Shown here one piece after another: positions 1-64,000 of a stretch of DNA of 64,000 bases. How positions within the stretch are numbered: position 1 is the first letter of the stretch; every line of letters starts with the position of its first letter. Source of the stretch: Clostridiales bacterium (lineage in GTDB: Bacteria; Bacillota; Clostridia; Oscillospirales; Oscillospiraceae). The notes below the pieces were generated by a model. The model saw only the letters and a list, made by a program, of their open reading frames with translations. It had not been told where the DNA came from and made no database searches. Made by a program: the position numbers and the translations under genes. The stretch covers positions 24,089 to 88,088 of the forward strand of contig JAJUGN010000002.1 of the NCBI GenBank assembly GCA_029265975.1, in the 5' to 3' direction.

Positions 1-314
1 AGGTAGGTGAAAAGAGCCGCCAGGACTCCGAAAAGGAACATCAGGCTGAAGGCGCTTCTGAAAACAAGCCTGCTGCCCGTATAATCCCCTATCTCAACCC
101 TTTCGGAAACGAATTTGGATATGATAACCGGAAGCCCCGCATAAGTCAGTCCCAGTATAAAGCAATACAGCTTGTATCCGGCGCTTATGACCCCGTTGCC
201 GGTGTCGTGCACGAGCATGGTCTGAATAGGCAGGTATACAAACGCGAGCAATTTGCAGATGAAACTTGCCGCGCTCAGAATAGCAAAGCCTTTTGAGGTG
301 TTTTGACGCTTCAT
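1..314 (-). CDS. Polysaccharide flippase / SpoVB-like membrane protein, N-terminal part (runs off window start)
   Basis: Minus-strand frame reads MKRQNTSKGFAILSAASFICKLLAFVYLPIQTMLVHDTGNGVISAGYKLYCFILGLTYAGLPVIISKFVSE..., typical of SpoVB/MVF-type flippases. The track ORF 94..372 is another frame. Confidence 0.75.
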   Translation of the reverse strand, partial: MKRQNTSKGFAILSAASFICKLLAFVYLPIQTMLVHDTGNGVISAGYKLYCFILGLTYAGLPVIISKFVSERVEIGDYTGSRLVFRSAFSLMFLFGVLAALFTY

Positions 315-494
315 AAGAGCCCCCAGAAAAGAAATTGAACGGCGGATAAATCATAAAAGGGAAACATTCCAAACCCCGGAGCGCTCCGCAGGCCTGTATT
401 CAATTATAATAGCATATTCCTGAGCCTTTTGCATATCAATTATGGCATTTGTCGCATTTTTTTGAAAAATGCGGCGCAGAGGGCTCTTTGACGC

Positions 495-905
495 CTATTC
501 CGAAGCCTCCATATTTCTCGTCGCAATAAAGCTCGCTCCGGTCCCGAGGATGTCAGAAACGACCTTGTCGCCCCTGCGCACCGGCGCCTTGAGCACGACG
601 CCGTCCAGGAGCGCCACCGCTTTTCGGACAAGCGGCCTCGGTATGTCGCGGTCCGTTTTCACCGGGCATCGGGCGTGAACCGCTCCCTCGACTTTGACCG
701 TGCTTGTGACCACCCGAGTGGGATTCGTGACCTCCTTCCTGCCGTATTCGGCGCCCCTCGGGCAGGCGTTCCCGGTGACGGCATAATCCTTGCTCTCGTC
801 AACCTTCAGGCGGCAGCCCCTGGGGCACATTATGCAGACAAGTTCCTTTACGGCGCTTACGCCGTTTTCGTCCGTTTTTTTTCGTTCAAGCTCCAGTTTT
901 TTCAC
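495..905 (-). CDS. DUF1667 domain protein
   Basis: CxxCPRGCxL...VTGNACPRGAEYG...NPTRVVTSTV...VKTDRDIP motifs; last gene of the glycerol-3-P dehydrogenase operon. Confidence 0.85.
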   Translation of the reverse strand: MKKLELERKKTDENGVSAVKELVCIMCPRGCRLKVDESKDYAVTGNACPRGAEYGRKEVTNPTRVVTSTVKVEGAVHARCPVKTDRDIPRPLVRKAVALLDGVVLKAPVRRGDKVVSDILGTGASFIATRNMEASE

Positions 906-2176
906 AGCTTCTCATCTTCCTTTGCGGATATGGTAAGGCTTCCCGACGCAGACAGCAGAATATCCCCCGGGATTATGATGCGCTCCATTTCTCCCGGAGC
1001 CATATGCTGCCTTTTATATGATTTGAGCAGCTTTTCCCCGTCTTTTATCTCTATTGCCGAGTCCCCGAAAACCCTTTTCACCCTGAAGAAAACCTCGGCA
1101 AATTTGTCCGCGTTTCCCGTCCTTATGCTCTGAGGGACCGTATAAGCGATGTTCTCCCCGTTTATAATTGCCTTTGAATCGCTGTTAAATGCCGCTGAAT
1201 TGCCGTTAATCGCGTATTTTGCCGCAGCCTCTCCGGCTTTTTTGCTCTCGGCCGTCACAAAGTCCACCAGATCATGCACATGCACGACATTCCCGCACGC
1301 AAAAATTCCCGCAGCCGAGGTTTCCATATTTTCAAAAACAAACGGCCCCTTCGTGCGGGGGTCTATTTTTATACCGGCCTCCTTTGTAAGTTCGTTTTCC
1401 GGAATAAGTCCGACCGAAAGCAGCACGGTGTCGCAGTTGAAAATCATCTCCGTGCCGGGTATGGGCTTCAGGCTTTCGTCGACCCTCTGGACCTTTACGG
1501 CTTCTACCCGGTTTTTGCCCATTATTTCCGTAATCGTATGCGAAAGATACAGCGGTATGCCGTAGTCCTCGAGGCACTGAACAATATTTCTGGCAAGCCC
1601 GTTCGAGTAGGGCATGATTTCTATGCAGGCAAGCACCTCGGCTCCCTCAAGAGTCAGGCGCCTCGCCATAATAAGCCCTATGTCTCCCGAGCCGAGTATC
1701 ACCGCCCTCCTGCCCACCATAAAGCCCTCTATATTCACATATCTCTGAGCCGCGCCGGCGGTAAATACCCCCGACGGACGGGTGCCCGGGATCCCGATAG
1801 CGCCCCTCGTCCTCTCCCTGCAGCCCATGGCAAGGACCACGGCTCCCGCGGAGATCACCGAATAGCCTTCCCTGGGATTCATCATATGGATTTCCCTGTT
1901 TTGAGTCACCTTCAGGACCATCGTGTCAAGCATGAGGCGGGCGCCGGTTTTTCCGAGCATTTCTTCAAAGCGGCCGGCGTATTCCGGCCCGGTAAGCTCT
2001 TCCTTGAAGTAGTGAAGTCCGAAGCCGCTGTGAATGCACTGGTTCAGTATCCCTCCCGGTTCCCTGTCGCGCTCTATCACTATAATTTTTTCAGCGCCGT
2101 TTTCATATGCAGAGCAGGCTGCGGCCATCCCGGCCGGTCCCCCTCCGATAACGGCGACATCGTATCTTTCCGTCAT
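902..2176 (-). CDS. NAD(P)/FAD-dependent oxidoreductase, partner of the GlpA-like protein
   Basis: Starts MTERYDVAVIGGGPAGMAAACSAYENGAEKIIVIERD; start moved in from ORF 902..2236. Confidence 0.85.
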   Translation of the reverse strand: MTERYDVAVIGGGPAGMAAACSAYENGAEKIIVIERDREPGGILNQCIHSGFGLHYFKEELTGPEYAGRFEEMLGKTGARLMLDTMVLKVTQNREIHMMNPREGYSVISAGAVVLAMGCRERTRGAIGIPGTRPSGVFTAGAAQRYVNIEGFMVGRRAVILGSGDIGLIMARRLTLEGAEVLACIEIMPYSNGLARNIVQCLEDYGIPLYLSHTITEIMGKNRVEAVKVQRVDESLKPIPGTEMIFNCDTVLLSVGLIPENELTKEAGIKIDPRTKGPFVFENMETSAAGIFACGNVVHVHDLVDFVTAESKKAGEAAAKYAINGNSAAFNSDSKAIINGENIAYTVPQSIRTGNADKFAEVFFRVKRVFGDSAIEIKDGEKLLKSYKRQHMAPGEMERIIIPGDILLSASGSLTISAKEDEKL

Positions 2177-3609
2177 ATCGCGCCGCCCTCCTTGGTCTTT
2201 CCCGTAAGAAGAAAGCTTCCCTCCCTGTACTGACATATTTCTTCCATCCTGACGCCTCTTTCGCGGCTCAGTATTTCGTGCACGCGCGGGCCGCAGAAGC
2301 CTCCCTGGCAGCGTCCGGAGCCTGCCCGGCAGCGCCGTTTCACCCCGTCTATCGAAACCGGGGGGACGGGGCTTTTAAGCGCGGCAAGTATATCCCCCTC
2401 GGTTATAGTTTCGCATCTGCATATGACCCTGCCGAATCGTTTTTCTCTTTTCAGCGCCTCCGACCGCTCCTCCATACTCATGTCCCTGAACAGAGTTTCG
2501 CTCCTGTATTCCCTGAAATACTCCTTTTCAATCAGCTCCAGGCCATCCTCATGCAGCAATTTGACTATCTCCAGCCCGATAGCCGGAGCCGCCGTCAGGC
2601 CCGGCGATTTTATCGCCGCGGCGTTGACGAAGCCCGGAGCGGAGATCTCCAGTATGAAATCGTCGATCTCCGCGGAGGCGCGTATGCCGGCGAAGTTTCT
2701 TATGGATTCCCGGAAATCTATTTTCCCGCTTGAGCGCGCCGCCGTATTCAAAACCTTTTCGAGGCCCCGGGCCGTGACCGATATGTCCTCCGGATCAGAA
2801 GCGCGCTCCGAGGTCGGTCCCGCTATAAGATTGCCGTGCACCGTCGGCGCGACGAGCACGCCCTTGCCGTCCTCGTCGGGCGGCTGGAAAATAATTCGCT
2901 TTACAAGCCCGCCCTGACTTTTGTCCAGAAGAAAATACTCGCCTTTCACGGGTATTATTTTGAAGAACGGCTTTGTGACCATTTCGCTTACCTTGTCGGA
3001 ATGGGCGCCCGAGGCATTTACTATACGCCTTGTCTCGAACGCGCCCGACGAGGTTTCTATTCGGAAATACCCCTCTTTTCTCTCTATCGCCCTGACCTCG
3101 GCGTTCAAGCGGAGCGCTGCTCCGTTGACCACTGCCGACGACACAAGCGCGATGCAAAGACCCCAGGGATCTATTATAGCCGCTGTGGGGGCGTAAAGTG
3201 CGGCGAGCACTCCGGGGTTTATGTTCGGCTCCATTTCCAGCGTCCTCTCAGCGCTGATTATCTCAAGCTCCCTTACCCCGTTTTTTTGCCCCCTGTCTAG
3301 GAGCTCTTCTATAGCTTTCATGCCCTTTCCGTCAAAGGCCAGCACGAGCGAACCCGTCCGCTCGTACCCTACGTTCAGCCGCCTGCATAAGCCCTCCATG
3401 AGCTCGCTGCCCAGGACGTTCAGGCGCGCCATCTTCGTCCCCGGCCTCGGGTCGTAACCCGCGTGGGCTATCGCGCTGTTGGCTTTTGTCGTGCCGCAGG
3501 CGACGTCGTTTTCTTTTTCCAGAACGGCTATCGAGAGCCTGAATTTTGAAAGCTCATACGCCGCCGCGGCGCCTGTAATGCCGCAGCCTATTATGGTCAC
3601 ATCATACAT
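2173..3609 (-). CDS. GlpA-like FAD-dependent glycerol-3-phosphate dehydrogenase with C-terminal [2Fe-2S]-binding-like domain
   Basis: MYDVTIIGCGITGAAAAYELSKF...; C-terminal CRCETITEGDI...CRAGSGRCQGGFCGPRV. Confidence 0.85.
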   Translation of the reverse strand: MYDVTIIGCGITGAAAAYELSKFRLSIAVLEKENDVACGTTKANSAIAHAGYDPRPGTKMARLNVLGSELMEGLCRRLNVGYERTGSLVLAFDGKGMKAIEELLDRGQKNGVRELEIISAERTLEMEPNINPGVLAALYAPTAAIIDPWGLCIALVSSAVVNGAALRLNAEVRAIERKEGYFRIETSSGAFETRRIVNASGAHSDKVSEMVTKPFFKIIPVKGEYFLLDKSQGGLVKRIIFQPPDEDGKGVLVAPTVHGNLIAGPTSERASDPEDISVTARGLEKVLNTAARSSGKIDFRESIRNFAGIRASAEIDDFILEISAPGFVNAAAIKSPGLTAAPAIGLEIVKLLHEDGLELIEKEYFREYRSETLFRDMSMEERSEALKREKRFGRVICRCETITEGDILAALKSPVPPVSIDGVKRRCRAGSGRCQGGFCGPRVHEILSRERGVRMEEICQYREGSFLLTGKTKEGGAI

Positions 3610-3734
3610 TGCTTTTCCTCCTGAAACGGCGGCGCGGCCGCCGGTTATGCAAAAAGAGCCGGAAGCGGAAAAGACCGCCCGAAGCGGCTTATCCAGCATC
3701 CGACTCTTATTCTCTGAACGCTAACGCTTTATAT

Positions 3735-4307
3735 TCAATTCTCGAGCCACAAATTCTGCTGAGTGGTCGATATGGCGGTGGCACCGGCGCCAAGCGCGGA
3801 AACCACCTCGCTTTTCGTGGAAATGAGCCCTCCCGCGATGACCGGGAGTCTGGCGTTTTTTACGCAGAATTCTATGGCCTTTGGTATTACTCCCGGCAAT
3901 ATCTCTATAAAGTCCGCCGTTTCTCCCGAAATGTTCTTCTGCACGTTTTCCAGCGACATAGAGTCCCATATGAAAAAACGCTGTACGGTTATAAGTCCCA
4001 GTTCCTTCGCCGAGCGTATGATATGTGACTTTGTGCTTATTATTCCGTCGGCCGCCGTGTTGGACCTCAGAAATCGTGCCGATACCTCCCTGTTGGAAAG
4101 CCCGTCTATGAGGTCTATGTGGACTACCGCCGTCTTTCCCGCCCTTTTGATGGCCCCCACAAGCTCGGAGATGCCGCAAACGTCCCCGAAAAGCACAAAG
4201 ACGACGGGGCAGGGCGACCGCAGGGCCTTATCCAGCCCCTCTGCATTCTTTACGGCCGCAACCACCGGATTTTCTATCAGCTTGTCGAGCATCTCGTCCT
4301 TCGTCAT
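3735..4307 (-). CDS. glpP: Glycerol-3-phosphate responsive antiterminator
   Basis: PVVAAVKNAEGLDKALRSPCPVVFVLFGDVCGI...VHIDLIDGLS...IITKSHIIRSAKELGLITVQRFFIWDS...GLISTKSEV; first gene of the glp operon. Confidence 0.9.
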   Translation of the reverse strand: MTKDEMLDKLIENPVVAAVKNAEGLDKALRSPCPVVFVLFGDVCGISELVGAIKRAGKTAVVHIDLIDGLSNREVSARFLRSNTAADGIISTKSHIIRSAKELGLITVQRFFIWDSMSLENVQKNISGETADFIEILPGVIPKAIEFCVKNARLPVIAGGLISTKSEVVSALGAGATAISTTQQNLWLEN

Positions 4308-4318
4308 AAAAGCACCCC

Positions 4319-4390
4319 GATTAATACAAAAACGAAAACCCGGGGCTCAATAAAAACTTAAAGGCCTTTCGTTTTCGTTTCACTCATAAA
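4319..4390 (-). promoter_or_regulatory. Candidate GlpP-type leader terminator/antiterminator
   Basis: Inverted repeat (aaacgaaaac...gttttcgttt) followed by a T-run on the minus strand, just upstream of glpP. Confidence 0.45.
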
Positions 4391-4583
4391 TCTCTGAAAT
4401 TCTAACCGGTATTCTATTGTCGGCAGGCATCTTAATTTATAGTTATTATATTACACGGGCGCCTGATTGTCAACGCCTTTATGTCCGCCGCGCGCGTTGA
4501 CAATACTTTAATCTTTATATTATCCCGTCTCTTGACATAGTTCCCGCGATAAAATAATATAAAAGCGGAAATGAGGATGATTT

Positions 4584-6068
4584 ATGATTTTGGATTATAA
4601 ATGGTTTGATGAAATGGAATCGCGCATACCGCGCGGGGAGGTCCGCACGCGTTTCGCGCCGAGCCCGACCGGATATATGCATGTAGGAAACCTCAGAACG
4701 GCCCTTTACGCTTACCTTATAGCCCGCCGAAACGGCGGCAAATTCCTGCTGCGTATAGAGGACACCGATCAGGGCCGTTATGTGGAGGGAGCTACCGACG
4801 CGATATACGGCACCCTGAAAAAATGCGGCTTGAGCCACGACGAGGGGCCGGACATCGGAGGCCCGGTCGGCCCGTACGTCCAGACGGAGCGGCGCGACAT
4901 CTACGCGAAATACGCCGAGCTTCTCATCATGAAGGGAGGCGCTTACCGCTGCTTCTGCGGGAAGGACGAGCAGGACGACGCCGAGCAGGGCGATAAGGGC
5001 GTAAAGAAATACGACGGCCGCTGCAGCCGCCTTTCAAACGCCGAAATTGAGGAAAGGCTGAGGGCGGGCACGCCTTACGTCATCCGCCAGAAGATACCGG
5101 CGGGCTCCACATCCTTTACCGACATGGTTTTCGGAGACATAACCGTTGAAAACGAAACCCTGGACGATAACGTCCTCATAAAGTCGGACGGCCTGCCGAC
5201 GTACAACTTCGCAAACGTGGTCGACGACCATCTCATGGGCATAACCCATGTCGTAAGAGGCTCTGAATATCTCAGCAGCACCCCGAAATACAACCTGCTT
5301 TACAAAGCCTTCGGCTGGGATATCCCACATTACATCCACTGCCCTCCGGTAATGCGGGACGCCCATAACAAGATGTCGAAGCGCCACGGCGACCCGTCGT
5401 ACGAGGATCTGCTCGCTCTCGGATACCTTTCGGAGGCCGTTGTGAACTATGTGGCGCTGCTCGGCTGGAGCCCCGGCGGAGAGCGCGAGCTGTTCACGCT
5501 TTCGGAGCTTGCGGAGGTGTTCGATATAAAGGGAATATCCAAGTCGCCGGCGATTTTCGATATTACCAAGCTCAGCCACTTCAACAGCGAGTATATAAGG
5601 TCGATGAGCCTTGAGGCTTTTCACGAGCTCGCGCTGCCTTATATACGCTCCGCCGTCAAAAAGCCGGACGCGGATACGATGGCGATAGCCGAAATTCTGC
5701 ATCAGCGCTGCGAAAGGCTGACGGACATACCCGAAAAGGTGGATTTTTTTGACGCGCTTCCCGAATACGACGCCGAGCTTTATGTGCACAAGAAATCCAA
5801 AACCGACCGGGCGGTTTCCCTTGAAATGCTGAAAACCGCTTTGCCGGAGCTTGAAGGGATAGATTCCTGGACACTCGAAAACGTTCAGGGCGCGCTTTTC
5901 GGGCTTGTCGAGAGGCTCGGAGTCAAGAACGCCACCCTGCTCTGGCCGCTTCGCATAGCCGTATCCGGCAAAGCGGTCACGCCCGGGGGCGCGGTGGAAA
6001 TATGCTATATCCTGGGCAAAGAGGAAACCCTTGCGAGGATAAGGGCGGGAATCGATAAATTGTCATAA
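4584..6068 (+). CDS. gltX: Glutamyl-tRNA synthetase
   Basis: [52 protein letters not shown] (KMSKR) motif. Confidence 0.97.
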
Positions 6069-6115
6069 GTTTTCAGGAATAAATCACCCATTTGCGGAAA
6101 ATCTATCCGTAAGGG

Positions 6116-7483
6116 GTGATTTTTTTGCGCAGAAAAAACAAAGTCCTTCTGATCAGCTACCTTTGCGCCGCCCTGCTGGCTTTTGGCGGCATGGCTCTTA
6201 AGGATTACACGGATATCGCAAACTACGAACGCTTCATAAACAACGCCTACCAGCGTTCATTCAACGAGCTTGTGACCTCGATGCACGACATCGACACGGC
6301 ACTTTCCAAGGTCAAATACGCCACTACATCTCCTATGATCAATTCACTCTGCACCCAGATATTCGGACGGGCGATGGCGGCCCAGATGTCGCTGGGCGAG
6401 CTGCCGTTTTCAAACTATGAGCTAACCGAAACGGCGGCGTTCATAACGAGAGTCGGAAATTACGCCTATGCCCTTTCCGTAATAACCGCCGGAGGTGACA
6501 TGCCGCTGGAAAACGACATGCAGAACCTTCAGAGCCTTTCCCTGACCGCCGCCGCTCTGTCGTCAAGGCTTACGCAGCTTGAGGCGGAGGTCGGGCACGG
6601 CACCATGACCGTCGGCGATCTGAAAAACGCTCAGAGGCAGACTGACCGCGCCGGGGAAAAGGCTTCGCCCTCCTCTCTCGGCGAAAACTTCAAGCTCATA
6701 GAAAGCGAGTTCCCGGAGGTTCCTACGCTTATTTACGACGGGCCCTTCTCGGCGCATCTTGAAAACCAGAAGCCTAAGCTTATTGAAAACGCCGAAGAAA
6801 TCGACGGCGAAACCGCGCGGCGGAAGGCGATAGAATTTATGGGCGTTTCGCCGGACAAGGCCGCGCTTGTGGGTCACCGCGGCGGAAGGATACCCGCTTA
6901 TCTAATTGGGATATCGACCGAAAAGGGAGATTTGACGGCGGTTGTCACCAAGCAGGGCGGGGTCGTGCTGAGCGTTTTCGACGGCGCGCCGGTAAACGAG
7001 TCCAAAATATCCCCCGAGGAGGCGGTGGATATCGCAAGGCGCTTTCTTGCGGAGCGCGGCTATCCGAACATGAGAAGCAGCTATTGGATAGTGGAAAACA
7101 ACGTCGCTCTTATAAATTTCGCTTATGTCCAGGACGGGGTGATATGCTACCCGGACCTGATAAAAGTATCGATTGCGCTCGACAAGGGCTCTGTGGTAGG
7201 TTTTGAGGCGAACGGGTATGTAACCAACCATTACGACCGCGATCTTCCGGCGGCAACCATAGGTGCGGGAGAGGCGAAAAGATTCGTTTCCCCGTCGCTT
7301 TCAATCCTCTCGCACAATCTCGCCGTAATTCCGACCGACGGCAGATTCGAGGTTTTGTGCCATGAGTTCAAGTGTCTTTCGCCCGAGGGCAGGCATTATC
7401 TGATTTATGTTAACGCAAAAACCGGCAAGGAGGAGCAGATGCTCATACTGATCGAGGACCCGGGCGGAACTCTCACGATATGA
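6116..7483 (+). CDS. ypeB: YpeB-like spore germination protein
   Basis: N-terminal TM segment, YQRSFNELVTSMHDIDTALSKVKYATTSPMINSLCTQIFGRAMAAQMSLGELPF..., C-terminal PepSY-like repeats. Confidence 0.9.
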   Translation: MIFLRRKNKVLLISYLCAALLAFGGMALKDYTDIANYERFINNAYQRSFNELVTSMHDIDTALSKVKYATTSPMINSLCTQIFGRAMAAQMSLGELPFSNYELTETAAFITRVGNYAYALSVITAGGDMPLENDMQNLQSLSLTAAALSSRLTQLEAEVGHGTMTVGDLKNAQRQTDRAGEKASPSSLGENFKLIESEFPEVPTLIYDGPFSAHLENQKPKLIENAEEIDGETARRKAIEFMGVSPDKAALVGHRGGRIPAYLIGISTEKGDLTAVVTKQGGVVLSVFDGAPVNESKISPEEAVDIARRFLAERGYPNMRSSYWIVENNVALINFAYVQDGVICYPDLIKVSIALDKGSVVGFEANGYVTNHYDRDLPAATIGAGEAKRFVSPSLSILSHNLAVIPTDGRFEVLCHEFKCLSPEGRHYLIYVNAKTGKEEQMLILIEDPGGTLTI

Positions 7484-7491
7484 TAAAGCCG

Positions 7492-7741
7492 AAAAACCGG
7501 GATGCGTCGGCATCCCGGTCTTCCGGCTGTCAAAAAAGCCCAAAGGGCTTTTTTGACAAAGGGGGCGCATGACGGCCGCTCTGCCGCGCCCGTCATGAGA
7601 GGTGTCATTTCCGACGTACACGCCGCCGGAAATGACAGATTTGACTTTTTTCCGCCATTCGCGGCGGAAATTCTGCGAAGCTTTTTTGCTGTAAACAAAT
7701 TCTTTGAAAAGCTAAAAACCGGGATGCGTCGGCATCCCGGT
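7492..7741. repeat. Copy A of the 187-bp dispersed repeat (element 7527-7713, inverted relative to B-D), flanked by a 28-bp direct repeat of the local terminator (7492-7519 and 7714-7741)
   Basis: Reverse complement aligns with 14419-14605, 53033-53219 and 30536-30677; the flanks share aaaaaccgggatgcgtcggcatcccggt. Confidence 0.9.
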
Positions 7742-7788
7742 TTTTTATTCCAAAAAACAAAATTAAGGCCTTGTATATCTTTGGGCCA

Positions 7789-8367
7789 TCAATCGGCGGA
7801 ACGTATAGGCTCCCCGTTTGCTTTAAAAAGAGGTAAAGGTGCGATATATTTTATATCTTTTCGGTTCATCGCGTCGCCTTCCGCCAGGACTGCCATTTTC
7901 GATACGATGACGCCGCCGGCGGAGCTGACAAGCTTTTCGAGCGCGCGAAGCGATTCGCCGGTGGATATAACGTCGTCGACTATGAGCACACGCCTTCCTT
8001 TCATCGCGTTGGCATCTTCCCTGTCGAGATATAGATGCTGCACGCCGTCGGTGGTTATGGACTTCACTATTACCTGAAGCGGGTCGACCATGTATAACTT
8101 AGGCTGCTTTCTGGCTATAAAGTACTTTTTGCCGCTCTGGCGCGACATTTCATATGCGAGCGGTATGCTTTTCGCTTCCGCAGTAATGATATAGTCGAAT
8201 TCTTCAGCCATCTCGAGAAGCTTTTTTGCGCTGGCGACGGTCAGCTCCACGTCTCCGAACATGTTTAGCGCGCCTATGTAAAGATCCTCGGTGATTTCGC
8301 AGAGAGGGAGGTGGCGCTCTATGCCGCCTATGTCAATTTTATATGCTTTCAACCGGATACCCTCCAA
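7789..8367 (-). CDS. Phosphoribosyltransferase family protein (APRT/XPRT-like)
   Basis: PRPP motif RRVLIVDDVISTGESL. Confidence 0.85.
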   Translation of the reverse strand: MEGIRLKAYKIDIGGIERHLPLCEITEDLYIGALNMFGDVELTVASAKKLLEMAEEFDYIITAEAKSIPLAYEMSRQSGKKYFIARKQPKLYMVDPLQVIVKSITTDGVQHLYLDREDANAMKGRRVLIVDDVISTGESLRALEKLVSSAGGVIVSKMAVLAEGDAMNRKDIKYIAPLPLFKANGEPIRSAD

Positions 8368-8578
8368 TTTTATAAAATTTGCCTACATTATACTATAACA
8401 ACTGAAAATGTCAATTTGAGAAGCTTTTATTTGCCGATCGCAAAGCAGGCTTGATCAGGGGTGTCCGTGCAGGGGGGCGGACGGGCAAAGTGAAAATTTA
8501 CGCCGTCGTACGGAAACCCGGAGTAAAAAAAGCTCGGCGATTCCAACAATTTTAGAAATAAATTAAGATTTTCCTTTA

Positions 8579-8607
8579 TTGACAATGATTACATATAATG
8601 CTAACAT
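8579..8607 (+). promoter_or_regulatory. Candidate sigma-A promoter for the first Opp operon
   Basis: ttgaca - 17 nt - taacat in an AT-rich stretch upstream of 8706. Confidence 0.4.
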
Positions 8608-8705
8608 TAAAAAATAAACCGTATGTTCCTTGATTTTATAACGCATGATCGGATTCGGAACTCGGAAAAACTGTCCTCAAACACACATCTTTAGGAGGGT
8701 CTGTA

Positions 8706-10334
8706 ATGAAGAAGCTCAAACGCGCCATTTCCGTCCTGCTCGCTCTGGCAATGATAGCTGCAGTTATGACCGGCTGCGGCGGTTCAGGAACGACACCGAC
8801 CCCGGCGAGCACCGCAAAGCCGAGCGCCGCGGCCGCCAAAACCCCGGTATACGGAGGCACGCTCATCGTATCCCAGTCGACCCAGCAGTTTGAAGACAAT
8901 CTCTATCCCCCGACGGCAGCTAACGCCGACGTGCTCCAGAACGCCCGCCCCTGTCTGGAACCGCTTTTGAAGATAGCCTCGGACGGCACGCTGATACCCT
9001 TCCTGGTAAAGGAGTATAAAATCGAAAACAACGGTCAGAAGTACACTTTGATTCTGCAGCAGGGCGTCAAGTTCCATGACGGCACCGACTTCAACGCTGA
9101 AGCTGTAAAGTGGAACATCGAGCAGACACAGGCTGGAAAAATCCAGACCGTATTCAACACGGTAAAAAGCATAGATATTATTGATAACTACACGCTGGTT
9201 CTCAATATGGCCTCTCCGGATCTGTTCCTGCTCCAGACCCTCGCGACCTCGCTTCCCGTATTTATGGTTTCCCCCACAGCCGTTAAGACAAACGGCGCCG
9301 AGTGGGCCAAGACGCATCCGGTAGGAACCGGTCCGTTCAAGCTCCAGAGCTGGGATTACGGCGTGAAAATGGTCTATGTGAAAAACGAGAACTACTGGGG
9401 CAAGGACTCAAACGGCAATAAGCTCCCTTATCTCGACGGCATAACCTTCAAGTTCATCCCTGAGAACGTCACTTCCACAACAGCCTTCAAAAACGGAGAA
9501 ATCGATGTTTTGCGCGCGCTTACATCCAACATGATCACGAGCCTGAAAAGCAGCTCAAAGGTCACGATTTACGATTACGCGTTCCTGCAGCTCAACATCT
9601 GGTATCCCACCCTTGTGTCGGGCTCCAAATTCCAGAACCTGAAGGTTCGTCAGGCAATAAGCTACGCCCTTGACATACCCACGATCATCAAATCTCTCTT
9701 CGGGCCTGAATTCGATTCGACAAACCAGGTTTCATACCCCGGAAGCCCCATGTACAACAAGGACATAGCGGGCTATAAGTACGATCCCCAGAAGGCAAAG
9801 CAGCTGCTTGCGGAGGCGGGCTACCCCAACGGCTTCGACGCAACGATAGTAGCGGAGAATACGCCCGAAAACTCCCTGCTCTGCCAGACCATACAATCCT
9901 ATTTCAAGGCGGTAGGCATCAATCTTACGATAGACCTTGCGGACGCCGCCCGTTTTGCCCAGAGCGTCATGTTCAGCTCCTGGGGCGACCGTCTTGCAGT
10001 CATACCCTTTACATATACTCCGGACGAAATAGGCTCCGCACGCCGCGTGCTCAACCCCGCCACCACGCTTTTCAGGAGCACCGTGGATTTCCCCGAGAAG
10101 TACAAGGGTCTGGTAACCAACCTCTTCGCGGCGACAACAGCGGATGCCGCCAAAAAGGTCTATGCGGATATGAACAAGTTCCTCATCGACGAGGCCTGCC
10201 TGCTCACGCCGATATATGTAAAAAAATATGCGGTCGCGCAGCAGTCCTGGGTCCACGGCTTCGGCAGCGGAGCTGACGGCGAAAAGCAGATCCGCTACTG
10301 GTCTCCCGAAACCGTCTGGAAGGAAAAACGCTAG
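8706..10334 (+). CDS. Peptide/nickel-type ABC transporter substrate-binding lipoprotein
   Basis: Lipobox MTGCGGSG; SBP family 5 features (YPPTAANADVLQNARPCLEPLL..., GTGPFKLQSWDYG). Confidence 0.93.
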   Translation: MKKLKRAISVLLALAMIAAVMTGCGGSGTTPTPASTAKPSAAAAKTPVYGGTLIVSQSTQQFEDNLYPPTAANADVLQNARPCLEPLLKIASDGTLIPFLVKEYKIENNGQKYTLILQQGVKFHDGTDFNAEAVKWNIEQTQAGKIQTVFNTVKSIDIIDNYTLVLNMASPDLFLLQTLATSLPVFMVSPTAVKTNGAEWAKTHPVGTGPFKLQSWDYGVKMVYVKNENYWGKDSNGNKLPYLDGITFKFIPENVTSTTAFKNGEIDVLRALTSNMITSLKSSSKVTIYDYAFLQLNIWYPTLVSGSKFQNLKVRQAISYALDIPTIIKSLFGPEFDSTNQVSYPGSPMYNKDIAGYKYDPQKAKQLLAEAGYPNGFDATIVAENTPENSLLCQTIQSYFKAVGINLTIDLADAARFAQSVMFSSWGDRLAVIPFTYTPDEIGSARRVLNPATTLFRSTVDFPEKYKGLVTNLFAATTADAAKKVYADMNKFLIDEACLLTPIYVKKYAVAQQSWVHGFGSGADGEKQIRYWSPETVWKEKR

Positions 10335-10366
10335 AGCTTATGACGGCGTGACATAACGAAGCTAAA

Positions 10367-10412
10367 AGGGACATGGTTACTGTTTGCCGGCAGGATACCA
10401 TGTTCCCTTTCC
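10367..10412 (+). promoter_or_regulatory. Intercistronic hairpin between the SBP gene and the permease gene
   Basis: Inverted repeat aaagggacatggt...accatgttcccttt. Confidence 0.6.
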
Positions 10413-10440
10413 TAATGGAAGAAAAAGAAAACGAGGTTTG

Positions 10441-11403
10441 ATGATCTTGACTCAATATATCGTAAAAAAGCTGTTTCAGGCGCTGCTCGTCCTTCTGATA
10501 GTTACATTCATTTCCTACCTGATAATGGAGCTTATACCCGGTGACGCCGTCGATTTTCTTCTGGGTCTTGAGGCGACGCCCGAAAAGGCGGCTGCGCTGA
10601 GGGCAAGCCTGAACCTGGACAAGCCTTTTGTCGTGCGCTATTTCATCTGGCTCGGGGGCCTCTTCCGAGGCGATATGGGAACCTCGATTTTCTACAACGA
10701 CAGCGTTGCTAACATCCTTGTGAAGAAGCTGCTGGTCACCTTCCGCATGGGATTCGCCGCGCTTATTATAAGCACGGCGGTCGGGATAAGCCTGGGGGTC
10801 GTTTCCGCCGTAAACCGCGGCGGCTTTTGGGACAACCTTATAAGCTTTTTTGCAAATATCGGCATTTCCATACCCGCCTTCTGGCTCGGAATTCTCTTTA
10901 TCATACTGTTCGCTGTGAAAATGAAGGTCCTGCCCGTGCAGGGCTATACGGAACCCTCCGCCGATTTCTGGATGCATACCAGGCAGATGGTCATGCCGGT
11001 TATCGTCACCGCGGTGGGCGCGCTCTCGTCAATGGTTCGGCAGACGAGATCAGCGGTGCTTGAGACCATAAGCCAGGATTACGTAAGGACGGCAAGGGAA
11101 AAAGGTCTCAGGGAACGGGTCATTCTTATGAAGCATGTTCTGCGCAACGCTTTGATTCCTATACTCACGCTTCTCGGGATGCAGGTCCGCGTCCTGTTCG
11201 GCGGAGTCGTGATAGTCGAGAACATCTTTGCGGTTCCGGGGATGGGCAGGCTTCTCGTCAACAGCGTTTTCAACAGGGACATCACGGTCGTCCAGGGCTG
11301 CATACTCATTATGGGCGTCGTGGTAATAATAGCGAACCTGCTCGTCGACATATCCTACGGGTTTGTCGATCCGAGAATACGCGAAATAAAGGATGTGGCA
11401 TGA
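10441..11403 (+). CDS. DppB/OppB-type ABC permease
   Basis: MILTQYIVKKLFQALLVLLIVTFISYLIMELIPGD...; REKGL EAA-loop region. Confidence 0.92.
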   Translation: MILTQYIVKKLFQALLVLLIVTFISYLIMELIPGDAVDFLLGLEATPEKAAALRASLNLDKPFVVRYFIWLGGLFRGDMGTSIFYNDSVANILVKKLLVTFRMGFAALIISTAVGISLGVVSAVNRGGFWDNLISFFANIGISIPAFWLGILFIILFAVKMKVLPVQGYTEPSADFWMHTRQMVMPVIVTAVGALSSMVRQTRSAVLETISQDYVRTAREKGLRERVILMKHVLRNALIPILTLLGMQVRVLFGGVVIVENIFAVPGMGRLLVNSVFNRDITVVQGCILIMGVVVIIANLLVDISYGFVDPRIREIKDVA

Positions 11404-12245
11404 TGAAAAGAGGCTCTTTTCTGCGCGTTCTTGTTTCGCGCTGGACCGTACTGCTCTCCCTGCTGCTGATCGCCCTCTTCGTTATTGCGGCCGTTTTCGC
11501 CCCCCTCCTTATGCCCTACGACCCCTTCGCAATGGACCTGCCTAACAGGCTTGCGCCGCCCTCACTCAAGCATCTGCTTGGCTGCGACCTTATGGGCAGG
11601 GATATTTTAAGCCGCATTATTTACGGCGCCCGCACGTCGATGATGATTGCCTTCGTTTCCATCATTATCGGCGGGATTGCCGGCATCCTGCTGGGACTCG
11701 TCGCAGGATACTTCGGAGGAATTGCTGACACATTCATAATGCGCCTTACGGACGCAATGATGGCGATACCGCAGATCGTGCTGGCCCTCGGAATAGGAGT
11801 CGCGCTGGGCCGGAGCACGCTCAACCTTATGATAGCCATAGGCGTGTCGTCGGTGCCCGCCTACATCAGAATGATGCGCGGGCAGACTGTCAGCACCAAA
11901 AACCAGATGTATGTGCTCGCAGCCAATGTCATAGGCTGCAGGGACTCGCGCGTAATGTACAGGCATATCCTGCCGAACAGCATTTCCCCTCTTATCGTAA
12001 CCGCAACCATAAACCTGGGCGGCGCCATAATGGCGGAGGCGAGCTTAAGCTACCTCGGCCTCGGAGTGCCGCCCGAGATACCCGCCTGGGGCACGATGGT
12101 GAGCGACGGGTTTCAATACATAGAAACCGCTCCGATGCTCTCCATCATTCCGGGCCTATGCATCATGCTGGTGGTTCTGGCCTTCAACATCTTCGGAGAC
12201 GGCCTTCGCGATATGCTCGATCCCCGCGTCCGCGGAAGTCTGTGA
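11400..12245 (+). CDS. DppC/OppC-type ABC permease
   Basis: LGCDLMGRDILSRIIYGARTSM...SYLGLGVPPEIPAWGTMVSDG; overlaps the previous stop. Confidence 0.93.
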   Translation: MMKRGSFLRVLVSRWTVLLSLLLIALFVIAAVFAPLLMPYDPFAMDLPNRLAPPSLKHLLGCDLMGRDILSRIIYGARTSMMIAFVSIIIGGIAGILLGLVAGYFGGIADTFIMRLTDAMMAIPQIVLALGIGVALGRSTLNLMIAIGVSSVPAYIRMMRGQTVSTKNQMYVLAANVIGCRDSRVMYRHILPNSISPLIVTATINLGGAIMAEASLSYLGLGVPPEIPAWGTMVSDGFQYIETAPMLSIIPGLCIMLVVLAFNIFGDGLRDMLDPRVRGSL

Positions 12246-12257
12246 GGAGGCGCAAGC

Positions 12258-14315
12258 ATGGATAAAACCGTACTGGATGTAAAGAACCTTCGGACCGAAT
12301 TCCGCATGCGCAGATATACTGTATATGCAGTAAACGGCATTTCATACGACATCCATCCGGGCGAAATAGTTGGGGTGGTGGGAGAAAGCGGCTGCGGAAA
12401 ATCCGTTTCTCAAATGAGCACCCTTCGTCTTGTGCCCTCGCCTCCCGCGCATATCGAGGGAAAGGCGGTATACGAGGGAAAGGCGGTATACGAGGGAAAA
12501 GACCTGCTCGAGCCTTCTAACGGAGAGTATCTCCGTTCGGTCCGCGGCGGAAAGATCGCCATGATTTTTCAGGAGCCCATGACTTCGCTGAACCCGGTCA
12601 TGAAGGTCGGAGAGCAGATTTCGGAAGCCATACGTCTGCATATGAAGCTCGGCGCAAGCGAGGCCAGGGCAAGGACCATAGAGCTTATGAAAAAGGTGCG
12701 GATACCGGACGCTGAGGAGCGATATGATAGCTATCCGCATGAATTCTCCGGCGGAATGTGCCAGAGACTGATGATAGCCATGGCGATGAGCTGCGACCCC
12801 GACCTGCTTATAGCCGACGAATCTACCACCGCTCTGGACGTCACAATTCAGGCTCAGATACTCGAAATGCTGCGCGACGTCGTAAGGGAAACGCAGACGG
12901 CGCTGCTCATAGTCACGCATAATCTGGGGATCGTCGCACGCTATGCGGATAAAATTTACGTCATGTACGCCGGAGGCATAGTCGAGTACGGCAGGGCGTC
13001 CGATATTTTTACAGCGCCGTCTCATGCCTATACTATAGGGCTTCTCAATTCCGTGCCGCGGCTTGACGACGATAAGGACCGCATGCTGATGCCTATCGAG
13101 GGCTTCCCGCCGAACCTTCAATCAAGGCCGACGGGCTGCGCCTTCATCGCGAGGTGCGCGCAGAAGCTGCCAGAATGCGAATCGCGCCCAGAATTTCCGC
13201 TCAGGAAGGTTTGGGAGGAACACTATTCCTCGTGCATCAACGACCGTCTGGACCGGAGTCTAAGGAAGAGCGACACCCTTTTCGAGGCGAAAAAGCTTCC
13301 CGACGAAACCCTGCTCGAAATAAGTGGTCTGAGTAAAGAGTTCCCTATAAAAAAAGGCATTTTGTTCAAAAAGACCGTCGGAAATGTCCACGCGCTGAAC
13401 GACGTGAGCCTGCGCATACGCCGCGGAGAGACTCTCGGGCTCGTAGGTGAGAGCGGATGCGGAAAAACGACGCTTGCGAGGAGCATTTTGGGGCTTGTCT
13501 CCCCGACATGCGGAGAAATATTGTATCAGGGAACGGACCTGACGAAGCTCGACAAGAAAAAAACCAGGGAAATGCGCAGAGAGATACAGCTGATTTTTCA
13601 GGACCCCTTCGCCTCGCTGGATCCGAGAATGAGCATCGGCGGCATTATAGGGGAGCCGCTTGTCGTGCATAAGCTTACCTCTGGTAAAACAGAGTATCTG
13701 AAGCGGGTGGAGGAGCTTTTCGTCATGGTAGGCCTCGATCCCAGCCTCAGGGACAGGTCTCCGCACGAGCTTTCGGGCGGACAGCGCCAGCGCGTGGGGA
13801 TAGCAAGGGCCCTGGCGAGCGAGCCGAGCTTTCTCGTCTGCGACGAACCGGTGTCCGCGCTCGACGTTTCGGTACAGGCGCAGATTTTGAACCTGCTGGA
13901 GAGGCTTCAGCGCGAGCTCGGGCTGACTTATCTGTTTATCGCGCACGATTTGTCCGTCGTCAGGCATATAAGCGACACCATCGCGGTTATGTATCTCGGC
14001 AGAATAGTTGAGCAGGGCGACTGGAAAACGCTTTGCGAGAAACCTGTGCACCCCTATACCCGCGCGCTGCTGTCGGCGGTGCCGATACCGGACCCGGAGG
14101 TTGAAAGGACGAGGAATATAGAAGCCGTAAAAGGCGACGTTCCGAGCGTTTCGCGGCTTCCTTCCGGCTGCAGCTTCCATCCGAGATGCCCTTACGCCGA
14201 GGCCGGCTGCGCCGCCGCCGTTCCCGAGCTGCGTGAAATTGAGCCCGGACACTATGTCGCCTGCCCGGTGGCGGAGGCGGCGAGGGCGGCGAATACGGCC
14301 TCAGGAAGCTCTTAA
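12258..14315 (+). CDS. Fused OppD-OppF dual ABC ATPase (685 aa)
   Basis: Two complete Walker A ([16 protein letters not shown]) and signature motifs in one ORF, each half ending in an oligopeptide-transporter C-terminal Cys region. Confidence 0.93.
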
Positions 14316-14390
14316 AAACATAGGAAAAGCTTTGTTCGGGCGCTCGAAAAGGATTGTTCGTTTTTTCCCTTCAGATTTTTAATGAACAAA

Positions 14391-14635
14391 AATAGCCCCG
14401 CCGAAAGGGCGGGGCTACAGCTTGTCAAAGAACTTGTTTACAGCAAAAAAGCTTCGCAGAATTTCCGCCGCGAATGGCGGAAAAAGTCAAATCTGTCATT
14501 TCCGGCGGCGTGTACGTCGGAAATGACACCTCTCATGACGGGCGCGGCAGAGCGGCCGTCATTAAGCCCCCCTTGTCAAAAAAGCCCTTTGGGCTTTTTT
14601 GACAGTCTGATAACCCCGCCCTTTCGGCGGGGCTA
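14391..14635. repeat. Copy B of the 187-bp repeat (14419-14605) between two copies of the local terminator hairpin, the right one loop-inverted
   Basis: Left tagccccgccgaaagggcggggcta (14393-14417), right taaccccgccctttcggcggggcta (14611-14635). Confidence 0.9.
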
Positions 14636-14655
14636 TTTGTGCGGATAATAAAGAA

Positions 14656-15933
14656 TCAGGCGGGATTGTTTGTGTTTTTCGATTTCCTGAATCCGAGTAT
14701 CCTTTTGTTGGTCTTGAAGCAGCGCTTGTGCTTGTCCGGACAGTGCGAGTAGAGGCGATCCGCCAGGGGCTGCCATTTTTCGGCTATGGGTTTTGTCTTG
14801 GCGGCAAGGTCGCGCACATTCTCCGGGGAAGCCAGCTCCGTGGAATGCGCTCCGGAGTTCTCGACTACCTCCACAAGCTTTTCGGGCACGTCGATCAGCG
14901 GGCAGGAGCGAAGCGGGTTGTCCGAAAATGGCTGAGCGTCGCGGAAGGCTCTGAAAAACGCCGAATTCAGGGCGTCTTTCAGGGACACCTCGTGTATGTT
15001 GCTGTCCGAATAGTGGCAAAACGCGCATGGCTCGATGTCGCCTCTGGAATTGATGTGCACGAAGCCGGTGCTAGCCGCCACGCAGCCGGCGGCCATATGT
15101 CCGCTGTTCCAGAAATCTATGATGGTGATATCGTGCTTTTTGTTGTAAGAAAGTATTTTTTTCCTTACATATGCCCTCTGCTCGGGAGTGCAGACAAGGC
15201 TCAAATCCGCATCGTTTCCGACGGGCATATAGGTAAAGAGCCAGCCCATCCAGCAGCCCTTTTCGCGCATAAAATCGAGAAATTCGTCGCTTGCGATTTC
15301 CTTGTAATTCTTCGAATGATAGCATGCCGAAAAGGCGAACGCAATGTCGCGGCTTGCCAGAATGTCCATCGCCCTGATAACACGGCTGTATACGCCTTTT
15401 CCGCGCCTGAAGTCCGTGTTCTCCTCGAAGCCCTCGATGCTGAGAGAAAAGGTTAAATTTGAAAGCTCCGCCACCCTGTCCGCGAAGGCCTCGTCAATAA
15501 GCGTTCCGTTCGTAAACGCGCTGAAGGACATTTTCCTGTGCTTTTCGCAAAGCTTAAGCAGGTCGTCTTTCCTGACGAGCGGTTCTCCGCCGCTGAGAAA
15601 GCAGTAGTTAATATTCAGGGCCTCGGCCTGCTCCAGTATGTTGTCGAGGGTTTCGTATGAAAGGTTGTCCCTTTTGTGATAGCCGGCGGACCAGCAGCCG
15701 ACGCACTGAAGGTTGCAGCTACTAGTCGGGTCCAGAAGAAGACAGCGCGGCACAAAGCACTTGTTGCGGATTCCGGACCAGACCTGGTCTAAAAGCTTGA
15801 AATTGTCCGTCGCAATAAGGGACAGAATATCGGTGGAATTGAAGAATTTCGATACCACGCTTAAAAAATACTTATGATGCGGAAATGGAGGCACGCTTAC
15901 CTTTTTCCCGTTGACAGTCATGGATTTTCTCAT
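14656..15933 (-). CDS. Radical SAM protein
   Basis: LLLDPTSSCNLQCVGCWSAGYHKRDNLSYETLDNILEQAEALNINYCFLSGGEPLV. Confidence 0.88.
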   Translation of the reverse strand: MRKSMTVNGKKVSVPPFPHHKYFLSVVSKFFNSTDILSLIATDNFKLLDQVWSGIRNKCFVPRCLLLDPTSSCNLQCVGCWSAGYHKRDNLSYETLDNILEQAEALNINYCFLSGGEPLVRKDDLLKLCEKHRKMSFSAFTNGTLIDEAFADRVAELSNLTFSLSIEGFEENTDFRRGKGVYSRVIRAMDILASRDIAFAFSACYHSKNYKEIASDEFLDFMREKGCWMGWLFTYMPVGNDADLSLVCTPEQRAYVRKKILSYNKKHDITIIDFWNSGHMAAGCVAASTGFVHINSRGDIEPCAFCHYSDSNIHEVSLKDALNSAFFRAFRDAQPFSDNPLRSCPLIDVPEKLVEVVENSGAHSTELASPENVRDLAAKTKPIAEKWQPLADRLYSHCPDKHKRCFKTNKRILGFRKSKNTNNPA

Positions 15934-16844
15934 TTCTTGGGAGTTACCTTGACTTCGGTCGGGACGGTTCCGTCAAAAATGAACTGGCCGTTCTCGACAT
16001 ATGCCTTGTTGACCTGCAGCTTGGGCACGACGGTGTAAAACCTTTCAAGGTAGCCGGAAAAAACCTTGAGGTTCTCCCCGGACTTATACTGATCCGGAAG
16101 GGAAACCGCACCGGCGTTCATCACCTTAGGCACCATTGTGATTTTGTTGTTCGTTACTGAAAAGCTGCCCTCAGTGTAGAGATTTGCCTTATCGGGCAGC
16201 GGAACCGGAATCTTCCCAGCGACGTCGCTGAAAAGCTCCCTTTTCATCTTCGCGATGTCAGCCGTCGAGCTGGTGATGATCGTTCCGTCGGGAGCGAGCT
16301 TGACCTGCGTGTTTTTGAACCACCAGAAGGCAGGCGCAATTTCGTTGAAGAACGCCGATACCTCCACATTGGTCATTTTTATCGTTTTGCGTTCGTATTT
16401 CGAGAATTCCCAGTTGTAATCGTTTATGTTAAGGTCCTTAAGCTTGACAGATGAAGCGTTGCCGGCGTCTTTGTACCCGGTCGCCGTGAGGCTGCCGGAC
16501 AGAATGTCCTTGTTGTCATAAGTGATGCCGTTTCCCAGATCGGCGGTGATGTGAACACCGGTCTTCTGCATGGCAAGGTTATAGTCCTTCTGAGTGTACC
16601 TTACGCCGAGGTCCTTAGGGGGAAACCAGGAGATAGATCCGTAAACGTATGCACCGGCACCGATTATAAGCAACAAAACCGTAAGAACAATCCACCTTGC
16701 TAAATGCCTCTTTTTCTTAGGGGCCGCGGAAAAAGATTCGGACGCTTTGTCTTCGGGCTTTCTTCCGGAGTCAGTCTCTGCGCCGCATTTTTGGCAGTAG
16801 ACGCTTCCGTCGCCGATTTCAGAGCCGCAGTTTTTACAGTACAT
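15930..16844 (-). CDS. Zinc-ribbon membrane-anchored protein
   Basis: MYCKNCGSEIGDGSVYCQKCGAE followed by a TM segment. Confidence 0.75.
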   Translation of the reverse strand: MYCKNCGSEIGDGSVYCQKCGAETDSGRKPEDKASESFSAAPKKKRHLARWIVLTVLLLIIGAGAYVYGSISWFPPKDLGVRYTQKDYNLAMQKTGVHITADLGNGITYDNKDILSGSLTATGYKDAGNASSVKLKDLNINDYNWEFSKYERKTIKMTNVEVSAFFNEIAPAFWWFKNTQVKLAPDGTIITSSTADIAKMKRELFSDVAGKIPVPLPDKANLYTEGSFSVTNNKITMVPKVMNAGAVSLPDQYKSGENLKVFSGYLERFYTVVPKLQVNKAYVENGQFIFDGTVPTEVKVTPKK

Positions 16845-17538
16845 TTTCGTCATCTCCTTTAATGGTTTGATTTCAGCAGGATATAGTGAAAAGGTAACAT
16901 TAATCGACGAAATAATCAACTGTTTTTTATAAATCGACAATTGATATGGCCGGAAAACTTCGGGCATGCCCTTCGAAGCAAAAAGCCCGGTTAATGCGGC
17001 CGCGGCCTGAACAAGCCGCCGGGGCTCAGTGTCGATTATCCCGCAGATAAGCATATGTTTCGAAACAGAGAAAAAACGGATTTTTATTTGAAAAGACGGC
17101 TAAAACCGCCCGGCAGCGATTAAAAAATCCCTTCTTAAAAACAGCCGTTTTGCGGACGCGGAAAATTCTGCCTTTAATCCGATCATCCACCTCTAAAAAG
17201 CATGTCCGTCCGGATAATTTCTAAATATGATAATAATAATAAAAATTTAATATTATATTTTTTACGCGATTTAATTTATATTATAAAATTGTATAACATG
17301 GCAAATAGTCGAGAGGGCTCCCCCTAATTGCAGTTTTCGTATCCCCGTGTTAGCTAAAACGATTTAGTCTTTAAGTTTCTTAAGCTCCCCCGGAAGCTTT
17401 TGAAAAAAGACAGTATTTGGCGCCGGCACCGCCTCTTCGTCTGTTTGTTTTGATAGAATGTTGCCCCAATTATAAACTGAGATTGCGGGAAACATTATTT
17501 TTTTGCATTTCAGAATGACAGAGAGAGGTTAGATACTA

Positions 17539-18945
17539 TTGAACAACGAAAAAAAGCTGTCTACAAAACTAGCTATGGTCGCGGTAGCGGCTCTTGTCCT
17601 GTTTTTGTCCAGAGTGATGCCGCTCCCGTCGGGACTTTCCAGAGAAGGCCTCACCGCCCTTGCAATAATGGTCGCGGGTCTGTGCCTCTGGATTACTGAA
17701 GTGATGAATATGGCCGTCACCACGATTATAATGTGCTGTATGCTCACCTTCCTCAGGGTTATGACGCCGGCCGAGATGTTCAAGGGCTTTGGCGGCAGCG
17801 TGTTCTTCTTTATGGTGGGCACCATGGCCATTACTACCGCCCTGGCTTCCACAACTGTTCCTACGCGCATAGCGGGATTTATACTGAAATATTCAAAAAA
17901 CAGTCCCGTAAAGCTTACTCTGGGCTTTGCCCTCGGAACAGCGGTGCTTTCTTCCGTGATGTCCAATATACCTACCTGCGCCCTTTTCGCCTCCCTTGCG
18001 ATAGCGGTCTTAAAAACCAACGGCAATCCCAAGCCCGGGACGAGCAACCTCGGAAAATGCCTCATGATAGCAATTCCCGCCGGGAGCGTCATAGGCGGTT
18101 TTATGACGCCCGCAGGCAGCCCTACGAATATAATCGCCTACGACCTGCTTGCTTCGATGGGCAGGCCCGTGACTTTCCTTAACTGGATGATAATAGGGTA
18201 TCCCATCGGGATTGCGCTTACAATACTTTTCTGCCTCTGGCTTTGCTTTTTTTACAGGCCTGAGCCGATTACCGAGGAAGCCATGCTCTCCGCGAAAGAC
18301 ATGATATCGGGAAACGGCCCTCTGGAGGCCAGGGAAATAAAATGCCTCTGCGTAATCGCCGTAATGGTGCTGATGTGGGTCGCCAGCACCTGGCTGACGT
18401 TTTTGAACACTACGGTGGTGGCTCTTTTCGGCACCTGTATGCTCATGTTCCCCGGAATCGATGTCATTACCTGGGATCAGTACGTCCGCGACGGGGGCTG
18501 GGAAGGCACTTTCCTCGTAGGAGGTGTCGGGGCGATGGCCGCCGCCGCTCTCTCCACCGGTGCAGCTTCATGGATAATTTCGGTCGTTCTGGGCGGCGCG
18601 TCTTCCTGGTCGCCGTGGGCTATATACCTTGCGGTGTCGCTTCTCATCTGCTGCCTGCACTGGCTCTGCCCTTCCGGTCCCGCGGTCGCCGGGCTCGCCG
18701 TCGCTCCTATCGTGCTCCTGGCCCAGAAAACCGGCGCGTCTGTGACGGCGCTTGCCATGATCACATCCTTCTGGAGCGGCGTGACCTTCCTTTTGCCGAC
18801 AGACGCGGTTCCGATGTTTACATACCAGTTCGGTTACTATTCGATAGGCGATATGGCAAAGCAAGGCTGGGTGCCTTCCCTGGTGTTCGCCGTTATTGTG
18901 GCCTTTGCCATCCCGCTTCTGACGGGCGTCCTCGGTTATGTCTGA
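17539..18945 (+). CDS. DASS/SLC13 family anion (dicarboxylate) transporter
   Basis: LAIMVAGLCLWITEVMNMAVTTIIM...; SNIPTCALFASLAIAV; MTPAGSPTNIIAYDLL. Confidence 0.88.
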   Translation: MNNEKKLSTKLAMVAVAALVLFLSRVMPLPSGLSREGLTALAIMVAGLCLWITEVMNMAVTTIIMCCMLTFLRVMTPAEMFKGFGGSVFFFMVGTMAITTALASTTVPTRIAGFILKYSKNSPVKLTLGFALGTAVLSSVMSNIPTCALFASLAIAVLKTNGNPKPGTSNLGKCLMIAIPAGSVIGGFMTPAGSPTNIIAYDLLASMGRPVTFLNWMIIGYPIGIALTILFCLWLCFFYRPEPITEEAMLSAKDMISGNGPLEAREIKCLCVIAVMVLMWVASTWLTFLNTTVVALFGTCMLMFPGIDVITWDQYVRDGGWEGTFLVGGVGAMAAAALSTGAASWIISVVLGGASSWSPWAIYLAVSLLICCLHWLCPSGPAVAGLAVAPIVLLAQKTGASVTALAMITSFWSGVTFLLPTDAVPMFTYQFGYYSIGDMAKQGWVPSLVFAVIVAFAIPLLTGVLGYV

Positions 18946-18965
18946 AAACGGTTACGGATTTTAAG

Positions 18966-18993
18966 CAAAACGCCGCATCAATGCGGCGTTTTG
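18966..18993 (+). terminator. Intrinsic terminator
   Basis: aaaacgccgcatcaatgcggcgtttt. Confidence 0.8.
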
Positions 18994-19199
18994 ATGTTTT
19001 GCGGTTAATTTCGTGGCCGCCGACCCGAAGCCGTTAGCTTTTTCGTACGGCCGGCGAAATATCAGGAATTAAAGTGCAATCTGTGTTTACAAGGCATAAT
19101 AAATAATGTATTATAGTATCGATAACGAAAGCAGGTTCTTGGCGGAGGCTCCTTCCGGGTATCTGCCGTTTATTATGCGCAGCAAATCCGGATTGCGCA

Positions 19200-20078
19200 T
19201 TGCTCTGGCGCAGGAAATATGAGAAAACGAGGTTTATTGCCGTGGAGCGTAAAATAATTGTTGACAGCTGCTGCGACGTCACTCCCGAGCTTTGCGAAAA
19301 GTACGGGATCGAAACCGTCCCGCTGACTCTTCTTCTGGGCGACAGAAGCATTCCCGACGACGAGAACCTGGACATGCCCGCTTTCATGCGGGCAATGAAA
19401 AGCTGCATGGAAAAGATAGGCTCTGCGGCTCCGTCGCCCGGCCACTACAAGGACGCTTTCATAAAAGCCTGCAGGTCATATGTCGTCACGCTTTCAAGCA
19501 ATCTTTCCGGCTCTTTCGCAAGCGCGGTTACAGGAAAAACAATGGCGGAGGAAGAGGCCCCGTCAACCGAGGTGCATGTGTTCGATTCAAAAAGCGCGTG
19601 CGCCGGGGAAGTTCTGCTGACCCTTAAGATCGCCGGAATGATTCGGGCTGGCTTCAGTCATAAAAAGATTATCTCCGCGGCCGACGACTTTATAAAGCAT
19701 ATGAAAACATATTTTGTGCTCGAAAGCGTAGACAATCTTCTGAAAAACGGCAGAATAGGCAAAATAACGGGCAAAATAATATCCGTGCTGAACATTAAGC
19801 CCCTGATGGGAGCGGACGAGGACGGAAACATCGCCCTTTATTCGCACGCAAGGGGCGAAAAGCAGGTAATCGAAAAGCTTGCCGATACCATCGAAAAAAG
19901 CGGCAAGGATTTAAGGGATGAAAACATAGTTATTGCCCACTGCAACAACCCCGGACTTGCAAACAAGCTGAAGGACGCGATAACAAACAGGTACCGCTTC
20001 GGGGACATACTCATCGTGCCGACGAGGGGCATAAGCACCATATACGCAAACGACAAGGGAATAGTCCTCGCTTTTTGA
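19200..20078 (+). CDS. DegV family fatty-acid-binding protein (possible GTG start near 19242)
   Basis: KIIVDSCCDVTPELCEKYGIETVPLTLLLGDRSIPDDENLDMPAFMRAMK. Confidence 0.9.
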   Translation: MLWRRKYEKTRFIAVERKIIVDSCCDVTPELCEKYGIETVPLTLLLGDRSIPDDENLDMPAFMRAMKSCMEKIGSAAPSPGHYKDAFIKACRSYVVTLSSNLSGSFASAVTGKTMAEEEAPSTEVHVFDSKSACAGEVLLTLKIAGMIRAGFSHKKIISAADDFIKHMKTYFVLESVDNLLKNGRIGKITGKIISVLNIKPLMGADEDGNIALYSHARGEKQVIEKLADTIEKSGKDLRDENIVIAHCNNPGLANKLKDAITNRYRFGDILIVPTRGISTIYANDKGIVLAF

Positions 20079-20215
20079 CCCAAAACAACGCTCCATTTAT
20101 GCCCGGCAGCGAGAATCTCCTGTTTTTGAGCATATATAATCCGCGCGGTCCCTTCCGTGGGCTTTCCGCCCCGTCAGGATTTCTTGCGCAGTTGGCCCCT
20201 GTTCCTGCGGCATAT

Positions 20216-20263
20216 AAAATCATCCTCACTCAGCTTTTCTCGACGGCTGAGGGATGATTTTTT
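20216..20263 (+). terminator. Intrinsic terminator
   Basis: aaaatcatcc...ggatgatttttt stem-loop. Confidence 0.7.
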
Positions 20264-20427
20264 GTTATCCGCGAGTCCGCACTTTTCGTCAGCCTTTGCT
20301 GTTTTTGGAGGTTTATGCCGGTGTCGCAGAGGCGAAAACGACAATTTTATAATTATTTTTCCTGTTAACGGTTGAAAAAAAGCGTATAATAGATATAAAA
20401 ATACAGAATGCACTATATGAGGTAAAA

Positions 20428-21666
20428 ATGAAAAAGATCCTTTCCCGAGCGTCTCTTGCAGCAGCAGCCCTGACACTTTTTTCTGCCATGCTTGCCGCCT
20501 GTACGGGCGGGGGCGCCCCGTCCGCTCCCTCCAATGCCTTGCCGTCTTCTCCGGTTCAAAGCTCAAGCGAGACTCCGGTTCCGGAGCCGTCCTTCCCTTC
20601 AAATTCCCTGCCACCCTCCACTCCCGCGCCATCGGCCCGGAATACGCCCCTGAAGCCCGAAGATGACAATTTCAGGGCCAAAGCGCTCTATCTCAGCGGA
20701 TGGACCGTAGGCAGCGAGGAAAAGGTTCTGCACTACATACAGCTTGCCAATTCGACGGAGATCAATTCTTATGTTATAGACATAAAGGACGAATCGGGCC
20801 TTGTGGCCTACGAATCCTCCGTTCCGCTTGTGCAGGAAACAAAGGGATGGGACGGAAAATATGATCCCGATAAGGTTATCAGGGCCTTCCATGACAACGG
20901 CATCCGCGTAATAGGCAGGATAGTCTGCTTCAGGGATCCTTGTCTCTCGCTTAAGAAGCCGGAGCTTGCCATAAAGACCACTAAGGGCGGGCTGTTCAGG
21001 GACGCGAACATGAAAACCTGGCTCAATCCCCGAAACAGGGACTCCTGGACTTACCTTGTGGATATAGCGAGAGAAGCGGCCGGAAAGGGCTTTGACGAGA
21101 TACAGTTTGATTACGTCAGGTTCCCGAGCGAAGGCGACACGAAAGCAATAGACTACGGAAGCGACAGCCGCTCCAAGCATGAGGTCATCGACGAGTTTCT
21201 GGCTTACGCCCGCAGGGAGCTGCCCGGAGTTGTCCTCTCGGCGGATATATTCGGAATAGTATGCGTAAGCCCTGCGGATACCGAGGACATAGGCCAGAAC
21301 CTTGAGTATATAGGGAGAAGCGTTGACTATATTTCTCCTATGGTTTACCCTTCGCATTACGCCCTCGGGCAAATCGTCAACGACGTGAAGTTTATAAGAC
21401 CGGATCTCGAGCCTTACGGGGTGGTTTTGAACACCCTGCTCAAGGCAAAGGAAAGGATATCGAAGGTCGAAGGGTACGGAGCCAAAATTAGACCCTACAT
21501 TCAGGATTTCACCGCTTCCTGGCTGGGAAAGGGAAATTACCAGAACTACGGAGCCGAGCAGGTCCGCCTGCAGATTAAGGCGGTCTACGACGCCGGATAT
21601 GAGGAATGGATACTTTGGAACGCAGGCAACGATTATTCCGAGTCCGCGTTCATAAAGAAAAAATAG
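20428..21666 (+). CDS. Putative glycoside hydrolase (DUF4015-like) lipoprotein
   Basis: KALYLSGWTVGSEEKV...YVIDIKDESGLVAYESSVPL...GFDEIQFDYVRFPSEGD...LSADIFGIV; signal peptide with Cys. Confidence 0.85.
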   Translation: MKKILSRASLAAAALTLFSAMLAACTGGGAPSAPSNALPSSPVQSSSETPVPEPSFPSNSLPPSTPAPSARNTPLKPEDDNFRAKALYLSGWTVGSEEKVLHYIQLANSTEINSYVIDIKDESGLVAYESSVPLVQETKGWDGKYDPDKVIRAFHDNGIRVIGRIVCFRDPCLSLKKPELAIKTTKGGLFRDANMKTWLNPRNRDSWTYLVDIAREAAGKGFDEIQFDYVRFPSEGDTKAIDYGSDSRSKHEVIDEFLAYARRELPGVVLSADIFGIVCVSPADTEDIGQNLEYIGRSVDYISPMVYPSHYALGQIVNDVKFIRPDLEPYGVVLNTLLKAKERISKVEGYGAKIRPYIQDFTASWLGKGNYQNYGAEQVRLQIKAVYDAGYEEWILWNAGNDYSESAFIKKK

Positions 21667-21727
21667 AAGCAAAGTGCCGCGGCGCCGCATACATCGGACC
21701 CCGCGCAGTTTTTGACCGATGCTTCAA

Positions 21728-21757
21728 ACGCCGCGCCATGTGCGCGGCGTTTTTTTA
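21728..21757 (+). terminator. Intrinsic terminator
   Basis: aaacgccgcgccatgtgcgcggcgttttttt. Confidence 0.85.
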
Positions 21758-21897
21758 AGTAATTACCAATATACTTTTTAGCTCCGATGTGGTATAATTA
21801 TAAAAAAATGTAGTTTTATGTAATCCGGGGCATGGCAGCACAGCTCAAGAAGGCGCCGCCGCCCCGTTTTTTCGAACTGCAGAAAGGAAGGTGCGGT

Positions 21898-22353
21898 ATG
21901 GTGACGTTCTGGCTGATAGCGCTCGTTATCTTCCTCGTCGTTGAAGGCGCGACGGTGGGGCTTGTATCGATATGGTTTGCGATAGGAGCGCTTGCGGCCC
22001 TTATAAGCGCGATTTGTCAGGCTCCTCTTTGGATGCAGGTGTTTTGGTTTGTCGCAATATCGGCGGTTTCGATTGCCGCCACGCGGCCGCTTGTAAAGAA
22101 ATATCTGGCGCCCAAGCACAGCCCTACGAACGCCGACCGTTTTCTCAATATGGTGGGCATCGTGACTGAGCGCATAGACAATCTGGGAGAAACGGGCTCC
22201 GTCCAGCTCGGAGGGAAGCTTTGGCGCGCCCGGTCGGAAAACGGCGCCATCATCGAAGCGGGTGAAAAGGTGCGCTCTGTCCGTATCGAAGGAGTAAAGC
22301 TTATCGTCGTTCCTCAGGATTCCATGGATTCGGCGAAGGCGGGAAAAGAATAA
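21898..22353 (+). CDS. NfeD family membrane protein
   Basis: MVTFWLIALVIFLVVEGATVGLVSIWFAIGALAAL...; C-terminal OB-like segment; adjacent to an SPFH gene. Confidence 0.85.
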   Translation: MVTFWLIALVIFLVVEGATVGLVSIWFAIGALAALISAICQAPLWMQVFWFVAISAVSIAATRPLVKKYLAPKHSPTNADRFLNMVGIVTERIDNLGETGSVQLGGKLWRARSENGAIIEAGEKVRSVRIEGVKLIVVPQDSMDSAKAGKE

Positions 22354-22366
22354 AGGAGGTAATTTT

Positions 22367-23302
22367 ATGAACCCGGTAGCGAACGCAGGAAACATCCTCG
22401 GATCTTTTGCTGGCGGAATTGTGGTAATAATAATTCTGCTCATCATTGTCAAGAACATATGCATAGTGCAGCAGGCCAGGGCCTATGTAATAGAGCGCCT
22501 TGGGGCTTATTCCGCCACATGGGGCGTTGGGCTGCATTTCAAGATCCCGCTCATCGAGCGCGTGGCCAAGGTCGTGTCGCTTAAGGAGCAGGTCGTAGAC
22601 TTCAAGCCTCAGCCCGTAATAACCAAGGACAACGTGACGATGCAGATAGACACGGTGCTTTATTTTGAAATAACGGACCCTAAGCTTTACGCATACGGAG
22701 TCGAGAACCCGATGCCCGCGCTTGAAAACCTGACCGCGACTACTCTCAGAAACCTTATCGGAGAACTGGAGCTTGACCAGACCCTGACCTCCAGAGACAC
22801 GATAAACAGCAAAATGCGCATAATACTCGACGAGGCGACCGACCCCTGGGGCATACGCGTCAACCGCGTCGAGCTTAAGAACATAATCCCGCCCAGAGAG
22901 ATACAGGAAGCCATGGAAAAGCAAATGAAGGCGGAGCGGGAGCGCCGCGAGGCGATACTTAGGGCCGAGGGCGAGAAGCGATCCGCTATCCTGGTCGCCG
23001 AGGGCGAGAGGGAGTCGGCCATACTGAGAGCCGAGGCAAAAAAGGAAGCGAGAATATTGGAGGCCAACGGCGAGGCGGAGGCGATACTTGCCGTACAGAA
23101 GGCGGTGGCGGAAGGCATCAAGATGGTAAACGAGGCAAATCCTTCCGAGGCGTTTATAAAAATCCGCGCCCTCGAAGCTTTTGCCGCCGCGGCAGACGGA
23201 AAGGCGACTAAGATTATCATACCCTCTGAAATCCAGAGCCTTGCGGGGCTTGCCAATGGGCTTAAGGAAGTTATAGGCGGCGTTTCTCCGGAAGCGAAGT
23301 GA
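22367..23302 (+). CDS. SPFH/band-7 domain protein
   Basis: QQARAYVIERLGAYSATWGVGLHFKIPLIERVAKVVSLKEQVVDFKPQPVITKDNVTMQIDTVLYFEITD. Confidence 0.95.
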   Translation: MNPVANAGNILGSFAGGIVVIIILLIIVKNICIVQQARAYVIERLGAYSATWGVGLHFKIPLIERVAKVVSLKEQVVDFKPQPVITKDNVTMQIDTVLYFEITDPKLYAYGVENPMPALENLTATTLRNLIGELELDQTLTSRDTINSKMRIILDEATDPWGIRVNRVELKNIIPPREIQEAMEKQMKAERERREAILRAEGEKRSAILVAEGERESAILRAEAKKEARILEANGEAEAILAVQKAVAEGIKMVNEANPSEAFIKIRALEAFAAAADGKATKIIIPSEIQSLAGLANGLKEVIGGVSPEAK

Positions 23303-23467
23303 AGGCGCGGGGCTTCTTCTCCGCAAATAAGGAATAACAGGCAAAATCTTAATACAAAACGGTAAAAAGGGGCCGCGGCATTTTTGCGCTTTGCCGCGGC
23401 CTATACTTTTGATTTTTTAAGGCGCCGGGTTTTTGCGAAGCAATCGGCTCGGCGGCGGAGTCACTTG

Positions 23468-24244
23468 TCAGGGCCTTTGATTATGCGTATCGTTCCATGC
23501 CGCGAGATATGCATAGCAAAACCAGAAGGTATCGCGGGAAAGAAGGGCTTCCATAAGGTCTCCGGCCTTCCGCTCAAGCCCCCTGCTTTGCAAATAAACA
23601 CAGATGCCGTAAAGAATAATGACGAATTCCATGTCGTCGCGCTCATTTTCAAGCTGGCGCAAAATCTCGTCAGCCGCAATTTTGCCCGAAAACAATCTGA
23701 CGGCCTTTTCGTACGCGGTATGGTGGCCTGCATCCATTCCTTCGCGGTAACGCTTCAGAAGGCAGGGCTCGCCGCCGCCGCGGAAGCTGCCTAGGGTATG
23801 CCAGTAAATTACGGCGATGCCCATTTCGTCGTCGCAAAGCGGCATGGCTTCTTCAAATTTCGCGTTCGAGTCCGCATAATTGCCGGCGTAATAATCGCAG
23901 AGGCCAATGCGATATATGCAGTCAAGCCTGTCTCCGCCGAGCTCAAGGCAGCGTATAAAATCGGCTTTGGCCTTTTCCGGCTGAAGCGTGGAAAGATAGC
24001 GTCCGGCCCTGCCCCTGTACGCCCGGATATCGCCCGGCAGCAGGCTCGCCGCCTTATCGTAGGCCCCGATCGCTTCACGGTACCTGAGCTGTCTGCACAG
24101 CGCTTCGCCAAGCGCAAGATAGTCCTCGCCTCCGTTTAACGAAGACCTCGCCGCCTCGACTTCGGAGGAATCCGGCGTCGAGCATCGGGCTCCCGCAAGC
24201 TGACTGTCCCGGTCCGCGCGGACCTCTTCAAAATACTTGCCCAT
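23468..24244 (-). CDS. TPR-repeat protein
   Basis: ALGEALCRQLRYREAIGAYDKAASLLPGDIRAYRGRAGRYLSTLQPEKAKADFIRCLELG. Confidence 0.7.
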   Translation of the reverse strand: MGKYFEEVRADRDSQLAGARCSTPDSSEVEAARSSLNGGEDYLALGEALCRQLRYREAIGAYDKAASLLPGDIRAYRGRAGRYLSTLQPEKAKADFIRCLELGGDRLDCIYRIGLCDYYAGNYADSNAKFEEAMPLCDDEMGIAVIYWHTLGSFRGGGEPCLLKRYREGMDAGHHTAYEKAVRLFSGKIAADEILRQLENERDDMEFVIILYGICVYLQSRGLERKAGDLMEALLSRDTFWFCYAYLAAWNDTHNQRP

Positions 24245-24320
24245 GCATATCACCGATGCCTGCGCCGGCACTGCCCGAACTATTAAAAAAATGTTTCATT
24301 ATTCTTCCCCTTTTACTAAT

Positions 24321-24362
24321 TGAGCATCGCCCGCAGTGTTCGACCTGCGGGCGATGCTTTAC
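24321..24362 (-). terminator. Strong hairpin (agcatcgcccgcag...ctgcgggcgatgct), likely terminator
   Basis: Perfect 14-bp stem in an intergenic region. Confidence 0.6.
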
Positions 24363-24485
24363 GCGAGGATTTAATATGGCGGCTTGCTCCGCTTTAATTA
24401 TATGACGGGCCGGTTTGCCTCCGCAAGCTCCCTCGGGGGATAAATGCTTTGCAATATATTCCGGACTGTTTGGAAAATATGCCTA

Positions 24486-25355
24486 TCAGCCGAAATCTCT
24501 CGTATCCCATATCATGATCCCCATGACGCTCTTCTGCCAATGTGAAAACATGCCCCTCTCGTTTAGACGGGACGATATATATTCGCGCAGCCTCGATTTG
24601 ACCTCCTCGCTGAGCGGTCCGTAACGCCCGAAATCGCGGCAGACCGCTTCAAAAGCCTCCTCCGGCTTTTCCTCCTTTGCCCATTCGCAGGGAGCGTAAG
24701 TGAGTTCGGGACGGTATCCAAGGCCGTAAATAATGTTGAAGGGATGTATGATGTCGTTGCCGCCGGCGGCTTTCAGTTCGCGTCCGAAGACAATCTTCTG
24801 GAAGTCCCCACGCGAAGAGCTGAGCGCCGTTCCGCAAGCGGTCGCATAACAGCAGAAGCCTTTTGAAGCCCTGTTCATTTTAAGCAGGGACTCCGTATCG
24901 TTAATGCCGGTGTTAAGAGAGGAAAGAACTATGTCGAAACGGCAGGGCAGAGCTTCCAGCGATACGCTTTTCCAGTCGGCGCATACGGGAATCAGGTTTT
25001 TGACCCCGAGCTTTTCCGCCTTTTCCATCATCGTCTCCTGCATGCCCCGTGAGCTGTCCAGAGCATATACCGCCCTGCATTTTCCGGCCAGCGCCAGGGA
25101 ATATGCGCCCGTTCCGCTTCCGATATCCAGCGCGACGGCGTCCGGAGAAAAAGCGCCCAGCTTTTCGAGCCTCACGATCGCCGCTTCGATACGCCGCGTA
25201 TCCGCGCCCATCGAAATGTCGTAAGTCGCGGCCATTTTGTCCCAGACCGCGGTTTTCTCGTCGGCGCTGCATTTTTCAAGGCTGAAATGCTCGCTTTCGC
25301 TCATAGCAAGACGCCACTGTCTGCCTGCAAAATCTGCGTACTGTTCAAACTTCAC
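24486..25355 (-). CDS. Class I SAM-dependent methyltransferase
   Basis: VALDIGSGTGAYSLALAGKCRAVYALDSSRGM; last gene of the Nik/Opp-type operon. Confidence 0.88.
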   Translation of the reverse strand: MKFEQYADFAGRQWRLAMSESEHFSLEKCSADEKTAVWDKMAATYDISMGADTRRIEAAIVRLEKLGAFSPDAVALDIGSGTGAYSLALAGKCRAVYALDSSRGMQETMMEKAEKLGVKNLIPVCADWKSVSLEALPCRFDIVLSSLNTGINDTESLLKMNRASKGFCCYATACGTALSSSRGDFQKIVFGRELKAAGGNDIIHPFNIIYGLGYRPELTYAPCEWAKEEKPEEAFEAVCRDFGRYGPLSEEVKSRLREYISSRLNERGMFSHWQKSVMGIMIWDTRDFG

Positions 25356-25359
25356 GGCC

Positions 25360-26940
25360 TTAACCTATGCTGACCTTGAAAAGATCCGGACAGAAGGTCA
25401 CGTCCAGATTGAAGTTCTGCACGCGCTTGTTCATCGCGTATAAAGTCACATCGTACCAAAGCGGGATTACATATTCCTTTTCCTTGACCAGCTTCTGCAT
25501 CTCCGCATAGTACTTCTGACGCTCCGTTTTGTTCGGCTCAACCGCGACCTTGTCTATTAGCGCGTCCAAAGCCGCGTCCTTGATGCCGTAGCTGCGCGAG
25601 GCGTTGTTCGTGCCGCCGCTCCTTACGTTGCGCACGAAGAAGTAGTTCGGCTCGCCTGCCGAAACGGTGAAGGGCTGCGGCGCTATATCGTAGGTGCCTT
25701 CCTTAAGCCTTTTCGTCCATGTCGCTGAATCGACGGTTTCGATCTGTGCGTTCACTCCGATTTCCTTAAGCTGCGCCTGTATCATGGCCGCCGTGTCCTG
25801 ATAGGGCCAGCGCCCGAGCAGGGACGAGTTCAGCAGTATTGTGCAGCTCGCTTCACCCGTGCCTATGGCCTTGAGCTTAAGCTCCTTGGCCTGCTTCGCG
25901 TCAAAGACGTAGCCGCAGTCGGTGAGCCATGTCGAGCCAGCGGAGCTCAGAACGCTTTTTGCCGGTTCTCCGTAGCCCTTGAGGAGCTTCTTTACTATCG
26001 TATCCCGGTCTATGCTGAGGCTGAGCGCCCTGCGCATATTGACGTCGCTGAAAAGCTTGCCGCTGGTGGTATTCATAAAATAATAGTGGACCGTGCTGAC
26101 AAGCCGCTGCTTCATGACCAGATTTTTGTCGCCCAGAACCGTGGAGGCCTGCTGAGGAAGTATTCCTCCCACGTCCGAAATAACGTCCACCTCGCCGCTC
26201 TGGAGCGCAGACAGCCTGGTTGTGGCATCGGCGATGTTCTTGAATATCACTTTGTCGAGCTTAGGCACGCCCTCCCAGTATTTATCGAATTTTGAGAGGG
26301 TAAGAGTCTGCGTCTTTTCGTCGTAAGAATCGTATTTGTAGGGGCCGGTTCCGTAAGGCGTGGTAATCTCTTTTTTGGAATTGAACGAGGCCGGAGAAAA
26401 CATGGCGCTGTTTTCATACCCGAGTCTGAGGTCGAAGTCCGGGATCGCCTTTTCATGGGTTACCGTAAAGCTCAAGTCGTCCACTTTGGCCATTTTTGTG
26501 ATTTTTCCGAATTCACCCGTATTTTCAAATGCCGGGTCATAAGACTTTGAACCGCTGTTCCAGTGATAAAGCCTGTCTAGGTTCATAATCGCGACATCGC
26601 TGGTAAGCTTGGCGCCGTCGTGGAATGTGACGCCGCTTTTAAGCTTTATTGTCCATGTAAGGCCGTCCTGGGAGGGTTTGGCGGATTCCGCAAGCTTCAT
26701 TTCGGCTTCCATTTTGTCGTTGAGCATGACAAGGGATTGCCAGACGTTAGTGCTTCCGTGGACAAAAATATTTGTTGTCGGACCCTGGTAAAAGCTGCGC
26801 CCCGCGGCTATGGTTATTATTTTCGATCCCGACGCCGTGGGCTGTGGTCCGCTTTGCTGGGCCGGCGAGTTGGAGCAGGCCGACGCAATGCACGCCAGAA
26901 GAATTACAAGCGAAAGCAGAAGCGCGATTTTCTTTTTCAT
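25360..26940 (-). CDS. NikA/OppA-type ABC substrate-binding lipoprotein
   Basis: Lipobox IASACSNS; SBP family 5 pattern (TIKLKSGVTFHDGAKLTSDVAIMNLDRL..., PYGTGPYKYDSYDEKTQTLTLSKFDKYWEG). Confidence 0.92.
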   Translation of the reverse strand: MKKKIALLLSLVILLACIASACSNSPAQQSGPQPTASGSKIITIAAGRSFYQGPTTNIFVHGSTNVWQSLVMLNDKMEAEMKLAESAKPSQDGLTWTIKLKSGVTFHDGAKLTSDVAIMNLDRLYHWNSGSKSYDPAFENTGEFGKITKMAKVDDLSFTVTHEKAIPDFDLRLGYENSAMFSPASFNSKKEITTPYGTGPYKYDSYDEKTQTLTLSKFDKYWEGVPKLDKVIFKNIADATTRLSALQSGEVDVISDVGGILPQQASTVLGDKNLVMKQRLVSTVHYYFMNTTSGKLFSDVNMRRALSLSIDRDTIVKKLLKGYGEPAKSVLSSAGSTWLTDCGYVFDAKQAKELKLKAIGTGEASCTILLNSSLLGRWPYQDTAAMIQAQLKEIGVNAQIETVDSATWTKRLKEGTYDIAPQPFTVSAGEPNYFFVRNVRSGGTNNASRSYGIKDAALDALIDKVAVEPNKTERQKYYAEMQKLVKEKEYVIPLWYDVTLYAMNKRVQNFNLDVTFCPDLFKVSIG

Positions 26941-26963
26941 TTCGGTTCTCCTTAAATTATATA

Positions 26964-27752
26964 TTAAAGACTGACGGACATCTTTGATTCAATCAGCCTT
27001 CTCGTATAAGGGTGCCGGGCTTCGCTCAAATCAAGGCTGCGCAGGGTTTCGACTATCATGCCGTCCTTCATAACCACCTTCCTAGTGCAAAGCCTGTCAA
27101 CAACGGAAATATCGTGGGAGATAAAGAGAATTGCGGTGTTGTTTTCCTCGTGGAGCTTTCGCATAAGAGCGATTATCTGCGACGCGGTTATAACGTCGAG
27201 ATTCGAGGTCGCTTCATCAAGTACCAGGAGGGAGGGCTTAAGCACCATCGCCCTGGCGATGGAAACACGCTGGCGCTGGCCGCCGGAAAGCTGATGCGGC
27301 CGCCTTCGCGCCCATTCCGGCGGCAGCCCCACAAGAGCAAGGCTTTCCTCCGCCTTCCCTTCCGTCGGCAGATGATAGTTTTTGAGCGGCTCCGTTATGA
27401 TTTCACCAAGAGTCATGTGAGGATCCAGCGACGTGCCGCTGTTTTGGAAAACCGCCTGTATGTTTCGCCTTACGGGATACAGATCCTTATAGCCGCGAAG
27501 CCGGGTTATGTCCTCGCCTCCGAACAGAATCTGACCCCCGTCGGGCTCAATCAGCTTGAGCAGCATATTTGCGACGGTGGTCTTTCCGCTCCCGCTCTCG
27601 CCAACAAGCCCCAGCGCTTCTCCGGCGTCCAGGGAAAAGGAAACGTCCCGCACTGCTGCAAAGCTGTCTTTTTTTGCATAGGCAAAATGGCTCAGGCGTT
27701 TTGAGAAAAATTTCGTTAAGTTTTTTACCTCAAGAAGATGGCACATATCCAT
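26964..27752 (-). CDS. NikE/OppF-type ABC ATPase
   Basis: [43 protein letters not shown]. Confidence 0.92.
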   Translation of the reverse strand: MDMCHLLEVKNLTKFFSKRLSHFAYAKKDSFAAVRDVSFSLDAGEALGLVGESGSGKTTVANMLLKLIEPDGGQILFGGEDITRLRGYKDLYPVRRNIQAVFQNSGTSLDPHMTLGEIITEPLKNYHLPTEGKAEESLALVGLPPEWARRRPHQLSGGQRQRVSIARAMVLKPSLLVLDEATSNLDVITASQIIALMRKLHEENNTAILFISHDISVVDRLCTRKVVMKDGMIVETLRSLDLSEARHPYTRRLIESKMSVSL

Positions 27753-27763
27753 GACCGATCCTT

Positions 27764-28521
27764 TTATTTAGCCGCGGAAATAAGTTCCCGCGTATAAGGC
27801 TCCCCGGGATTTGAAAAAAGCTCCGCCGTCTTCCCTCGCTCGACCTCGGCGCCGTTTTTCATTATGATGATCGAATCGGCGGTTTTTGACAGTTCGGCGA
27901 GGTTATGGGAGATATAAATCATTCCGAAGCCAAGCCGCGACTTGAGCGCCATCAGCTCGTCGATTATCTGGAGGCGTATCTCGGCGTCGAGAGCCGATGT
28001 CGGCTCGTCGGCTATGATGAGCCTCGGCTTTTTTGAAATTGCCATCGCTATGACCACGCGCTGCTTCATGCCCCCGCTGAGCTGAGAGGGATATTTGTCA
28101 AGCATGGTTTCCGGAGCCGCTATGCGCGCGTGAGTAAGAAAGTGGATTATTTCTTCGTCTGCGGCTTTCCTGCCGCGCCGGCCCGTGCCGAAGATGTCAT
28201 AAAACTGATGCCTGATCTTTCTCACCGGATTGAGAGCTGCCGAAGGGTCCTGAAACACCATGGATATTTCACAGCCGCGCAGCCTTTCATACTCCTTTTC
28301 CGCCATGCCGACAAGCTCCTTATCCCTGTATCTGACGGAACCTGTAACCTTTGCGCTTTCTGGCAGTATGCCGAGTATTGCCTTCGCTACGGTGCTTTTC
28401 CCGCAGCCGCTTTCGCCTGCAATCCCAAGCGTTTCTCCTTCTTCCAGAGAAAAGCTTAAGTTTTGGACCACGATATTCCGCGAGTAGGCGACGCTCAAAT
28501 TCTTTATTTCAAGAAATCCCA
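27764..28521 (-). CDS. NikD/OppD-type ABC ATPase
   Basis: MGFLEIKNLSVAYSRN...[36 protein letters not shown]. Confidence 0.92.
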
Positions 28522-28533
28522 TATTGTTCTCCG

Positions 28534-29355
28534 TCAATTGGATTTGCTGTCCATTCTGTCTCGGAAGCCGTCGCTTATCAGCTGAAAAGCCAGAATGGAG
28601 AGCGTCACGGCGAGGATAGGATAGATTATCAGGGACGGTCTTTCCGACATATAGAGCCGCGCGTCGTTTATCATCATTCCCCATTCGGCTTCCGGAGCCT
28701 GAGCGCCGAGACCTATAAAGGAAAGCCCCGCAAACTTAAGTATAGTCGAGCCTATGTCGGTTACAATGATGGTTCCTATGGCTCCTACGATATTTGGAAT
28801 TATGTGTCTTGTAGCAAGCTTAAAGCCGCCGGTGCCGGAAACCCTCGCCGCTTTTATATAGTCCGCTTTCCGGATCCCAATGACAAGGCTCCTTACTACT
28901 CTCGCGTATCTTGCCCAGGACACAAGAGCTATCGCGAGCATGACGTTCAGTATTCCCGGCCCCAGGAGACCCGATATCACAAGCGCGAGAATCAGTCCCG
29001 GAAAAGCCAGCACCAGTTCGCAGAAGGCCGTCAAAAGCTTATCGGGGAGCCTGCCCGCAAAAAGGCCGGAAACGGTTCCTATAACGGAGCCTATAAACAC
29101 AGTGATGAGAAGGACGAGGCAGGTAACGCCGAGAGACGTCCTCGCGCCGTAAAGGAGCCTTGAAAGCACGCAGCGGCCCAGCTGGTCGGTGCCTAAAGGG
29201 AAGGCGGCGCTGGAGCCTTCGAGAGCGCGCGCCATGTCCACCGCCAAAGGATCGTTGGGCGCTATAAGCGGCGCGATAATGGCGGCAGTCACCAGTATCG
29301 CGGCAAGCGCGACGCCGGATATCATGGCCGGAGACAGTCTGTTTTCAGCTTTCAT
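28534..29355 (-). CDS. NikC/DppC-type ABC permease
   Basis: LGTDQLGRCVLSRLLYGARTSLG...GLSFIGLGAQAPEAEWGMMINDA. Confidence 0.92.
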   Translation of the reverse strand: MKAENRLSPAMISGVALAAILVTAAIIAPLIAPNDPLAVDMARALEGSSAAFPLGTDQLGRCVLSRLLYGARTSLGVTCLVLLITVFIGSVIGTVSGLFAGRLPDKLLTAFCELVLAFPGLILALVISGLLGPGILNVMLAIALVSWARYARVVRSLVIGIRKADYIKAARVSGTGGFKLATRHIIPNIVGAIGTIIVTDIGSTILKFAGLSFIGLGAQAPEAEWGMMINDARLYMSERPSLIIYPILAVTLSILAFQLISDGFRDRMDSKSN

Positions 29356-30313
29356 CGCCGCCTCCCATCATATAGACCGAGGGCATCGTGAAGCAGTATG
29401 AAAGCTCAATAATGACATTGATCACTATGTAGATTACCGCCATCACGAGAGCATAGGCCTGAATGGCCGGATAATCCCTTGCGTAAATAGCTTTAACCGC
29501 GTAGCTTCCGGCTCCGGGCCACGAAAAAAGTGTTTCAATTATTGCGGAACCTCCCAGCATCCCGCCCGTCAGCAGTCCTATGTTCGTGATTACCGGCGGT
29601 ATGGCGTTTTTAAGCACATGGTTTCTCAAAATCACCGAGCTCTTCACTCCCCAGACCCGGGCCGCGGTAACGTGCTCGGATTCCATATGCGTAAGAAGCT
29701 GGCTTCTGATTAAACGCGCAAGCCCCGCCCCCGTCCCTATGCCGATCGAAAGTGCAGGCATCAGAATGTGCCTTATGCTGCCGCTTCCCATAACGGGCAG
29801 CCACTTCTGCCTCACGCCGAAAAAGAGGATCATGAGTATGCCGATGCAAAACGATGGTATGGAAACCGCAAGCAGGTTTATAAAGCGAATCGCATAGTCG
29901 CCGAAACGGTTATGGTTCAGGGCCGACGCTATTCCTAACGGAAACGCAATGGCGAGCATTACCCCCAGCGAGCCGAGGGTCAGGAGCATCGTGTGGGGAA
30001 GCCGCACGGCAAGCTCCTCCGAAACCGGCTTTCCCGTCTGATAGGAAAGCCCGAAGTCCCCTCCGGCGGCGTGCGAAAGCCACTTGAAATACTGAAAAAT
30101 GAGAGGCTCGTCAAGGCCCAGGTACTTCCGCGCGGCCGCGATTTCCTCGGGGCCGGGATTTCTGGTTCCCGCCAGGACGGTATCCACCGGATCGCCCGGC
30201 GCCAGACGCCCCATCGCAAAGGTCAGGACGGATACGCCGAGTATCACAAGGACGGATATAAGTATTTTTTTTATTATGTATTTGACCATTCCGACCTGCC
30301 CGTTCCCTGTCAA
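29345..30313 (-). CDS. NikB/DppB-type ABC permease
   Basis: MVKYIIKKILISVLVILGVSVLTFAMGRLAPGDPVDTVL. Confidence 0.92.
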   Translation of the reverse strand: MTGNGQVGMVKYIIKKILISVLVILGVSVLTFAMGRLAPGDPVDTVLAGTRNPGPEEIAAARKYLGLDEPLIFQYFKWLSHAAGGDFGLSYQTGKPVSEELAVRLPHTMLLTLGSLGVMLAIAFPLGIASALNHNRFGDYAIRFINLLAVSIPSFCIGILMILFFGVRQKWLPVMGSGSIRHILMPALSIGIGTGAGLARLIRSQLLTHMESEHVTAARVWGVKSSVILRNHVLKNAIPPVITNIGLLTGGMLGGSAIIETLFSWPGAGSYAVKAIYARDYPAIQAYALVMAVIYIVINVIIELSYCFTMPSVYMMGGGDES

Positions 30314-30492
30314 TAATTAATTATTTCCAGTTTTGCCATCAGATCTAAGCTAACAGACTGTAAAATTCCGCGCAAGCCCCCCGGGGGGATAAGAAGGCGA
30401 ACATATCAACTAAGAACAAAAATTTCATAATATATTCCGTATTATTCGACGAATCGCTCAAAAACCCCGCCCGGAACATTAGGCGGGAAAAC

Positions 30493-30677
30493 AAAAGCAA
30501 CGGACGCGCCCGACAAAGCGCGTCCGTTGCTTTTTAGCTTGTCAAAGAACCTGTTTACAGCAAAAAAGCTTCGCAGAATTTCCGCCGCGAATGGCGGGAA
30601 AAAGTCAAATCTGTCATTTCCGGCGGCGTGTACGTCGGAAATGACACCTCTCATGACGGGCGCGGCAGAGCGGCCGT
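30493..30677. repeat. Copy D (3'-truncated) of the 187-bp repeat (30536-30677), preceded by a terminator hairpin (30493-30535)
   Basis: Matches copies B and C from agcttgtcaaag to gcggccgt, then diverges into the end of the 30687 CDS. Confidence 0.88.
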
Positions 30678-30686
30678 TTCCGTGCG

Positions 30687-31256
30687 TCACTTGCCCGACG
30701 CGGCGTCGGCTATCGTCTTTCCGAACTGCTGCTTGAAATACGCCGAAATCTTACTGACTTCCTCCTTCAAAGCGTCGTTTGCGCTTGCAAGCCTGCCGCT
30801 CTGCTTCGAGCTTTCGGTCTTGTCGGCGTGGTCCTTGTCCTCGAGCTTTGTAATTTCGTTTTTTACAAGGTCGAAATAGTAATAGTAGCCCGTGCCCATC
30901 GCGGAAACGTATGAATACTTGGTTACGGTGTTGTTTGAATAATTGAAGAGCCAGTACTCAACAGTATTCTTGCCTTCGGTATCGGTTTTCACAAAGTTTA
31001 CAGTCTTTTTCGCCTTGTCGAGAGTAATTCTCAGGCCGCTTTTTTCAAAAGGACTGTTTTTGAGGTCAAGGCAGGTAAGCACCCCGTTTTCCTCCTTGAA
31101 TTCCAGCCCCGCCGGCTTTGCCGAAGGCGATGCCGCCGGAGTCGGGGCGGCGGAGGGCTTTGACGCGGGCGTAGGCGTAGTGGATGCAGTGTTCTGGCAG
31201 CCTGCGAATGTAAGAATCAGAAGCGCGGCGAGGGCAATAAACGCGGATTTTTTCAT
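30687..31256 (-). CDS. Small lipoprotein, last gene of the B12-riboswitch operon
   Basis: MKKSAFIALAALLILTFAGCQNT lipobox; Pro/Ala/Ser linker. Confidence 0.75.
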   Translation of the reverse strand: MKKSAFIALAALLILTFAGCQNTASTTPTPASKPSAAPTPAASPSAKPAGLEFKEENGVLTCLDLKNSPFEKSGLRITLDKAKKTVNFVKTDTEGKNTVEYWLFNYSNNTVTKYSYVSAMGTGYYYYFDLVKNEITKLEDKDHADKTESSKQSGRLASANDALKEEVSKISAYFKQQFGKTIADAASGK

Positions 31257-31269
31257 ACTTATTTCTCCT

Positions 31270-33102
31270 TTATCTATGCATTTTTATCATTTCTTTGACA
31301 TTGTTCGTTATTTCGCTTTTAGATACGGCGTCGAGCTTTACATAGGAGCTGCCCATGAGCTCAGCAAGCTCTCTGGCAAAGCCGTATTCTATGAAGCCCT
31401 TCTCCGTGTCAAGCACCATGCTTTGAATTCCGAGCTTCCGCAGCTTTTCAGCCATGGCGGACGCGTCTGCCCTAGCATCGGAGGACATAAGCGGAACATT
31501 GGCCTTTCCGTCGGAAATCAGGACGAGGTACTGAAGCGCGTCTGGATCCCTCAGCTTTTCGGCGTTAAGAAGCAGGCATGCTTGCAGAAGTCCCGCCGCA
31601 ACGGGTGTTTTCCCGCCGGTCGAGAGGACGCGCAGCTCCTTTTCCGCAAGATCGATACTCCGGGTGATGCTGAGCAGAGTTTCGCCGCATTTGTCCCTGA
31701 ACGCAATTATGCCGACCCTGTCCCGCTTTTGGTAAGCTTCGTCCAGAAGCGCCATGACCGCTCCTTTTACGGCCCGCATACGACGCATGGCCCCCATGGA
31801 GCCGCTGGCGTCAACCACAAACAGGATGGTGACGCCGGTACGCTTTTCGCGCACCTTTTCTCTTATGTCGCTTCCCTTTACGGCGATGGCGGCGCCGTTC
31901 TTTTCGCGGCTCCGCTGATAAAGCGCCGCCGCTCTGAGCGTAGCGTCAAACGCGATGTCGTTAGTCTTTTTCCTCGGGATGCGAGCTTTTACATATCTGC
32001 CAGAGCGGCTATCGGTTTTCGCCTTGTTTCTTTTCCCGCTTCCCAAAAGCAGCTTTTTAGTACGGAAGTCCGAGTTTATCGACAGGTTTGGCTTTTCGCC
32101 TATCTCCTCCGTGTCTTCCTTTGCCGCTTCCCCGTTCATATCAATGCTTCCGCTGTCCGGCAGATCCGGCGGGGCTTCCCGCGTGCTCTCCCGGTCCTGA
32201 TCGGAAGCGTCTTTTGAGCAGTCATCCTCAGGCTCCGGCTGCGGCTCCGGAAGCGCGCGCATCCTGTGGGGAAGAACAAATTTTGCTGCCAGCCTTATAT
32301 CCTCCTCCTCAACGAAGGTTCTTGAATTCCATGCCGCATTGGCTCTCGCGGTTTCGGCAAGAACTATCTCGCACCTGTGCCCGGCGCAGCAGCCCTCGCG
32401 TGCGATATCCGCGCAGAGGGCGTACTGAGGCTCGGAAAGGCTTATCTGCCGGACCGCCGCTACGGCGTTTTCTATCCGTTTCCGGAGGAGCGATTCCTGC
32501 GCTTCGTATTTTTCTAAAAAGGCTTTGGGGTCCGATTCGTATTCGACGCGCCGCCTTATGACTTCGGCCCGGTATTTTGTATTTTTTTCGCTTCTCGCCT
32601 CGACGTACAGGCCGAATTTGTCGAGGAAAGACGGCTTGAGCTGTCCTTCCTCGGGATTCATGGAGCCTACCAGCGCAAACCTTGAGGAATGCGCAAAGGA
32701 GATCCCCTCGCGCTCCACAATGTTTTCGCCCATGGAGGATACCGTAAGCAGTATGTTCACGATATGGGCGCTTAGGAGGTTCACCTCGTCTATGTAAAGT
32801 ATCCCGCCGTCGGCGGCATACAGGAGGCCCTTCTCAAATTCCCTCACGCCCCTTTTCATCGCGCTTTCTATGCTGAGCCCGCCGGTCAGCCTGTCCTCCG
32901 TAATGTTGAGCGGAACATTTACGACGCGCATATCGGGCTTCAGCCGCGAAAGCGCGCGGACAAGCGTGGACTTGGCCGTTCCCTTTTCGCCGCTGATAAG
33001 CACTCCTCCTATCGCGGGATTTATGAGATTCAGCACGAGCGCAAGCTTTATATCTTCCTGCCCCACGACGGCGCTGAAGGGATAGAAGCTGTCATTCATC
33101 AT
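31270..33102 (-). CDS. ChlD/BchD-like chelatase subunit (AAA+ plus VWA)
   Basis: [61 protein letters not shown]. Confidence 0.93.
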
Positions 33103-34126
33103 AAAAATCAGACTTCTCTATCATTTTTTCTATATCGCGGAGGTCGAGGGCCGCTTCGTCGAAGGGGCGTTTCCGCATTCTGTGCGGAAGGGTAAGCTTG
33201 GCGGCGACGCCGATATCCTCGCGGCCGACGCTTAGGGCGCCCCTGAAAGCGGCGTTTGTCAGAGCCGCTTTCAGCATGGTAATGTCGGCTCTGTGGCCGT
33301 CAACGTCGAGGCTTACGGATATTTCAGCTATGAGCTTCAGCGCCTTTTCCGAGTACGCCACCGTTTTAAGGCGCTTTTTTGCGTCTTCTATCGCTGCTCC
33401 CAGCTTTTTTTGCTCCTCGCCGTAAAGCCTCGCGAAAGCCTCGGGATCCTGCTCGTATGAAAGGCGCCTTTTCACTACCTCCATCCTCTGTTCGATATTG
33501 TCTTCGGCGCGAATGTCAACGACAAGACCGAAACGGTCGAGAAGCTGGGGGCGCAGGTCGCCTTCCTCCGGGTTCATAGTGCCCACGAGCACGAAGCGCG
33601 AAGGATGGGTGTAGGAAATGCCCTCGCGTTCTATGGAGTTTATTCCCATCGCGGCAGAGTCAAGAAGGACGTCTACAAGATGGTCTTCAAGCAGGTTTAT
33701 TTCGTCGACATACAGTATGTTCCTGTTGGCATCCGCGAGGATGCCCGGCTCGAAACGCTTCTCGCCGTGCTTTATGGCGTGCTCGATGTCGATCGTCCCG
33801 ACGACCCTGTCCTCCGTCGCGCTAACGGGAAGGTTTACCACCTTCATTCTGCGGAACACCGCCTTTTTCGGGGAGGCCGACTCGCGGCATTCGTCGCACC
33901 AGAAGCTGTCGTCGTCGGGGTCGCAGGAATAGCGGCAGCCCTCGACCTCCGCGCGCTCCGGCAGAACGTCCGCAAGCGCCCTCACGGCGGTGGACTTTGC
34001 GGTGCCCTTTTCGCCTCTTATGAGCACGCCCCCCAGCATTGGGTTAATCATATTCAGTATGAGCGCCCTCTTCATTTCCTCCTGCCCGACGATAGCGCAA
34101 AATGGGTATGCAGTCTTTTTTTCCAT
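33092..34126 (-). CDS. ChlI/BchI-like chelatase ATPase subunit
   Basis: [43 protein letters not shown]...CDEC insert; [18 protein letters not shown]. Confidence 0.93.
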
Positions 34127-37100
34127 TACAGCGATTCCTCGATTCTGTCTTCAAGCTCCAGAAACGTCTTTTTTATTTCCGCGATCTGCTCGTCGGACGC
34201 TTTCCAGTAGCCTCGTTTATAGTACTCCATCATTTGCTCGAGTATGTTCATGTAGGCGTGGGGGTTGTTTTCCGAAAGCCTTCTGCGCATGTCTTCGTCC
34301 TCTACATAAGCCCTGTGCAAATCGTCGTATATCCACTCCTCTACGCTTCCGGTGGTCGCGGCCAGCCCCATCACGTTTTCAAACCTCTCGGCGATTTTCT
34401 GCGTTCCGTGGTATTTTGATTTGAGCATGGCGTCTATCCACTTTGGATTAAGCACCCGGGTGCGTATCCCTCGGTTGATGGATTTGTCAACCGTTTCCGT
34501 CAGGACCCTGTCGCCGGTAGTATCGGTTATATACATCGCGGCCTTTTTCCCGCGCACCATTTCGACCGATTTTGAAAGTCCTCCGAAATATTCGAAATAG
34601 TGGTCGAGATCCGTTATTTCGTACTCCTGGTTGTCGCGTATCTGCGAAACGATGTCTACGCTTTTCAGGTTCGTTTCGTAGAGTCCGCTTACGTCTTTTC
34701 CGTGGGACGAGCGGTTGTAAACGTATTTGAGGCTGGTCAGGAACTGGCTGCCGATTTGGTTTTCGCTTTCCCATGCCTTCGTTTCGATGATGGTTGTAAT
34801 GCCCGTCCCGTATTCGCCTTCCTTAGGGCCGAATATTCTTGAAACGCAAAGCTTTTCGGCCTCCTTCTCATCGTAGCCCTCGTCGACAAGCTTTTCGAAA
34901 ATTTTCCTTGAGTGCGCCTTGAAGTAGTTCTGCCCCTCGTCCTCCTCCAGTTCGTAAAGCAGATGCAGTATGTCGTCGAGATTGTTTATGAGATTGGGGA
35001 ACATATCCCTGAAAAAACCGCAGATATTCACGGTGACGTCAATTCTGGGCCGGCCGAGCTCCTCGATGGGTATAATCTCAAGCTTAGGCTCCCAGAGCGA
35101 GCTCTTTTTGTCGAGCCTTATTCCGAGGTAGCCGAGTATCTGCGAGAAGGTCTCGCCCTGCGTGCGGGAGGTTTCCAGCCCCCAGAGAATAACCGCGGCG
35201 GAATCGGGATAAACGCCGTTTTCGGTCTTATAGGTCTTTATCGTGTTTTCTGCTATCTTTACGCCGCGCTCGAACGCCGTGCGGGAAGGGACAAGACGCT
35301 GGTCGAACTGGTAAAGATTCGTTCCGCTCGGAAGGATGTCCGGATTCCTGTAAATGTCGCCGGCCTGCTTCGCCTGCGTATATCCCCCGGAGAGCGCGTG
35401 GACAAGCCCCTCGAGCTCGCGGTTTGAAAGCGCCCTTTCATACACGGCCCTGCCGTATTCGAGCGTCGCCCTGTAATCCTCCGTTTTTCTGTCGGGCAGC
35501 TTTCCGTTTTCAAAGTAGGCCTTGAAAACGGCGTCGGCCGCCTCCTCATATTCCCTTATCTTCACGAAATCGCCGTTTTCCTCCAGAGCCTCGATATCGT
35601 CGCCGCGCTCCGCCGCGCATAGCGCCCGCAGGGAAACTATTCCGTTCCTGCTGTATCTGAGTAGCCCCTTCACATATTCGCGCGCCTCCTCTTCGGTATA
35701 GCCGGTGCCGATGACGTGGAGGCCGCTCGGGATAAGGCTTGTGTTCATCCTGTAAAGCTCGGCCTCTATTTCCTCGAGGTCTTCCGGCAAGTTGAGGGAC
35801 GCCGCAGCCTTGCGTATGTTTTCAAGCACGTCCTTCGAGGCCGCGGGAGAAAGCGCAAGCGAATGGCGGTAGTCGTCTACCAGAGCGGCAAGCGCCGCGT
35901 AGTCGCCGTAAAGCCTTCCCGGCACGAAGACCGGAGGCTGATAGCTGATTATTTGCGCGTGCGAACGCCGTTTTGCAATCATAGCCTCCGAGGGGTTGCC
36001 GCAGTAATACAGATAGATATGAGGCAGGCCTCCTATCAGCATGTCGGGGTAGCACTCTCCGCTCATGCCGCACTCCTTGCCCTTCAGAAATTCGAGCGTT
36101 CCGTGAGTTCCGACATGTATTACGGCGTCGGCTTTGAACTCGTCCCTTAAATACTTGTAGAAAGCCAGGTACTGGTGATGCGGCGGCAGCGTTTTGTCAT
36201 GGTACAGCTTATCCTGCTCCTCGTGCAGGCCTCTCGAGGGCTGAAGCCCTATAAGTACCTTGCCGCTTAAAATGGCGGGAATGAGAAAATCCCCGTTTTC
36301 GCCCGTCATTATGCGCCCGCCGGGCTTGCCCCAGCTTTCCTCGATAAGGGCTCGCTCGGGCAGCGTTTCGTAATATTCCATATACTTTTTCAGGGGATAT
36401 CTTATCATTTCAGGGCTCTCGTCCGAGTAGCGTCCGGAGTTTACGAGCTTTCCGGCGCAAAACTCGCTCATGAGGGTCTCTGCGGAAAGCTCGTCGTTAT
36501 CGAAGCCCGATTCCCTGAGCTTTTTAAGGATGCTCTCTACGGATTTGAAGGTGTCGAGAAAGGCGCCGCCGAAGAGATTCCCTTCGCCCGGCGGGTAGTT
36601 ATAGCATATTATCGCTATCCTTTTTTCCGACGCGGGTTTTTTAGAAAGCGCTATGTAGCTTTTTGCGGTTTCTGCAAGGCGCTTGAGGCGCTCGGGGATT
36701 ATTTCAAGCTCGTTCAAAGTAACGTCGAACTTTTCGTTCAGGATGGGCTCGCCTTTTGCGGCGACCGGGAAGGTTTCAATCGCGCCGTCGAATTCCGGCA
36801 GCATAACGGATATCAAAACCTCGGAGGCGGTGCTTCCCTGAACCGACGCCTTCCATTCCTCAGCGGTTCGGTGCGATATGAACATCGGGTGGAAATACGG
36901 CGCGTCGATTTCGGAAAGAAGATCGGTGCCGGCCTTTATGTTCCCTCCCATCGGCCCCGCGCTGAGTCTGAAGGACATGGTATTTACAATCAAGTCGGGC
37001 TTCTGGGGCAGGGTTTTCGTAAGAATGGCATGCAAAGCGCCCGACTCGAGGTCGCTTGTGCCGGATATGGCCACGGGAAGCACGTTTGCAAACTCAAGGA

Positions 37101-37827
37101 AGCTCTCCTGGATCGCCGCTATCGCGCCGGAATAGTCCATAGGGTAAATGTGCCCGTAAAACAGAAGGGCTATGACGGGCTTTTTTTCGTCGTAGGGATA
37201 ATCGGCGGTAAAATCGGCGCCGGACTTGTAAAATTTCATGGTCCTGGGATCGCAGAGAGCGGAAGACGGGACCTCCCGCGCGTCCTCAGGCTTCGGAAGG
37301 CTCCTCGCCCCGCCGTAATCGCGCAGAATAAGGTACAGCATGTTTAGAATGTTGGCGTAATCCGCGACGTGGAAGTACTTGCAGATCTGGCTGTAATTTT
37401 TCATGTCGCGCATTTTGCCGGGCATGATTTTCCCCATCTTCTCGGCCATGTCCCGCATTTTTCTCATAGCGTTCATGTCGGGCTTTACGGCCCCGCCCCC
37501 CGATTTCATCGAATCCGCTGTAAAATCGCCAAGGCGAAGGTACTCGCGGCCCGCGTTGCCGTAGGGCACTATGTTGCCGGGGCATTTCTCAAGCCCCCCG
37601 AGCACGGCTTTAATGACTTCGGGACCGGCACCCATGAGATCGACGAACACAAAATCGCTGCCGGCGATATCCTCGCTCATCAGGCCGAGCTTTTGCTCGG
37701 AATATTCAGAGAGCGCGTTGTATATTCTCAGCTCGAGTACGCCCCACGATAAATCGTTTACCGCTTTTTCCGCCCTGATCAGGCAGGCGATGGCGGGAGA
37801 CGAGACCGATATAAATGTGAGCTTCAT
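34126..37827 (-). CDS. cobN: CobN-like cobaltochelatase large subunit (1233 aa)
   Basis: [75 protein letters not shown]. Confidence 0.95.
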
Positions 37828-38618
37828 TTTTTCACCACTCTTTTCGCGTAAAATACCGGTTTCTCAGTTTCCTTGTCGCGCATTATTTCGGCCTCAACCC
37901 TGAAAACGTCCTCCAGAATGCCGTCGCTTATCACCTTCCAGGGATCCCCCTGCCGGTAGATTTTCTTATCTCTGAGCACGATAAGCTCGTCTGAATACCG
38001 CGCCGCGTGATTCATGTCGTGAAGCACCATTACGATGGTAATGCCGTCTTCGCTGTTCAGGCGTCTCACAAGCTCCATGATCTCAAGCTGGTGGGATATG
38101 TCAAGGTATGTGGTGGGCTCGTCGAGCAGGAGCACCTCCGGCTTCTGCGCTACGGCCATGGCAATCAGCGCGCGCTGACGCTCTCCGCCGGACAGGGAGT
38201 TGAGCTTTCTGTCCCTGAGCTCAGCCGTCGCGGTTTTCTCGAGCGCCCATTCGACGATCTTCTCGTCATCGGAGCGCTGCCCTTCCCACCACTTTTTGTG
38301 CGCGAAACGCCCGTACCGAACAAGCGTTACTACCGATACGTCTGTCATGCAGGAGTTGCTCTGGCCGAGGACGGCCATCTTCCGGGCGACCAGCTTAGTG
38401 TTGGTCCTGAAAATATTGCGGCCTTCGAGGAAAACACTGCCGCCTGACGGCTTCAGATTTCTGCTCATCGCTCTTATGAGCGTGGTTTTGCCGCAGCCGT
38501 TGGGCCCGATTATAGAATAGATTTTGCCTTTCTCAATGCTGAGGCTGATGTCCGAAAGAATTTGGTCGTCCTTATAGGCGACGCTCAGATTTTCGACTTT
38601 TATTACAGCTTCGCTCAT
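37824..38618 (-). CDS. btuD: Cobalamin/iron-siderophore-type ABC ATPase
   Basis: IIGPNGCGKTTLIRAMSRNLKPSGGSV; LSGGERQRALIAMA; under a B12 riboswitch. Confidence 0.85.
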   Translation of the reverse strand: MSEAVIKVENLSVAYKDDQILSDISLSIEKGKIYSIIGPNGCGKTTLIRAMSRNLKPSGGSVFLEGRNIFRTNTKLVARKMAVLGQSNSCMTDVSVVTLVRYGRFAHKKWWEGQRSDDEKIVEWALEKTATAELRDRKLNSLSGGERQRALIAMAVAQKPEVLLLDEPTTYLDISHQLEIMELVRRLNSEDGITIVMVLHDMNHAARYSDELIVLRDKKIYRQGDPWKVISDGILEDVFRVEAEIMRDKETEKPVFYAKRVVKK

Positions 38619-38625
38619 TATACCC

Positions 38626-39621
38626 CTACTTTCTCAGGAGATAGAGGAAAAACGGAACGCCAAGTATGGCCATTATAATGCCTACGGGTATCTCCGTCGG
38701 GCTGAAAACCGTTCTCGCAAAGGTATCGCTGAACATGACCAGCGCCGAGCCCAGCAGCGCCGAGGACGGGAAAAGGTATTTATGATCGTTTCCGGAAATG
38801 AGCCTGACGCTGTGAGGCACGATAAGCCCAACGAAGCCAAGGAGGCCGACGGCGCTGACCGCGCTCGCCGCCAGAAGCGCGGCCAGAGCGGTAAAACCGA
38901 GACGCGTGGCTTCGACGTTCAGCCCGAGCCCTCTCGCCACGTCGTCCCCTAGCACCAGTATGTTCATTTTTTCGGAAAGCAGAAGCGTGACCGCTACGCC
39001 CACAATTGAATAGGGCAGCACCGTTACGACCTCGGGCCAGCTCCTGGCGGAGAGGCTGCCGTTCATAAACGTCAAGGCCCCGTGAACCCTGTCGCTGAAA
39101 AATACGAGCGTGGCAGAGATCCCTGCGCTGAAAAGCGCCGAAACGGCGACGCCGGCAAGTATTATCCTGGTAGGTTCTATGCCGCCCTTCCACGCGAGGC
39201 TGTATATTATCACAGCCGCTAGCATGGCCCCGAAAAAAGCTGCGACGGGGACGAAGTGCTGGTACTGCGGAAGTATAACGAGTATGAATATCCCGAAAAG
39301 TCCCGCGCCGCTGCTTATGCCTATTATGCTGGGATCCGCCAGCGGGTTTTTCATGACGCCCTGGAGTATGGCACCGGCAAGCGCGAGATTCATCCCCACA
39401 AGACCGCCCAGGATCATGCGCGGCAGCCTGATGTTCCAGATTACCATGCCCTCCACGCTTTTCCGGCTTCCTGCGATTGCGGAAAGCACCTGCCCTATGC
39501 TTATCTTCATGGTTCCCACAATGTTTCCGATGAAAAAAGCTGCTATGACGAGGAAAAGGAGTATAAGCAAAAATAAGATTTTGAATCTTACGGTTTCCCT
39601 GAACGCTGTTTTCTCCATCAC
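38626..39621 (-). CDS. btuC: BtuC/FecCD-type ABC permease
   Basis: RLPRMILGGLVGMNLALAGAILQGVMKNPLADPSIIGISSGAGLFG; FVGLIVPHSVRLISGNDHKYLFP. Confidence 0.88.
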   Translation of the reverse strand: MMEKTAFRETVRFKILFLLILLFLVIAAFFIGNIVGTMKISIGQVLSAIAGSRKSVEGMVIWNIRLPRMILGGLVGMNLALAGAILQGVMKNPLADPSIIGISSGAGLFGIFILVILPQYQHFVPVAAFFGAMLAAVIIYSLAWKGGIEPTRIILAGVAVSALFSAGISATLVFFSDRVHGALTFMNGSLSARSWPEVVTVLPYSIVGVAVTLLLSEKMNILVLGDDVARGLGLNVEATRLGFTALAALLAASAVSAVGLLGFVGLIVPHSVRLISGNDHKYLFPSSALLGSALVMFSDTFARTVFSPTEIPVGIIMAILGVPFFLYLLRK

Positions 39622-40658
39622 TTCACAGCCCCGTATATCTCAGGATAAAGGCTTTTTGCCAGATAGGCTATGGCGTCCACATAATACGGCCCTGCGTTAT
39701 ACAGATAGTACTGCTGGGGCAGATATATTACCCGGCCCTCTTTTATCGCTTTTACCGAGCTCCAGGCGGGATTCGAGGAGAACTGCTTTTCAACGGTCTT
39801 TCTCGCCTCCTCGTTGCTCGATATCATCGTGGTAACCAGAATGTAATCAGGATTCTGCTTGACTATGTACTCGATATCAAGCGGGGTCGTTTCCGAGCCT
39901 ATTGTGTCCGGCGGGAGATTCGAGGCGATGTTTTTCAGCTTGAGTATGCCCGCGATGTCGCCTGCTATGCTGTTGTCGAGCTTTACCGCAAGCGATTTCG
40001 AGGTGACGTAGAGAATGGCGACGCTTGTCTTCTTGTCCGGCAGTTTTTTAACGATCTCGTTTTTTCCGTTAGTGAGCTTCTGTATCTTTGCCTCGGCGGC
40101 GCCGCTCACACCCAGAATCTTTCCGAACACCCTGTACGAGGCGATCACGTCGTCAAAGCTCTTGATATGAGTGACGATGACCTTGAAGCCCATGCTTCTG
40201 AGGGAAGCCGCCGCCACGTTCTGCGTGCCCGCCTGGGCTATGATGAGATCGGGCTTTAAGGCCACTATCGACTCTATGTTTACGGCGTAAACCTGCCCCA
40301 TCTGCGGCAGAGCCTTGATCTCAGCCTCGTACTCCTCTATAATACGCACGTTTTGGCTCACATCCGAGGTGCAGATGGATTTGCCGCCGAGGTCGTACCA
40401 GATATTAAGCGGGGTTCCCGACAAGACCGCTACCTTTTTCGGCTTCGTTTCAATGGTGGTCTCATTTCCGAGAAAATCCTTCACCCTTATGGGATAGGCC
40501 TCTCCCGTGACGGAAATCGAAGCGTTCCCCTGAGAGGAGGCCGTGGGCGCGGCGGAAGGCGTTGCAGTGCTTTGGGCGGGCGTATTGTTGGAAGTGCAGC
40601 CTAGCAGGGAGAGAAGCATGCAGGCCGCGAGAATAAAAACGACGGATCTTTGTTTCAT
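39618..40658 (-). CDS. btuF: BtuF/FepB-type corrinoid/siderophore substrate-binding lipoprotein
   Basis: Starts MKQRSVVFILAACMLLSLLGCTSN; KVAVLSGTPLNIWYDLGGKSICTSDV...IESIVALKPDLIIAQAGTQN; immediately downstream of a B12 riboswitch. Confidence 0.85.
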   Translation of the reverse strand: MKQRSVVFILAACMLLSLLGCTSNNTPAQSTATPSAAPTASSQGNASISVTGEAYPIRVKDFLGNETTIETKPKKVAVLSGTPLNIWYDLGGKSICTSDVSQNVRIIEEYEAEIKALPQMGQVYAVNIESIVALKPDLIIAQAGTQNVAAASLRSMGFKVIVTHIKSFDDVIASYRVFGKILGVSGAAEAKIQKLTNGKNEIVKKLPDKKTSVAILYVTSKSLAVKLDNSIAGDIAGILKLKNIASNLPPDTIGSETTPLDIEYIVKQNPDYILVTTMISSNEEARKTVEKQFSSNPAWSSVKAIKEGRVIYLPQQYYLYNAGPYYVDAIAYLAKSLYPEIYGAVK

Positions 40659-40684
40659 ATGATGTTTCTCCTTGAAAAAAATAA

Positions 40685-40715
40685 TAAAAAGGCGGCCCTG
40701 CGGCCGCCTTAATTC
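40685..40715 (-). terminator. Expression-platform terminator of the minus-strand B12 riboswitch
   Basis: aaggcggccctgcggccgcctt, T-run on the minus strand. Confidence 0.75.
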
Positions 40716-40789
40716 ACAATAATGCAAGTCGATGACAACTTGCAAACACTTATCGCTCAAAACGCTCTGATACACCGCAGGCTTGTTTT

Positions 40790-40958
40790 GAAAAGATACG
40801 AGCAGGTCTCCTGACTTAAGATCATCGCTTCAAGGCGCCTTCTCGGGCTTTCGCCCAATGGCATATACCTGGAAACTCCCTAACACAGTGACGGGTTCGT
40901 TCCGGATTTTAACCGGATTCCCTATTAATTCCCGAAGGAAACTCTGTATCCTGATATG
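40790..40958 (-). promoter_or_regulatory. Cobalamin riboswitch upstream of btuFCD-cobN-chlI-chlD
   Basis: Reverse complement contains agggaatccggttaaaatccggaacg...gtcactg...taagtcaggagacctgctcg (B12 box). Confidence 0.93.
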
Positions 40959-41094
40959 TATTCAATTTTAGACTGATTTTTACACCAGTATAATTTATAT
41001 ATCATACTGCATATAAAGTCAATACCGTCAAGCAAAAACTTTAGCGTTGCCCGGCGGCAAAAAAGTAAAATATTACGCTATTTTAAGGAAGATG

Positions 41095-41123
41095 TTGACA
41101 GAAAAATACGCTTATGCTATTTT
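41095..41123 (+). promoter_or_regulatory. Sigma-A-type promoter of plus-strand B12 riboswitch 1
   Basis: ttgaca - 17 nt - tatttt. Confidence 0.6.
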
Positions 41124-41139
41124 ATACACAAACAGAATA

Positions 41140-41338
41140 GCTTTTGAAGTGTCCCCTTTGGCGCAGGGCCTTTGGGGAAGAATAGGGAATCGGGTGAGAA
41201 TCCCGAACGGAACCGCCGCTGTATGCGTTTTTGGCCGCGCTCGTCGACGAAAGTCGGTCACTGGGAAACTGGGAAGGCAGAGCGCGCGCCGCAGGACGAT
41301 CGTCCTATAAGCGCGAGTCAGAAGACCTGCTTTGAAAC
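41140..41338 (+). promoter_or_regulatory. Cobalamin riboswitch 1 (plus strand)
   Basis: gggaatcgggtgagaatcccgaacggaaccgccgctgta...ggtcactgggaaactgggaaggc...gcgagtcagaagacctgc. Confidence 0.95.
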
Positions 41339-41385
41339 CGCTCCGCCTGCTGGTGCCTTATGGCGGCGCACATCGGATTTGCAGA

Positions 41386-41432
41386 TAAACGGCTGTGATG
41401 ATTTTTTGATTGTCGCATCCGTTTTTTTATTT
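41386..41432 (+). terminator. Expression-platform terminator of riboswitch 1
   Basis: aaacggctgtgatgat-tttttg-attgtcgcatccgttttttt. Confidence 0.65.
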
Positions 41433-41551
41433 TGATTCCTTTCTCATCCCTTTCTCAGGTGCGAACCGGACGCGGTTTGGTCACCCGTCCGGTTCGACGC
41501 CAAATTTAGGCGCCGCCTCTTTTTATTACCGTGGTGACGAGGAAAATGCTT

Positions 41552-42304
41552 ATGGAAGAAAACTTATTTTTTTACGGCAGAAAGGTTTTGCCTTTTTCAA
41601 ACCCCAGTTCAGGCGAAGGCGCGCCGGAAATAGACATCGGCGCGCTCAGGGAGCTTAAGAGCGCGAAGCTGCTCGTCCCCTGCAAGGCGAAGACGAAAGA
41701 ATATGGCACGCGCTATTCGATGTACGGCATCCATATGAAAAACGGAGCGCTTTTTCTTCCGGCGTTTACCTGCCCCGAAGAATTGGAAAAATGGCCCTAC
41801 GAAAAGGACGGGGCGGCCGTTTTTTCCTATGAGGACATCAAGAACAGGGCCATTGACGACTGCCGCGGCTTTTCAGGTATAATCATCAACCCTTTCAGCG
41901 ACTTTCTGATACTCGACATGGATGTGATAAAGCGCATAGACGAAATGCTGGACGGGATTTATATAGAAAGAGTCGAGCACAGCCGATACCTTCAATTATA
42001 TAAACCCGGGCACGGCTATTCGGGGCTTGCCGAGGAAATGAAGCTGTTCTTTGAAAAACACGAGGAGGTTTACAGGGCATATCTTCTGACGGCGAGGGAG
42101 CCGTGGGAAAAGGAGCGCCACTGGCTGCTTCTGATTGACTTTGAGGGGGAGCGGGTGCGTCTGTTTCCCGAGGCGGCCAGGGCGCTTGAACCGCATATCA
42201 GACCGGGGGACCATTTTGAAATAATGAAAGCCGACCGGGAGCTTCTTCGGCTAGCCGCGGAAAAATGCCCCCCGATTTACTCCAGGCTGAAAGCGGAAAA
42301 ATAG
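41552..42304 (+). CDS. SseB-like protein
   Basis: MEENLFFYGRKVLPFSNPSS...KTKEYGTRYSMYGIHMKNGALFLPAFTCPEELEKW...AVFSYEDIKNRAIDD...GIIINPFSDFLIL. Confidence 0.65.
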   Translation: MEENLFFYGRKVLPFSNPSSGEGAPEIDIGALRELKSAKLLVPCKAKTKEYGTRYSMYGIHMKNGALFLPAFTCPEELEKWPYEKDGAAVFSYEDIKNRAIDDCRGFSGIIINPFSDFLILDMDVIKRIDEMLDGIYIERVEHSRYLQLYKPGHGYSGLAEEMKLFFEKHEEVYRAYLLTAREPWEKERHWLLLIDFEGERVRLFPEAARALEPHIRPGDHFEIMKADRELLRLAAEKCPPIYSRLKAEK

Positions 42305-42486
42305 CTGCAAACCAAAACTTAAAAATCAGGAATCGTTTTTTTGCCGATAACCGACCGAACAACGGAGGTTTGGCGGAACGGGGTAAATCCCTTGTCCGCC
42401 GAGCCTCCGTTTGATTATCGCCCCCTAACCTGCGCTTTTGCACTGTGACATTTGCTTCAACAAGGCGGAAAGGAGAGAAATAAGGC

Positions 42487-42651
42487 ATGACGGAAAAAAG
42501 AGTAGAAGAATCAGACAAAGTGATTTTGTGCGAGCAGGAGAAAGCGCTTATCCTCCTTATCCGTCGAATCAAGGGCGGAAAGCTGCGCATCCTCGTCGAA
42601 AGAGGAAAGCCTGTCCGGGTGGAACTGACGCGTAAAAACATAGAGCTTTGA
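42487..42651 (+). CDS. 54-aa DUF2292/YezD-like small protein (paralog 1; absent from the ORF track)
   Basis: MTEKRVEESDKVILCEQEKALILLIRRIKGGKLRILVERGKPVRVELTRKNIEL, RBS aaaggagag upstream; matches 52700-52864. Confidence 0.8.
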   Translation: MTEKRVEESDKVILCEQEKALILLIRRIKGGKLRILVERGKPVRVELTRKNIEL

Positions 42652-42752
42652 TCACGGGCAAATCCTTCGTGCGGCTTTTCGCCAACTCCGGAGAGGCCGT
42701 GAAGCCGGGCGATTGTTATATAAAATAAAACAATAACAAAGGAGGAAAACAA

Positions 42753-44423
42753 ATGCTAATAACCTCAAAAAAGAAAGGCGCTTCAAAAACGCTGGCATTT
42801 CTGCTCGCGCTTTCTCTGCTTGTGGCGTTTTTCCCCGCGATTGCGTCGGCGGCAACATACGGGGACCTCGAGGTCTCCATACCGTCCGGCGAGAACGTCG
42901 CGCTGAGCTATGTCGGCAACTCGGGCACGACTTATACCTTTAACGTCGTATCCGAGATAACGGGCTATTACCCCTCGGTATTCTCTCTCCGGATCGCTCC
43001 GGACGGCGGACATTCGGTATCGAACATCGACGCCACAAACGGGACCATGGTCACGCTGTACGAAGGCACTTATTACCTTGTAACACTTGCTGAAGGCACC
43101 ACTTCCACGATCACAATCACATCCTCCGGCGGCTATACATACGTTCTCAACTGCAGCCAGGCCGACGGCGGCAGCACAGGCTCCGCGAGCGGGATTTACG
43201 CTTTCCTGCCGGCTCCCGGGCAGTATGTCAACGAAGGGCTGACCTCCGGCGGCTGGGGCAGCATTTACACAACGGGGCAGACGGCGGTGAAGAGCCTTGT
43301 CAACAACAAGGTCTCGACGGGCGTGTCTCTCGGCTTCTTCGGAGGCTATGTCGTGCTCGATTACGGAACCCCCGCAAAGGATGCCAGCGGCAACGTGACA
43401 GGCGGCATCTACAACGACAGCACGAACCCCTACGGCGTAGACTTTATCCTTTACGGCAACGCGTTTTCAGGCAACTCCGAGCCGGGCTGCGTCCAGGTTT
43501 CAAAGGACGGCGTCAACTGGTACGACATCGCGGGCTCGAAGTATTACGACAGCGACACGGTGAAAAATTACTATCTCACCTATACCAACCCCACCCCGGC
43601 GGACGACGGCGACTATTCCTACGGCAGGACCCAGACGACATACACGGGCGGCGTCCCCTATACCGGAAGTTCCTCCGGCACGGTGACCTACAACTCCTAC
43701 CACAATCACAGCTGGTTCCCGCTCTACTGCAACTATTTCACTCCGGTGATCCAGTCCCTGGGCGCGCTTGACAAAACTAGCGTACTTCCGTTTGCCGACT
43801 ACACCCGCGACACGACAAACGGCTCGGCGCTGACGATGAGGGGCGTAATGATAGGCGACGCGACGAACACGCAGACGGGCAACTACACCTTCGGCTACTG
43901 CGACGTCCATGCGAACGGCTCGGCGACCTCCACGGCCTACAATCCCTACACGGCGACAGCCAGCACGACCGGCGGAGACCCCATCGACATTTCCTGGGCG
44001 GTCAACTCAAGCGGCGAGCCGGTGTTTCTTGACAGTATCCGATTCATACGAATCTACACCGGCGCCAGGTATATGAACGGCGCCTTCGGCGAAATGTCCA
44101 CCGAGGTCTGCGGCTCCTACCGCGCGACGGGCACGGGCGGCACATCGGGCACCTTCGCGACAGTTGCCGTCGACGGGAACAGCCCGACAAACACCACCGT
44201 GTCAAGTTCGCAGCGTCTCGCTACGATAAGCGTCAGCGCCGGGACGCATACGATAAACGCCAGCAGCTCGGCGACATGTTTCCTGATAAACGGCGCTGCG
44301 GTATCCACACCTTACAGCACCACGATAACCACCGCTCCCAACAGTACTTACTATATGCAGATTATTACTCAGTCGGGCGACGCACAGCCAAGAATAACGG
44401 TACTTAAAATAGTTTCAACCTAA
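42753..44423 (+). CDS. Secreted cell-surface protein (556 aa)
   Basis: Signal peptide; VSLGFFGGYVVLDYGTP...NPYGVDFILYGNAFSGNSEPGCVQVSKDGVNWYDIAGSKYYD. Confidence 0.85.
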   Translation: MLITSKKKGASKTLAFLLALSLLVAFFPAIASAATYGDLEVSIPSGENVALSYVGNSGTTYTFNVVSEITGYYPSVFSLRIAPDGGHSVSNIDATNGTMVTLYEGTYYLVTLAEGTTSTITITSSGGYTYVLNCSQADGGSTGSASGIYAFLPAPGQYVNEGLTSGGWGSIYTTGQTAVKSLVNNKVSTGVSLGFFGGYVVLDYGTPAKDASGNVTGGIYNDSTNPYGVDFILYGNAFSGNSEPGCVQVSKDGVNWYDIAGSKYYDSDTVKNYYLTYTNPTPADDGDYSYGRTQTTYTGGVPYTGSSSGTVTYNSYHNHSWFPLYCNYFTPVIQSLGALDKTSVLPFADYTRDTTNGSALTMRGVMIGDATNTQTGNYTFGYCDVHANGSATSTAYNPYTATASTTGGDPIDISWAVNSSGEPVFLDSIRFIRIYTGARYMNGAFGEMSTEVCGSYRATGTGGTSGTFATVAVDGNSPTNTTVSSSQRLATISVSAGTHTINASSSATCFLINGAAVSTPYSTTITTAPNSTYYMQIITQSGDAQPRITVLKIVST

Positions 44424-44430
44424 GTTTGCG

Positions 44431-44472
44431 ACCCCACAAGATGCGCGGCTTTTCCCGCGCATCTTGCGGGGT
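44431..44472 (+). terminator. Intrinsic terminator between the two surface-protein genes
   Basis: accccacaagatgcgcgg cttttcc cgcgcatcttgcggggt. Confidence 0.75.
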
Positions 44473-44573
44473 GTTCATAATTAGATTTGATAATTAATCG
44501 ATTCTTTTTTGTAAATGCGGATAATCGGACACTGTTTAAAACGGAAAATCTAATATTGAGAGTGATTGAAATT

Positions 44574-47500
44574 ATGGATATAAAAATCAGACTTAAGCGT
44601 ATTGTTTCGCTTGCGCTATGCCTGCTGATGTTCTTGTCGTATCTGCCGGGAGAGCAGGCGCGGGCGACAAGCGACCTCGTTGTGAAATCAAGCGAAAGCG
44701 CCGCCGATTCCTTGACGATGATTCCCGTGAACGGAACTGCATACGGCGTCCCGGTCTATGAGATTTATGTAAGCGCTTCGACGGAGTCGGTCGCGATAAA
44801 GCCGGCGGACAATCAGTTTTTGAGAACTTATCTTGAGTATTTAAATTCCGGCGGATATATACGCAAGTCCATTCTGCCCGAATGGTCGAAATTTGCCTGG
44901 TGGTATGGCTTTGGAGATTTCAACTCCGAAGCCGACTTGCTTAATTATTTTGGGTATTCCACAAGGGCAGACTTTATATCGGACTGGGGCTATCCGAATG
45001 ATTTTGACTCTTTTTTAAACGATAACCTGGGAGTGAGCTCCGAAGCTAAAATGCCGGATGAACTGCCTTCGAGTCAGTTTAACTTTAAGGTCGTGTCCGG
45101 TTCCTCAGATTATTACATCTATTCTTTGACCCCATCATCCTTTAACAGAACGGATGCAAGCATCTGGAACAGCGCCGCCATGGCCGGGGCGAAGGCGCAG
45201 TATTACGACAGCGCGGCGGAATATGCCTTCGTGTATATATCTCATTACGCTCATCCGAGTTCTATGCTCAAAGAACAGGCGACGTTAGATAAGGTTCTGA
45301 TAATAAAAATAGGCGGCACTCCGCTGAATGCAGGAAACGCCCCGGTAATATTGGGTTTAAGCACAGCATCCGCCTCTACGAGGGCAAACAGCACATATTT
45401 GATTTCGCTCGGCTCTGTATTTTATGATATTGATAACGACCCGCTTACATACACGGTCAGCGTTAACGGAGCGGCGGCGACAGCGGCCAGCGCAAATTAC
45501 AGCTTTACACCGCCGTCTACGGGCTCATACTCGCTGGTTTTCAAAGCCAGCGACGGAACACAGGAGTCCCCCGCCTATACTCTGAATCTGACCGCCGTTG
45601 ACGACAGCGGACTGAAGGCGGCTATCGACGCGGCGCCGGCTTCCGGATATTTCACCTCCGGCGACCGTTTCAACGGGAAAACCACCAGCGTGAACGGCTT
45701 CTGGGCGGACATGCAGTCCAATCTCAATACGGCGAATTCGGTTTACAGCAATTCAGCCTCCACACAGCTTCTGGTGGATAACTCGACGTACGCGCTGAAC
45801 GCCTCAGTGAGCCTTCTGATACCGCTCAGCAGGGTCAACGCCACTGCGCTTTATGAGGCGATAAACTATAAACCGTTTATTTACGGTGAAAACGGAGAAA
45901 AGATATATACCGACGCGAGCTACTATTCGTCGTCGTCATGGAACGCGTATCAGAGCGCGCTGACCGCGTCGGAAAAAATGCTCTCCTCGCTTTACGACTC
46001 GGGCGGAAACCCGACGGAGCTGAATAAGGCCTCTTACCAGGCAAGCGTAAACGACCAGGCCGCGGCCCTTGCGGCGGCCAGGAATTCGCTTGACAGAAGG
46101 GCGGACGAATACACCCTCTGGGACGCGCAGTCGGCCTATGACGGACTCTCGGTGCTGGCAAACAAACTGTTCAAACCCGCAAATATGAACGCCTCAAACT
46201 ATACGGCGCAGAGCTGGGCGGATTTCATCGCCGCGAGGGACGAGGCGCTCGCATGGTGTGCAAGTCACGGCAGACCGACTTTTAACGTCGGAAAGAACGA
46301 GGCAAAGGAATACGTTGCCGTTTATAAAAAATTATGGGACGCCTGCTATAAGGGCTTGAGCCCCTCGGCCGGCTCGATTTCGGTATCCGTGACCGTTAGT
46401 GACGCTTACGCCGCCAAAAAGAACGCATCGCCGGTGGACATTGTCGGAACCCGCACGCTTACGCTGAGCGGGGGTGCCACCATAAAGGACGCCCTTGGTT
46501 TCAGTTGCAGCGCTCTTGAAAGCAGAATAGACAGCAGCAGGATTGCAGACTGCCGCATAGGCGTATACTTAAACGGCGTTTTCCTGCTCAATCCGGCTAC
46601 CGGCGGAATAAGCGCCCCCGAAAGCCTGAATTTTGACGATGTGAAGCTCCACGACGGCGACGAGCTGCTGGTCGTCTATATGGCGGTGCCGACATATTAT
46701 AATCTGAGCGGGTCTCTGAGCTGCTACGGGGTTTCCGAAGTCGGCTCGTATGTGCGCTATCTTGAGGCTTCCCAAAAGGAGCTTTCCGCCGAGGCCGGAA
46801 AGGCCTTCAGCATGACCGTACTTGCGCAGTCGGCTCTGCCGAGCAAGTATTCCGGAGAGAAGAGCGCCGTCTCCGGAGCTTCGGTTTTCGTCAGCGATTG
46901 CTGCCAGACGGAGGCGGCGGCCCGGTCCGCTGCCGCGGTTAAAAACAGCGGAGCCGTTAGCGGCTCTGACGGCGGCTTCACTCTCAAGCTGTATTCGGAA
47001 GGCTGGTACGCGCTGAGCATACTTGAAAAAGGAGACTACGGCGGGATATCCTGCGGAAGCACAGTCATCGTGCATATCACCCCTTCGCTGAACCCGTCGG
47101 CAGTGAAGGCAGAGCTCCAGGCGGAGCTTGACGCGGCCTACGCCGCCTGTGATGAGGATATTTTCAGCGCAGACAGCTGGAAAAGCGTAAAAAGCTATTA
47201 TCAGAACGGCACCAAGGCAATAAGCGAGGCCGCCACGCTCGGCGACGCCTGGAAAGCCAAGAAAACGGCGGTTGAGGGTATAAATGCGCTCAGGGAGGCT
47301 GCCTCCTCCGACAACACAAAGAAAATCTCCTCCTTCCGCACCCTGCTTAACGAGCTGCCGGACAACACTTCGCTCATAGACAAAAGCCTCCAGGGCAAGG
47401 TCGACGCTCTTATAACAGCCTACGGTACGATGAGCGAATACCAGATATCCCAGCTCAGCGGCATTGAGCAGAACAAATACAAGGCAATTTTCGCCGCAAA

Positions 47501-50500
47501 TCAGGCCGGGCTGCCCGAGGCCGTGAATTACACGCTCAAGTTCCAGGTCGAGGCCGATACCGAAGAGGCGACGGCCGCGATCAGATCCATGTACGCCTAT
47601 CTTAGGTCAAATCCGGCCAGCGAGGACAAGCTGACGCAGGAAACCGGCGGCGGCAAGCTCAAACCGCTCGGAGCTTTCAATTCGACGTCCATGACGGAAA
47701 CTGCGTCCACTGCCCTTAAACCTATAGTCCTGACCGCGGACGTTACCTATGCCAGCTACTATCAGATACGGGACGCTCAGGACCATGTGCTTACTGGCGG
47801 CAACTGGCGGATTACTCACGAGGGCTTCTCCTTCTCTCAGATAACCGATTCCGGCTGCAAAAGCGGCAAGGCAAAGGTTTATGTGGGCGGCGTCGCTTAT
47901 GAGATAAAGGAGTACAATATCCAGGGCCTTGACAAAAACGGCGTTAGCTGGAGCCCTCTGACGCATTTCAATAAGACCGACTACCTGGGGCTTAAAAAGG
48001 ACTGCGTCAATCTTACCTTTGACAACGCCGTCATGGGATTCAGCATGCCCTTCAGCAACGTGACCATAACCGCGGTCTGGGGGCCCGTGACAAGCGAAAG
48101 CGATCTGAACGCGGCAAAGGAAGCCTCGGCGGCGTCGCTTACCGCGGTATACTCCTCCTACAGCCAGGCAAATTACACGGAGGAGAACTGGGCGGCTCTT
48201 GCCGCGGCCTATAACAGCGGCATCACAAATATTTCCGGCGCCGCCAGCTTCTACGGCGTCGCTTCGGCCAGAAAGGCCGCAATCGCCGCAATGGCCGCCG
48301 TTCCGACAAAGGAAACGGCAAATGCGCCGACAGATTTCGGAAGAGCCGTAGGCGAGGTCTACATCACCGTCGAGAACACCACCTTTACTGCGCCTGCCAA
48401 CGGCGACACGCCGGGATGGACTGGCACGCTCCTGAGCGGGTGGCACATCCTTTATGAAAAAGATACTATGATGACCTGCGTTCTCAGAGCCCTGGAAGCG
48501 CGGGGCTGCACCTGGACCGGAACCGGCAGCTCGGATAAATACGGCATAACCTATCTCTCCTCGATCACAAAGTCCGGAGGCGGAAGGCTCGGGGAGTTCG
48601 ACGGGTATTCGGGTTCCGGCTGGATGGGGACGCTCAACGACTGGTTCGTAAACGAGGGCTTCCAGCATTTTTCCGTTACAGGCGGCGGGCTTTCAAACGG
48701 CGATGAAATCCGCATAATGTTCACAACGAACCTGGGCGCGGACATCGGGGGCACCTGGGGGAACGCCGACACGTCGCTTGACGCCCTTTCGATAAGCTCC
48801 GGTACGCTCATGCCGGCCTTTAAGAATACAAAGCTGAGCTATGGGCTTATAATATCCGGCCCCTCCCAAAGCCTTAAGGTAACCCCGAGGGCGAAAAACA
48901 AAAACTATCTCGTCAAAACCTTCCTCAACAGATACAATGACGACTCGGCGTACTACAAGCGGACGGAAACCCTTACCGTCAAGCCCGGAGACACTATCTA
49001 TGTGGGCTGCGGAGAGCGGGAATGGCCTTCCATGAACAATCAGGAAACCGAGGCCATCGACTATACCGGAACGAGATACACAATCAAGGTTTACGGCAGC
49101 AGGGCCGATTTCACAAAGGATCTCATCAATTCGCTGCCCGCATCGTCTGGCATGACGCTGTCAAATTATTCGGGCTTCAAAGAAGAAATAACGTACGCAC
49201 GCGAAATTTATGAGAGCCTGACCTCGTCTCAGAAGGGCGAAGTAACGAACCTTGCCGTTTTAACCTCGGCGGAGGAAAGGCTGAAGTTTTACGAGGATAT
49301 CGCCAACGTGAAAAAGCTGCTCGCCGCGCTTCCCAAAGCTTCCGAAATCACCGCCTCGAATATGAGCTCGGTCGCGGCGCAGATTCTTGCCGTAGATTCC
49401 GCGTACAAAGCGCTTTCGGCGGACCAGCGGCTCTACATAACGGTTGCGATAGTCACAAACTATAACAACGCAGTCCAAAGGCTGAACGAGCTGGGGGCTT
49501 TTTCCCCGGGCGCCTCTCCCTCCGCAATCACGGGAAGCGATAAGGCGCCGGAAAGCTCCGGCGGGGCTGTCAAGCTGACTCCAAGCGTCTCGGCGTCCGA
49601 CGGGAAGGCTGCTGTAAGCATGAGCGCCTCGGATATAACCGAAGCAATTGCCAGCGCTAAAAGGGGCGGAAGCGATACCATCGTAATCGCCCCCAAGGTG
49701 AGCGGGACTGCATCGAAGATGAGCGTCGAGCTGCCGAAGACTTCGCTGGGCGCGATAGCCTCGGAGGCGGGGGCGGCGCTGAGAGTGGATACTCCTTTGG
49801 GCAGCGTGAGCATTCCTAACGAGGCGCTGGCCTCGATATCAAATCAGGCGTCAGGAGGAACTGTCTCCGTCAGCATGAGCGAGGTCCCGCCCGCGACTCT
49901 GACTGAGGCGCAAAGGAGCGCCGTCGGAAGCGAAAGGGTATACGACATTTCGATCATGAGCGGAGGCAGCCACATCTCGAGCTTCGGCGACGGCAGCGTA
50001 ACTATCTCTCTGCCTTACACGCTTAAAAACGGTGAAACTAGCGATAACGTCAAGGTCTGGTACCTGGACGGCAAGGGCGAGCTCCGGCAGATGAGCTGCA
50101 CATACGACAAAACGACTGGCCTTGCCACCTTCACAACGACACATCTTTCATACTACGTCGTGGGTTATTCGACGGCATGGACAAATCCGTTTGCAGACGT
50201 CAGCAAAGACGCTTGGTACTTCGACGCGGTGAGGTACGCGTCTCAGAGGAAGCTTATGAGCGGCACATCGTCGACGAGCTTTGAACCCGAGAGCAATATG
50301 ACGCGGGCGATGGTCGTTGCAGTTCTCTACCGCCTGGAGGGGAAGCCGGGCATCAGCGGAACGAACGCTTTTTCCGATGTGGAAAGCGGTCAGTGGTATA
50401 CGGAGGCTGTCGCCTGGGCAAGCGCCAATAAGATTGTCAGTGGCTACGGCGGGGGTATATTCGGCACAAACGACAGCATAACGAGAGAGCAGCTCGCGAC

Positions 50501-50735
50501 CATTCTTTACAACTACGCAAAATACAAGGGCCTCGACGTGACGAAGACGGCCGATCTCAGCGCGTACACGGACGGCAAATGCATAAGCGCCTGGGCGGAC
50601 AGCGCCATAAAATGGGCGGTTGCCGAAGGCCTCATAAAAGGAATGAGCGACAAGACGCTCGAACCCTCCGCCACCGCCACCCGCGCCCAGGTAGCCACCA
50701 TACTGATGCGCTTTGCGGAAAAAACCAGGCTGTAA
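44574..50735 (+). CDS. Very large S-layer-anchored surface protein with FIVAR-like repeats, DUF4430/transcobalamin-like domain(s) and three C-terminal SLH domains
   Basis: Signal peptide MDIKIRLKRIVSLALCLLMFLSYLPGEQARA; GYSGSGWMGTLNDWFVNEGFQHFSVTGGGLSNGDEIRIMFTTNLGADIGG; C-terminal SLH motifs FADVSKDAWYFDAVRYASQRKLMSG... and two more. Confidence 0.9.
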   Translation: MDIKIRLKRIVSLALCLLMFLSYLPGEQARATSDLVVKSSESAADSLTMIPVNGTAYGVPVYEIYVSASTESVAIKPADNQFLRTYLEYLNSGGYIRKSILPEWSKFAWWYGFGDFNSEADLLNYFGYSTRADFISDWGYPNDFDSFLNDNLGVSSEAKMPDELPSSQFNFKVVSGSSDYYIYSLTPSSFNRTDASIWNSAAMAGAKAQYYDSAAEYAFVYISHYAHPSSMLKEQATLDKVLIIKIGGTPLNAGNAPVILGLSTASASTRANSTYLISLGSVFYDIDNDPLTYTVSVNGAAATAASANYSFTPPSTGSYSLVFKASDGTQESPAYTLNLTAVDDSGLKAAIDAAPASGYFTSGDRFNGKTTSVNGFWADMQSNLNTANSVYSNSASTQLLVDNSTYALNASVSLLIPLSRVNATALYEAINYKPFIYGENGEKIYTDASYYSSSSWNAYQSALTASEKMLSSLYDSGGNPTELNKASYQASVNDQAAALAAARNSLDRRADEYTLWDAQSAYDGLSVLANKLFKPANMNASNYTAQSWADFIAARDEALAWCASHGRPTFNVGKNEAKEYVAVYKKLWDACYKGLSPSAGSISVSVTVSDAYAAKKNASPVDIVGTRTLTLSGGATIKDALGFSCSALESRIDSSRIADCRIGVYLNGVFLLNPATGGISAPESLNFDDVKLHDGDELLVVYMAVPTYYNLSGSLSCYGVSEVGSYVRYLEASQKELSAEAGKAFSMTVLAQSALPSKYSGEKSAVSGASVFVSDCCQTEAAARSAAAVKNSGAVSGSDGGFTLKLYSEGWYALSILEKGDYGGISCGSTVIVHITPSLNPSAVKAELQAELDAAYAACDEDIFSADSWKSVKSYYQNGTKAISEAATLGDAWKAKKTAVEGINALREAASSDNTKKISSFRTLLNELPDNTSLIDKSLQGKVDALITAYGTMSEYQISQLSGIEQNKYKAIFAANQAGLPEAVNYTLKFQVEADTEEATAAIRSMYAYLRSNPASEDKLTQETGGGKLKPLGAFNSTSMTETASTALKPIVLTADVTYASYYQIRDAQDHVLTGGNWRITHEGFSFSQITDSGCKSGKAKVYVGGVAYEIKEYNIQGLDKNGVSWSPLTHFNKTDYLGLKKDCVNLTFDNAVMGFSMPFSNVTITAVWGPVTSESDLNAAKEASAASLTAVYSSYSQANYTEENWAALAAAYNSGITNISGAASFYGVASARKAAIAAMAAVPTKETANAPTDFGRAVGEVYITVENTTFTAPANGDTPGWTGTLLSGWHILYEKDTMMTCVLRALEARGCTWTGTGSSDKYGITYLSSITKSGGGRLGEFDGYSGSGWMGTLNDWFVNEGFQHFSVTGGGLSNGDEIRIMFTTNLGADIGGTWGNADTSLDALSISSGTLMPAFKNTKLSYGLIISGPSQSLKVTPRAKNKNYLVKTFLNRYNDDSAYYKRTETLTVKPGDTIYVGCGEREWPSMNNQETEAIDYTGTRYTIKVYGSRADFTKDLINSLPASSGMTLSNYSGFKEEITYAREIYESLTSSQKGEVTNLAVLTSAEERLKFYEDIANVKKLLAALPKASEITASNMSSVAAQILAVDSAYKALSADQRLYITVAIVTNYNNAVQRLNELGAFSPGASPSAITGSDKAPESSGGAVKLTPSVSASDGKAAVSMSASDITEAIASAKRGGSDTIVIAPKVSGTASKMSVELPKTSLGAIASEAGAALRVDTPLGSVSIPNEALASISNQASGGTVSVSMSEVPPATLTEAQRSAVGSERVYDISIMSGGSHISSFGDGSVTISLPYTLKNGETSDNVKVWYLDGKGELRQMSCTYDKTTGLATFTTTHLSYYVVGYSTAWTNPFADVSKDAWYFDAVRYASQRKLMSGTSSTSFEPESNMTRAMVVAVLYRLEGKPGISGTNAFSDVESGQWYTEAVAWASANKIVSGYGGGIFGTNDSITREQLATILYNYAKYKGLDVTKTADLSAYTDGKCISAWADSAIKWAVAEGLIKGMSDKTLEPSATATRAQVATILMRFAEKTRL

Positions 50736-50932
50736 TACGCCGGCTTCGATTCTCTTGCCCGAGCGGAGCGTTGACAACCTGTTCCGACTATGCTAGCTTA
50801 AAGAAAAACACTGTTTTGAAGCATAATTTAAGCACTCGCAATCGGATCCGGGCAAGGGAAATAAGGCTGCGGCGGCCTCAATTGCCGCCGCAGCCGCCGT
50901 AACTCTTTCAATTATCGGAGATCGCTGAAATC

Positions 50933-51919
50933 ATGAAAATCTTAGCCAACATAACAAACACCGAAATAGATACGGACCGTTTCTCGGACGGCGAGGACAT
51001 TCGGGGCTTTTGCCGTACGCACGGCCTGGACGGGCTGGAGCTGCTCCCCGCTGACGGCAATATGCTCGGTAAAATCCCCGCGGATTTGGTGACAGGCCTC
51101 CACCTATCATATTACAGCTGCTGGGTGGACTTCTGGAACGGCGACGAGGAAGGGATCCTGTCCGAATTCGGCACGAGAGATGAGGCGGCGCGCGTTTTCG
51201 GAGGCGGCAGGCAGGCGATAATCGACCTATACAGATCGCAGCTGGATTTTGCCGAGAGCATAGGAGCCGAGTATGTGGTGTTCCATGTGTCGGACGTCTC
51301 AATTGAAGAAACGCTCTCCTACAAAATGCGGCACGGCGATGAAGAGGTTGCGGAAGCCTCTCTAGAGCTTATAAATGCCGCGCTCGACGGCAAGCCGTAC
51401 TCTTTCCGCTTTCTGATAGAAAATCTATGGTGGCCGGGCTTTACGATGAGAAGCCCGGGCATAACGCGAAGGATGATGGAAGGAATCGCATTCGATAAAA
51501 AGGGCATCATGCTGGACATAGGCCATCTGATGCACACCAATCCCCATCTCAAATCGCAGGAAGAGGGCGTCGGGTTTATACGCGCCGTCCTGGACTCGCA
51601 CGGGGATTTGTGCGATTATATAAAAGGCGTCCACCTGCACCAGAGCCTGAGCGGCGATTATATAAGGCAGCTTATTGCCAGCCCTCCGGAGATAAAAGGC
51701 GCATACCTCGACAGGCTGTGCGAGGCCTATAAGCATGTCCTCAGCATCGATACGCACCGACCTTTCACCGGAAGCGGAATACTGGGGCTTATAAAGCAGA
51801 TAGACCCCGAATTTCTCACCTACGAATTCATGTCGGGCAGCCGGGAGGAACTGGAAAATTATATTGAAAGCCAGAATGATGCTTTGTTTGATCTTAGACC
51901 CGCAACGGGATTATTTTGA
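50933..51919 (+). CDS. TIM-barrel sugar phosphate isomerase/epimerase-like protein (AP endonuclease 2 family)
   Basis: GLDGLELLPADG...RSQLDFAESIGAEYVVFHVSDVSIEE...RFLIENLWWPGF...IMLDIGHLMHTNP. Confidence 0.75.
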   Translation: MKILANITNTEIDTDRFSDGEDIRGFCRTHGLDGLELLPADGNMLGKIPADLVTGLHLSYYSCWVDFWNGDEEGILSEFGTRDEAARVFGGGRQAIIDLYRSQLDFAESIGAEYVVFHVSDVSIEETLSYKMRHGDEEVAEASLELINAALDGKPYSFRFLIENLWWPGFTMRSPGITRRMMEGIAFDKKGIMLDIGHLMHTNPHLKSQEEGVGFIRAVLDSHGDLCDYIKGVHLHQSLSGDYIRQLIASPPEIKGAYLDRLCEAYKHVLSIDTHRPFTGSGILGLIKQIDPEFLTYEFMSGSREELENYIESQNDALFDLRPATGLF

Positions 51920-51963
51920 AGCGCCTGAAGCACTATTTTGCGCGAAGTGGTGAAACGCAAATT

Positions 51964-52221
51964 ATGGGAAACGAAACACCGAAACTCTCGCACGCAACAA
52001 TTGAATATGCCGAAATATTAACCCGTGAGGCTAGATTTGCGCAGGACCACAGGAGCGACACGGACGAGGAGCTCCTGCGCTATTTGAGGTCGTATGTGCA
52101 AGAACTCGGCTTTGTCCCAAAAAAGAGCATGATACCGGGGTTTTCGTACATTAAATGCCGCCTGGGACCCTGGCCCAGGGTTTTGGAAAAGGCGGGGCTT
52201 AAAGAGAGAAAAAGAAAGTAG
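51964..52221 (+). CDS. Small protein with a homing-endonuclease-associated (HNH_repeat-like) motif
   Basis: DEELLRYLRSYVQELGFVPKKSMIPGFSYIKCRLGPWPRVLEKAGLKERKRK. Confidence 0.6.
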   Translation: MGNETPKLSHATIEYAEILTREARFAQDHRSDTDEELLRYLRSYVQELGFVPKKSMIPGFSYIKCRLGPWPRVLEKAGLKERKRK

Positions 52222-52267
52222 GCTATATTATTGAAATTCCGCCGGGCAAACCTGCGGCGAAACGGAG

Positions 52268-52296
52268 TTGACAAAAATTAGCATATGTGATAATGT
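52268..52296 (+). promoter_or_regulatory. Sigma-A-type promoter of plus-strand B12 riboswitch 2
   Basis: ttgaca - 17 nt - taatgt. Confidence 0.6.
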
Positions 52297-52310
52297 TAAT
52301 CAAAGAAATT

Positions 52311-52512
52311 GAATAGCTTTCAAAGTGTTCCTCAAGGCGCAGGGCCTTGGGGGAAGAATAGATAATCGGGTTAGAATCCCGAGCGGAACCGCCGCTGTAT
52401 GCGCGAGGCCGCGCTCGTCGACGAAAGTCGGTCACTGGGAAACCGGGAAGGCAGAGCGCGCGCCGCAGGACTAATGTCCTATAAGCGCGAGCCAGAAGAC
52501 CTGCTTTGAAAC
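52311..52512 (+). promoter_or_regulatory. Cobalamin riboswitch 2 (plus strand), near-identical to riboswitch 1
   Basis: ataatcgggttagaatcccgagcggaaccgccgctgta...ggtcactgggaaaccgggaaggc...gcgagccagaagacctgc. Confidence 0.95.
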
Positions 52513-52551
52513 AAGCCGCCCGCGGCATTCGGGATCGGCGCTGTTTTGCAG

Positions 52552-52592
52552 AAATACGGCTGCGACAATCTTTTCGGTTGCCGCAGTATTTT
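52552..52592 (+). terminator. Expression-platform terminator of riboswitch 2
   Basis: aaatacggctgcgacaatcttttcggttgccgcagtatttt. Confidence 0.65.
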
Positions 52593-52699
52593 ATTTCGGT
52601 CCCTTTTCAGCCGGCATCGGAATGCATCCGCGGAGGCCCCGCGATTTGCCCGGCGCGCCGCCGAAAACGCGAGCCGAATTAATAATGTGTCTATGGAGA

Positions 52700-52864
52700 A
52701 TGAATATGGAAGAAAAGAAAACGGAGGCCGGGCTTTTGCTCAGCGAGCAGGAAGCCAGGCTGATAAAGATGATACGCGATATAAAGTTCGGCGAACTGCA
52801 CATCTTTGTATCTGAGGGGAAACCCGTCCGGGTTGAGGAAATAAAAAAGAGCATAAAGCTCTGA
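52700..52864 (+). CDS. 54-aa DUF2292/YezD-like small protein (paralog 2)
   Basis: MNMEEKKTEAGLLLSEQEARLIKMIRDIKFGELHIFVSEGKPVRVEEIKKSIKL; only CDS directly downstream of riboswitch 2. Confidence 0.85.
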   Translation: MNMEEKKTEAGLLLSEQEARLIKMIRDIKFGELHIFVSEGKPVRVEEIKKSIKL

Positions 52865-52999
52865 TTAAATGCCCCCGCTTTGTTGGTTTGCTGACAGATT
52901 TTTTAGGCGCTTTCCGGATGGGCTATCCGATACGCGCGCCTGGGGTGCTTTTTCATTGCCGCGCCGCTGAAATAAATAATTGTACTGTTTTCATTATGG

Positions 53000-53252
53000 C
53001 TGAAGCGGAGCGCCTTATCGGCGCTCCGCTTCAGCTTGTCAAAGAACTTGTTTACAGCAAAAAAGCTTCGCAGAATTTCCGCCGCGAATGGCGTAAAAAA
53101 GTAAAATCTGTCATTTCCGGCGGCGTGTACGTCGGAAATGACACCTCTCATGACGGGCGCGGCAGAGCGGCCGTCATGCAACCCCCTTGTCAAAAAAGCC
53201 CAAAGGGCTTTTTTGACAGTCTGAAGCGGAGCGCCTTATCGGCGCTCCGCTT
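53000..53252. repeat. Copy C of the 187-bp repeat (53033-53219), flanked by a 32-bp direct repeat of the local terminator (53000-53031 and 53221-53252)
   Basis: Both flanks read ctgaagcggagcgccttatcggcgctccgctt. Confidence 0.93.
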
Positions 53253-53263
53253 TATTTGATATA

Positions 53264-54814
53264 TTATTTGAATGAGATCAGGCGGATCGGCACTATCTTT
53301 ATATACCAGATTGCAAAACCCTGCACGCTGTTTGAATAAGCGTTTATTATCGGGTTTTCCATATATGAGAAGTGCGGAACATCTCTCATTACTATGTCGA
53401 CTATGGCCTTTGAAGTCGGAGCCATCTTTGCCACGTCGGTCACAAGAAGTCCGTTTTGAACCGCCTTGACGAAATCATCGGGCTTGTATCCGCCGATTCC
53501 GAGGTTCAGGAAATATGCGTTAAACACGTCCGCAATGAACAGGTTCGGAGAGCTGGTCGAATACATGGCGATATCCCAGCCGCCCTTGGCGTCCATGGCG
53601 TTCTTTGAAAACACCGAGGGATCGTAGGTCACTATCTTGGCGTTGAGGCCGAGCTTCTGTAGGCTGGCCTGAATGACCTGAGCGGATATCATCTGCTCCT
53701 TGCCGCCGTTTGAAATTATAGTCAGTGTCGTGCCTGCGGGAACCTTTGACTTTGCGAGAGCTTCCTTGGCCTTGTCAAGGTTATAGTCGTAGTAGCCGCC
53801 GGACATCCACGATTTGTCAAAGTCGCGGAATATCCTCGGCACGGGGCCTATCGCGGTATTTCCGAGTCCAGCGTAAGCCGCTTTCTGTATGCCCGCTTTG
53901 TCGGTCGCATAGGCTATTGCCTTCCTCAGATCCGGGTTCGAGCAGACCGAGTTGGTCGTAGTATTGAAAATAAAGGAGTCGTTAGAGCTGTTCGATGTTA
54001 CGGATACCGTGTTTTTGCCGTCTTTTTTGATCGTTTCCACGTCGCTGCCCTGAATGGTGAACGCAATGTCTACGTTTCCGCCGAGCAGAGCGTTTGTCCT
54101 TTGCGCGGAGTCGGTAATTATTTTATATACCGCGGTCTGGATAACGGGCTTTTCTCCCCAGTAATTGGGGTTCGCCACAATAGTGATGGAGGTTCCTGTT
54201 ACCCACTCCTTCAGCATATAAGCGCCGGTGCCGACAGGCTTTGTCTTCATCTTGTCGGTGCTCGCCTTGTATGCCTTCTCGCTTGTGATCCTTATATAGG
54301 CAAGCTGGGCAAAGCTCGGAGCATTAGGCTGCTTGAACACTATCTGTATGGTGTTGTCGTCTATGACCTTGGTCTTGTCGAAGTCGACCGCCGACACCTG
54401 AAGTCCCGCCACCTTGTCGGGCTTATAGATGTCCCTCATAGTGTAAAGAACGTCCGAAGCCTTAAAGTCGGTTCCGTCGCTGAATTTTACGCCCTTGCGG
54501 AGCTTGAAAACATAGGTCAGGTCGTCCTTCTTTTCCCAGGATTCGGCGAGCCTGGGAACTTCCTTCATGTTATTGTCGAATGTATAAAGCGTATCATATA
54601 TCTGATACGATATCTGGTCCCATCCGGTGTTGGCTGAAGTGCCGCAAGGGTCAAGCGTACCCGGGTCGTTGCCTATCGCTATGTTGATGGTGGTCTTTGC
54701 AGGCTTGGCACTTGCGGCGGGGCTGGCCGAGCTTGCCGGAGCTCCGCCTGAGCACGCCGTGAAGCCGAAGAGAATCGCGAGCGCCAGAAACAAAATTCCA
54801 ATCCTTTTTACCAT
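53264..54814 (-). CDS. Opp/Dpp-type ABC substrate-binding lipoprotein
   Basis: Lipobox FGFTACSGG; INIAIGNDPGTLDPCGTSANTGWDQISYQIYDTLYTFD. Confidence 0.93.
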   Translation of the reverse strand: MVKRIGILFLALAILFGFTACSGGAPASSASPAASAKPAKTTINIAIGNDPGTLDPCGTSANTGWDQISYQIYDTLYTFDNNMKEVPRLAESWEKKDDLTYVFKLRKGVKFSDGTDFKASDVLYTMRDIYKPDKVAGLQVSAVDFDKTKVIDDNTIQIVFKQPNAPSFAQLAYIRITSEKAYKASTDKMKTKPVGTGAYMLKEWVTGTSITIVANPNYWGEKPVIQTAVYKIITDSAQRTNALLGGNVDIAFTIQGSDVETIKKDGKNTVSVTSNSSNDSFIFNTTTNSVCSNPDLRKAIAYATDKAGIQKAAYAGLGNTAIGPVPRIFRDFDKSWMSGGYYDYNLDKAKEALAKSKVPAGTTLTIISNGGKEQMISAQVIQASLQKLGLNAKIVTYDPSVFSKNAMDAKGGWDIAMYSTSSPNLFIADVFNAYFLNLGIGGYKPDDFVKAVQNGLLVTDVAKMAPTSKAIVDIVMRDVPHFSYMENPIINAYSNSVQGFAIWYIKIVPIRLISFK

Positions 54815-54836
54815 GTTCCACTTACTCCTTTTTATA

Positions 54837-55787
54837 TTATTTTACTTCCTGAACTTTGCTGCAGGAAACAAAATGCCCTTGACTCACTTCCACCAATTTT
54901 TGCGGCTTTTTGCACTCAGGCGTCGCGTTGATGCATCGTGCGGCGAAGCGGCAGCCCGGAGCCGGGTTGACGGGAGATGAAATTTCGCCCTGCAGCAAAA
55001 CTCTGTTTTTTTTGTGATGGACGTCCGGAACCGGTATTGCCGAAAGCAGAGCTTTTGTATAAGGATGCAGAGGATTTCTGAAAAGCTCGTCGGAAGACGC
55101 CTTTTCAACCATCTGGCCCAGATACATGACGATTATTTCGTCGGAAACGTACCTGACCACGGAAAGGTCGTGGGTGACAAACATATAAGACAGCTTCTTT
55201 TCCTTCTGGAGGTCCGACATCAGGTTCAGTATCTGCGCCTGAATCGAAACGTCAAGCGCCGAAACCGGCTCGTCGCAGACAATGAACTTGGGATTGAGAG
55301 CGAGCGCGCGGGCGATGCCTATTCTCTGGCATCTCCCTCCGTCCAGCTCGTGCGGATATGAATACTCGAATATCCTTGCAAGCCCTACGGTGTCCATGAG
55401 CTTGCGTGTTTCGCTTCTGATATAGTCTTTGTTTTTTTCGCCGTTTATATAAAAGGCTTCGCTTATCGTGTCGCTGACCGACATGCGCGGATTGAGGGAG
55501 GAAAACGGGTCCTGGAAAATTATCTGCATATCCCGCCGGAGCTGCCTCAGCTTTTTTCTGCTGACGCAGGTGACGTCCTCGCCCTCAAAAAATATTTTGC
55601 CGTCCGTGCTGTCCAGAAGGTGCAGTATAGTCCTGCCGAGCGTCGATTTGCCGCAGCCGGATTCCCCGACTACGCCGAGAGTGGTTCCGGCCTCCATCTT
55701 GAAGCTCACGTCGTCTACGGCGTGCAGAAGGCCCCTCGGAGTGTTGAAGTATTTCTTTAAGTTCTGGACCTCCAAAATCGTCGCCAT
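54837..55787 (-). CDS. OppF/DppF-type ABC ATPase
   Basis: [27 protein letters not shown]-terminal Cys region PVNPAPGCRFAARC. Confidence 0.92.
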   Translation of the reverse strand: MATILEVQNLKKYFNTPRGLLHAVDDVSFKMEAGTTLGVVGESGCGKSTLGRTILHLLDSTDGKIFFEGEDVTCVSRKKLRQLRRDMQIIFQDPFSSLNPRMSVSDTISEAFYINGEKNKDYIRSETRKLMDTVGLARIFEYSYPHELDGGRCQRIGIARALALNPKFIVCDEPVSALDVSIQAQILNLMSDLQKEKKLSYMFVTHDLSVVRYVSDEIIVMYLGQMVEKASSDELFRNPLHPYTKALLSAIPVPDVHHKKNRVLLQGEISSPVNPAPGCRFAARCINATPECKKPQKLVEVSQGHFVSCSKVQEVK

Positions 55788-56794
55788 TATCTTGCCTCCT
55801 TTACCAGCGAATGCTTTATGCACCTGACCACATGGCCTTCTCCCGTGTCCGCAAGCTCAATTTCGTTGGCTCTGCATTCCTCGCTTGCGTGCGGGCACCT
55901 TTCGGCGAATTTGCATCCGCTTGGCAGGCGGGCCGGGTTCGGCATCATTCCGTTTATCGGCTTCAGCCTTTTTTCCTTGTTGCCGTCTGAGCTGGGCAGG
56001 GAGCCGAACAGACCAAGCGTGTATGGATGGAGCGGATTGTCGAATATTTCCTCGACGCTTGCGTACTCGATAATTTCGCCGGCATAAATGACGGCAACCT
56101 TGTCGCAGGTTTCCGCCACGATGCCGAGATCGTGCGTTATAAGCAGCATGGATGTTTTAAGCTCCTCTTTGAGCTTCGCCATCATTTCCAGAACCTGAGC
56201 CTGTATCGTCACGTCCAGCGCGGTAGTCGGCTCGTCGGCAAGCAGCAGCTCGGGTCTGCAGGCGAGCGCCATAGCGATTATGACGCGCTGCTTCATTCCG
56301 CCCGAAAACTGATGAGGGTATTCGTCATAGCGGCCTCCGGGTATGCCCACCATCTCAAGCATCTTTATCGCAAGCTCTTTTGTTTCCTTTTTTGAAAGCT
56401 TCTGGTGCAGCGAGATAGCCTCGGAAATCTGTTTCCCAACGGAAACGACCGGGTTCAGGGCGGACATTGGGTCCTGAAAAATCATCGAGATCTTATTTCC
56501 CCTTATTTTCCGCATTTCCTGTTCGCTGAGGCTCAGAAGATCCGTGCCGTTAAAAATTATATTTCCGCTTTTTGTCCGGCCCTGTGGCTTGGGAAGTATC
56601 CTCAGAATGGACTTGGCAATCGTAGTTTTGCCCGCTCCGGTTTCGCCGACCAGTCCGAGCGTCTCGCCTTTATATATATCGAGAGACACATGATTGACAG
56701 CCTGAATTATCTCCCTGTCCGAGGTAAATTCAACCGTCAGATCGCTTATTGTCAATAGTTTTTCGGCTTCTTTCATCTTTTCACCTGGCATCAT
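55787..56794 (-). CDS. OppD/DppD-type ABC ATPase
   Basis: GLVGETGAGKTTIAKSILRILPKPQG; FSGGMKQRVIIAMALACRPELLLADEPTTALDV. Confidence 0.93.
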   Translation of the reverse strand: MMPGEKMKEAEKLLTISDLTVEFTSDREIIQAVNHVSLDIYKGETLGLVGETGAGKTTIAKSILRILPKPQGRTKSGNIIFNGTDLLSLSEQEMRKIRGNKISMIFQDPMSALNPVVSVGKQISEAISLHQKLSKKETKELAIKMLEMVGIPGGRYDEYPHQFSGGMKQRVIIAMALACRPELLLADEPTTALDVTIQAQVLEMMAKLKEELKTSMLLITHDLGIVAETCDKVAVIYAGEIIEYASVEEIFDNPLHPYTLGLFGSLPSSDGNKEKRLKPINGMMPNPARLPSGCKFAERCPHASEECRANEIELADTGEGHVVRCIKHSLVKEAR

Positions 56795-56826
56795 TCAAAT
56801 TTCGCAAAACCGTATGTTCAGCCCGT

Positions 56827-57705
56827 CTAGTTTTTAAGGCGCGGATCCAAAGCGTCTCTTAGCCCGTCTCCGAGCAGATTGAAAGACAGAACGCTTATGA
56901 CCATTGCAATGCCGGGATAAGTGATAAGGCTTCCGTGCGTCCTTATGAAATCCTTGCCGGCAGTCAGCATAGCGCCCCACTCGGCTACCGGAGGCTGAGC
57001 GCCGAGTCCTATGAAGCTCAGCATCGACGCGGCCAGGATCGAGTTTCCGATATTCATCGTTATGGATATGAGAAGAGGAGCTATCGCGTTAGGGAGCGCA
57101 TACTTCATCACTATTCTGAAGTCTGTTGCGTTAATCGCTCTCGCCGCCTCTATATATTCCATGCTCCTCACCTTAAGAAGCGAGGCGCGTATTATTCTGG
57201 CGTATACCGACATTGTCGACACGCCTATGGCTATTATAGCGTTGTTGAGGCCGGGCCCCAGAGAAGTCGCCAGAGCTATCGAAAGCAGCAGCCCGGGTAT
57301 GGACTGGTAAATATCCAGAAACCGCATCAGAAGAATATCCACTTTCCCGCCGTAAAAACCGGCGAAAACGCCGAGCGTGGTGCCCAGAACCGTGGCTATT
57401 GCGACCGAAAACACGCCGATCTGCAGCGACTGCCGCGTCCCGTAGATAAGGCGGCTCAATTCGTCCCTTCCGAGATCGTCGGTGCCGAGAAGGTGCTCCC
57501 TGCTGGGCGGGGCGAAGGTATTCGTGAGATCCTGCTCGGCGTAGTCGTAAGGGGCGATCAGCGGAGCGAAAATCGCGATGAGAACCAGCAGCGCGATGAT
57601 AATCAGTCCCGCCACGGCGAGCTTGTTCTTTCGAAGACGACGCCATACTATTGAAATATTCGATTCCTTTTTCGCTTCCGCCGCCATTACGCCGCTGCTT
57701 TCCAT
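56827..57705 (-). CDS. OppC/DppC-type ABC permease
   Basis: LGTDDLGRDELSRLIYGTRQSLQIG...MLSFIGLGAQPPVAEWGAMLTAG. Confidence 0.93.
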   Translation of the reverse strand: MESSGVMAAEAKKESNISIVWRRLRKNKLAVAGLIIIALLVLIAIFAPLIAPYDYAEQDLTNTFAPPSREHLLGTDDLGRDELSRLIYGTRQSLQIGVFSVAIATVLGTTLGVFAGFYGGKVDILLMRFLDIYQSIPGLLLSIALATSLGPGLNNAIIAIGVSTMSVYARIIRASLLKVRSMEYIEAARAINATDFRIVMKYALPNAIAPLLISITMNIGNSILAASMLSFIGLGAQPPVAEWGAMLTAGKDFIRTHGSLITYPGIAMVISVLSFNLLGDGLRDALDPRLKN

Positions 57706-58661
57706 TTTGCCGCACTCCCTTTCTTTTTCTTGCTGGAAAACTGAGCCCGGATCCTCGGATCGACAAAGGCCAATACTATGTCAACAAGCAGCATAATAAG
57801 ACTGAAGCATATCGCGATAACAAGCACTCCGCCCTGGACCACTGGATAATCGCGTTTCGATATCGCATTCACCATGTAGGAGCCCATTCCGGGTATCGAA
57901 AATATGGTCTCGGCAATAAGCGCTCCTCCCATCATCGTTCCCATGCTGTTGCCTGCCACGACGACGATCGGAATCAGACCGTTCCTCAAAATATGTCCCG
58001 TTATGACGAGCCGCTCCTTCTGGCCCTTGGCCCTTGCAGTCGTTACATAATCCTGCCTTATTACCTCAAGCATGCTCGACCTTGTCTGGCGGGCGATGCC
58101 GGCGGCGCCGCCGACGCTCATGGATATTACCGGAAGTATATAGCCCTTCCACGATTCGATTCCGACAACGGGCAGCAGTCTGAGATTTATGGAGAATATC
58201 ATGACCAGCACAAGAGCAAACCAGAAAGCCGGCATGGAAAGGAAGAACAACGCGCCAAACATCGTGGCGTTGTCCTTCCAGGTGTTCTGATTCATTGCGG
58301 CTATAGCCCCTGCCGGGATGCCAATAATAATCGACCAAAGGATGGCAAGACCCGCGAGCTTCAAAGTATATGGCAGCCTTACGAGCACCTCGTCGGAGAC
58401 GCTTCTTCCGGTGAAATAGGATTTGCCCAAGTCAAAGCGCAAAAACGCGTTGCCGATATACTCGAGATATCTTTCGCCGAAAGGCTTATCCAGGCCTAGT
58501 TCATGTTTCGTCTGCGCGATCGACTCCTGCGTCGCGCTGGGGCCCAGGATGATAACCGCCGGATCCCCTGGAGTGAAGTACATTATGGTAAAAACCAATA
58601 GCGAAACCCCCAGAAGAACAGGTATCATCAGCAAAAGCCTTTTTAACGTGTAATTTATCAC
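57687..58661 (-). CDS. OppB/DppB-type ABC permease
   Basis: MINYTLKRLLLMIPVLLGVSLLVFTIMYFTPGDPAVIILG. Confidence 0.93.
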   Translation of the reverse strand: MINYTLKRLLLMIPVLLGVSLLVFTIMYFTPGDPAVIILGPSATQESIAQTKHELGLDKPFGERYLEYIGNAFLRFDLGKSYFTGRSVSDEVLVRLPYTLKLAGLAILWSIIIGIPAGAIAAMNQNTWKDNATMFGALFFLSMPAFWFALVLVMIFSINLRLLPVVGIESWKGYILPVISMSVGGAAGIARQTRSSMLEVIRQDYVTTARAKGQKERLVITGHILRNGLIPIVVVAGNSMGTMMGGALIAETIFSIPGMGSYMVNAISKRDYPVVQGGVLVIAICFSLIMLLVDIVLAFVDPRIRAQFSSKKKKGSAAKWKAAA

Positions 58662-59311
58662 TTTTTAACACCCGACCTTTGTTTTTTCACGATTCATATG
58701 CAAAAACGTTTTATATATCAAACCTCAGCCGTTTCACCCCCGGATATCTTCGGAAAACAAAAACTGGGATTAGTCGCAGTCTTTTCGTCTTTAAGCTGGC
58801 CTTCGGCTCTTGCCGGCAAGCAAACACCGAGCGCTCAAGAAAGGGGCAGCCGACATATCCCTGCTTAAAATACTAAGCGCCATGTTTACTCCCCGAGCCT
58901 CCGTCCGATTATGCAGAAAGACAGCAGTATGCAGCCTTGTTATTAAAATTAATAATAACACAAAAATATTTTTACTAATATTGATATTTATTACGAAAAT
59001 AGAGGTTGCAATTGTATGTCATGTTATTGTGAAAACAATACTTGAGGCAATAGTTGTGCGCAATATACAACCGTTTTTAAATAAATATCAATTTTATATA
59101 TTTGTAAGCAGCACAAAATGATTCTCATAATAATTTAAGTTTCCGGTCGGCAAACGTTTTTTAGTCCCCGACGATAGAAACGATTTTTGTCAAAAAGAAT
59201 TGAAAAATATAGAAAACTGTTATAAAATAATCTGCAAGAGATTTTGCGGCATATTCTTATTTATTCCGCATTATTCTCATCGGCGGTTACAAACAAAAAA
59301 CTTAATAAGAG

Positions 59312-60034
59312 GTGAGCGGCCATATGTCTGAGCACAACGAAACGGAAGGCTGGCGCTGTTCCTGCGGAGCGGTTTCCAGCGGGAGCTTCTGTCCTTCCTG
59401 CGGTAAAAAAATGCCCGAAAAAGCTTCTCTTTTTTGCACAAAATGCGGAGCCGAGCTGCAAAGCGACGCTCGATTCTGCAGAGCCTGCGGGGCTCCGACA
59501 GGCGTCCCCAACGCAGCCGCCGACCCCGTGTCGGCACAGCAGCCCCGGCAGTCGCATGCCTCAGGTGAGCCTTTCGATGCCCAGCCCCAACCCAAGCAGA
59601 AAAAGAAAAGAAGAGGCTGCTTAATCTCGATTTTGGCTGTTATTGTTTTGTTCATCGTTCTTGCGATAGCAAACGGAGGGGAATTCCGCTTTTCGACCGC
59701 CAACATCAGCGAGCCGGCTATGGCGTCCTCGGTTGATCCTGTCTCAATGAAGCCCGTAAGCAAAACGGACGTTTTTTCGCCGCAGTCGCCGATAATTTAC
59801 GCGACAGCGCTTGTAAAAAATGCCCCCTCCGATACGAAGATCTCGGCCAAATGGATATATGTGGACGCAAAAATAGATATCGCCACGGTAGACGTTAAAA
59901 CCACGCAGACAAATCAATATGTGGCATTCAACCTAACCAGACCCGCCAACGGCTTCCCGGCAGGCGAATACAAAGTCGAGATATACTTAAATGACAAATT
60001 AAAGGAAACCATCAAATTCACTGTAAAGAAATAG
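59312..60034 (+). CDS. Double zinc-ribbon protein with TM segment
   Basis: WRCSCGAVSSGSFCPSCGKKMPEKASLFCTKCGAELQSDARFCRACGAP, then LISILAVIVLFIVLAIA. Confidence 0.8.
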   Translation: MSGHMSEHNETEGWRCSCGAVSSGSFCPSCGKKMPEKASLFCTKCGAELQSDARFCRACGAPTGVPNAAADPVSAQQPRQSHASGEPFDAQPQPKQKKKRRGCLISILAVIVLFIVLAIANGGEFRFSTANISEPAMASSVDPVSMKPVSKTDVFSPQSPIIYATALVKNAPSDTKISAKWIYVDAKIDIATVDVKTTQTNQYVAFNLTRPANGFPAGEYKVEIYLNDKLKETIKFTVKK

Positions 60035-60047
60035 GTAATTTTTCCCG

Positions 60048-60106
60048 CCCGAAAAACGCAGCCGCCGAGAAAAAAACGGCGGCTGCGTTTTTCGGGCGGT
60101 CGCATT
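60048..60106. terminator. Strong terminator hairpin
   Basis: cgcccgaaaaacgcagccgcc-gagaaaaaaac-ggcggctgcgtttttcgggcg, ~21-bp perfect stem. Confidence 0.8.
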
Positions 60107-60403
60107 TGAAGTTTTGTCGCCCCATACGCAGCCGGACACGCTTTGGTGTATTTTGCCAAAAAATTATATATAATAAACTATGTTTTATTATATATTGCAT
60201 ATATTTATTTACTTTTTACCCCTTATTTGTTATAATGTAACTGCCGCTAAAATTTCCACGCATCAAATTATCAGTCCCGAAAGGAGGGCATATTGTAAAA
60301 TCATAAAACAAACGGCATTTTCGGCGTTTGCAGCCCCTTATCCCCCTGATATTATTGTGTAGTCATGCCCCGCGTGCGGGAATCTTGCAATTGGAGGGAA
60401 AAA

Positions 60404-61759
60404 ATGCAAAATTCGAAGCTCGATCGTAAGTTTTTGTTATGGGGTGTCGAAAGCGTCGGCGAAGGCTGGATTACTATGATATCCAGCACTTATTTGGCAA
60501 TATTCATGACCGATGTCGCTCTTTTACCCCTCGCCCTAATAAGCGGCGCAATGCTCATCATGAGCATTTGCGATTTCATCTTCGCTTCTTCAGCAGGAGC
60601 TGTAATATCGATGCTGCGCCCCGGCAAATGGGGACGGCTGCGCACATATATTCTTATTTGCCCGCCTCTTACGGTCGTTTTTTACATAATTCATTTTGTC
60701 TCGGTTCCCGGCAGCGCACTGCTTTCCGCCGTAATAATAACCTTCGGCTTTGTGGCCGCAAAACTTTTTCAAAATCTGAGCTATACGGCAAACGTTTCCT
60801 TAATAAACGTAATAGCCAGGAATCAGGAGGAGAAAAACCGCCTCAGCTCCCAGCGCATGATAGGCTCCAACGCCGGCAGAATGCTCGGAAACTACCTCAC
60901 GCCCACGATTGTTGTCGCGCTGGCGGCCTCCTTAAGCGAGAGGCTTTTATATCCGTTGATTGTAATAGGCTCCGGAGTCGTCTATATTGCTACAAATCTG
61001 GTACATTTCAGGCTTTCAAAAGGATTCGAGGAGTTTTCCGAAAACAATCCGGCAGAAAAAGACGGGGACACTCTTTCGCTGAAAGCTGTTTTCAAAGTGC
61101 TTTCCTCAAATTTTCAGCTCCTTGTAACTCTCATAATAGACTTGTCCAGCAACGTGGCGGCGCTTGTGCTGCCCTCCGTCGCCGTATACTATTACAAGTA
61201 TGTGGCGCTTCGCCCCGACCTCACCGCCCTTCATATGCTCGTTATAGGCATCGCGGGGATGTCCGGTTCTCTGCTTGTTAGGATAATAGGTTGCAAAGTC
61301 AAAGATCCGAGAAAATTTCTGCTGGTCGTTTATCCCTTGATTGCCGTTTTTCTGTTTTGCACCAGATTTGTTGCCGGCAGCGTATTATTGTTTATGGCTT
61401 TCAATTTTGTCGTCCACGGCCTGACAGGCACAACCCAGACCTTTGAGCTAAGCCTTTATATGGACAATGTGATATATACGAAATATAAAACCGGAAAGGA
61501 CGCCAACGCCATAATCATGGGGCTCAGCGGAGTTACCGTCAGGCTGGCCAACATACTGAAAAGCGTTTTGATTCCCTTCGCTTTGATGACATCGGGCTAT
61601 GTGGCGGGAAAGGTGACGCCGGCCGTTAAAGCCTCCATCATAAACACTTATAGCATAATACCGGCTATAATCCCCTTGATAGGCTTCATTTTCCTCAAAT
61701 TCTTCTACAAGCTTACAAAAGAAAAAATGGAGGAAATCAAAACAGGCGCAAAAAGCTGA
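60404..61759 (+). CDS. MFS / GPH-family (sugar:cation symporter-like) transporter
   Basis: KFLLWGVESVGEGWITMISSTYLAIFMTDVALLPLALISGAMLIMSICDFIFA; multiple TM segments. Confidence 0.75.
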   Translation: MQNSKLDRKFLLWGVESVGEGWITMISSTYLAIFMTDVALLPLALISGAMLIMSICDFIFASSAGAVISMLRPGKWGRLRTYILICPPLTVVFYIIHFVSVPGSALLSAVIITFGFVAAKLFQNLSYTANVSLINVIARNQEEKNRLSSQRMIGSNAGRMLGNYLTPTIVVALAASLSERLLYPLIVIGSGVVYIATNLVHFRLSKGFEEFSENNPAEKDGDTLSLKAVFKVLSSNFQLLVTLIIDLSSNVAALVLPSVAVYYYKYVALRPDLTALHMLVIGIAGMSGSLLVRIIGCKVKDPRKFLLVVYPLIAVFLFCTRFVAGSVLLFMAFNFVVHGLTGTTQTFELSLYMDNVIYTKYKTGKDANAIIMGLSGVTVRLANILKSVLIPFALMTSGYVAGKVTPAVKASIINTYSIIPAIIPLIGFIFLKFFYKLTKEKMEEIKTGAKS

Positions 61760-62118
61760 GTCATCGGCCTCGCGCCGACCGGATCGCCTTTAGTGCGTCG
61801 GCGGCAGGGGCACAATTCGCCGCCTTGATTACTGCAATTATAGCCGGAACCGAAAAAAAGCGTTTCGGTTTTCTGCTTTACCGCAGCCGCAGAAAGGCTG
61901 TTTTGAAACCGCTAATGTCCTTTTTCCACAGCGCTCCGGGGCGCGTTGCAATTTGTAAGGCGGCTGAGGGCCCGCATTGGGGCGCGCCCTCAGCCGTCTC
62001 TTTTGGCTTCTGGGCTCCTTTATGGCTGCGCCCGGCCAAGTTATAAAATTTGCATGTTTCCATCCGATATATGAATTGGCGCCATCTGTTAAAGCGGGCC
62101 GATTTTAGGGTGGTAGAC

Positions 62119-63231
62119 ATGAAAAATATATTAAGAAAAGCGGTTATCGCGGTTTTTTTCATTATTTCTTTTTCTATCGCAGCCTCAGCCGCAGATTTTG
62201 AATCAGGCTGGGGAAAAGCACTTGAGGTCAGAGATGTCGAGGCTAGGGCTTTTTTGAAAAAGGCCGCGCAAGGAATCTGCGCTCCTGAAGACAGTGACTA
62301 TGAAAAGGTCAGAAAATTGAATGAATATGTCTGCCTGAACGCCGATTACGATTATGGCAACAACGCTTCCGGCATCGCGGACTTCGTGTTTAACGGAAAA
62401 GCCATATGCTCCGGTTACGCTGAGACGCTTGCCTATTTGCTGGACTGCGTGAACGTGAAAAATTTCACGATAACGGCTCATGTATACACCGGCAGCGGTT
62501 CCAAGACGCTGCACATATGGAATGTGGTTTATGTCGACGGAAAGTGGCTGCATGTCGATCCTACATGGAACGATGCTACCAGAAGCTCGGCAAATCCGAA
62601 CGGGAAATATTTTTTAATAAGCGGAGAGGAAATCTTTGCGAACAGGGAAAAATCTTTGCTTGTAAAAACGGAAGACTACGACAATTTTTATAATTTTATC
62701 AGGACGGCCTCGGTATCGTTTAATGCCGGAGAGGCGCTTGATATGAGCAAACACGGAAATCGGGAGTATTCCCGGAGCAACGAGCCCGTGAAAGAAGCTT
62801 TTGGGACTTCCGCCAGTCCTCTTAAAAATATTCAAGCTTTGACTGTCAGGGAAGGCAGGGTGCTGGCGCCGCTGCGCGACATCGCCTTCGCTCTCGGCGG
62901 ATACGTCAGGCAGGAAAGCGGGGGCACGGCAAGCGTCATTCTCGGCACCCGCACCCTGGTCATGAAAAGCGGCGCCCTGGAAGGAACGATAGACGGAGAT
63001 ATCTTTACATTCGACGTCCCTCCCCAGTTGATTGACGGTGTTTTCATGGTTCCCGTGAGGACCGCTTTCGAAAAGCTGGGCGCGAAGGTAACTTACAATG
63101 AAATCACTTCCGAAGTTACCGTCTCCTTTGATCCTCACATGCCCGCAGTCAATTTGCTTTTCCGGCCGGACCGCCTTAAACCGGGGGGGCTCCGCGGCGA
63201 TTGCCGCGGAGCCCCCGAGCTGTCCGTGTAA
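62119..63231 (+). CDS. Secreted transglutaminase-like protein with copper-amine-oxidase-N-like domain
   Basis: KAICSGYAETLAYLLDCVNV...HIWNVVYVDGKWLHVDPTWND; C-terminal GRVLAPLRDIAFALGGYV...VFMVPVRTAFEKLGAKVTYN. Confidence 0.85.
   Translation: MKNILRKAVIAVFFIISFSIAASAADFESGWGKALEVRDVEARAFLKKAAQGICAPEDSDYEKVRKLNEYVCLNADYDYGNNASGIADFVFNGKAICSGYAETLAYLLDCVNVKNFTITAHVYTGSGSKTLHIWNVVYVDGKWLHVDPTWNDATRSSANPNGKYFLISGEEIFANREKSLLVKTEDYDNFYNFIRTASVSFNAGEALDMSKHGNREYSRSNEPVKEAFGTSASPLKNIQALTVREGRVLAPLRDIAFALGGYVRQESGGTASVILGTRTLVMKSGALEGTIDGDIFTFDVPPQLIDGVFMVPVRTAFEKLGAKVTYNEITSEVTVSFDPHMPAVNLLFRPDRLKPGGLRGDCRGAPELSV
63184..63222. terminator. GC-rich terminator hairpin overlapping the end of the 62119 CDS
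   Basis: gggggctccgcggcgattgccgcggagccccc. Confidence 0.65.
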
Positions 63232-63247
63232 TATTTGCATCAGTTTT

Positions 63248-64000
63248 TCAGCCGCCGAACGGGGCGCCTCCGGGTGCGGCGGGCTCGGTATAAGTTCCGT
63301 TTTTCTTGGCGGCGTTGAAATCGTTCGTCGCGGCTTGGAGCTCCGCGACAGCCGCGTCCACCTGGGCCTGCGTCGAGGAGGCGTTGTCGAGCACGTTACG
63401 GGCGCTGTTTATTTTATTTTGGTAGGCCGTTTTTTCAGCAGCTGTTACCCACTGTTCCGAGACGCTCACGTCGCTGCCGTCAACGCTTTCGCGCACGGAA
63501 TTGATGTTCGCGTTCGCCGAATCCAAATCGCTTGACAGCGTCAGCTTGTCAACGACAGTTACTGCGTTGGCGCTCTTTGAGGAAATGTTGCCCGCTTCAT
63601 CCGCCGCATATATGTAGTAGGTTCCCGCAATCAGACCTTTAGTGGATATATGCACATCGCTGTTTGCTGCGGCGACCGGCTGCGCGCAGGCTTTCTTTGC
63701 GCCGGCAGCGGCCTGGATACTCTCCTGCGAAACTGTTGTAACGTCGCTGTGAACAAGATAAATCGTACCCGTCTCGCTGCTTCTCGCAACGGCATATCCG
63801 CCGTCCAGGTTGCCGACTGTCTGAGCCTCCGCAGTCACCACAGGAGGCGTGGTGTCCGCCGCGGCTTCAATCGTTACGGTCAGCGTGGCATCCGCAAGAG
63901 AGCCGTCCAGAGCCTTCGCTATAACCACGACGCTTCCCTCGCTTACCGCCGTAAGCAGGCCGCTTCCGCTTATCGTCGCTATGCTGGTCGCGCTTCCGCC
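63248..64000 (-). CDS. C-terminal part of a surface protein with BIG_2-like and FIVAR-like segments (runs off window end)
   Basis: Frame stays open to 64000: TSIATISGSGLLTAVSEGSVVVIAKALDGSLADATLTVTIE...; C-terminal AVAELQAATNDFNAAKKNG. Confidence 0.8.
   Translation of the reverse strand, partial: GGSATSIATISGSGLLTAVSEGSVVVIAKALDGSLADATLTVTIEAAADTTPPVVTAEAQTVGNLDGGYAVARSSETGTIYLVHSDVTTVSQESIQAAAGAKKACAQPVAAANSDVHISTKGLIAGTYYIYAADEAGNISSKSANAVTVVDKLTLSSDLDSANANINSVRESVDGSDVSVSEQWVTAAEKTAYQNKINSARNVLDNASSTQAQVDAAVAELQAATNDFNAAKKNGTYTEPAAPGGAPFGG

Follow-up and report, generated by a model that had tools for sequence, protein, structure and literature searches.

Why should the terminator hairpin between ypeB and a phosphoribosyltransferase gene be present twice, with a structured repeat lying between its two copies? 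In the window, i.e., the whole 64-kb stretch of DNA that was analysed, a 28-nt hairpin (AAAAACCGGGATGC-GTCG-GCATCCCGGT) occurs twice in direct orientation, at 7492-7519 and 7714-7741, and the block that separates the two recurs at three other places, 14418-14609, 30535-30677 and 53032-53223, each time on the + strand. The sequence-only reading of this stretch had proposed a MITE-like element of 187 bp that takes a whole intrinsic terminator as its target and duplicates it, and had suggested a link to the IS1182 family. The length of 187 bp is correct for the interval from AGCTTGTC to GACAG, but the full element measures 192 bp once the outermost CAG/CTG are counted. Likewise, all three recurrences are real, but the one at 30535-30677 is truncated and lacks its right end. 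The internal palindromes are present as that reading described them. The features of the four copies are as follows.

7493..7522, no strand: copy A, terminator hairpin on the ypeB side, first copy of the duplicated target
7523..7714, - strand: copy A, 192-bp element with slight degeneracy at both ends (AGCTTTTCAAAG and GACAGCCGG)
7715..7744, no strand: copy A, second terminator hairpin (phosphoribosyltransferase side)
14393..14417, no strand: copy B, left hairpin, loop GAAAG
14418..14609, + strand: copy B, element
14611..14635, no strand: copy B, right hairpin, loop CTTTC, inverted relative to the left one
30493..30534, no strand: copy C, the single remaining (left) terminator hairpin
30535..30677, + strand: copy C, truncated, with the left end and the core but no right end
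53003..53031, no strand: copy E, left 29-nt target duplication AAGCGGAGCGCCTTATCGGCGCTCCGCTT
53032..53223, + strand: copy E, full, both terminal repeats as in the consensus (CAGCTTGTCAAAGAAC...GGGCTTTTTTGACAGTCTG)
53060..53154, + strand: copy E, structured core, hairpin P1 followed by hairpin P2 with loop GCGUGUA
53188..53218, + strand: copy E, subterminal perfect palindrome TGTCAAAAAAGCCC-AAA-GGGCTTTTTTGACA, which includes the right terminal repeat
53224..53252, no strand: copy E, right 29-nt target duplication, identical to the left one

The subterminal palindrome of copy E looks like a bidirectional terminator, and a sigma-70 promoter scan over the same copy found none. The window also contains three cobalamin riboswitches, at 40784-40962 (-), 41130-41348 (+) and 52306-52522 (+), the two on the + strand being about 86-95% alike and forming the window's other long direct repeat. 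In a related genome, a lysine riboswitch (L074:110-287, -) is found close to a small element whose ends are of the TGTCAAAAAAGCCC type.

The full element (CAGCTTGTCAAAGAAC...GGGCTTTTTTGACAGTCTG) is non-coding, has short imperfect terminal inverted repeats (CAGCTTGTCAAAGAA / CAGACTGTCAAAAAA) and, at 192 bp, could not encode a transposase of the 469-540 aa that we found elsewhere; it is therefore not classed as an autonomous IS1182 insertion sequence. Its own genome (G000; an assembly of 1.97 Mb in 75 contigs, 89% complete) contains at least 111 left ends with up to three mismatches, against none for a reversed-pattern control, and 47 exact right ends, so that the element makes up about 1% of the genome. 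Since several contigs begin or finish within a copy, this count is probably too low. The median pairwise identity across 38 readable full-length copies from this genome and the sister genome G003 is 94%, and phage and plasmid collections searched with the element returned no match. The copies sit at gene ends, most commonly between convergent genes (13 of 30), and next to co-directional genes their orientation is unbiased (6 vs 7). Predicted folding of the + strand as RNA is strong (z = -6.8). On this evidence and on what follows, the element is very probably (we would put it at about 0.9) a non-autonomous, high-copy MITE that an IS1182-family DDE transposase moves in trans.

The flanks of the copies bear most directly on this reading. 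Among 33 copies with both flanks readable, 24 show strong duplication (score of at least 15) and 28 show duplication at a looser threshold (score of at least 10), whereas pairing the left flank of one copy with the right flank of another gave no case among 1,056 at either threshold, the maximum score being 7. The duplication comprises a complete stem-loop, and each locus has its own, whereas the 192 bp inside are about 94% alike. The proposal that the flanking hairpin is derived from the host and doubled on insertion thus holds, and about 30 loci with different doubled hairpins bear out the whole terminator as the target of a MITE-like element. The duplication, as measured in 25 copies, spans 23-40 nt (median 29), a wider range than the 28-32 bp or so that had been expected from the window, its edges coincide with the foot of the stem with an overhang of 0-1 nt in nearly all, and its length varies with that of the stem. 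Because the length tracks the stem, it is the hairpin that determines where the cuts are made; a fixed stagger cannot yield such a pattern.

We would like to note that a few full copies (e.g., L028, L062 and L053) have unlike hairpins on their two sides or no clear duplication, and that L059 has merely a short palindromic duplication. Recombination between copies or assembly joins are a likely source of the unlike hairpins. Additionally, the loop is inverted between the two hairpins of copy B (GAAAG/CTTTC) and of L121 (GA/TC). This counts as evidence against the scheme proposed below, because simple gap repair predicts no such inversion, and it suggests that one hairpin is occasionally inverted during or after insertion.

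Mobility was examined by comparison with G004, the closest relative, which is about 86% identical across the compared genes. At two orthologous sites (G000 C5 and C46), G004 lacks the element: the flanks are joined without interruption and a single hairpin stands between them, so that the terminators without insert that the sequence-only reading had suggested looking for do exist. In G004, the terminators of copy A, copy E and the C69 copy are instead occupied by another small element (ends CAGACTGTCAAAAAACCTGAG / TTTTTCGACACGCTCAG), which points the other way and again stands between two copies of the hairpin. This indicates that these terminators were hit independently in two species. About 4 of the 11 terminator-like intergenic hairpins in the window are occupied by the 192-bp element, and repeated hits on one terminator are thus unsurprising. 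Together with the dependence on stem length, the two empty sites and the independent hits in G004 favour duplication of the whole terminator. The ypeB contig of G004 is also MAG record JAJUHC010000011, locus L147. The genomes G001-G003 of the genus were considered as empty sites for copy A as well; they have a single terminator after ypeB but a different downstream region, and are analogous only.

G004 also harbors a second MITE family (L147:3370-3563, C11, and L158:1324-1519, C27) with ends CAGACTGTCAAAAAACC / TTTTTCGACACGCTCAG, which has only the P2 hairpin of the core in common with our element and doubles terminators too.

Full-length elements in the order were located through their similarity to an IS1182-type C-terminal segment. 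The terminal repeat CAG(N)CTGTC(A/G)AA(A/G)AA is common to our element and to full-length IS1182-family elements in G234, G186, G069 and others. The eight insertions in G234 (ends CAGCCTGTCGAAAAAG / CAGATTGTCGAAGAAC) have duplications that, where found, comprise a whole hairpin of 20-33 bp, and single elements in G186, G069 and G060 have whole-hairpin duplications of 31, 34 and 35 bp, respectively; the autonomous IS1182 elements of the order thus share the target choice and the duplication of our element, with whole hairpins of 20-35 bp. In the NCBIfam IS1182 model, which has a cut-off of 270 bits, two representative transposases reach 400 and 388 bits; both carry PF13751, PF05598 and PF01609. 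The IS1182 link, which had been offered as an inference, now rests on evidence: elements that pass the family model have the same terminal repeat and the same whole-hairpin duplications. In G037, a decayed and broken IS1182-like element has ends (CAGACTGTCAAAAAACTCC / GGGGTTCTTTGACAGTCTG) nearly identical to those of our element, each adjoining a hairpin. In four IS1182 elements (L097, L108, L114 and L137) the two ends adjoin different hairpins, perhaps through recombination between copies or assembly joins.

Full insertion sequences with the ends of our element, which the sequence-only reading had thought worth looking for, are present in the same order, but no intact one was found in the genus. 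Searches with PF13751 and NF033551 detected no IS1182 transposase in the element's own 89% complete assembly, and no intact one was found in the four other genomes of the genus, where G004 has a broken remnant with stop codons, ending ...CTGACAGTCTG, and G003 a weakly matching gene. The autonomous partner in the genus appears to be lost, decayed or unassembled; its transposase may be gone, or may be missing from the draft genomes. Nevertheless, a cognate transposase in the same genome is not a defining property of a MITE, which can outlive its partner.

One could instead regard the locus as a regulatory or terminator module of the host that evolved in place, with paired terminators around an attenuator-like RNA and no mobility. 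The constant position at gene ends and the strong fold (z = -6.8, RNA, + strand) speak for such a module, as do interior hairpins conserved with covariation (described below), but the outer hairpins differ at each locus around an inner 192 bp that is about 94% alike, and the orientation relative to co-directional genes is unbiased (6 vs 7). The empty orthologous sites and the ends matching IS1182 terminal repeats refute it as the main explanation, and we consider it very improbable.

For the MITE mobilised by an IS1182-family transposase, the following course of insertion is proposed. The transposase would recognise the imperfect terminal repeats CAGCTTGTCAAAGAA / CAGACTGTCAAAAAA and would choose its target by shape and not by sequence, namely the stem-loops of intrinsic terminators, which may be presented as a cruciform or as a single-stranded hairpin. 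DDE enzymes join the 3' ends of the element to the target, and the gaps are then filled. If the 3' ends attack the 5' feet of the stem-loop, strand transfer at the base of the stem on both strands would leave single-stranded gaps spanning the whole hairpin, and once these are filled every insertion would end with a complete stem-loop on either side. As both hairpins survive, termination is likely retained; the original downstream T-tract stays with the second hairpin, and the first copy of the hairpin is separated from it, as is directly visible in the sequences (e.g., in copy E). Retained termination would render insertions nearly neutral and permit a high copy number, and jumping of the element probably rarely damages genes.

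For a target in the cruciform state, Wan et al. 2017 (PMC5678879) depicted three possible results. In the one that they propose for IS1272, joining occurs at the 3' feet and the stem-loop is lost, whereas joining at the 5' feet (Fig. 13, pathway b) would duplicate the whole stem-loop and was given as a hypothetical alternative. The insertions described here match pathway b.

IS1272 and TnSha1 of the IS1182 family in Staphylococcus also choose stem-loops by shape, with no primary sequence requirement, and hit terminators (PMC5678879, PMC4923244). If our element behaved in the same way, it would have replaced the target stem-loop and the flanking hairpins would belong to the element itself. A precedent is found in G004, where the site orthologous to the L002 copy (L253, C12, ~5924-6083) has a different small element with ends GGGGATGTTGCAAAAC / GTTTTGCAACAGCCCC in the expected place of the terminator hairpin, with no doubled hairpin around it. 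The ends of this small element are similar to those of L092, a PF13751 element (GGGGCTGTTGCAAAAC). The site looks like hairpin replacement as in IS1272, and stem-loop replacement is a reasonable description of this small element. In the 192-bp element, on the other hand, both hairpins are intact, near-identical and specific to the locus, and they match the one hairpin present at the empty orthologous site, whereas the two Staphylococcus studies (PMC5678879, PMC4923244) describe loss of the target hairpin without any duplication. IS1272 and TnSha1 delete or replace the hairpin; our element keeps and doubles it, and so IS1272-type replacement does not describe it and is less probable still than a module evolved in place.

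Least probable of all is movement by another hairpin-associated system (REPIN/RAYT, IS200/IS605 or the remnant of a group IIC intron), since these also use hairpins or terminators but are not known to have IS1182-type terminal repeats or long target duplications, while the full copies of our element possess both ends and, for the most part, a 23-40 nt duplication. The element resembles REPIN/RAYT and BIME repeats in being a high-copy extragenic palindromic repeat, and differs from them in lacking RAYT-type ends and in having IS1182-type ends and a long duplication of a host hairpin.

The element has its closest counterparts within the palindrome-targeting IS1182 family, as its terminal repeats and whole-hairpin targets match the IS1182 elements of the order. 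In Clostridium botulinum group III, ISCbo5, also of the IS1182 family, is reported to enter gene-end hairpins that serve as transcription stop signals (PMC3098183); compared with ISCbo5, our element is only 192 bp long, has no transposase gene and has a far higher copy number. With prokaryotic MITEs in general (review PMC10969869) it shares short length, non-coding sequence, terminal repeats and target duplication, as well as high copy number, a structured transcript and an intergenic location. Where that review mentions terminators, it places terminator-like sequences inside the elements and does not present terminators as targets, whereas here a whole intrinsic terminator is the target.

The middle of the element is occupied by a core of about 95 nt with two hairpins. 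Of 297 genomes of the order searched with a covariance model, 35 contain this core; they belong to 22 genera and often have it in multiple copies. A conserved 5' segment of the GCCTCGCAGAG type is followed by hairpin P1 and then by hairpin P2. In P2, one pair has a near-invariant U, and the loop is mostly GCGTGTA or ACATGTG (in RNA, GCGUGUA or ACAUGUG). The core persists in different genera and in several of the order's families, with compensatory substitutions altering its P2 stem. Over 65 distinct sequences, pairing in the 13-pair P2 helix amounts to 99.4%, nine of the pairs show changes on both sides, and the covariation score is 0.56, vs 0.20 +/- 0.01 in shuffles and at most 0.12 with the helix slid. 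The alignment of 65 sequences was fitted to the model, and an initial MAFFT alignment of 13 sequences gave the same picture. A third helix closing the core was dropped, as only three pairs could be drawn by eye. No Rfam family scored above the gathering threshold for the element copies or their relatives.

The lack of orientation bias (6 vs 7) argues against the core acting as a cis-acting mRNA leader. The core motif was sought inside autonomous IS1182 loci and not found there, so the core cannot be regarded simply as a transposase element cut short. In G042 and G066, from one other family of the order, it lies within longer hairpin mosaics without clear IS1182 ends; many core copies (L202-L221), with several different P2 stems within one genome, are present in these two genomes. 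We tentatively suggest, at slightly less than even odds, that the core is an undescribed motif spread by a terminator-targeting transposon, acting either as an expressed RNA, whose function would be cellular or selfish, or as single-stranded DNA whose structure is needed for mobilisation.

Hairpin targeting by IS1182 relatives was already known (PMC4923244, PMC3098183, PMC5678879). Our search of openly accessible papers, which leaves priority somewhat uncertain, retrieved no MITE family described as duplicating whole terminators and no description of the core of about 95 nt. The copies of the element provide many natural cases of shape-directed insertion in which the entire target hairpin is duplicated, the outcome proposed on paper as pathway b in Fig. 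13 of PMC5678879, as opposed to the replacement seen for IS1272. Since the length of the duplication follows that of the stem, the reading of DNA shape by a DDE transposase at the feet of a cruciform becomes directly testable. The covarying core is a candidate for a new structured RNA or single-stranded DNA motif. Finally, the occupation of about 4 of the 11 hairpins in the window, with a complete hairpin left on either side, suggests a safe-haven strategy.

Follow-up and report, generated by a model that had tools for sequence, protein, structure and literature searches.

A cobalamin riboswitch-linked candidate corrinoid-capture module at the surface of a monoderm bacterium

The locus described here raises the question of whether a monoderm bacterium gathers corrinoids at its cell surface before passing them to a membrane importer. 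It lies in a 64-kb stretch of DNA (here referred to as the window) that is part of a fragmented genome assembly of 1.97 Mb, 89% complete. The original prediction placed between divergent B12 riboswitches a minus-strand btuFCD operon and, on the plus strand, an SseB-like gene, a DUF2292-like gene, a gene for a 556-aa secreted protein, and a gene for an S-layer-homology (SLH)-anchored protein of ~2,050 aa with a DUF4430 domain; cobamides were proposed to be bound by the surface proteins and handed to BtuF. The features that we recovered are as follows (window coordinates).

31270..34126, minus strand: chelatase ATPase subunits resembling ChlI/ChlD (33092-34126 and 31270-33102)
34126..37827, minus strand: CobN/BchH-like chelatase subunit, 3' of btuFCD (PF02514, E 0; under equivalog cut-offs)
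37824..38618, minus strand: BtuD-type ATPase (PF00005, E 1.6e-33)
38626..39621, minus strand: BtuC/FecCD-type permease (PF01032, E 1.5e-92)
39618..40658, minus strand: BtuF-type substrate-binding lipoprotein (PF01497, E 9e-36; likely ATG at 40658; lipobox LLGC)
40689..40710, minus strand: intrinsic terminator separating btuF from riboswitch 1 (9-bp stem with a U-rich tail)
40784..40962, minus strand: cobalamin riboswitch 1, 5' of btuF (RF00174, 104 bits)
41095..41123, plus strand: promoter-like TTGACA-17-TATTTT just 5' of riboswitch 2 (consensus match only)
41130..41348, plus strand: cobalamin riboswitch 2, 5' of the candidate capture genes (RF00174, 83.3 bits)
about 41388..41428, plus strand: terminator hairpin with U-run, 3' of aptamer 2 (sequence; fold z -2.25)
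41531..42304, plus strand: SseB-like protein (PF14581, E 8e-16, and PF07179, E 5e-8; N and C domains)
42487..42651, plus strand: DUF2292/YezD-like microprotein, 54 aa (ORF, ribosome-binding site, by-eye alignment with 52707-52864)
42753..44423, plus strand: BtuH-family secreted protein of 556 aa and candidate binder of corrinoids (PDB and profile matches)
43143..44159, plus strand: BtuH B12-binding-type domain, aa 131-469 (Q157, N236, and F238 align with BtuH2 contacts)
44574..50735, plus strand: giant SLH surface protein, 2,053 aa (likely ATG at 44574; PF00395, E 7e-34)
48348..48758, plus strand: predicted transcobalamin-like beta-grasp (DUF4430-like) domain (family and predicted fold)
50160..50714, plus strand: SLH repeats, cell-wall anchor (SLH profile matches)
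50933..51919, plus strand: AP_endonuc_2 TIM barrel (PF01261, E 8e-9)
51916..52221, plus strand: HNH_repeat protein (PF18780, E 1.3e-9)
52306..52522, plus strand: cobalamin riboswitch 3 (RF00174, 72.8 bits)
52707..52864, plus strand: DUF2292 microprotein, 52 aa, behind riboswitch 3 (ORF 52622-52864 passes PF10055, E 3.9e-6; start from sequence)

The predicted gene content was borne out. Matches to Peripla_BP_2, FecCD, and ABC ATPase profiles support btuFCD at the level of fold family, with all three proteins scoring under every substrate-specific NCBIfam equivalog cut-off. The SseB-like protein carries both the N and C domains of its family, and the 54-aa ORF, on which Pfam makes no call, aligns by eye with the 52-aa protein that passes the DUF2292 profile. 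The ~2,050-aa surface protein proved to be 2,053 aa long with a clear SLH match (2,082 aa if the ORF is read from a TTG, 44487-50735), and the 556-aa ORF begins with a Sec-type signal sequence, judged by eye. The minus-strand gene run also extends past btuFCD into the CobN/ChlI/ChlD-like genes, which the original prediction overlooked. These chelatase genes and the Ni/Co-type ABC transporter genes beyond them occupy 24486-37827 (minus strand), and the same genome contains cbiMNQO-like genes as well as an anaerobic cbi operon, whose gene names other than cbiD were assigned by eye from sequence starts. On the plus strand, the order is SseB-like, DUF2292-like, 556-aa secreted, giant SLH, TIM barrel, and HNH_repeat, and a second, congeneric species (L014/L015) has the same gene order. 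The TIM barrel was considered as CbiR and rejected (NF041277, 12.2 bits against a cut-off of 105; no match at E 0.001), and a PDB search found no relative of it. Clostridium aminobutyricum too has SseB-like and TIM-barrel genes grouped about a cobalamin riboswitch (L037:16922-19699; 27% and 42% identity), a recurrence that suggests unrecognised corrinoid functions.

The divergent riboswitches were likewise recovered, bracketing the locus, each with a predicted expression platform formed by an intrinsic terminator (hairpin and U-run) 3' of the aptamer. All three aptamers in the window exceed the RF00174 gathering score of 31.5 bits, and the whole genome contains six cobalamin riboswitches. The third in the window had been overlooked; its region (52306-52864) includes a terminator-like hairpin, and the only recognisable gene 3' of it encodes the 52-aa DUF2292 microprotein. 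DUF2292-like microproteins also lie behind riboswitches in L015, L025, and L033. Control by B12 is best supported for btuF, which has an aptamer and a terminator, and for the SseB-like gene. For the 556-aa protein, such control rests on co-transcription across about 1.4 kb and on conservation in other loci, and a strong hairpin in the gap between this gene and that of the giant SLH protein makes it less secure for the latter.

The 556-aa protein has no match in Pfam or NCBIfam. A phmmer search of the PDB returned 8blw_B (E 1.8e-16) and 7biz_A, the structure of BtuH2 with B12 (E 5.3e-15), and a profile built from six relatives returned the same two entries (8blw, 5.7e-29; 7biz, 7.9e-27) and nothing else. 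We take 8blw_B, annotated as a YncE family protein of 663 aa, to be BtuG1H on the basis of its length, two-part architecture, and the description in PMC8941943. By sequence homology, the middle domain of the 556-aa protein is a member of the BtuH family, an identity missed by the original prediction. BtuH2 contacts the nucleotide loop of B12 through Q333 and N399 (and F401) and the corrin side through Y510, W511, and W577 (PMC8941943). With BtuH2 residues numbered as chain index plus 100, these positions and L578 fall on the expected letters, and an alignment of 84 homologues pairs Q157, N236, and F238 of the window protein with Q333, N399, and F401. Q333 is kept in 47 of 49 Bacillota-clade and 35 of 35 Bacteroidota-clade sequences, and N399 is invariant (49/49 and 35/35), although these conserved residues could alternatively be structural. 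The corrin-amide contacts are absent in the window protein, in which Y510 and W511 fall in a deletion and W577 is replaced by A444. W577 is kept in 26 of 35 Bacteroidota-clade sequences, and alanine is the commonest residue in the other clade. Since Y510 and W511 vary within the Bacteroidota clade too, their loss argues against identical ligand geometry and not against homology, and the window domain probably has an altered corrin face.

For the giant SLH protein, the predicted DUF4430 domain fell short on Pfam score and stood on family membership and predicted fold. The domain scored 14.4 bits against PF14478, below the gathering cut-off of 23.8 (E 0.05-0.08), while among 22 aligned relatives taken from equivalent proteins, 15 matched with an E-value of 0.1 or lower (1.9e-9 for the best). 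An AlphaFold model built on the 22-sequence alignment (pLDDT 86.9) had as its top three PDB fold matches 3kq4 (intrinsic factor) and 7qbg_A and 7qbg_C (transcobalamin), all with probability 1.00, followed by generic beta-grasp structures at 0.63 or less. The E-values of these matches are modest (0.002-0.006; TM 0.47-0.52), so that support for the fold is good and the ligand is unproven. A sequence search of the PDB with the domain gave no convincing match; fold comparison alone worked. A second DUF4430 further toward the N terminus (46230-46800) was considered and rejected, having no Pfam match.

To place these proteins in a wider setting, we drew on a pattern-plus-tblastn scan of 84,980 genomes, which yielded 248 BtuH relatives, 80 of which were fetched. 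Forty-seven loci from Bacillota and related organisms were annotated with profiles derived from the window and its sister species, using our own ORF calls and not curated genes. DUF4430 was present in the BtuH locus in 44 of the 47; BtuH shared a single chain with DUF4430 in 22 and with SLH in 14. These fusions argue that the BtuH, DUF4430, and SLH parts work together. The same profiles detected DUF4430, toroid, or SLH domains in none of 33 Bacteroidota-clade loci. The adjacency and fusions, along with the fold match to intrinsic factor and transcobalamin, make it unlikely that the giant protein is an ordinary S-layer protein or adhesin that neighbours a B12 gene by chance, leaving the BtuH protein as the whole system; what speaks for such a reading is the sub-threshold Pfam score of the window DUF4430, the hairpin between the BtuH and SLH genes, and the frequency of SLH proteins in this genome. 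As a separate observation, HNH_repeat (PF18780) proteins recur in BtuH loci (L016, L017, L018, L035, L063, and L092), often encoded between the riboswitch and the BtuH gene.

Co-occurrence of these families with B12 riboswitches, proposed as a check alongside the original prediction, was assessed by scanning 31 Bacillota loci directly. In 20, a same-strand cobalamin riboswitch lies no further than 3 kb upstream, counted from the BtuH gene or from the cluster of genes that leads into it, compared to a chance expectation of about 0.1 for 31 loci (from 204 riboswitches in about 109 Mb); because the scanned loci are related, this represents conserved linkage and not 20 independent events. Of the other 11, four start no more than about 210 bases from the end of a contig and are uninformative, and seven with an intact upstream flank had no riboswitch above threshold. 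Beyond these 31 loci, an upstream riboswitch is present in the window, L014, L017, and L019 and was found in neither L016 nor L018. The set that recurs in Bacillota thus comprises a cobalamin riboswitch, a BtuH domain, DUF4430, and SLH. In a tree of BtuH domains, a single branch (100/99) splits the Bacillota type from the Bacteroidota type, and the window domain is nearest to those of L014 and Clostridium thermobutyricum, so that nothing in the tree points to recent acquisition from Bacteroides. We assigned the clade labels ourselves, and one row labelled Bacillota is a Bathyarchaeota bin (L100), in which a Bacillota-type BtuH domain starts at L100:7614.

Might the surface proteins instead bind another ligand, such as a precursor of cobamides, a different tetrapyrrole, or a metal chelate, with the BtuH fold reused? 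The corrin-facing pocket residues of BtuH2 differ here, and the divergent operon contains the chelatase genes with Ni/Co-type transporter genes beyond them. We nevertheless judge this improbable, given that, in many families, the riboswitches linked to these genes belong to the cobalamin class, and that the glutamine and asparagine that contact the nucleotide loop are kept almost everywhere, as expected for complete cobamides.

Surface capture, as originally predicted, is supported, mainly by findings that the prediction lacked: BtuH homology, conserved riboswitch linkage, and the transcobalamin-like predicted fold of the DUF4430 domain. The proposed hand-off to BtuF fares less well: btuF and btuC lie beside BtuH in 2 of the 47 loci, namely the window and its sister species, compared to at least 16 loci with EcfT within the fetched flank. 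In many loci, the BtuH/SLH genes lead into genes for a toroid-SLH protein (a toroid occurs in 25 of the 47), a membrane-anchored DUF4430 protein, EcfT, and EcfAA'-S. EcfT, EcfAA', and an S component, as in CbrT-type ECF cobalamin transporters (eLife 2018, PMC5997447), are thus the usual importer candidate in related loci. The sister species carries the toroid-SLH/DUF4430/ECF set directly behind riboswitch 3, and the window genome carries such a module on another contig (C45). It is accordingly a serious possibility, which we rate somewhat short of even, that surface capture takes place but delivers corrinoid to the membrane-anchored DUF4430 protein and the EcfT-EcfAA'-S importer, the pairing with btuFCD in this genus being incidental co-regulation. 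On the other side, the ECF genes of this genome lie apart from the window locus, a search for a cobalamin riboswitch ahead of the C45 module came up empty, and btuFCD is riboswitch-led and divergent from the capture genes. With btuFCD co-located and co-regulated and ECF the usual partner, the corrinoid could go to either, and hand-off to BtuF is possibly secondary. Riboswitch 3 of the window genome is followed only by the DUF2292 microprotein and by a repeat element bounded by palindromes (52888-53259), which occupies the site of the sister species' ECF operon; the element has several copies in the genome (also 14382-14648 in the window) and is found at L021:11673-11987 and L022:9426-9959.

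Several findings count against surface capture: the altered corrin-side contacts, the modest statistics of the fold match, the hairpin between the BtuH and SLH genes, the seven loci without a riboswitch, and the cbi operon, by which the organism may make its own cobamides. In addition, the toroid that would complete a transcobalamin pocket is not in the window locus. The model of a related toroid matches transcobalamin among other toroids, and a specifically transcobalamin-like assignment was set aside, as the model fits terpene cyclases equally well; PF01122 was touched weakly by only 2 of 25 such toroids. In relatives of the same family as the window organism, toroid and DUF4430 share one polypeptide (L017:1-2412 and L018:2178-9311), with the domains ordered as they are in intrinsic factor and transcobalamin.

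The two homologies, the riboswitches with their terminators, and the conserved gene linkage lead us to regard it as probable that the plus-strand genes constitute a cobalamin riboswitch-linked surface module of a monoderm that binds corrinoid and then passes it to an importer. The ligand binding, physical partnership, and direction of hand-off that we infer would run as follows. At low intracellular cobamide, riboswitch 2 would allow read-through of its terminator, and the downstream genes would be made. The secreted BtuH-family protein would bind cobamides extracellularly, probably by the nucleotide loop, as Bacteroides BtuH2 does, and the SLH protein would hold its transcobalamin-like beta-grasp domain in the cell wall next to it. 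Bound corrinoid would then reach a membrane importer, either the BtuFCD encoded alongside or the DUF4430/ECF module encoded on the other contig. The genome encodes an adenosylcobalamin-dependent ribonucleotide reductase (NrdJ); with the B12-binding domain PF02310 found nowhere in the genome, NrdJ is the cobamide user identified. NrdJ and the cbi operon together indicate that the organism uses cobamide and may make its own, in which case capture would be a saving rather than a necessity. More speculatively, many Bacillota may operate a B12 relay across the cell wall, comparable to the Isd relay that carries heme in staphylococci, a joint claim that we advance only tentatively and hold to be doubtful as a whole. 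BtuH and a split intrinsic factor-like pair, with toroid and beta-grasp on separate S-layer proteins, would close around corrinoids, which would pass from the S-layer to the membrane-anchored DUF4430 protein and on to an ECF or BtuFCD importer.

Parts of this picture have precedents. BtuH1, BtuH2, and BtuG1H of Bacteroides thetaiotaomicron (PMC8941943; PDB 7biz, 8blw) have the homologous B12-binding domain, with Q333, N399, and F401 aligned, and are likewise surface or secreted proteins in cobalamin riboswitch-regulated transport loci. The Bacteroidota proteins, lipoproteins of the outer membrane, carry PKD or beta-propeller domains and work with TonB-dependent BtuB, whereas the domain here belongs to a monoderm protein that is secreted or part of the S-layer, has DUF4430 and SLH partners, and falls in a separate clade. 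Putnam et al. (2022), who characterised BtuH, also pointed out homologues of it in three Firmicutes; one of these lies close to an ECF-like transporter of cobamides (PMC8941943). Surface scavenging of B12 by bacterial transcobalamin-like proteins was predicted by Burroughs et al. in 2007 (PMC1796856). The passages of that paper considered here describe SLBB (DUF4430) proteins that resemble the present system in having a beta-grasp, partners with an alpha/alpha toroid or a beta-propeller, and operons that include CbiO/CbiQ-like (ECF) genes; the BtuH domain, SLH anchoring, and the riboswitch go unmentioned in them. Compared to the proteins described there, the window beta-grasp is divergent and sits beside btuFCD, in a genome with a cbi operon rather than one lacking biosynthesis. 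The DUF4430-like domain is predicted to have the same fold as animal intrinsic factor and transcobalamin, but toroid and beta-grasp are here on separate proteins and contigs. Our search, which covered mainly openly available literature, found no paper joining BtuH with SLH/DUF4430 proteins in monoderms. What is new is the union of BtuH with DUF4430/SLH in a conserved, riboswitch-linked monoderm system.

How monoderms concentrate scarce cobamides at their surface is little known, whereas the capture proteins of Bacteroides are well studied. The system described here provides a candidate that is present in culturable strains, including Flavonifractor plautii, C. aminobutyricum, Paenibacillus koleovorans, and Lactonifactor longoviformis. 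It brings together two B12-binding folds that were earlier treated separately, BtuH and the transcobalamin-like beta-grasp, and it bears on the proposal that animal intrinsic factor originated in Gram-positive bacteria.
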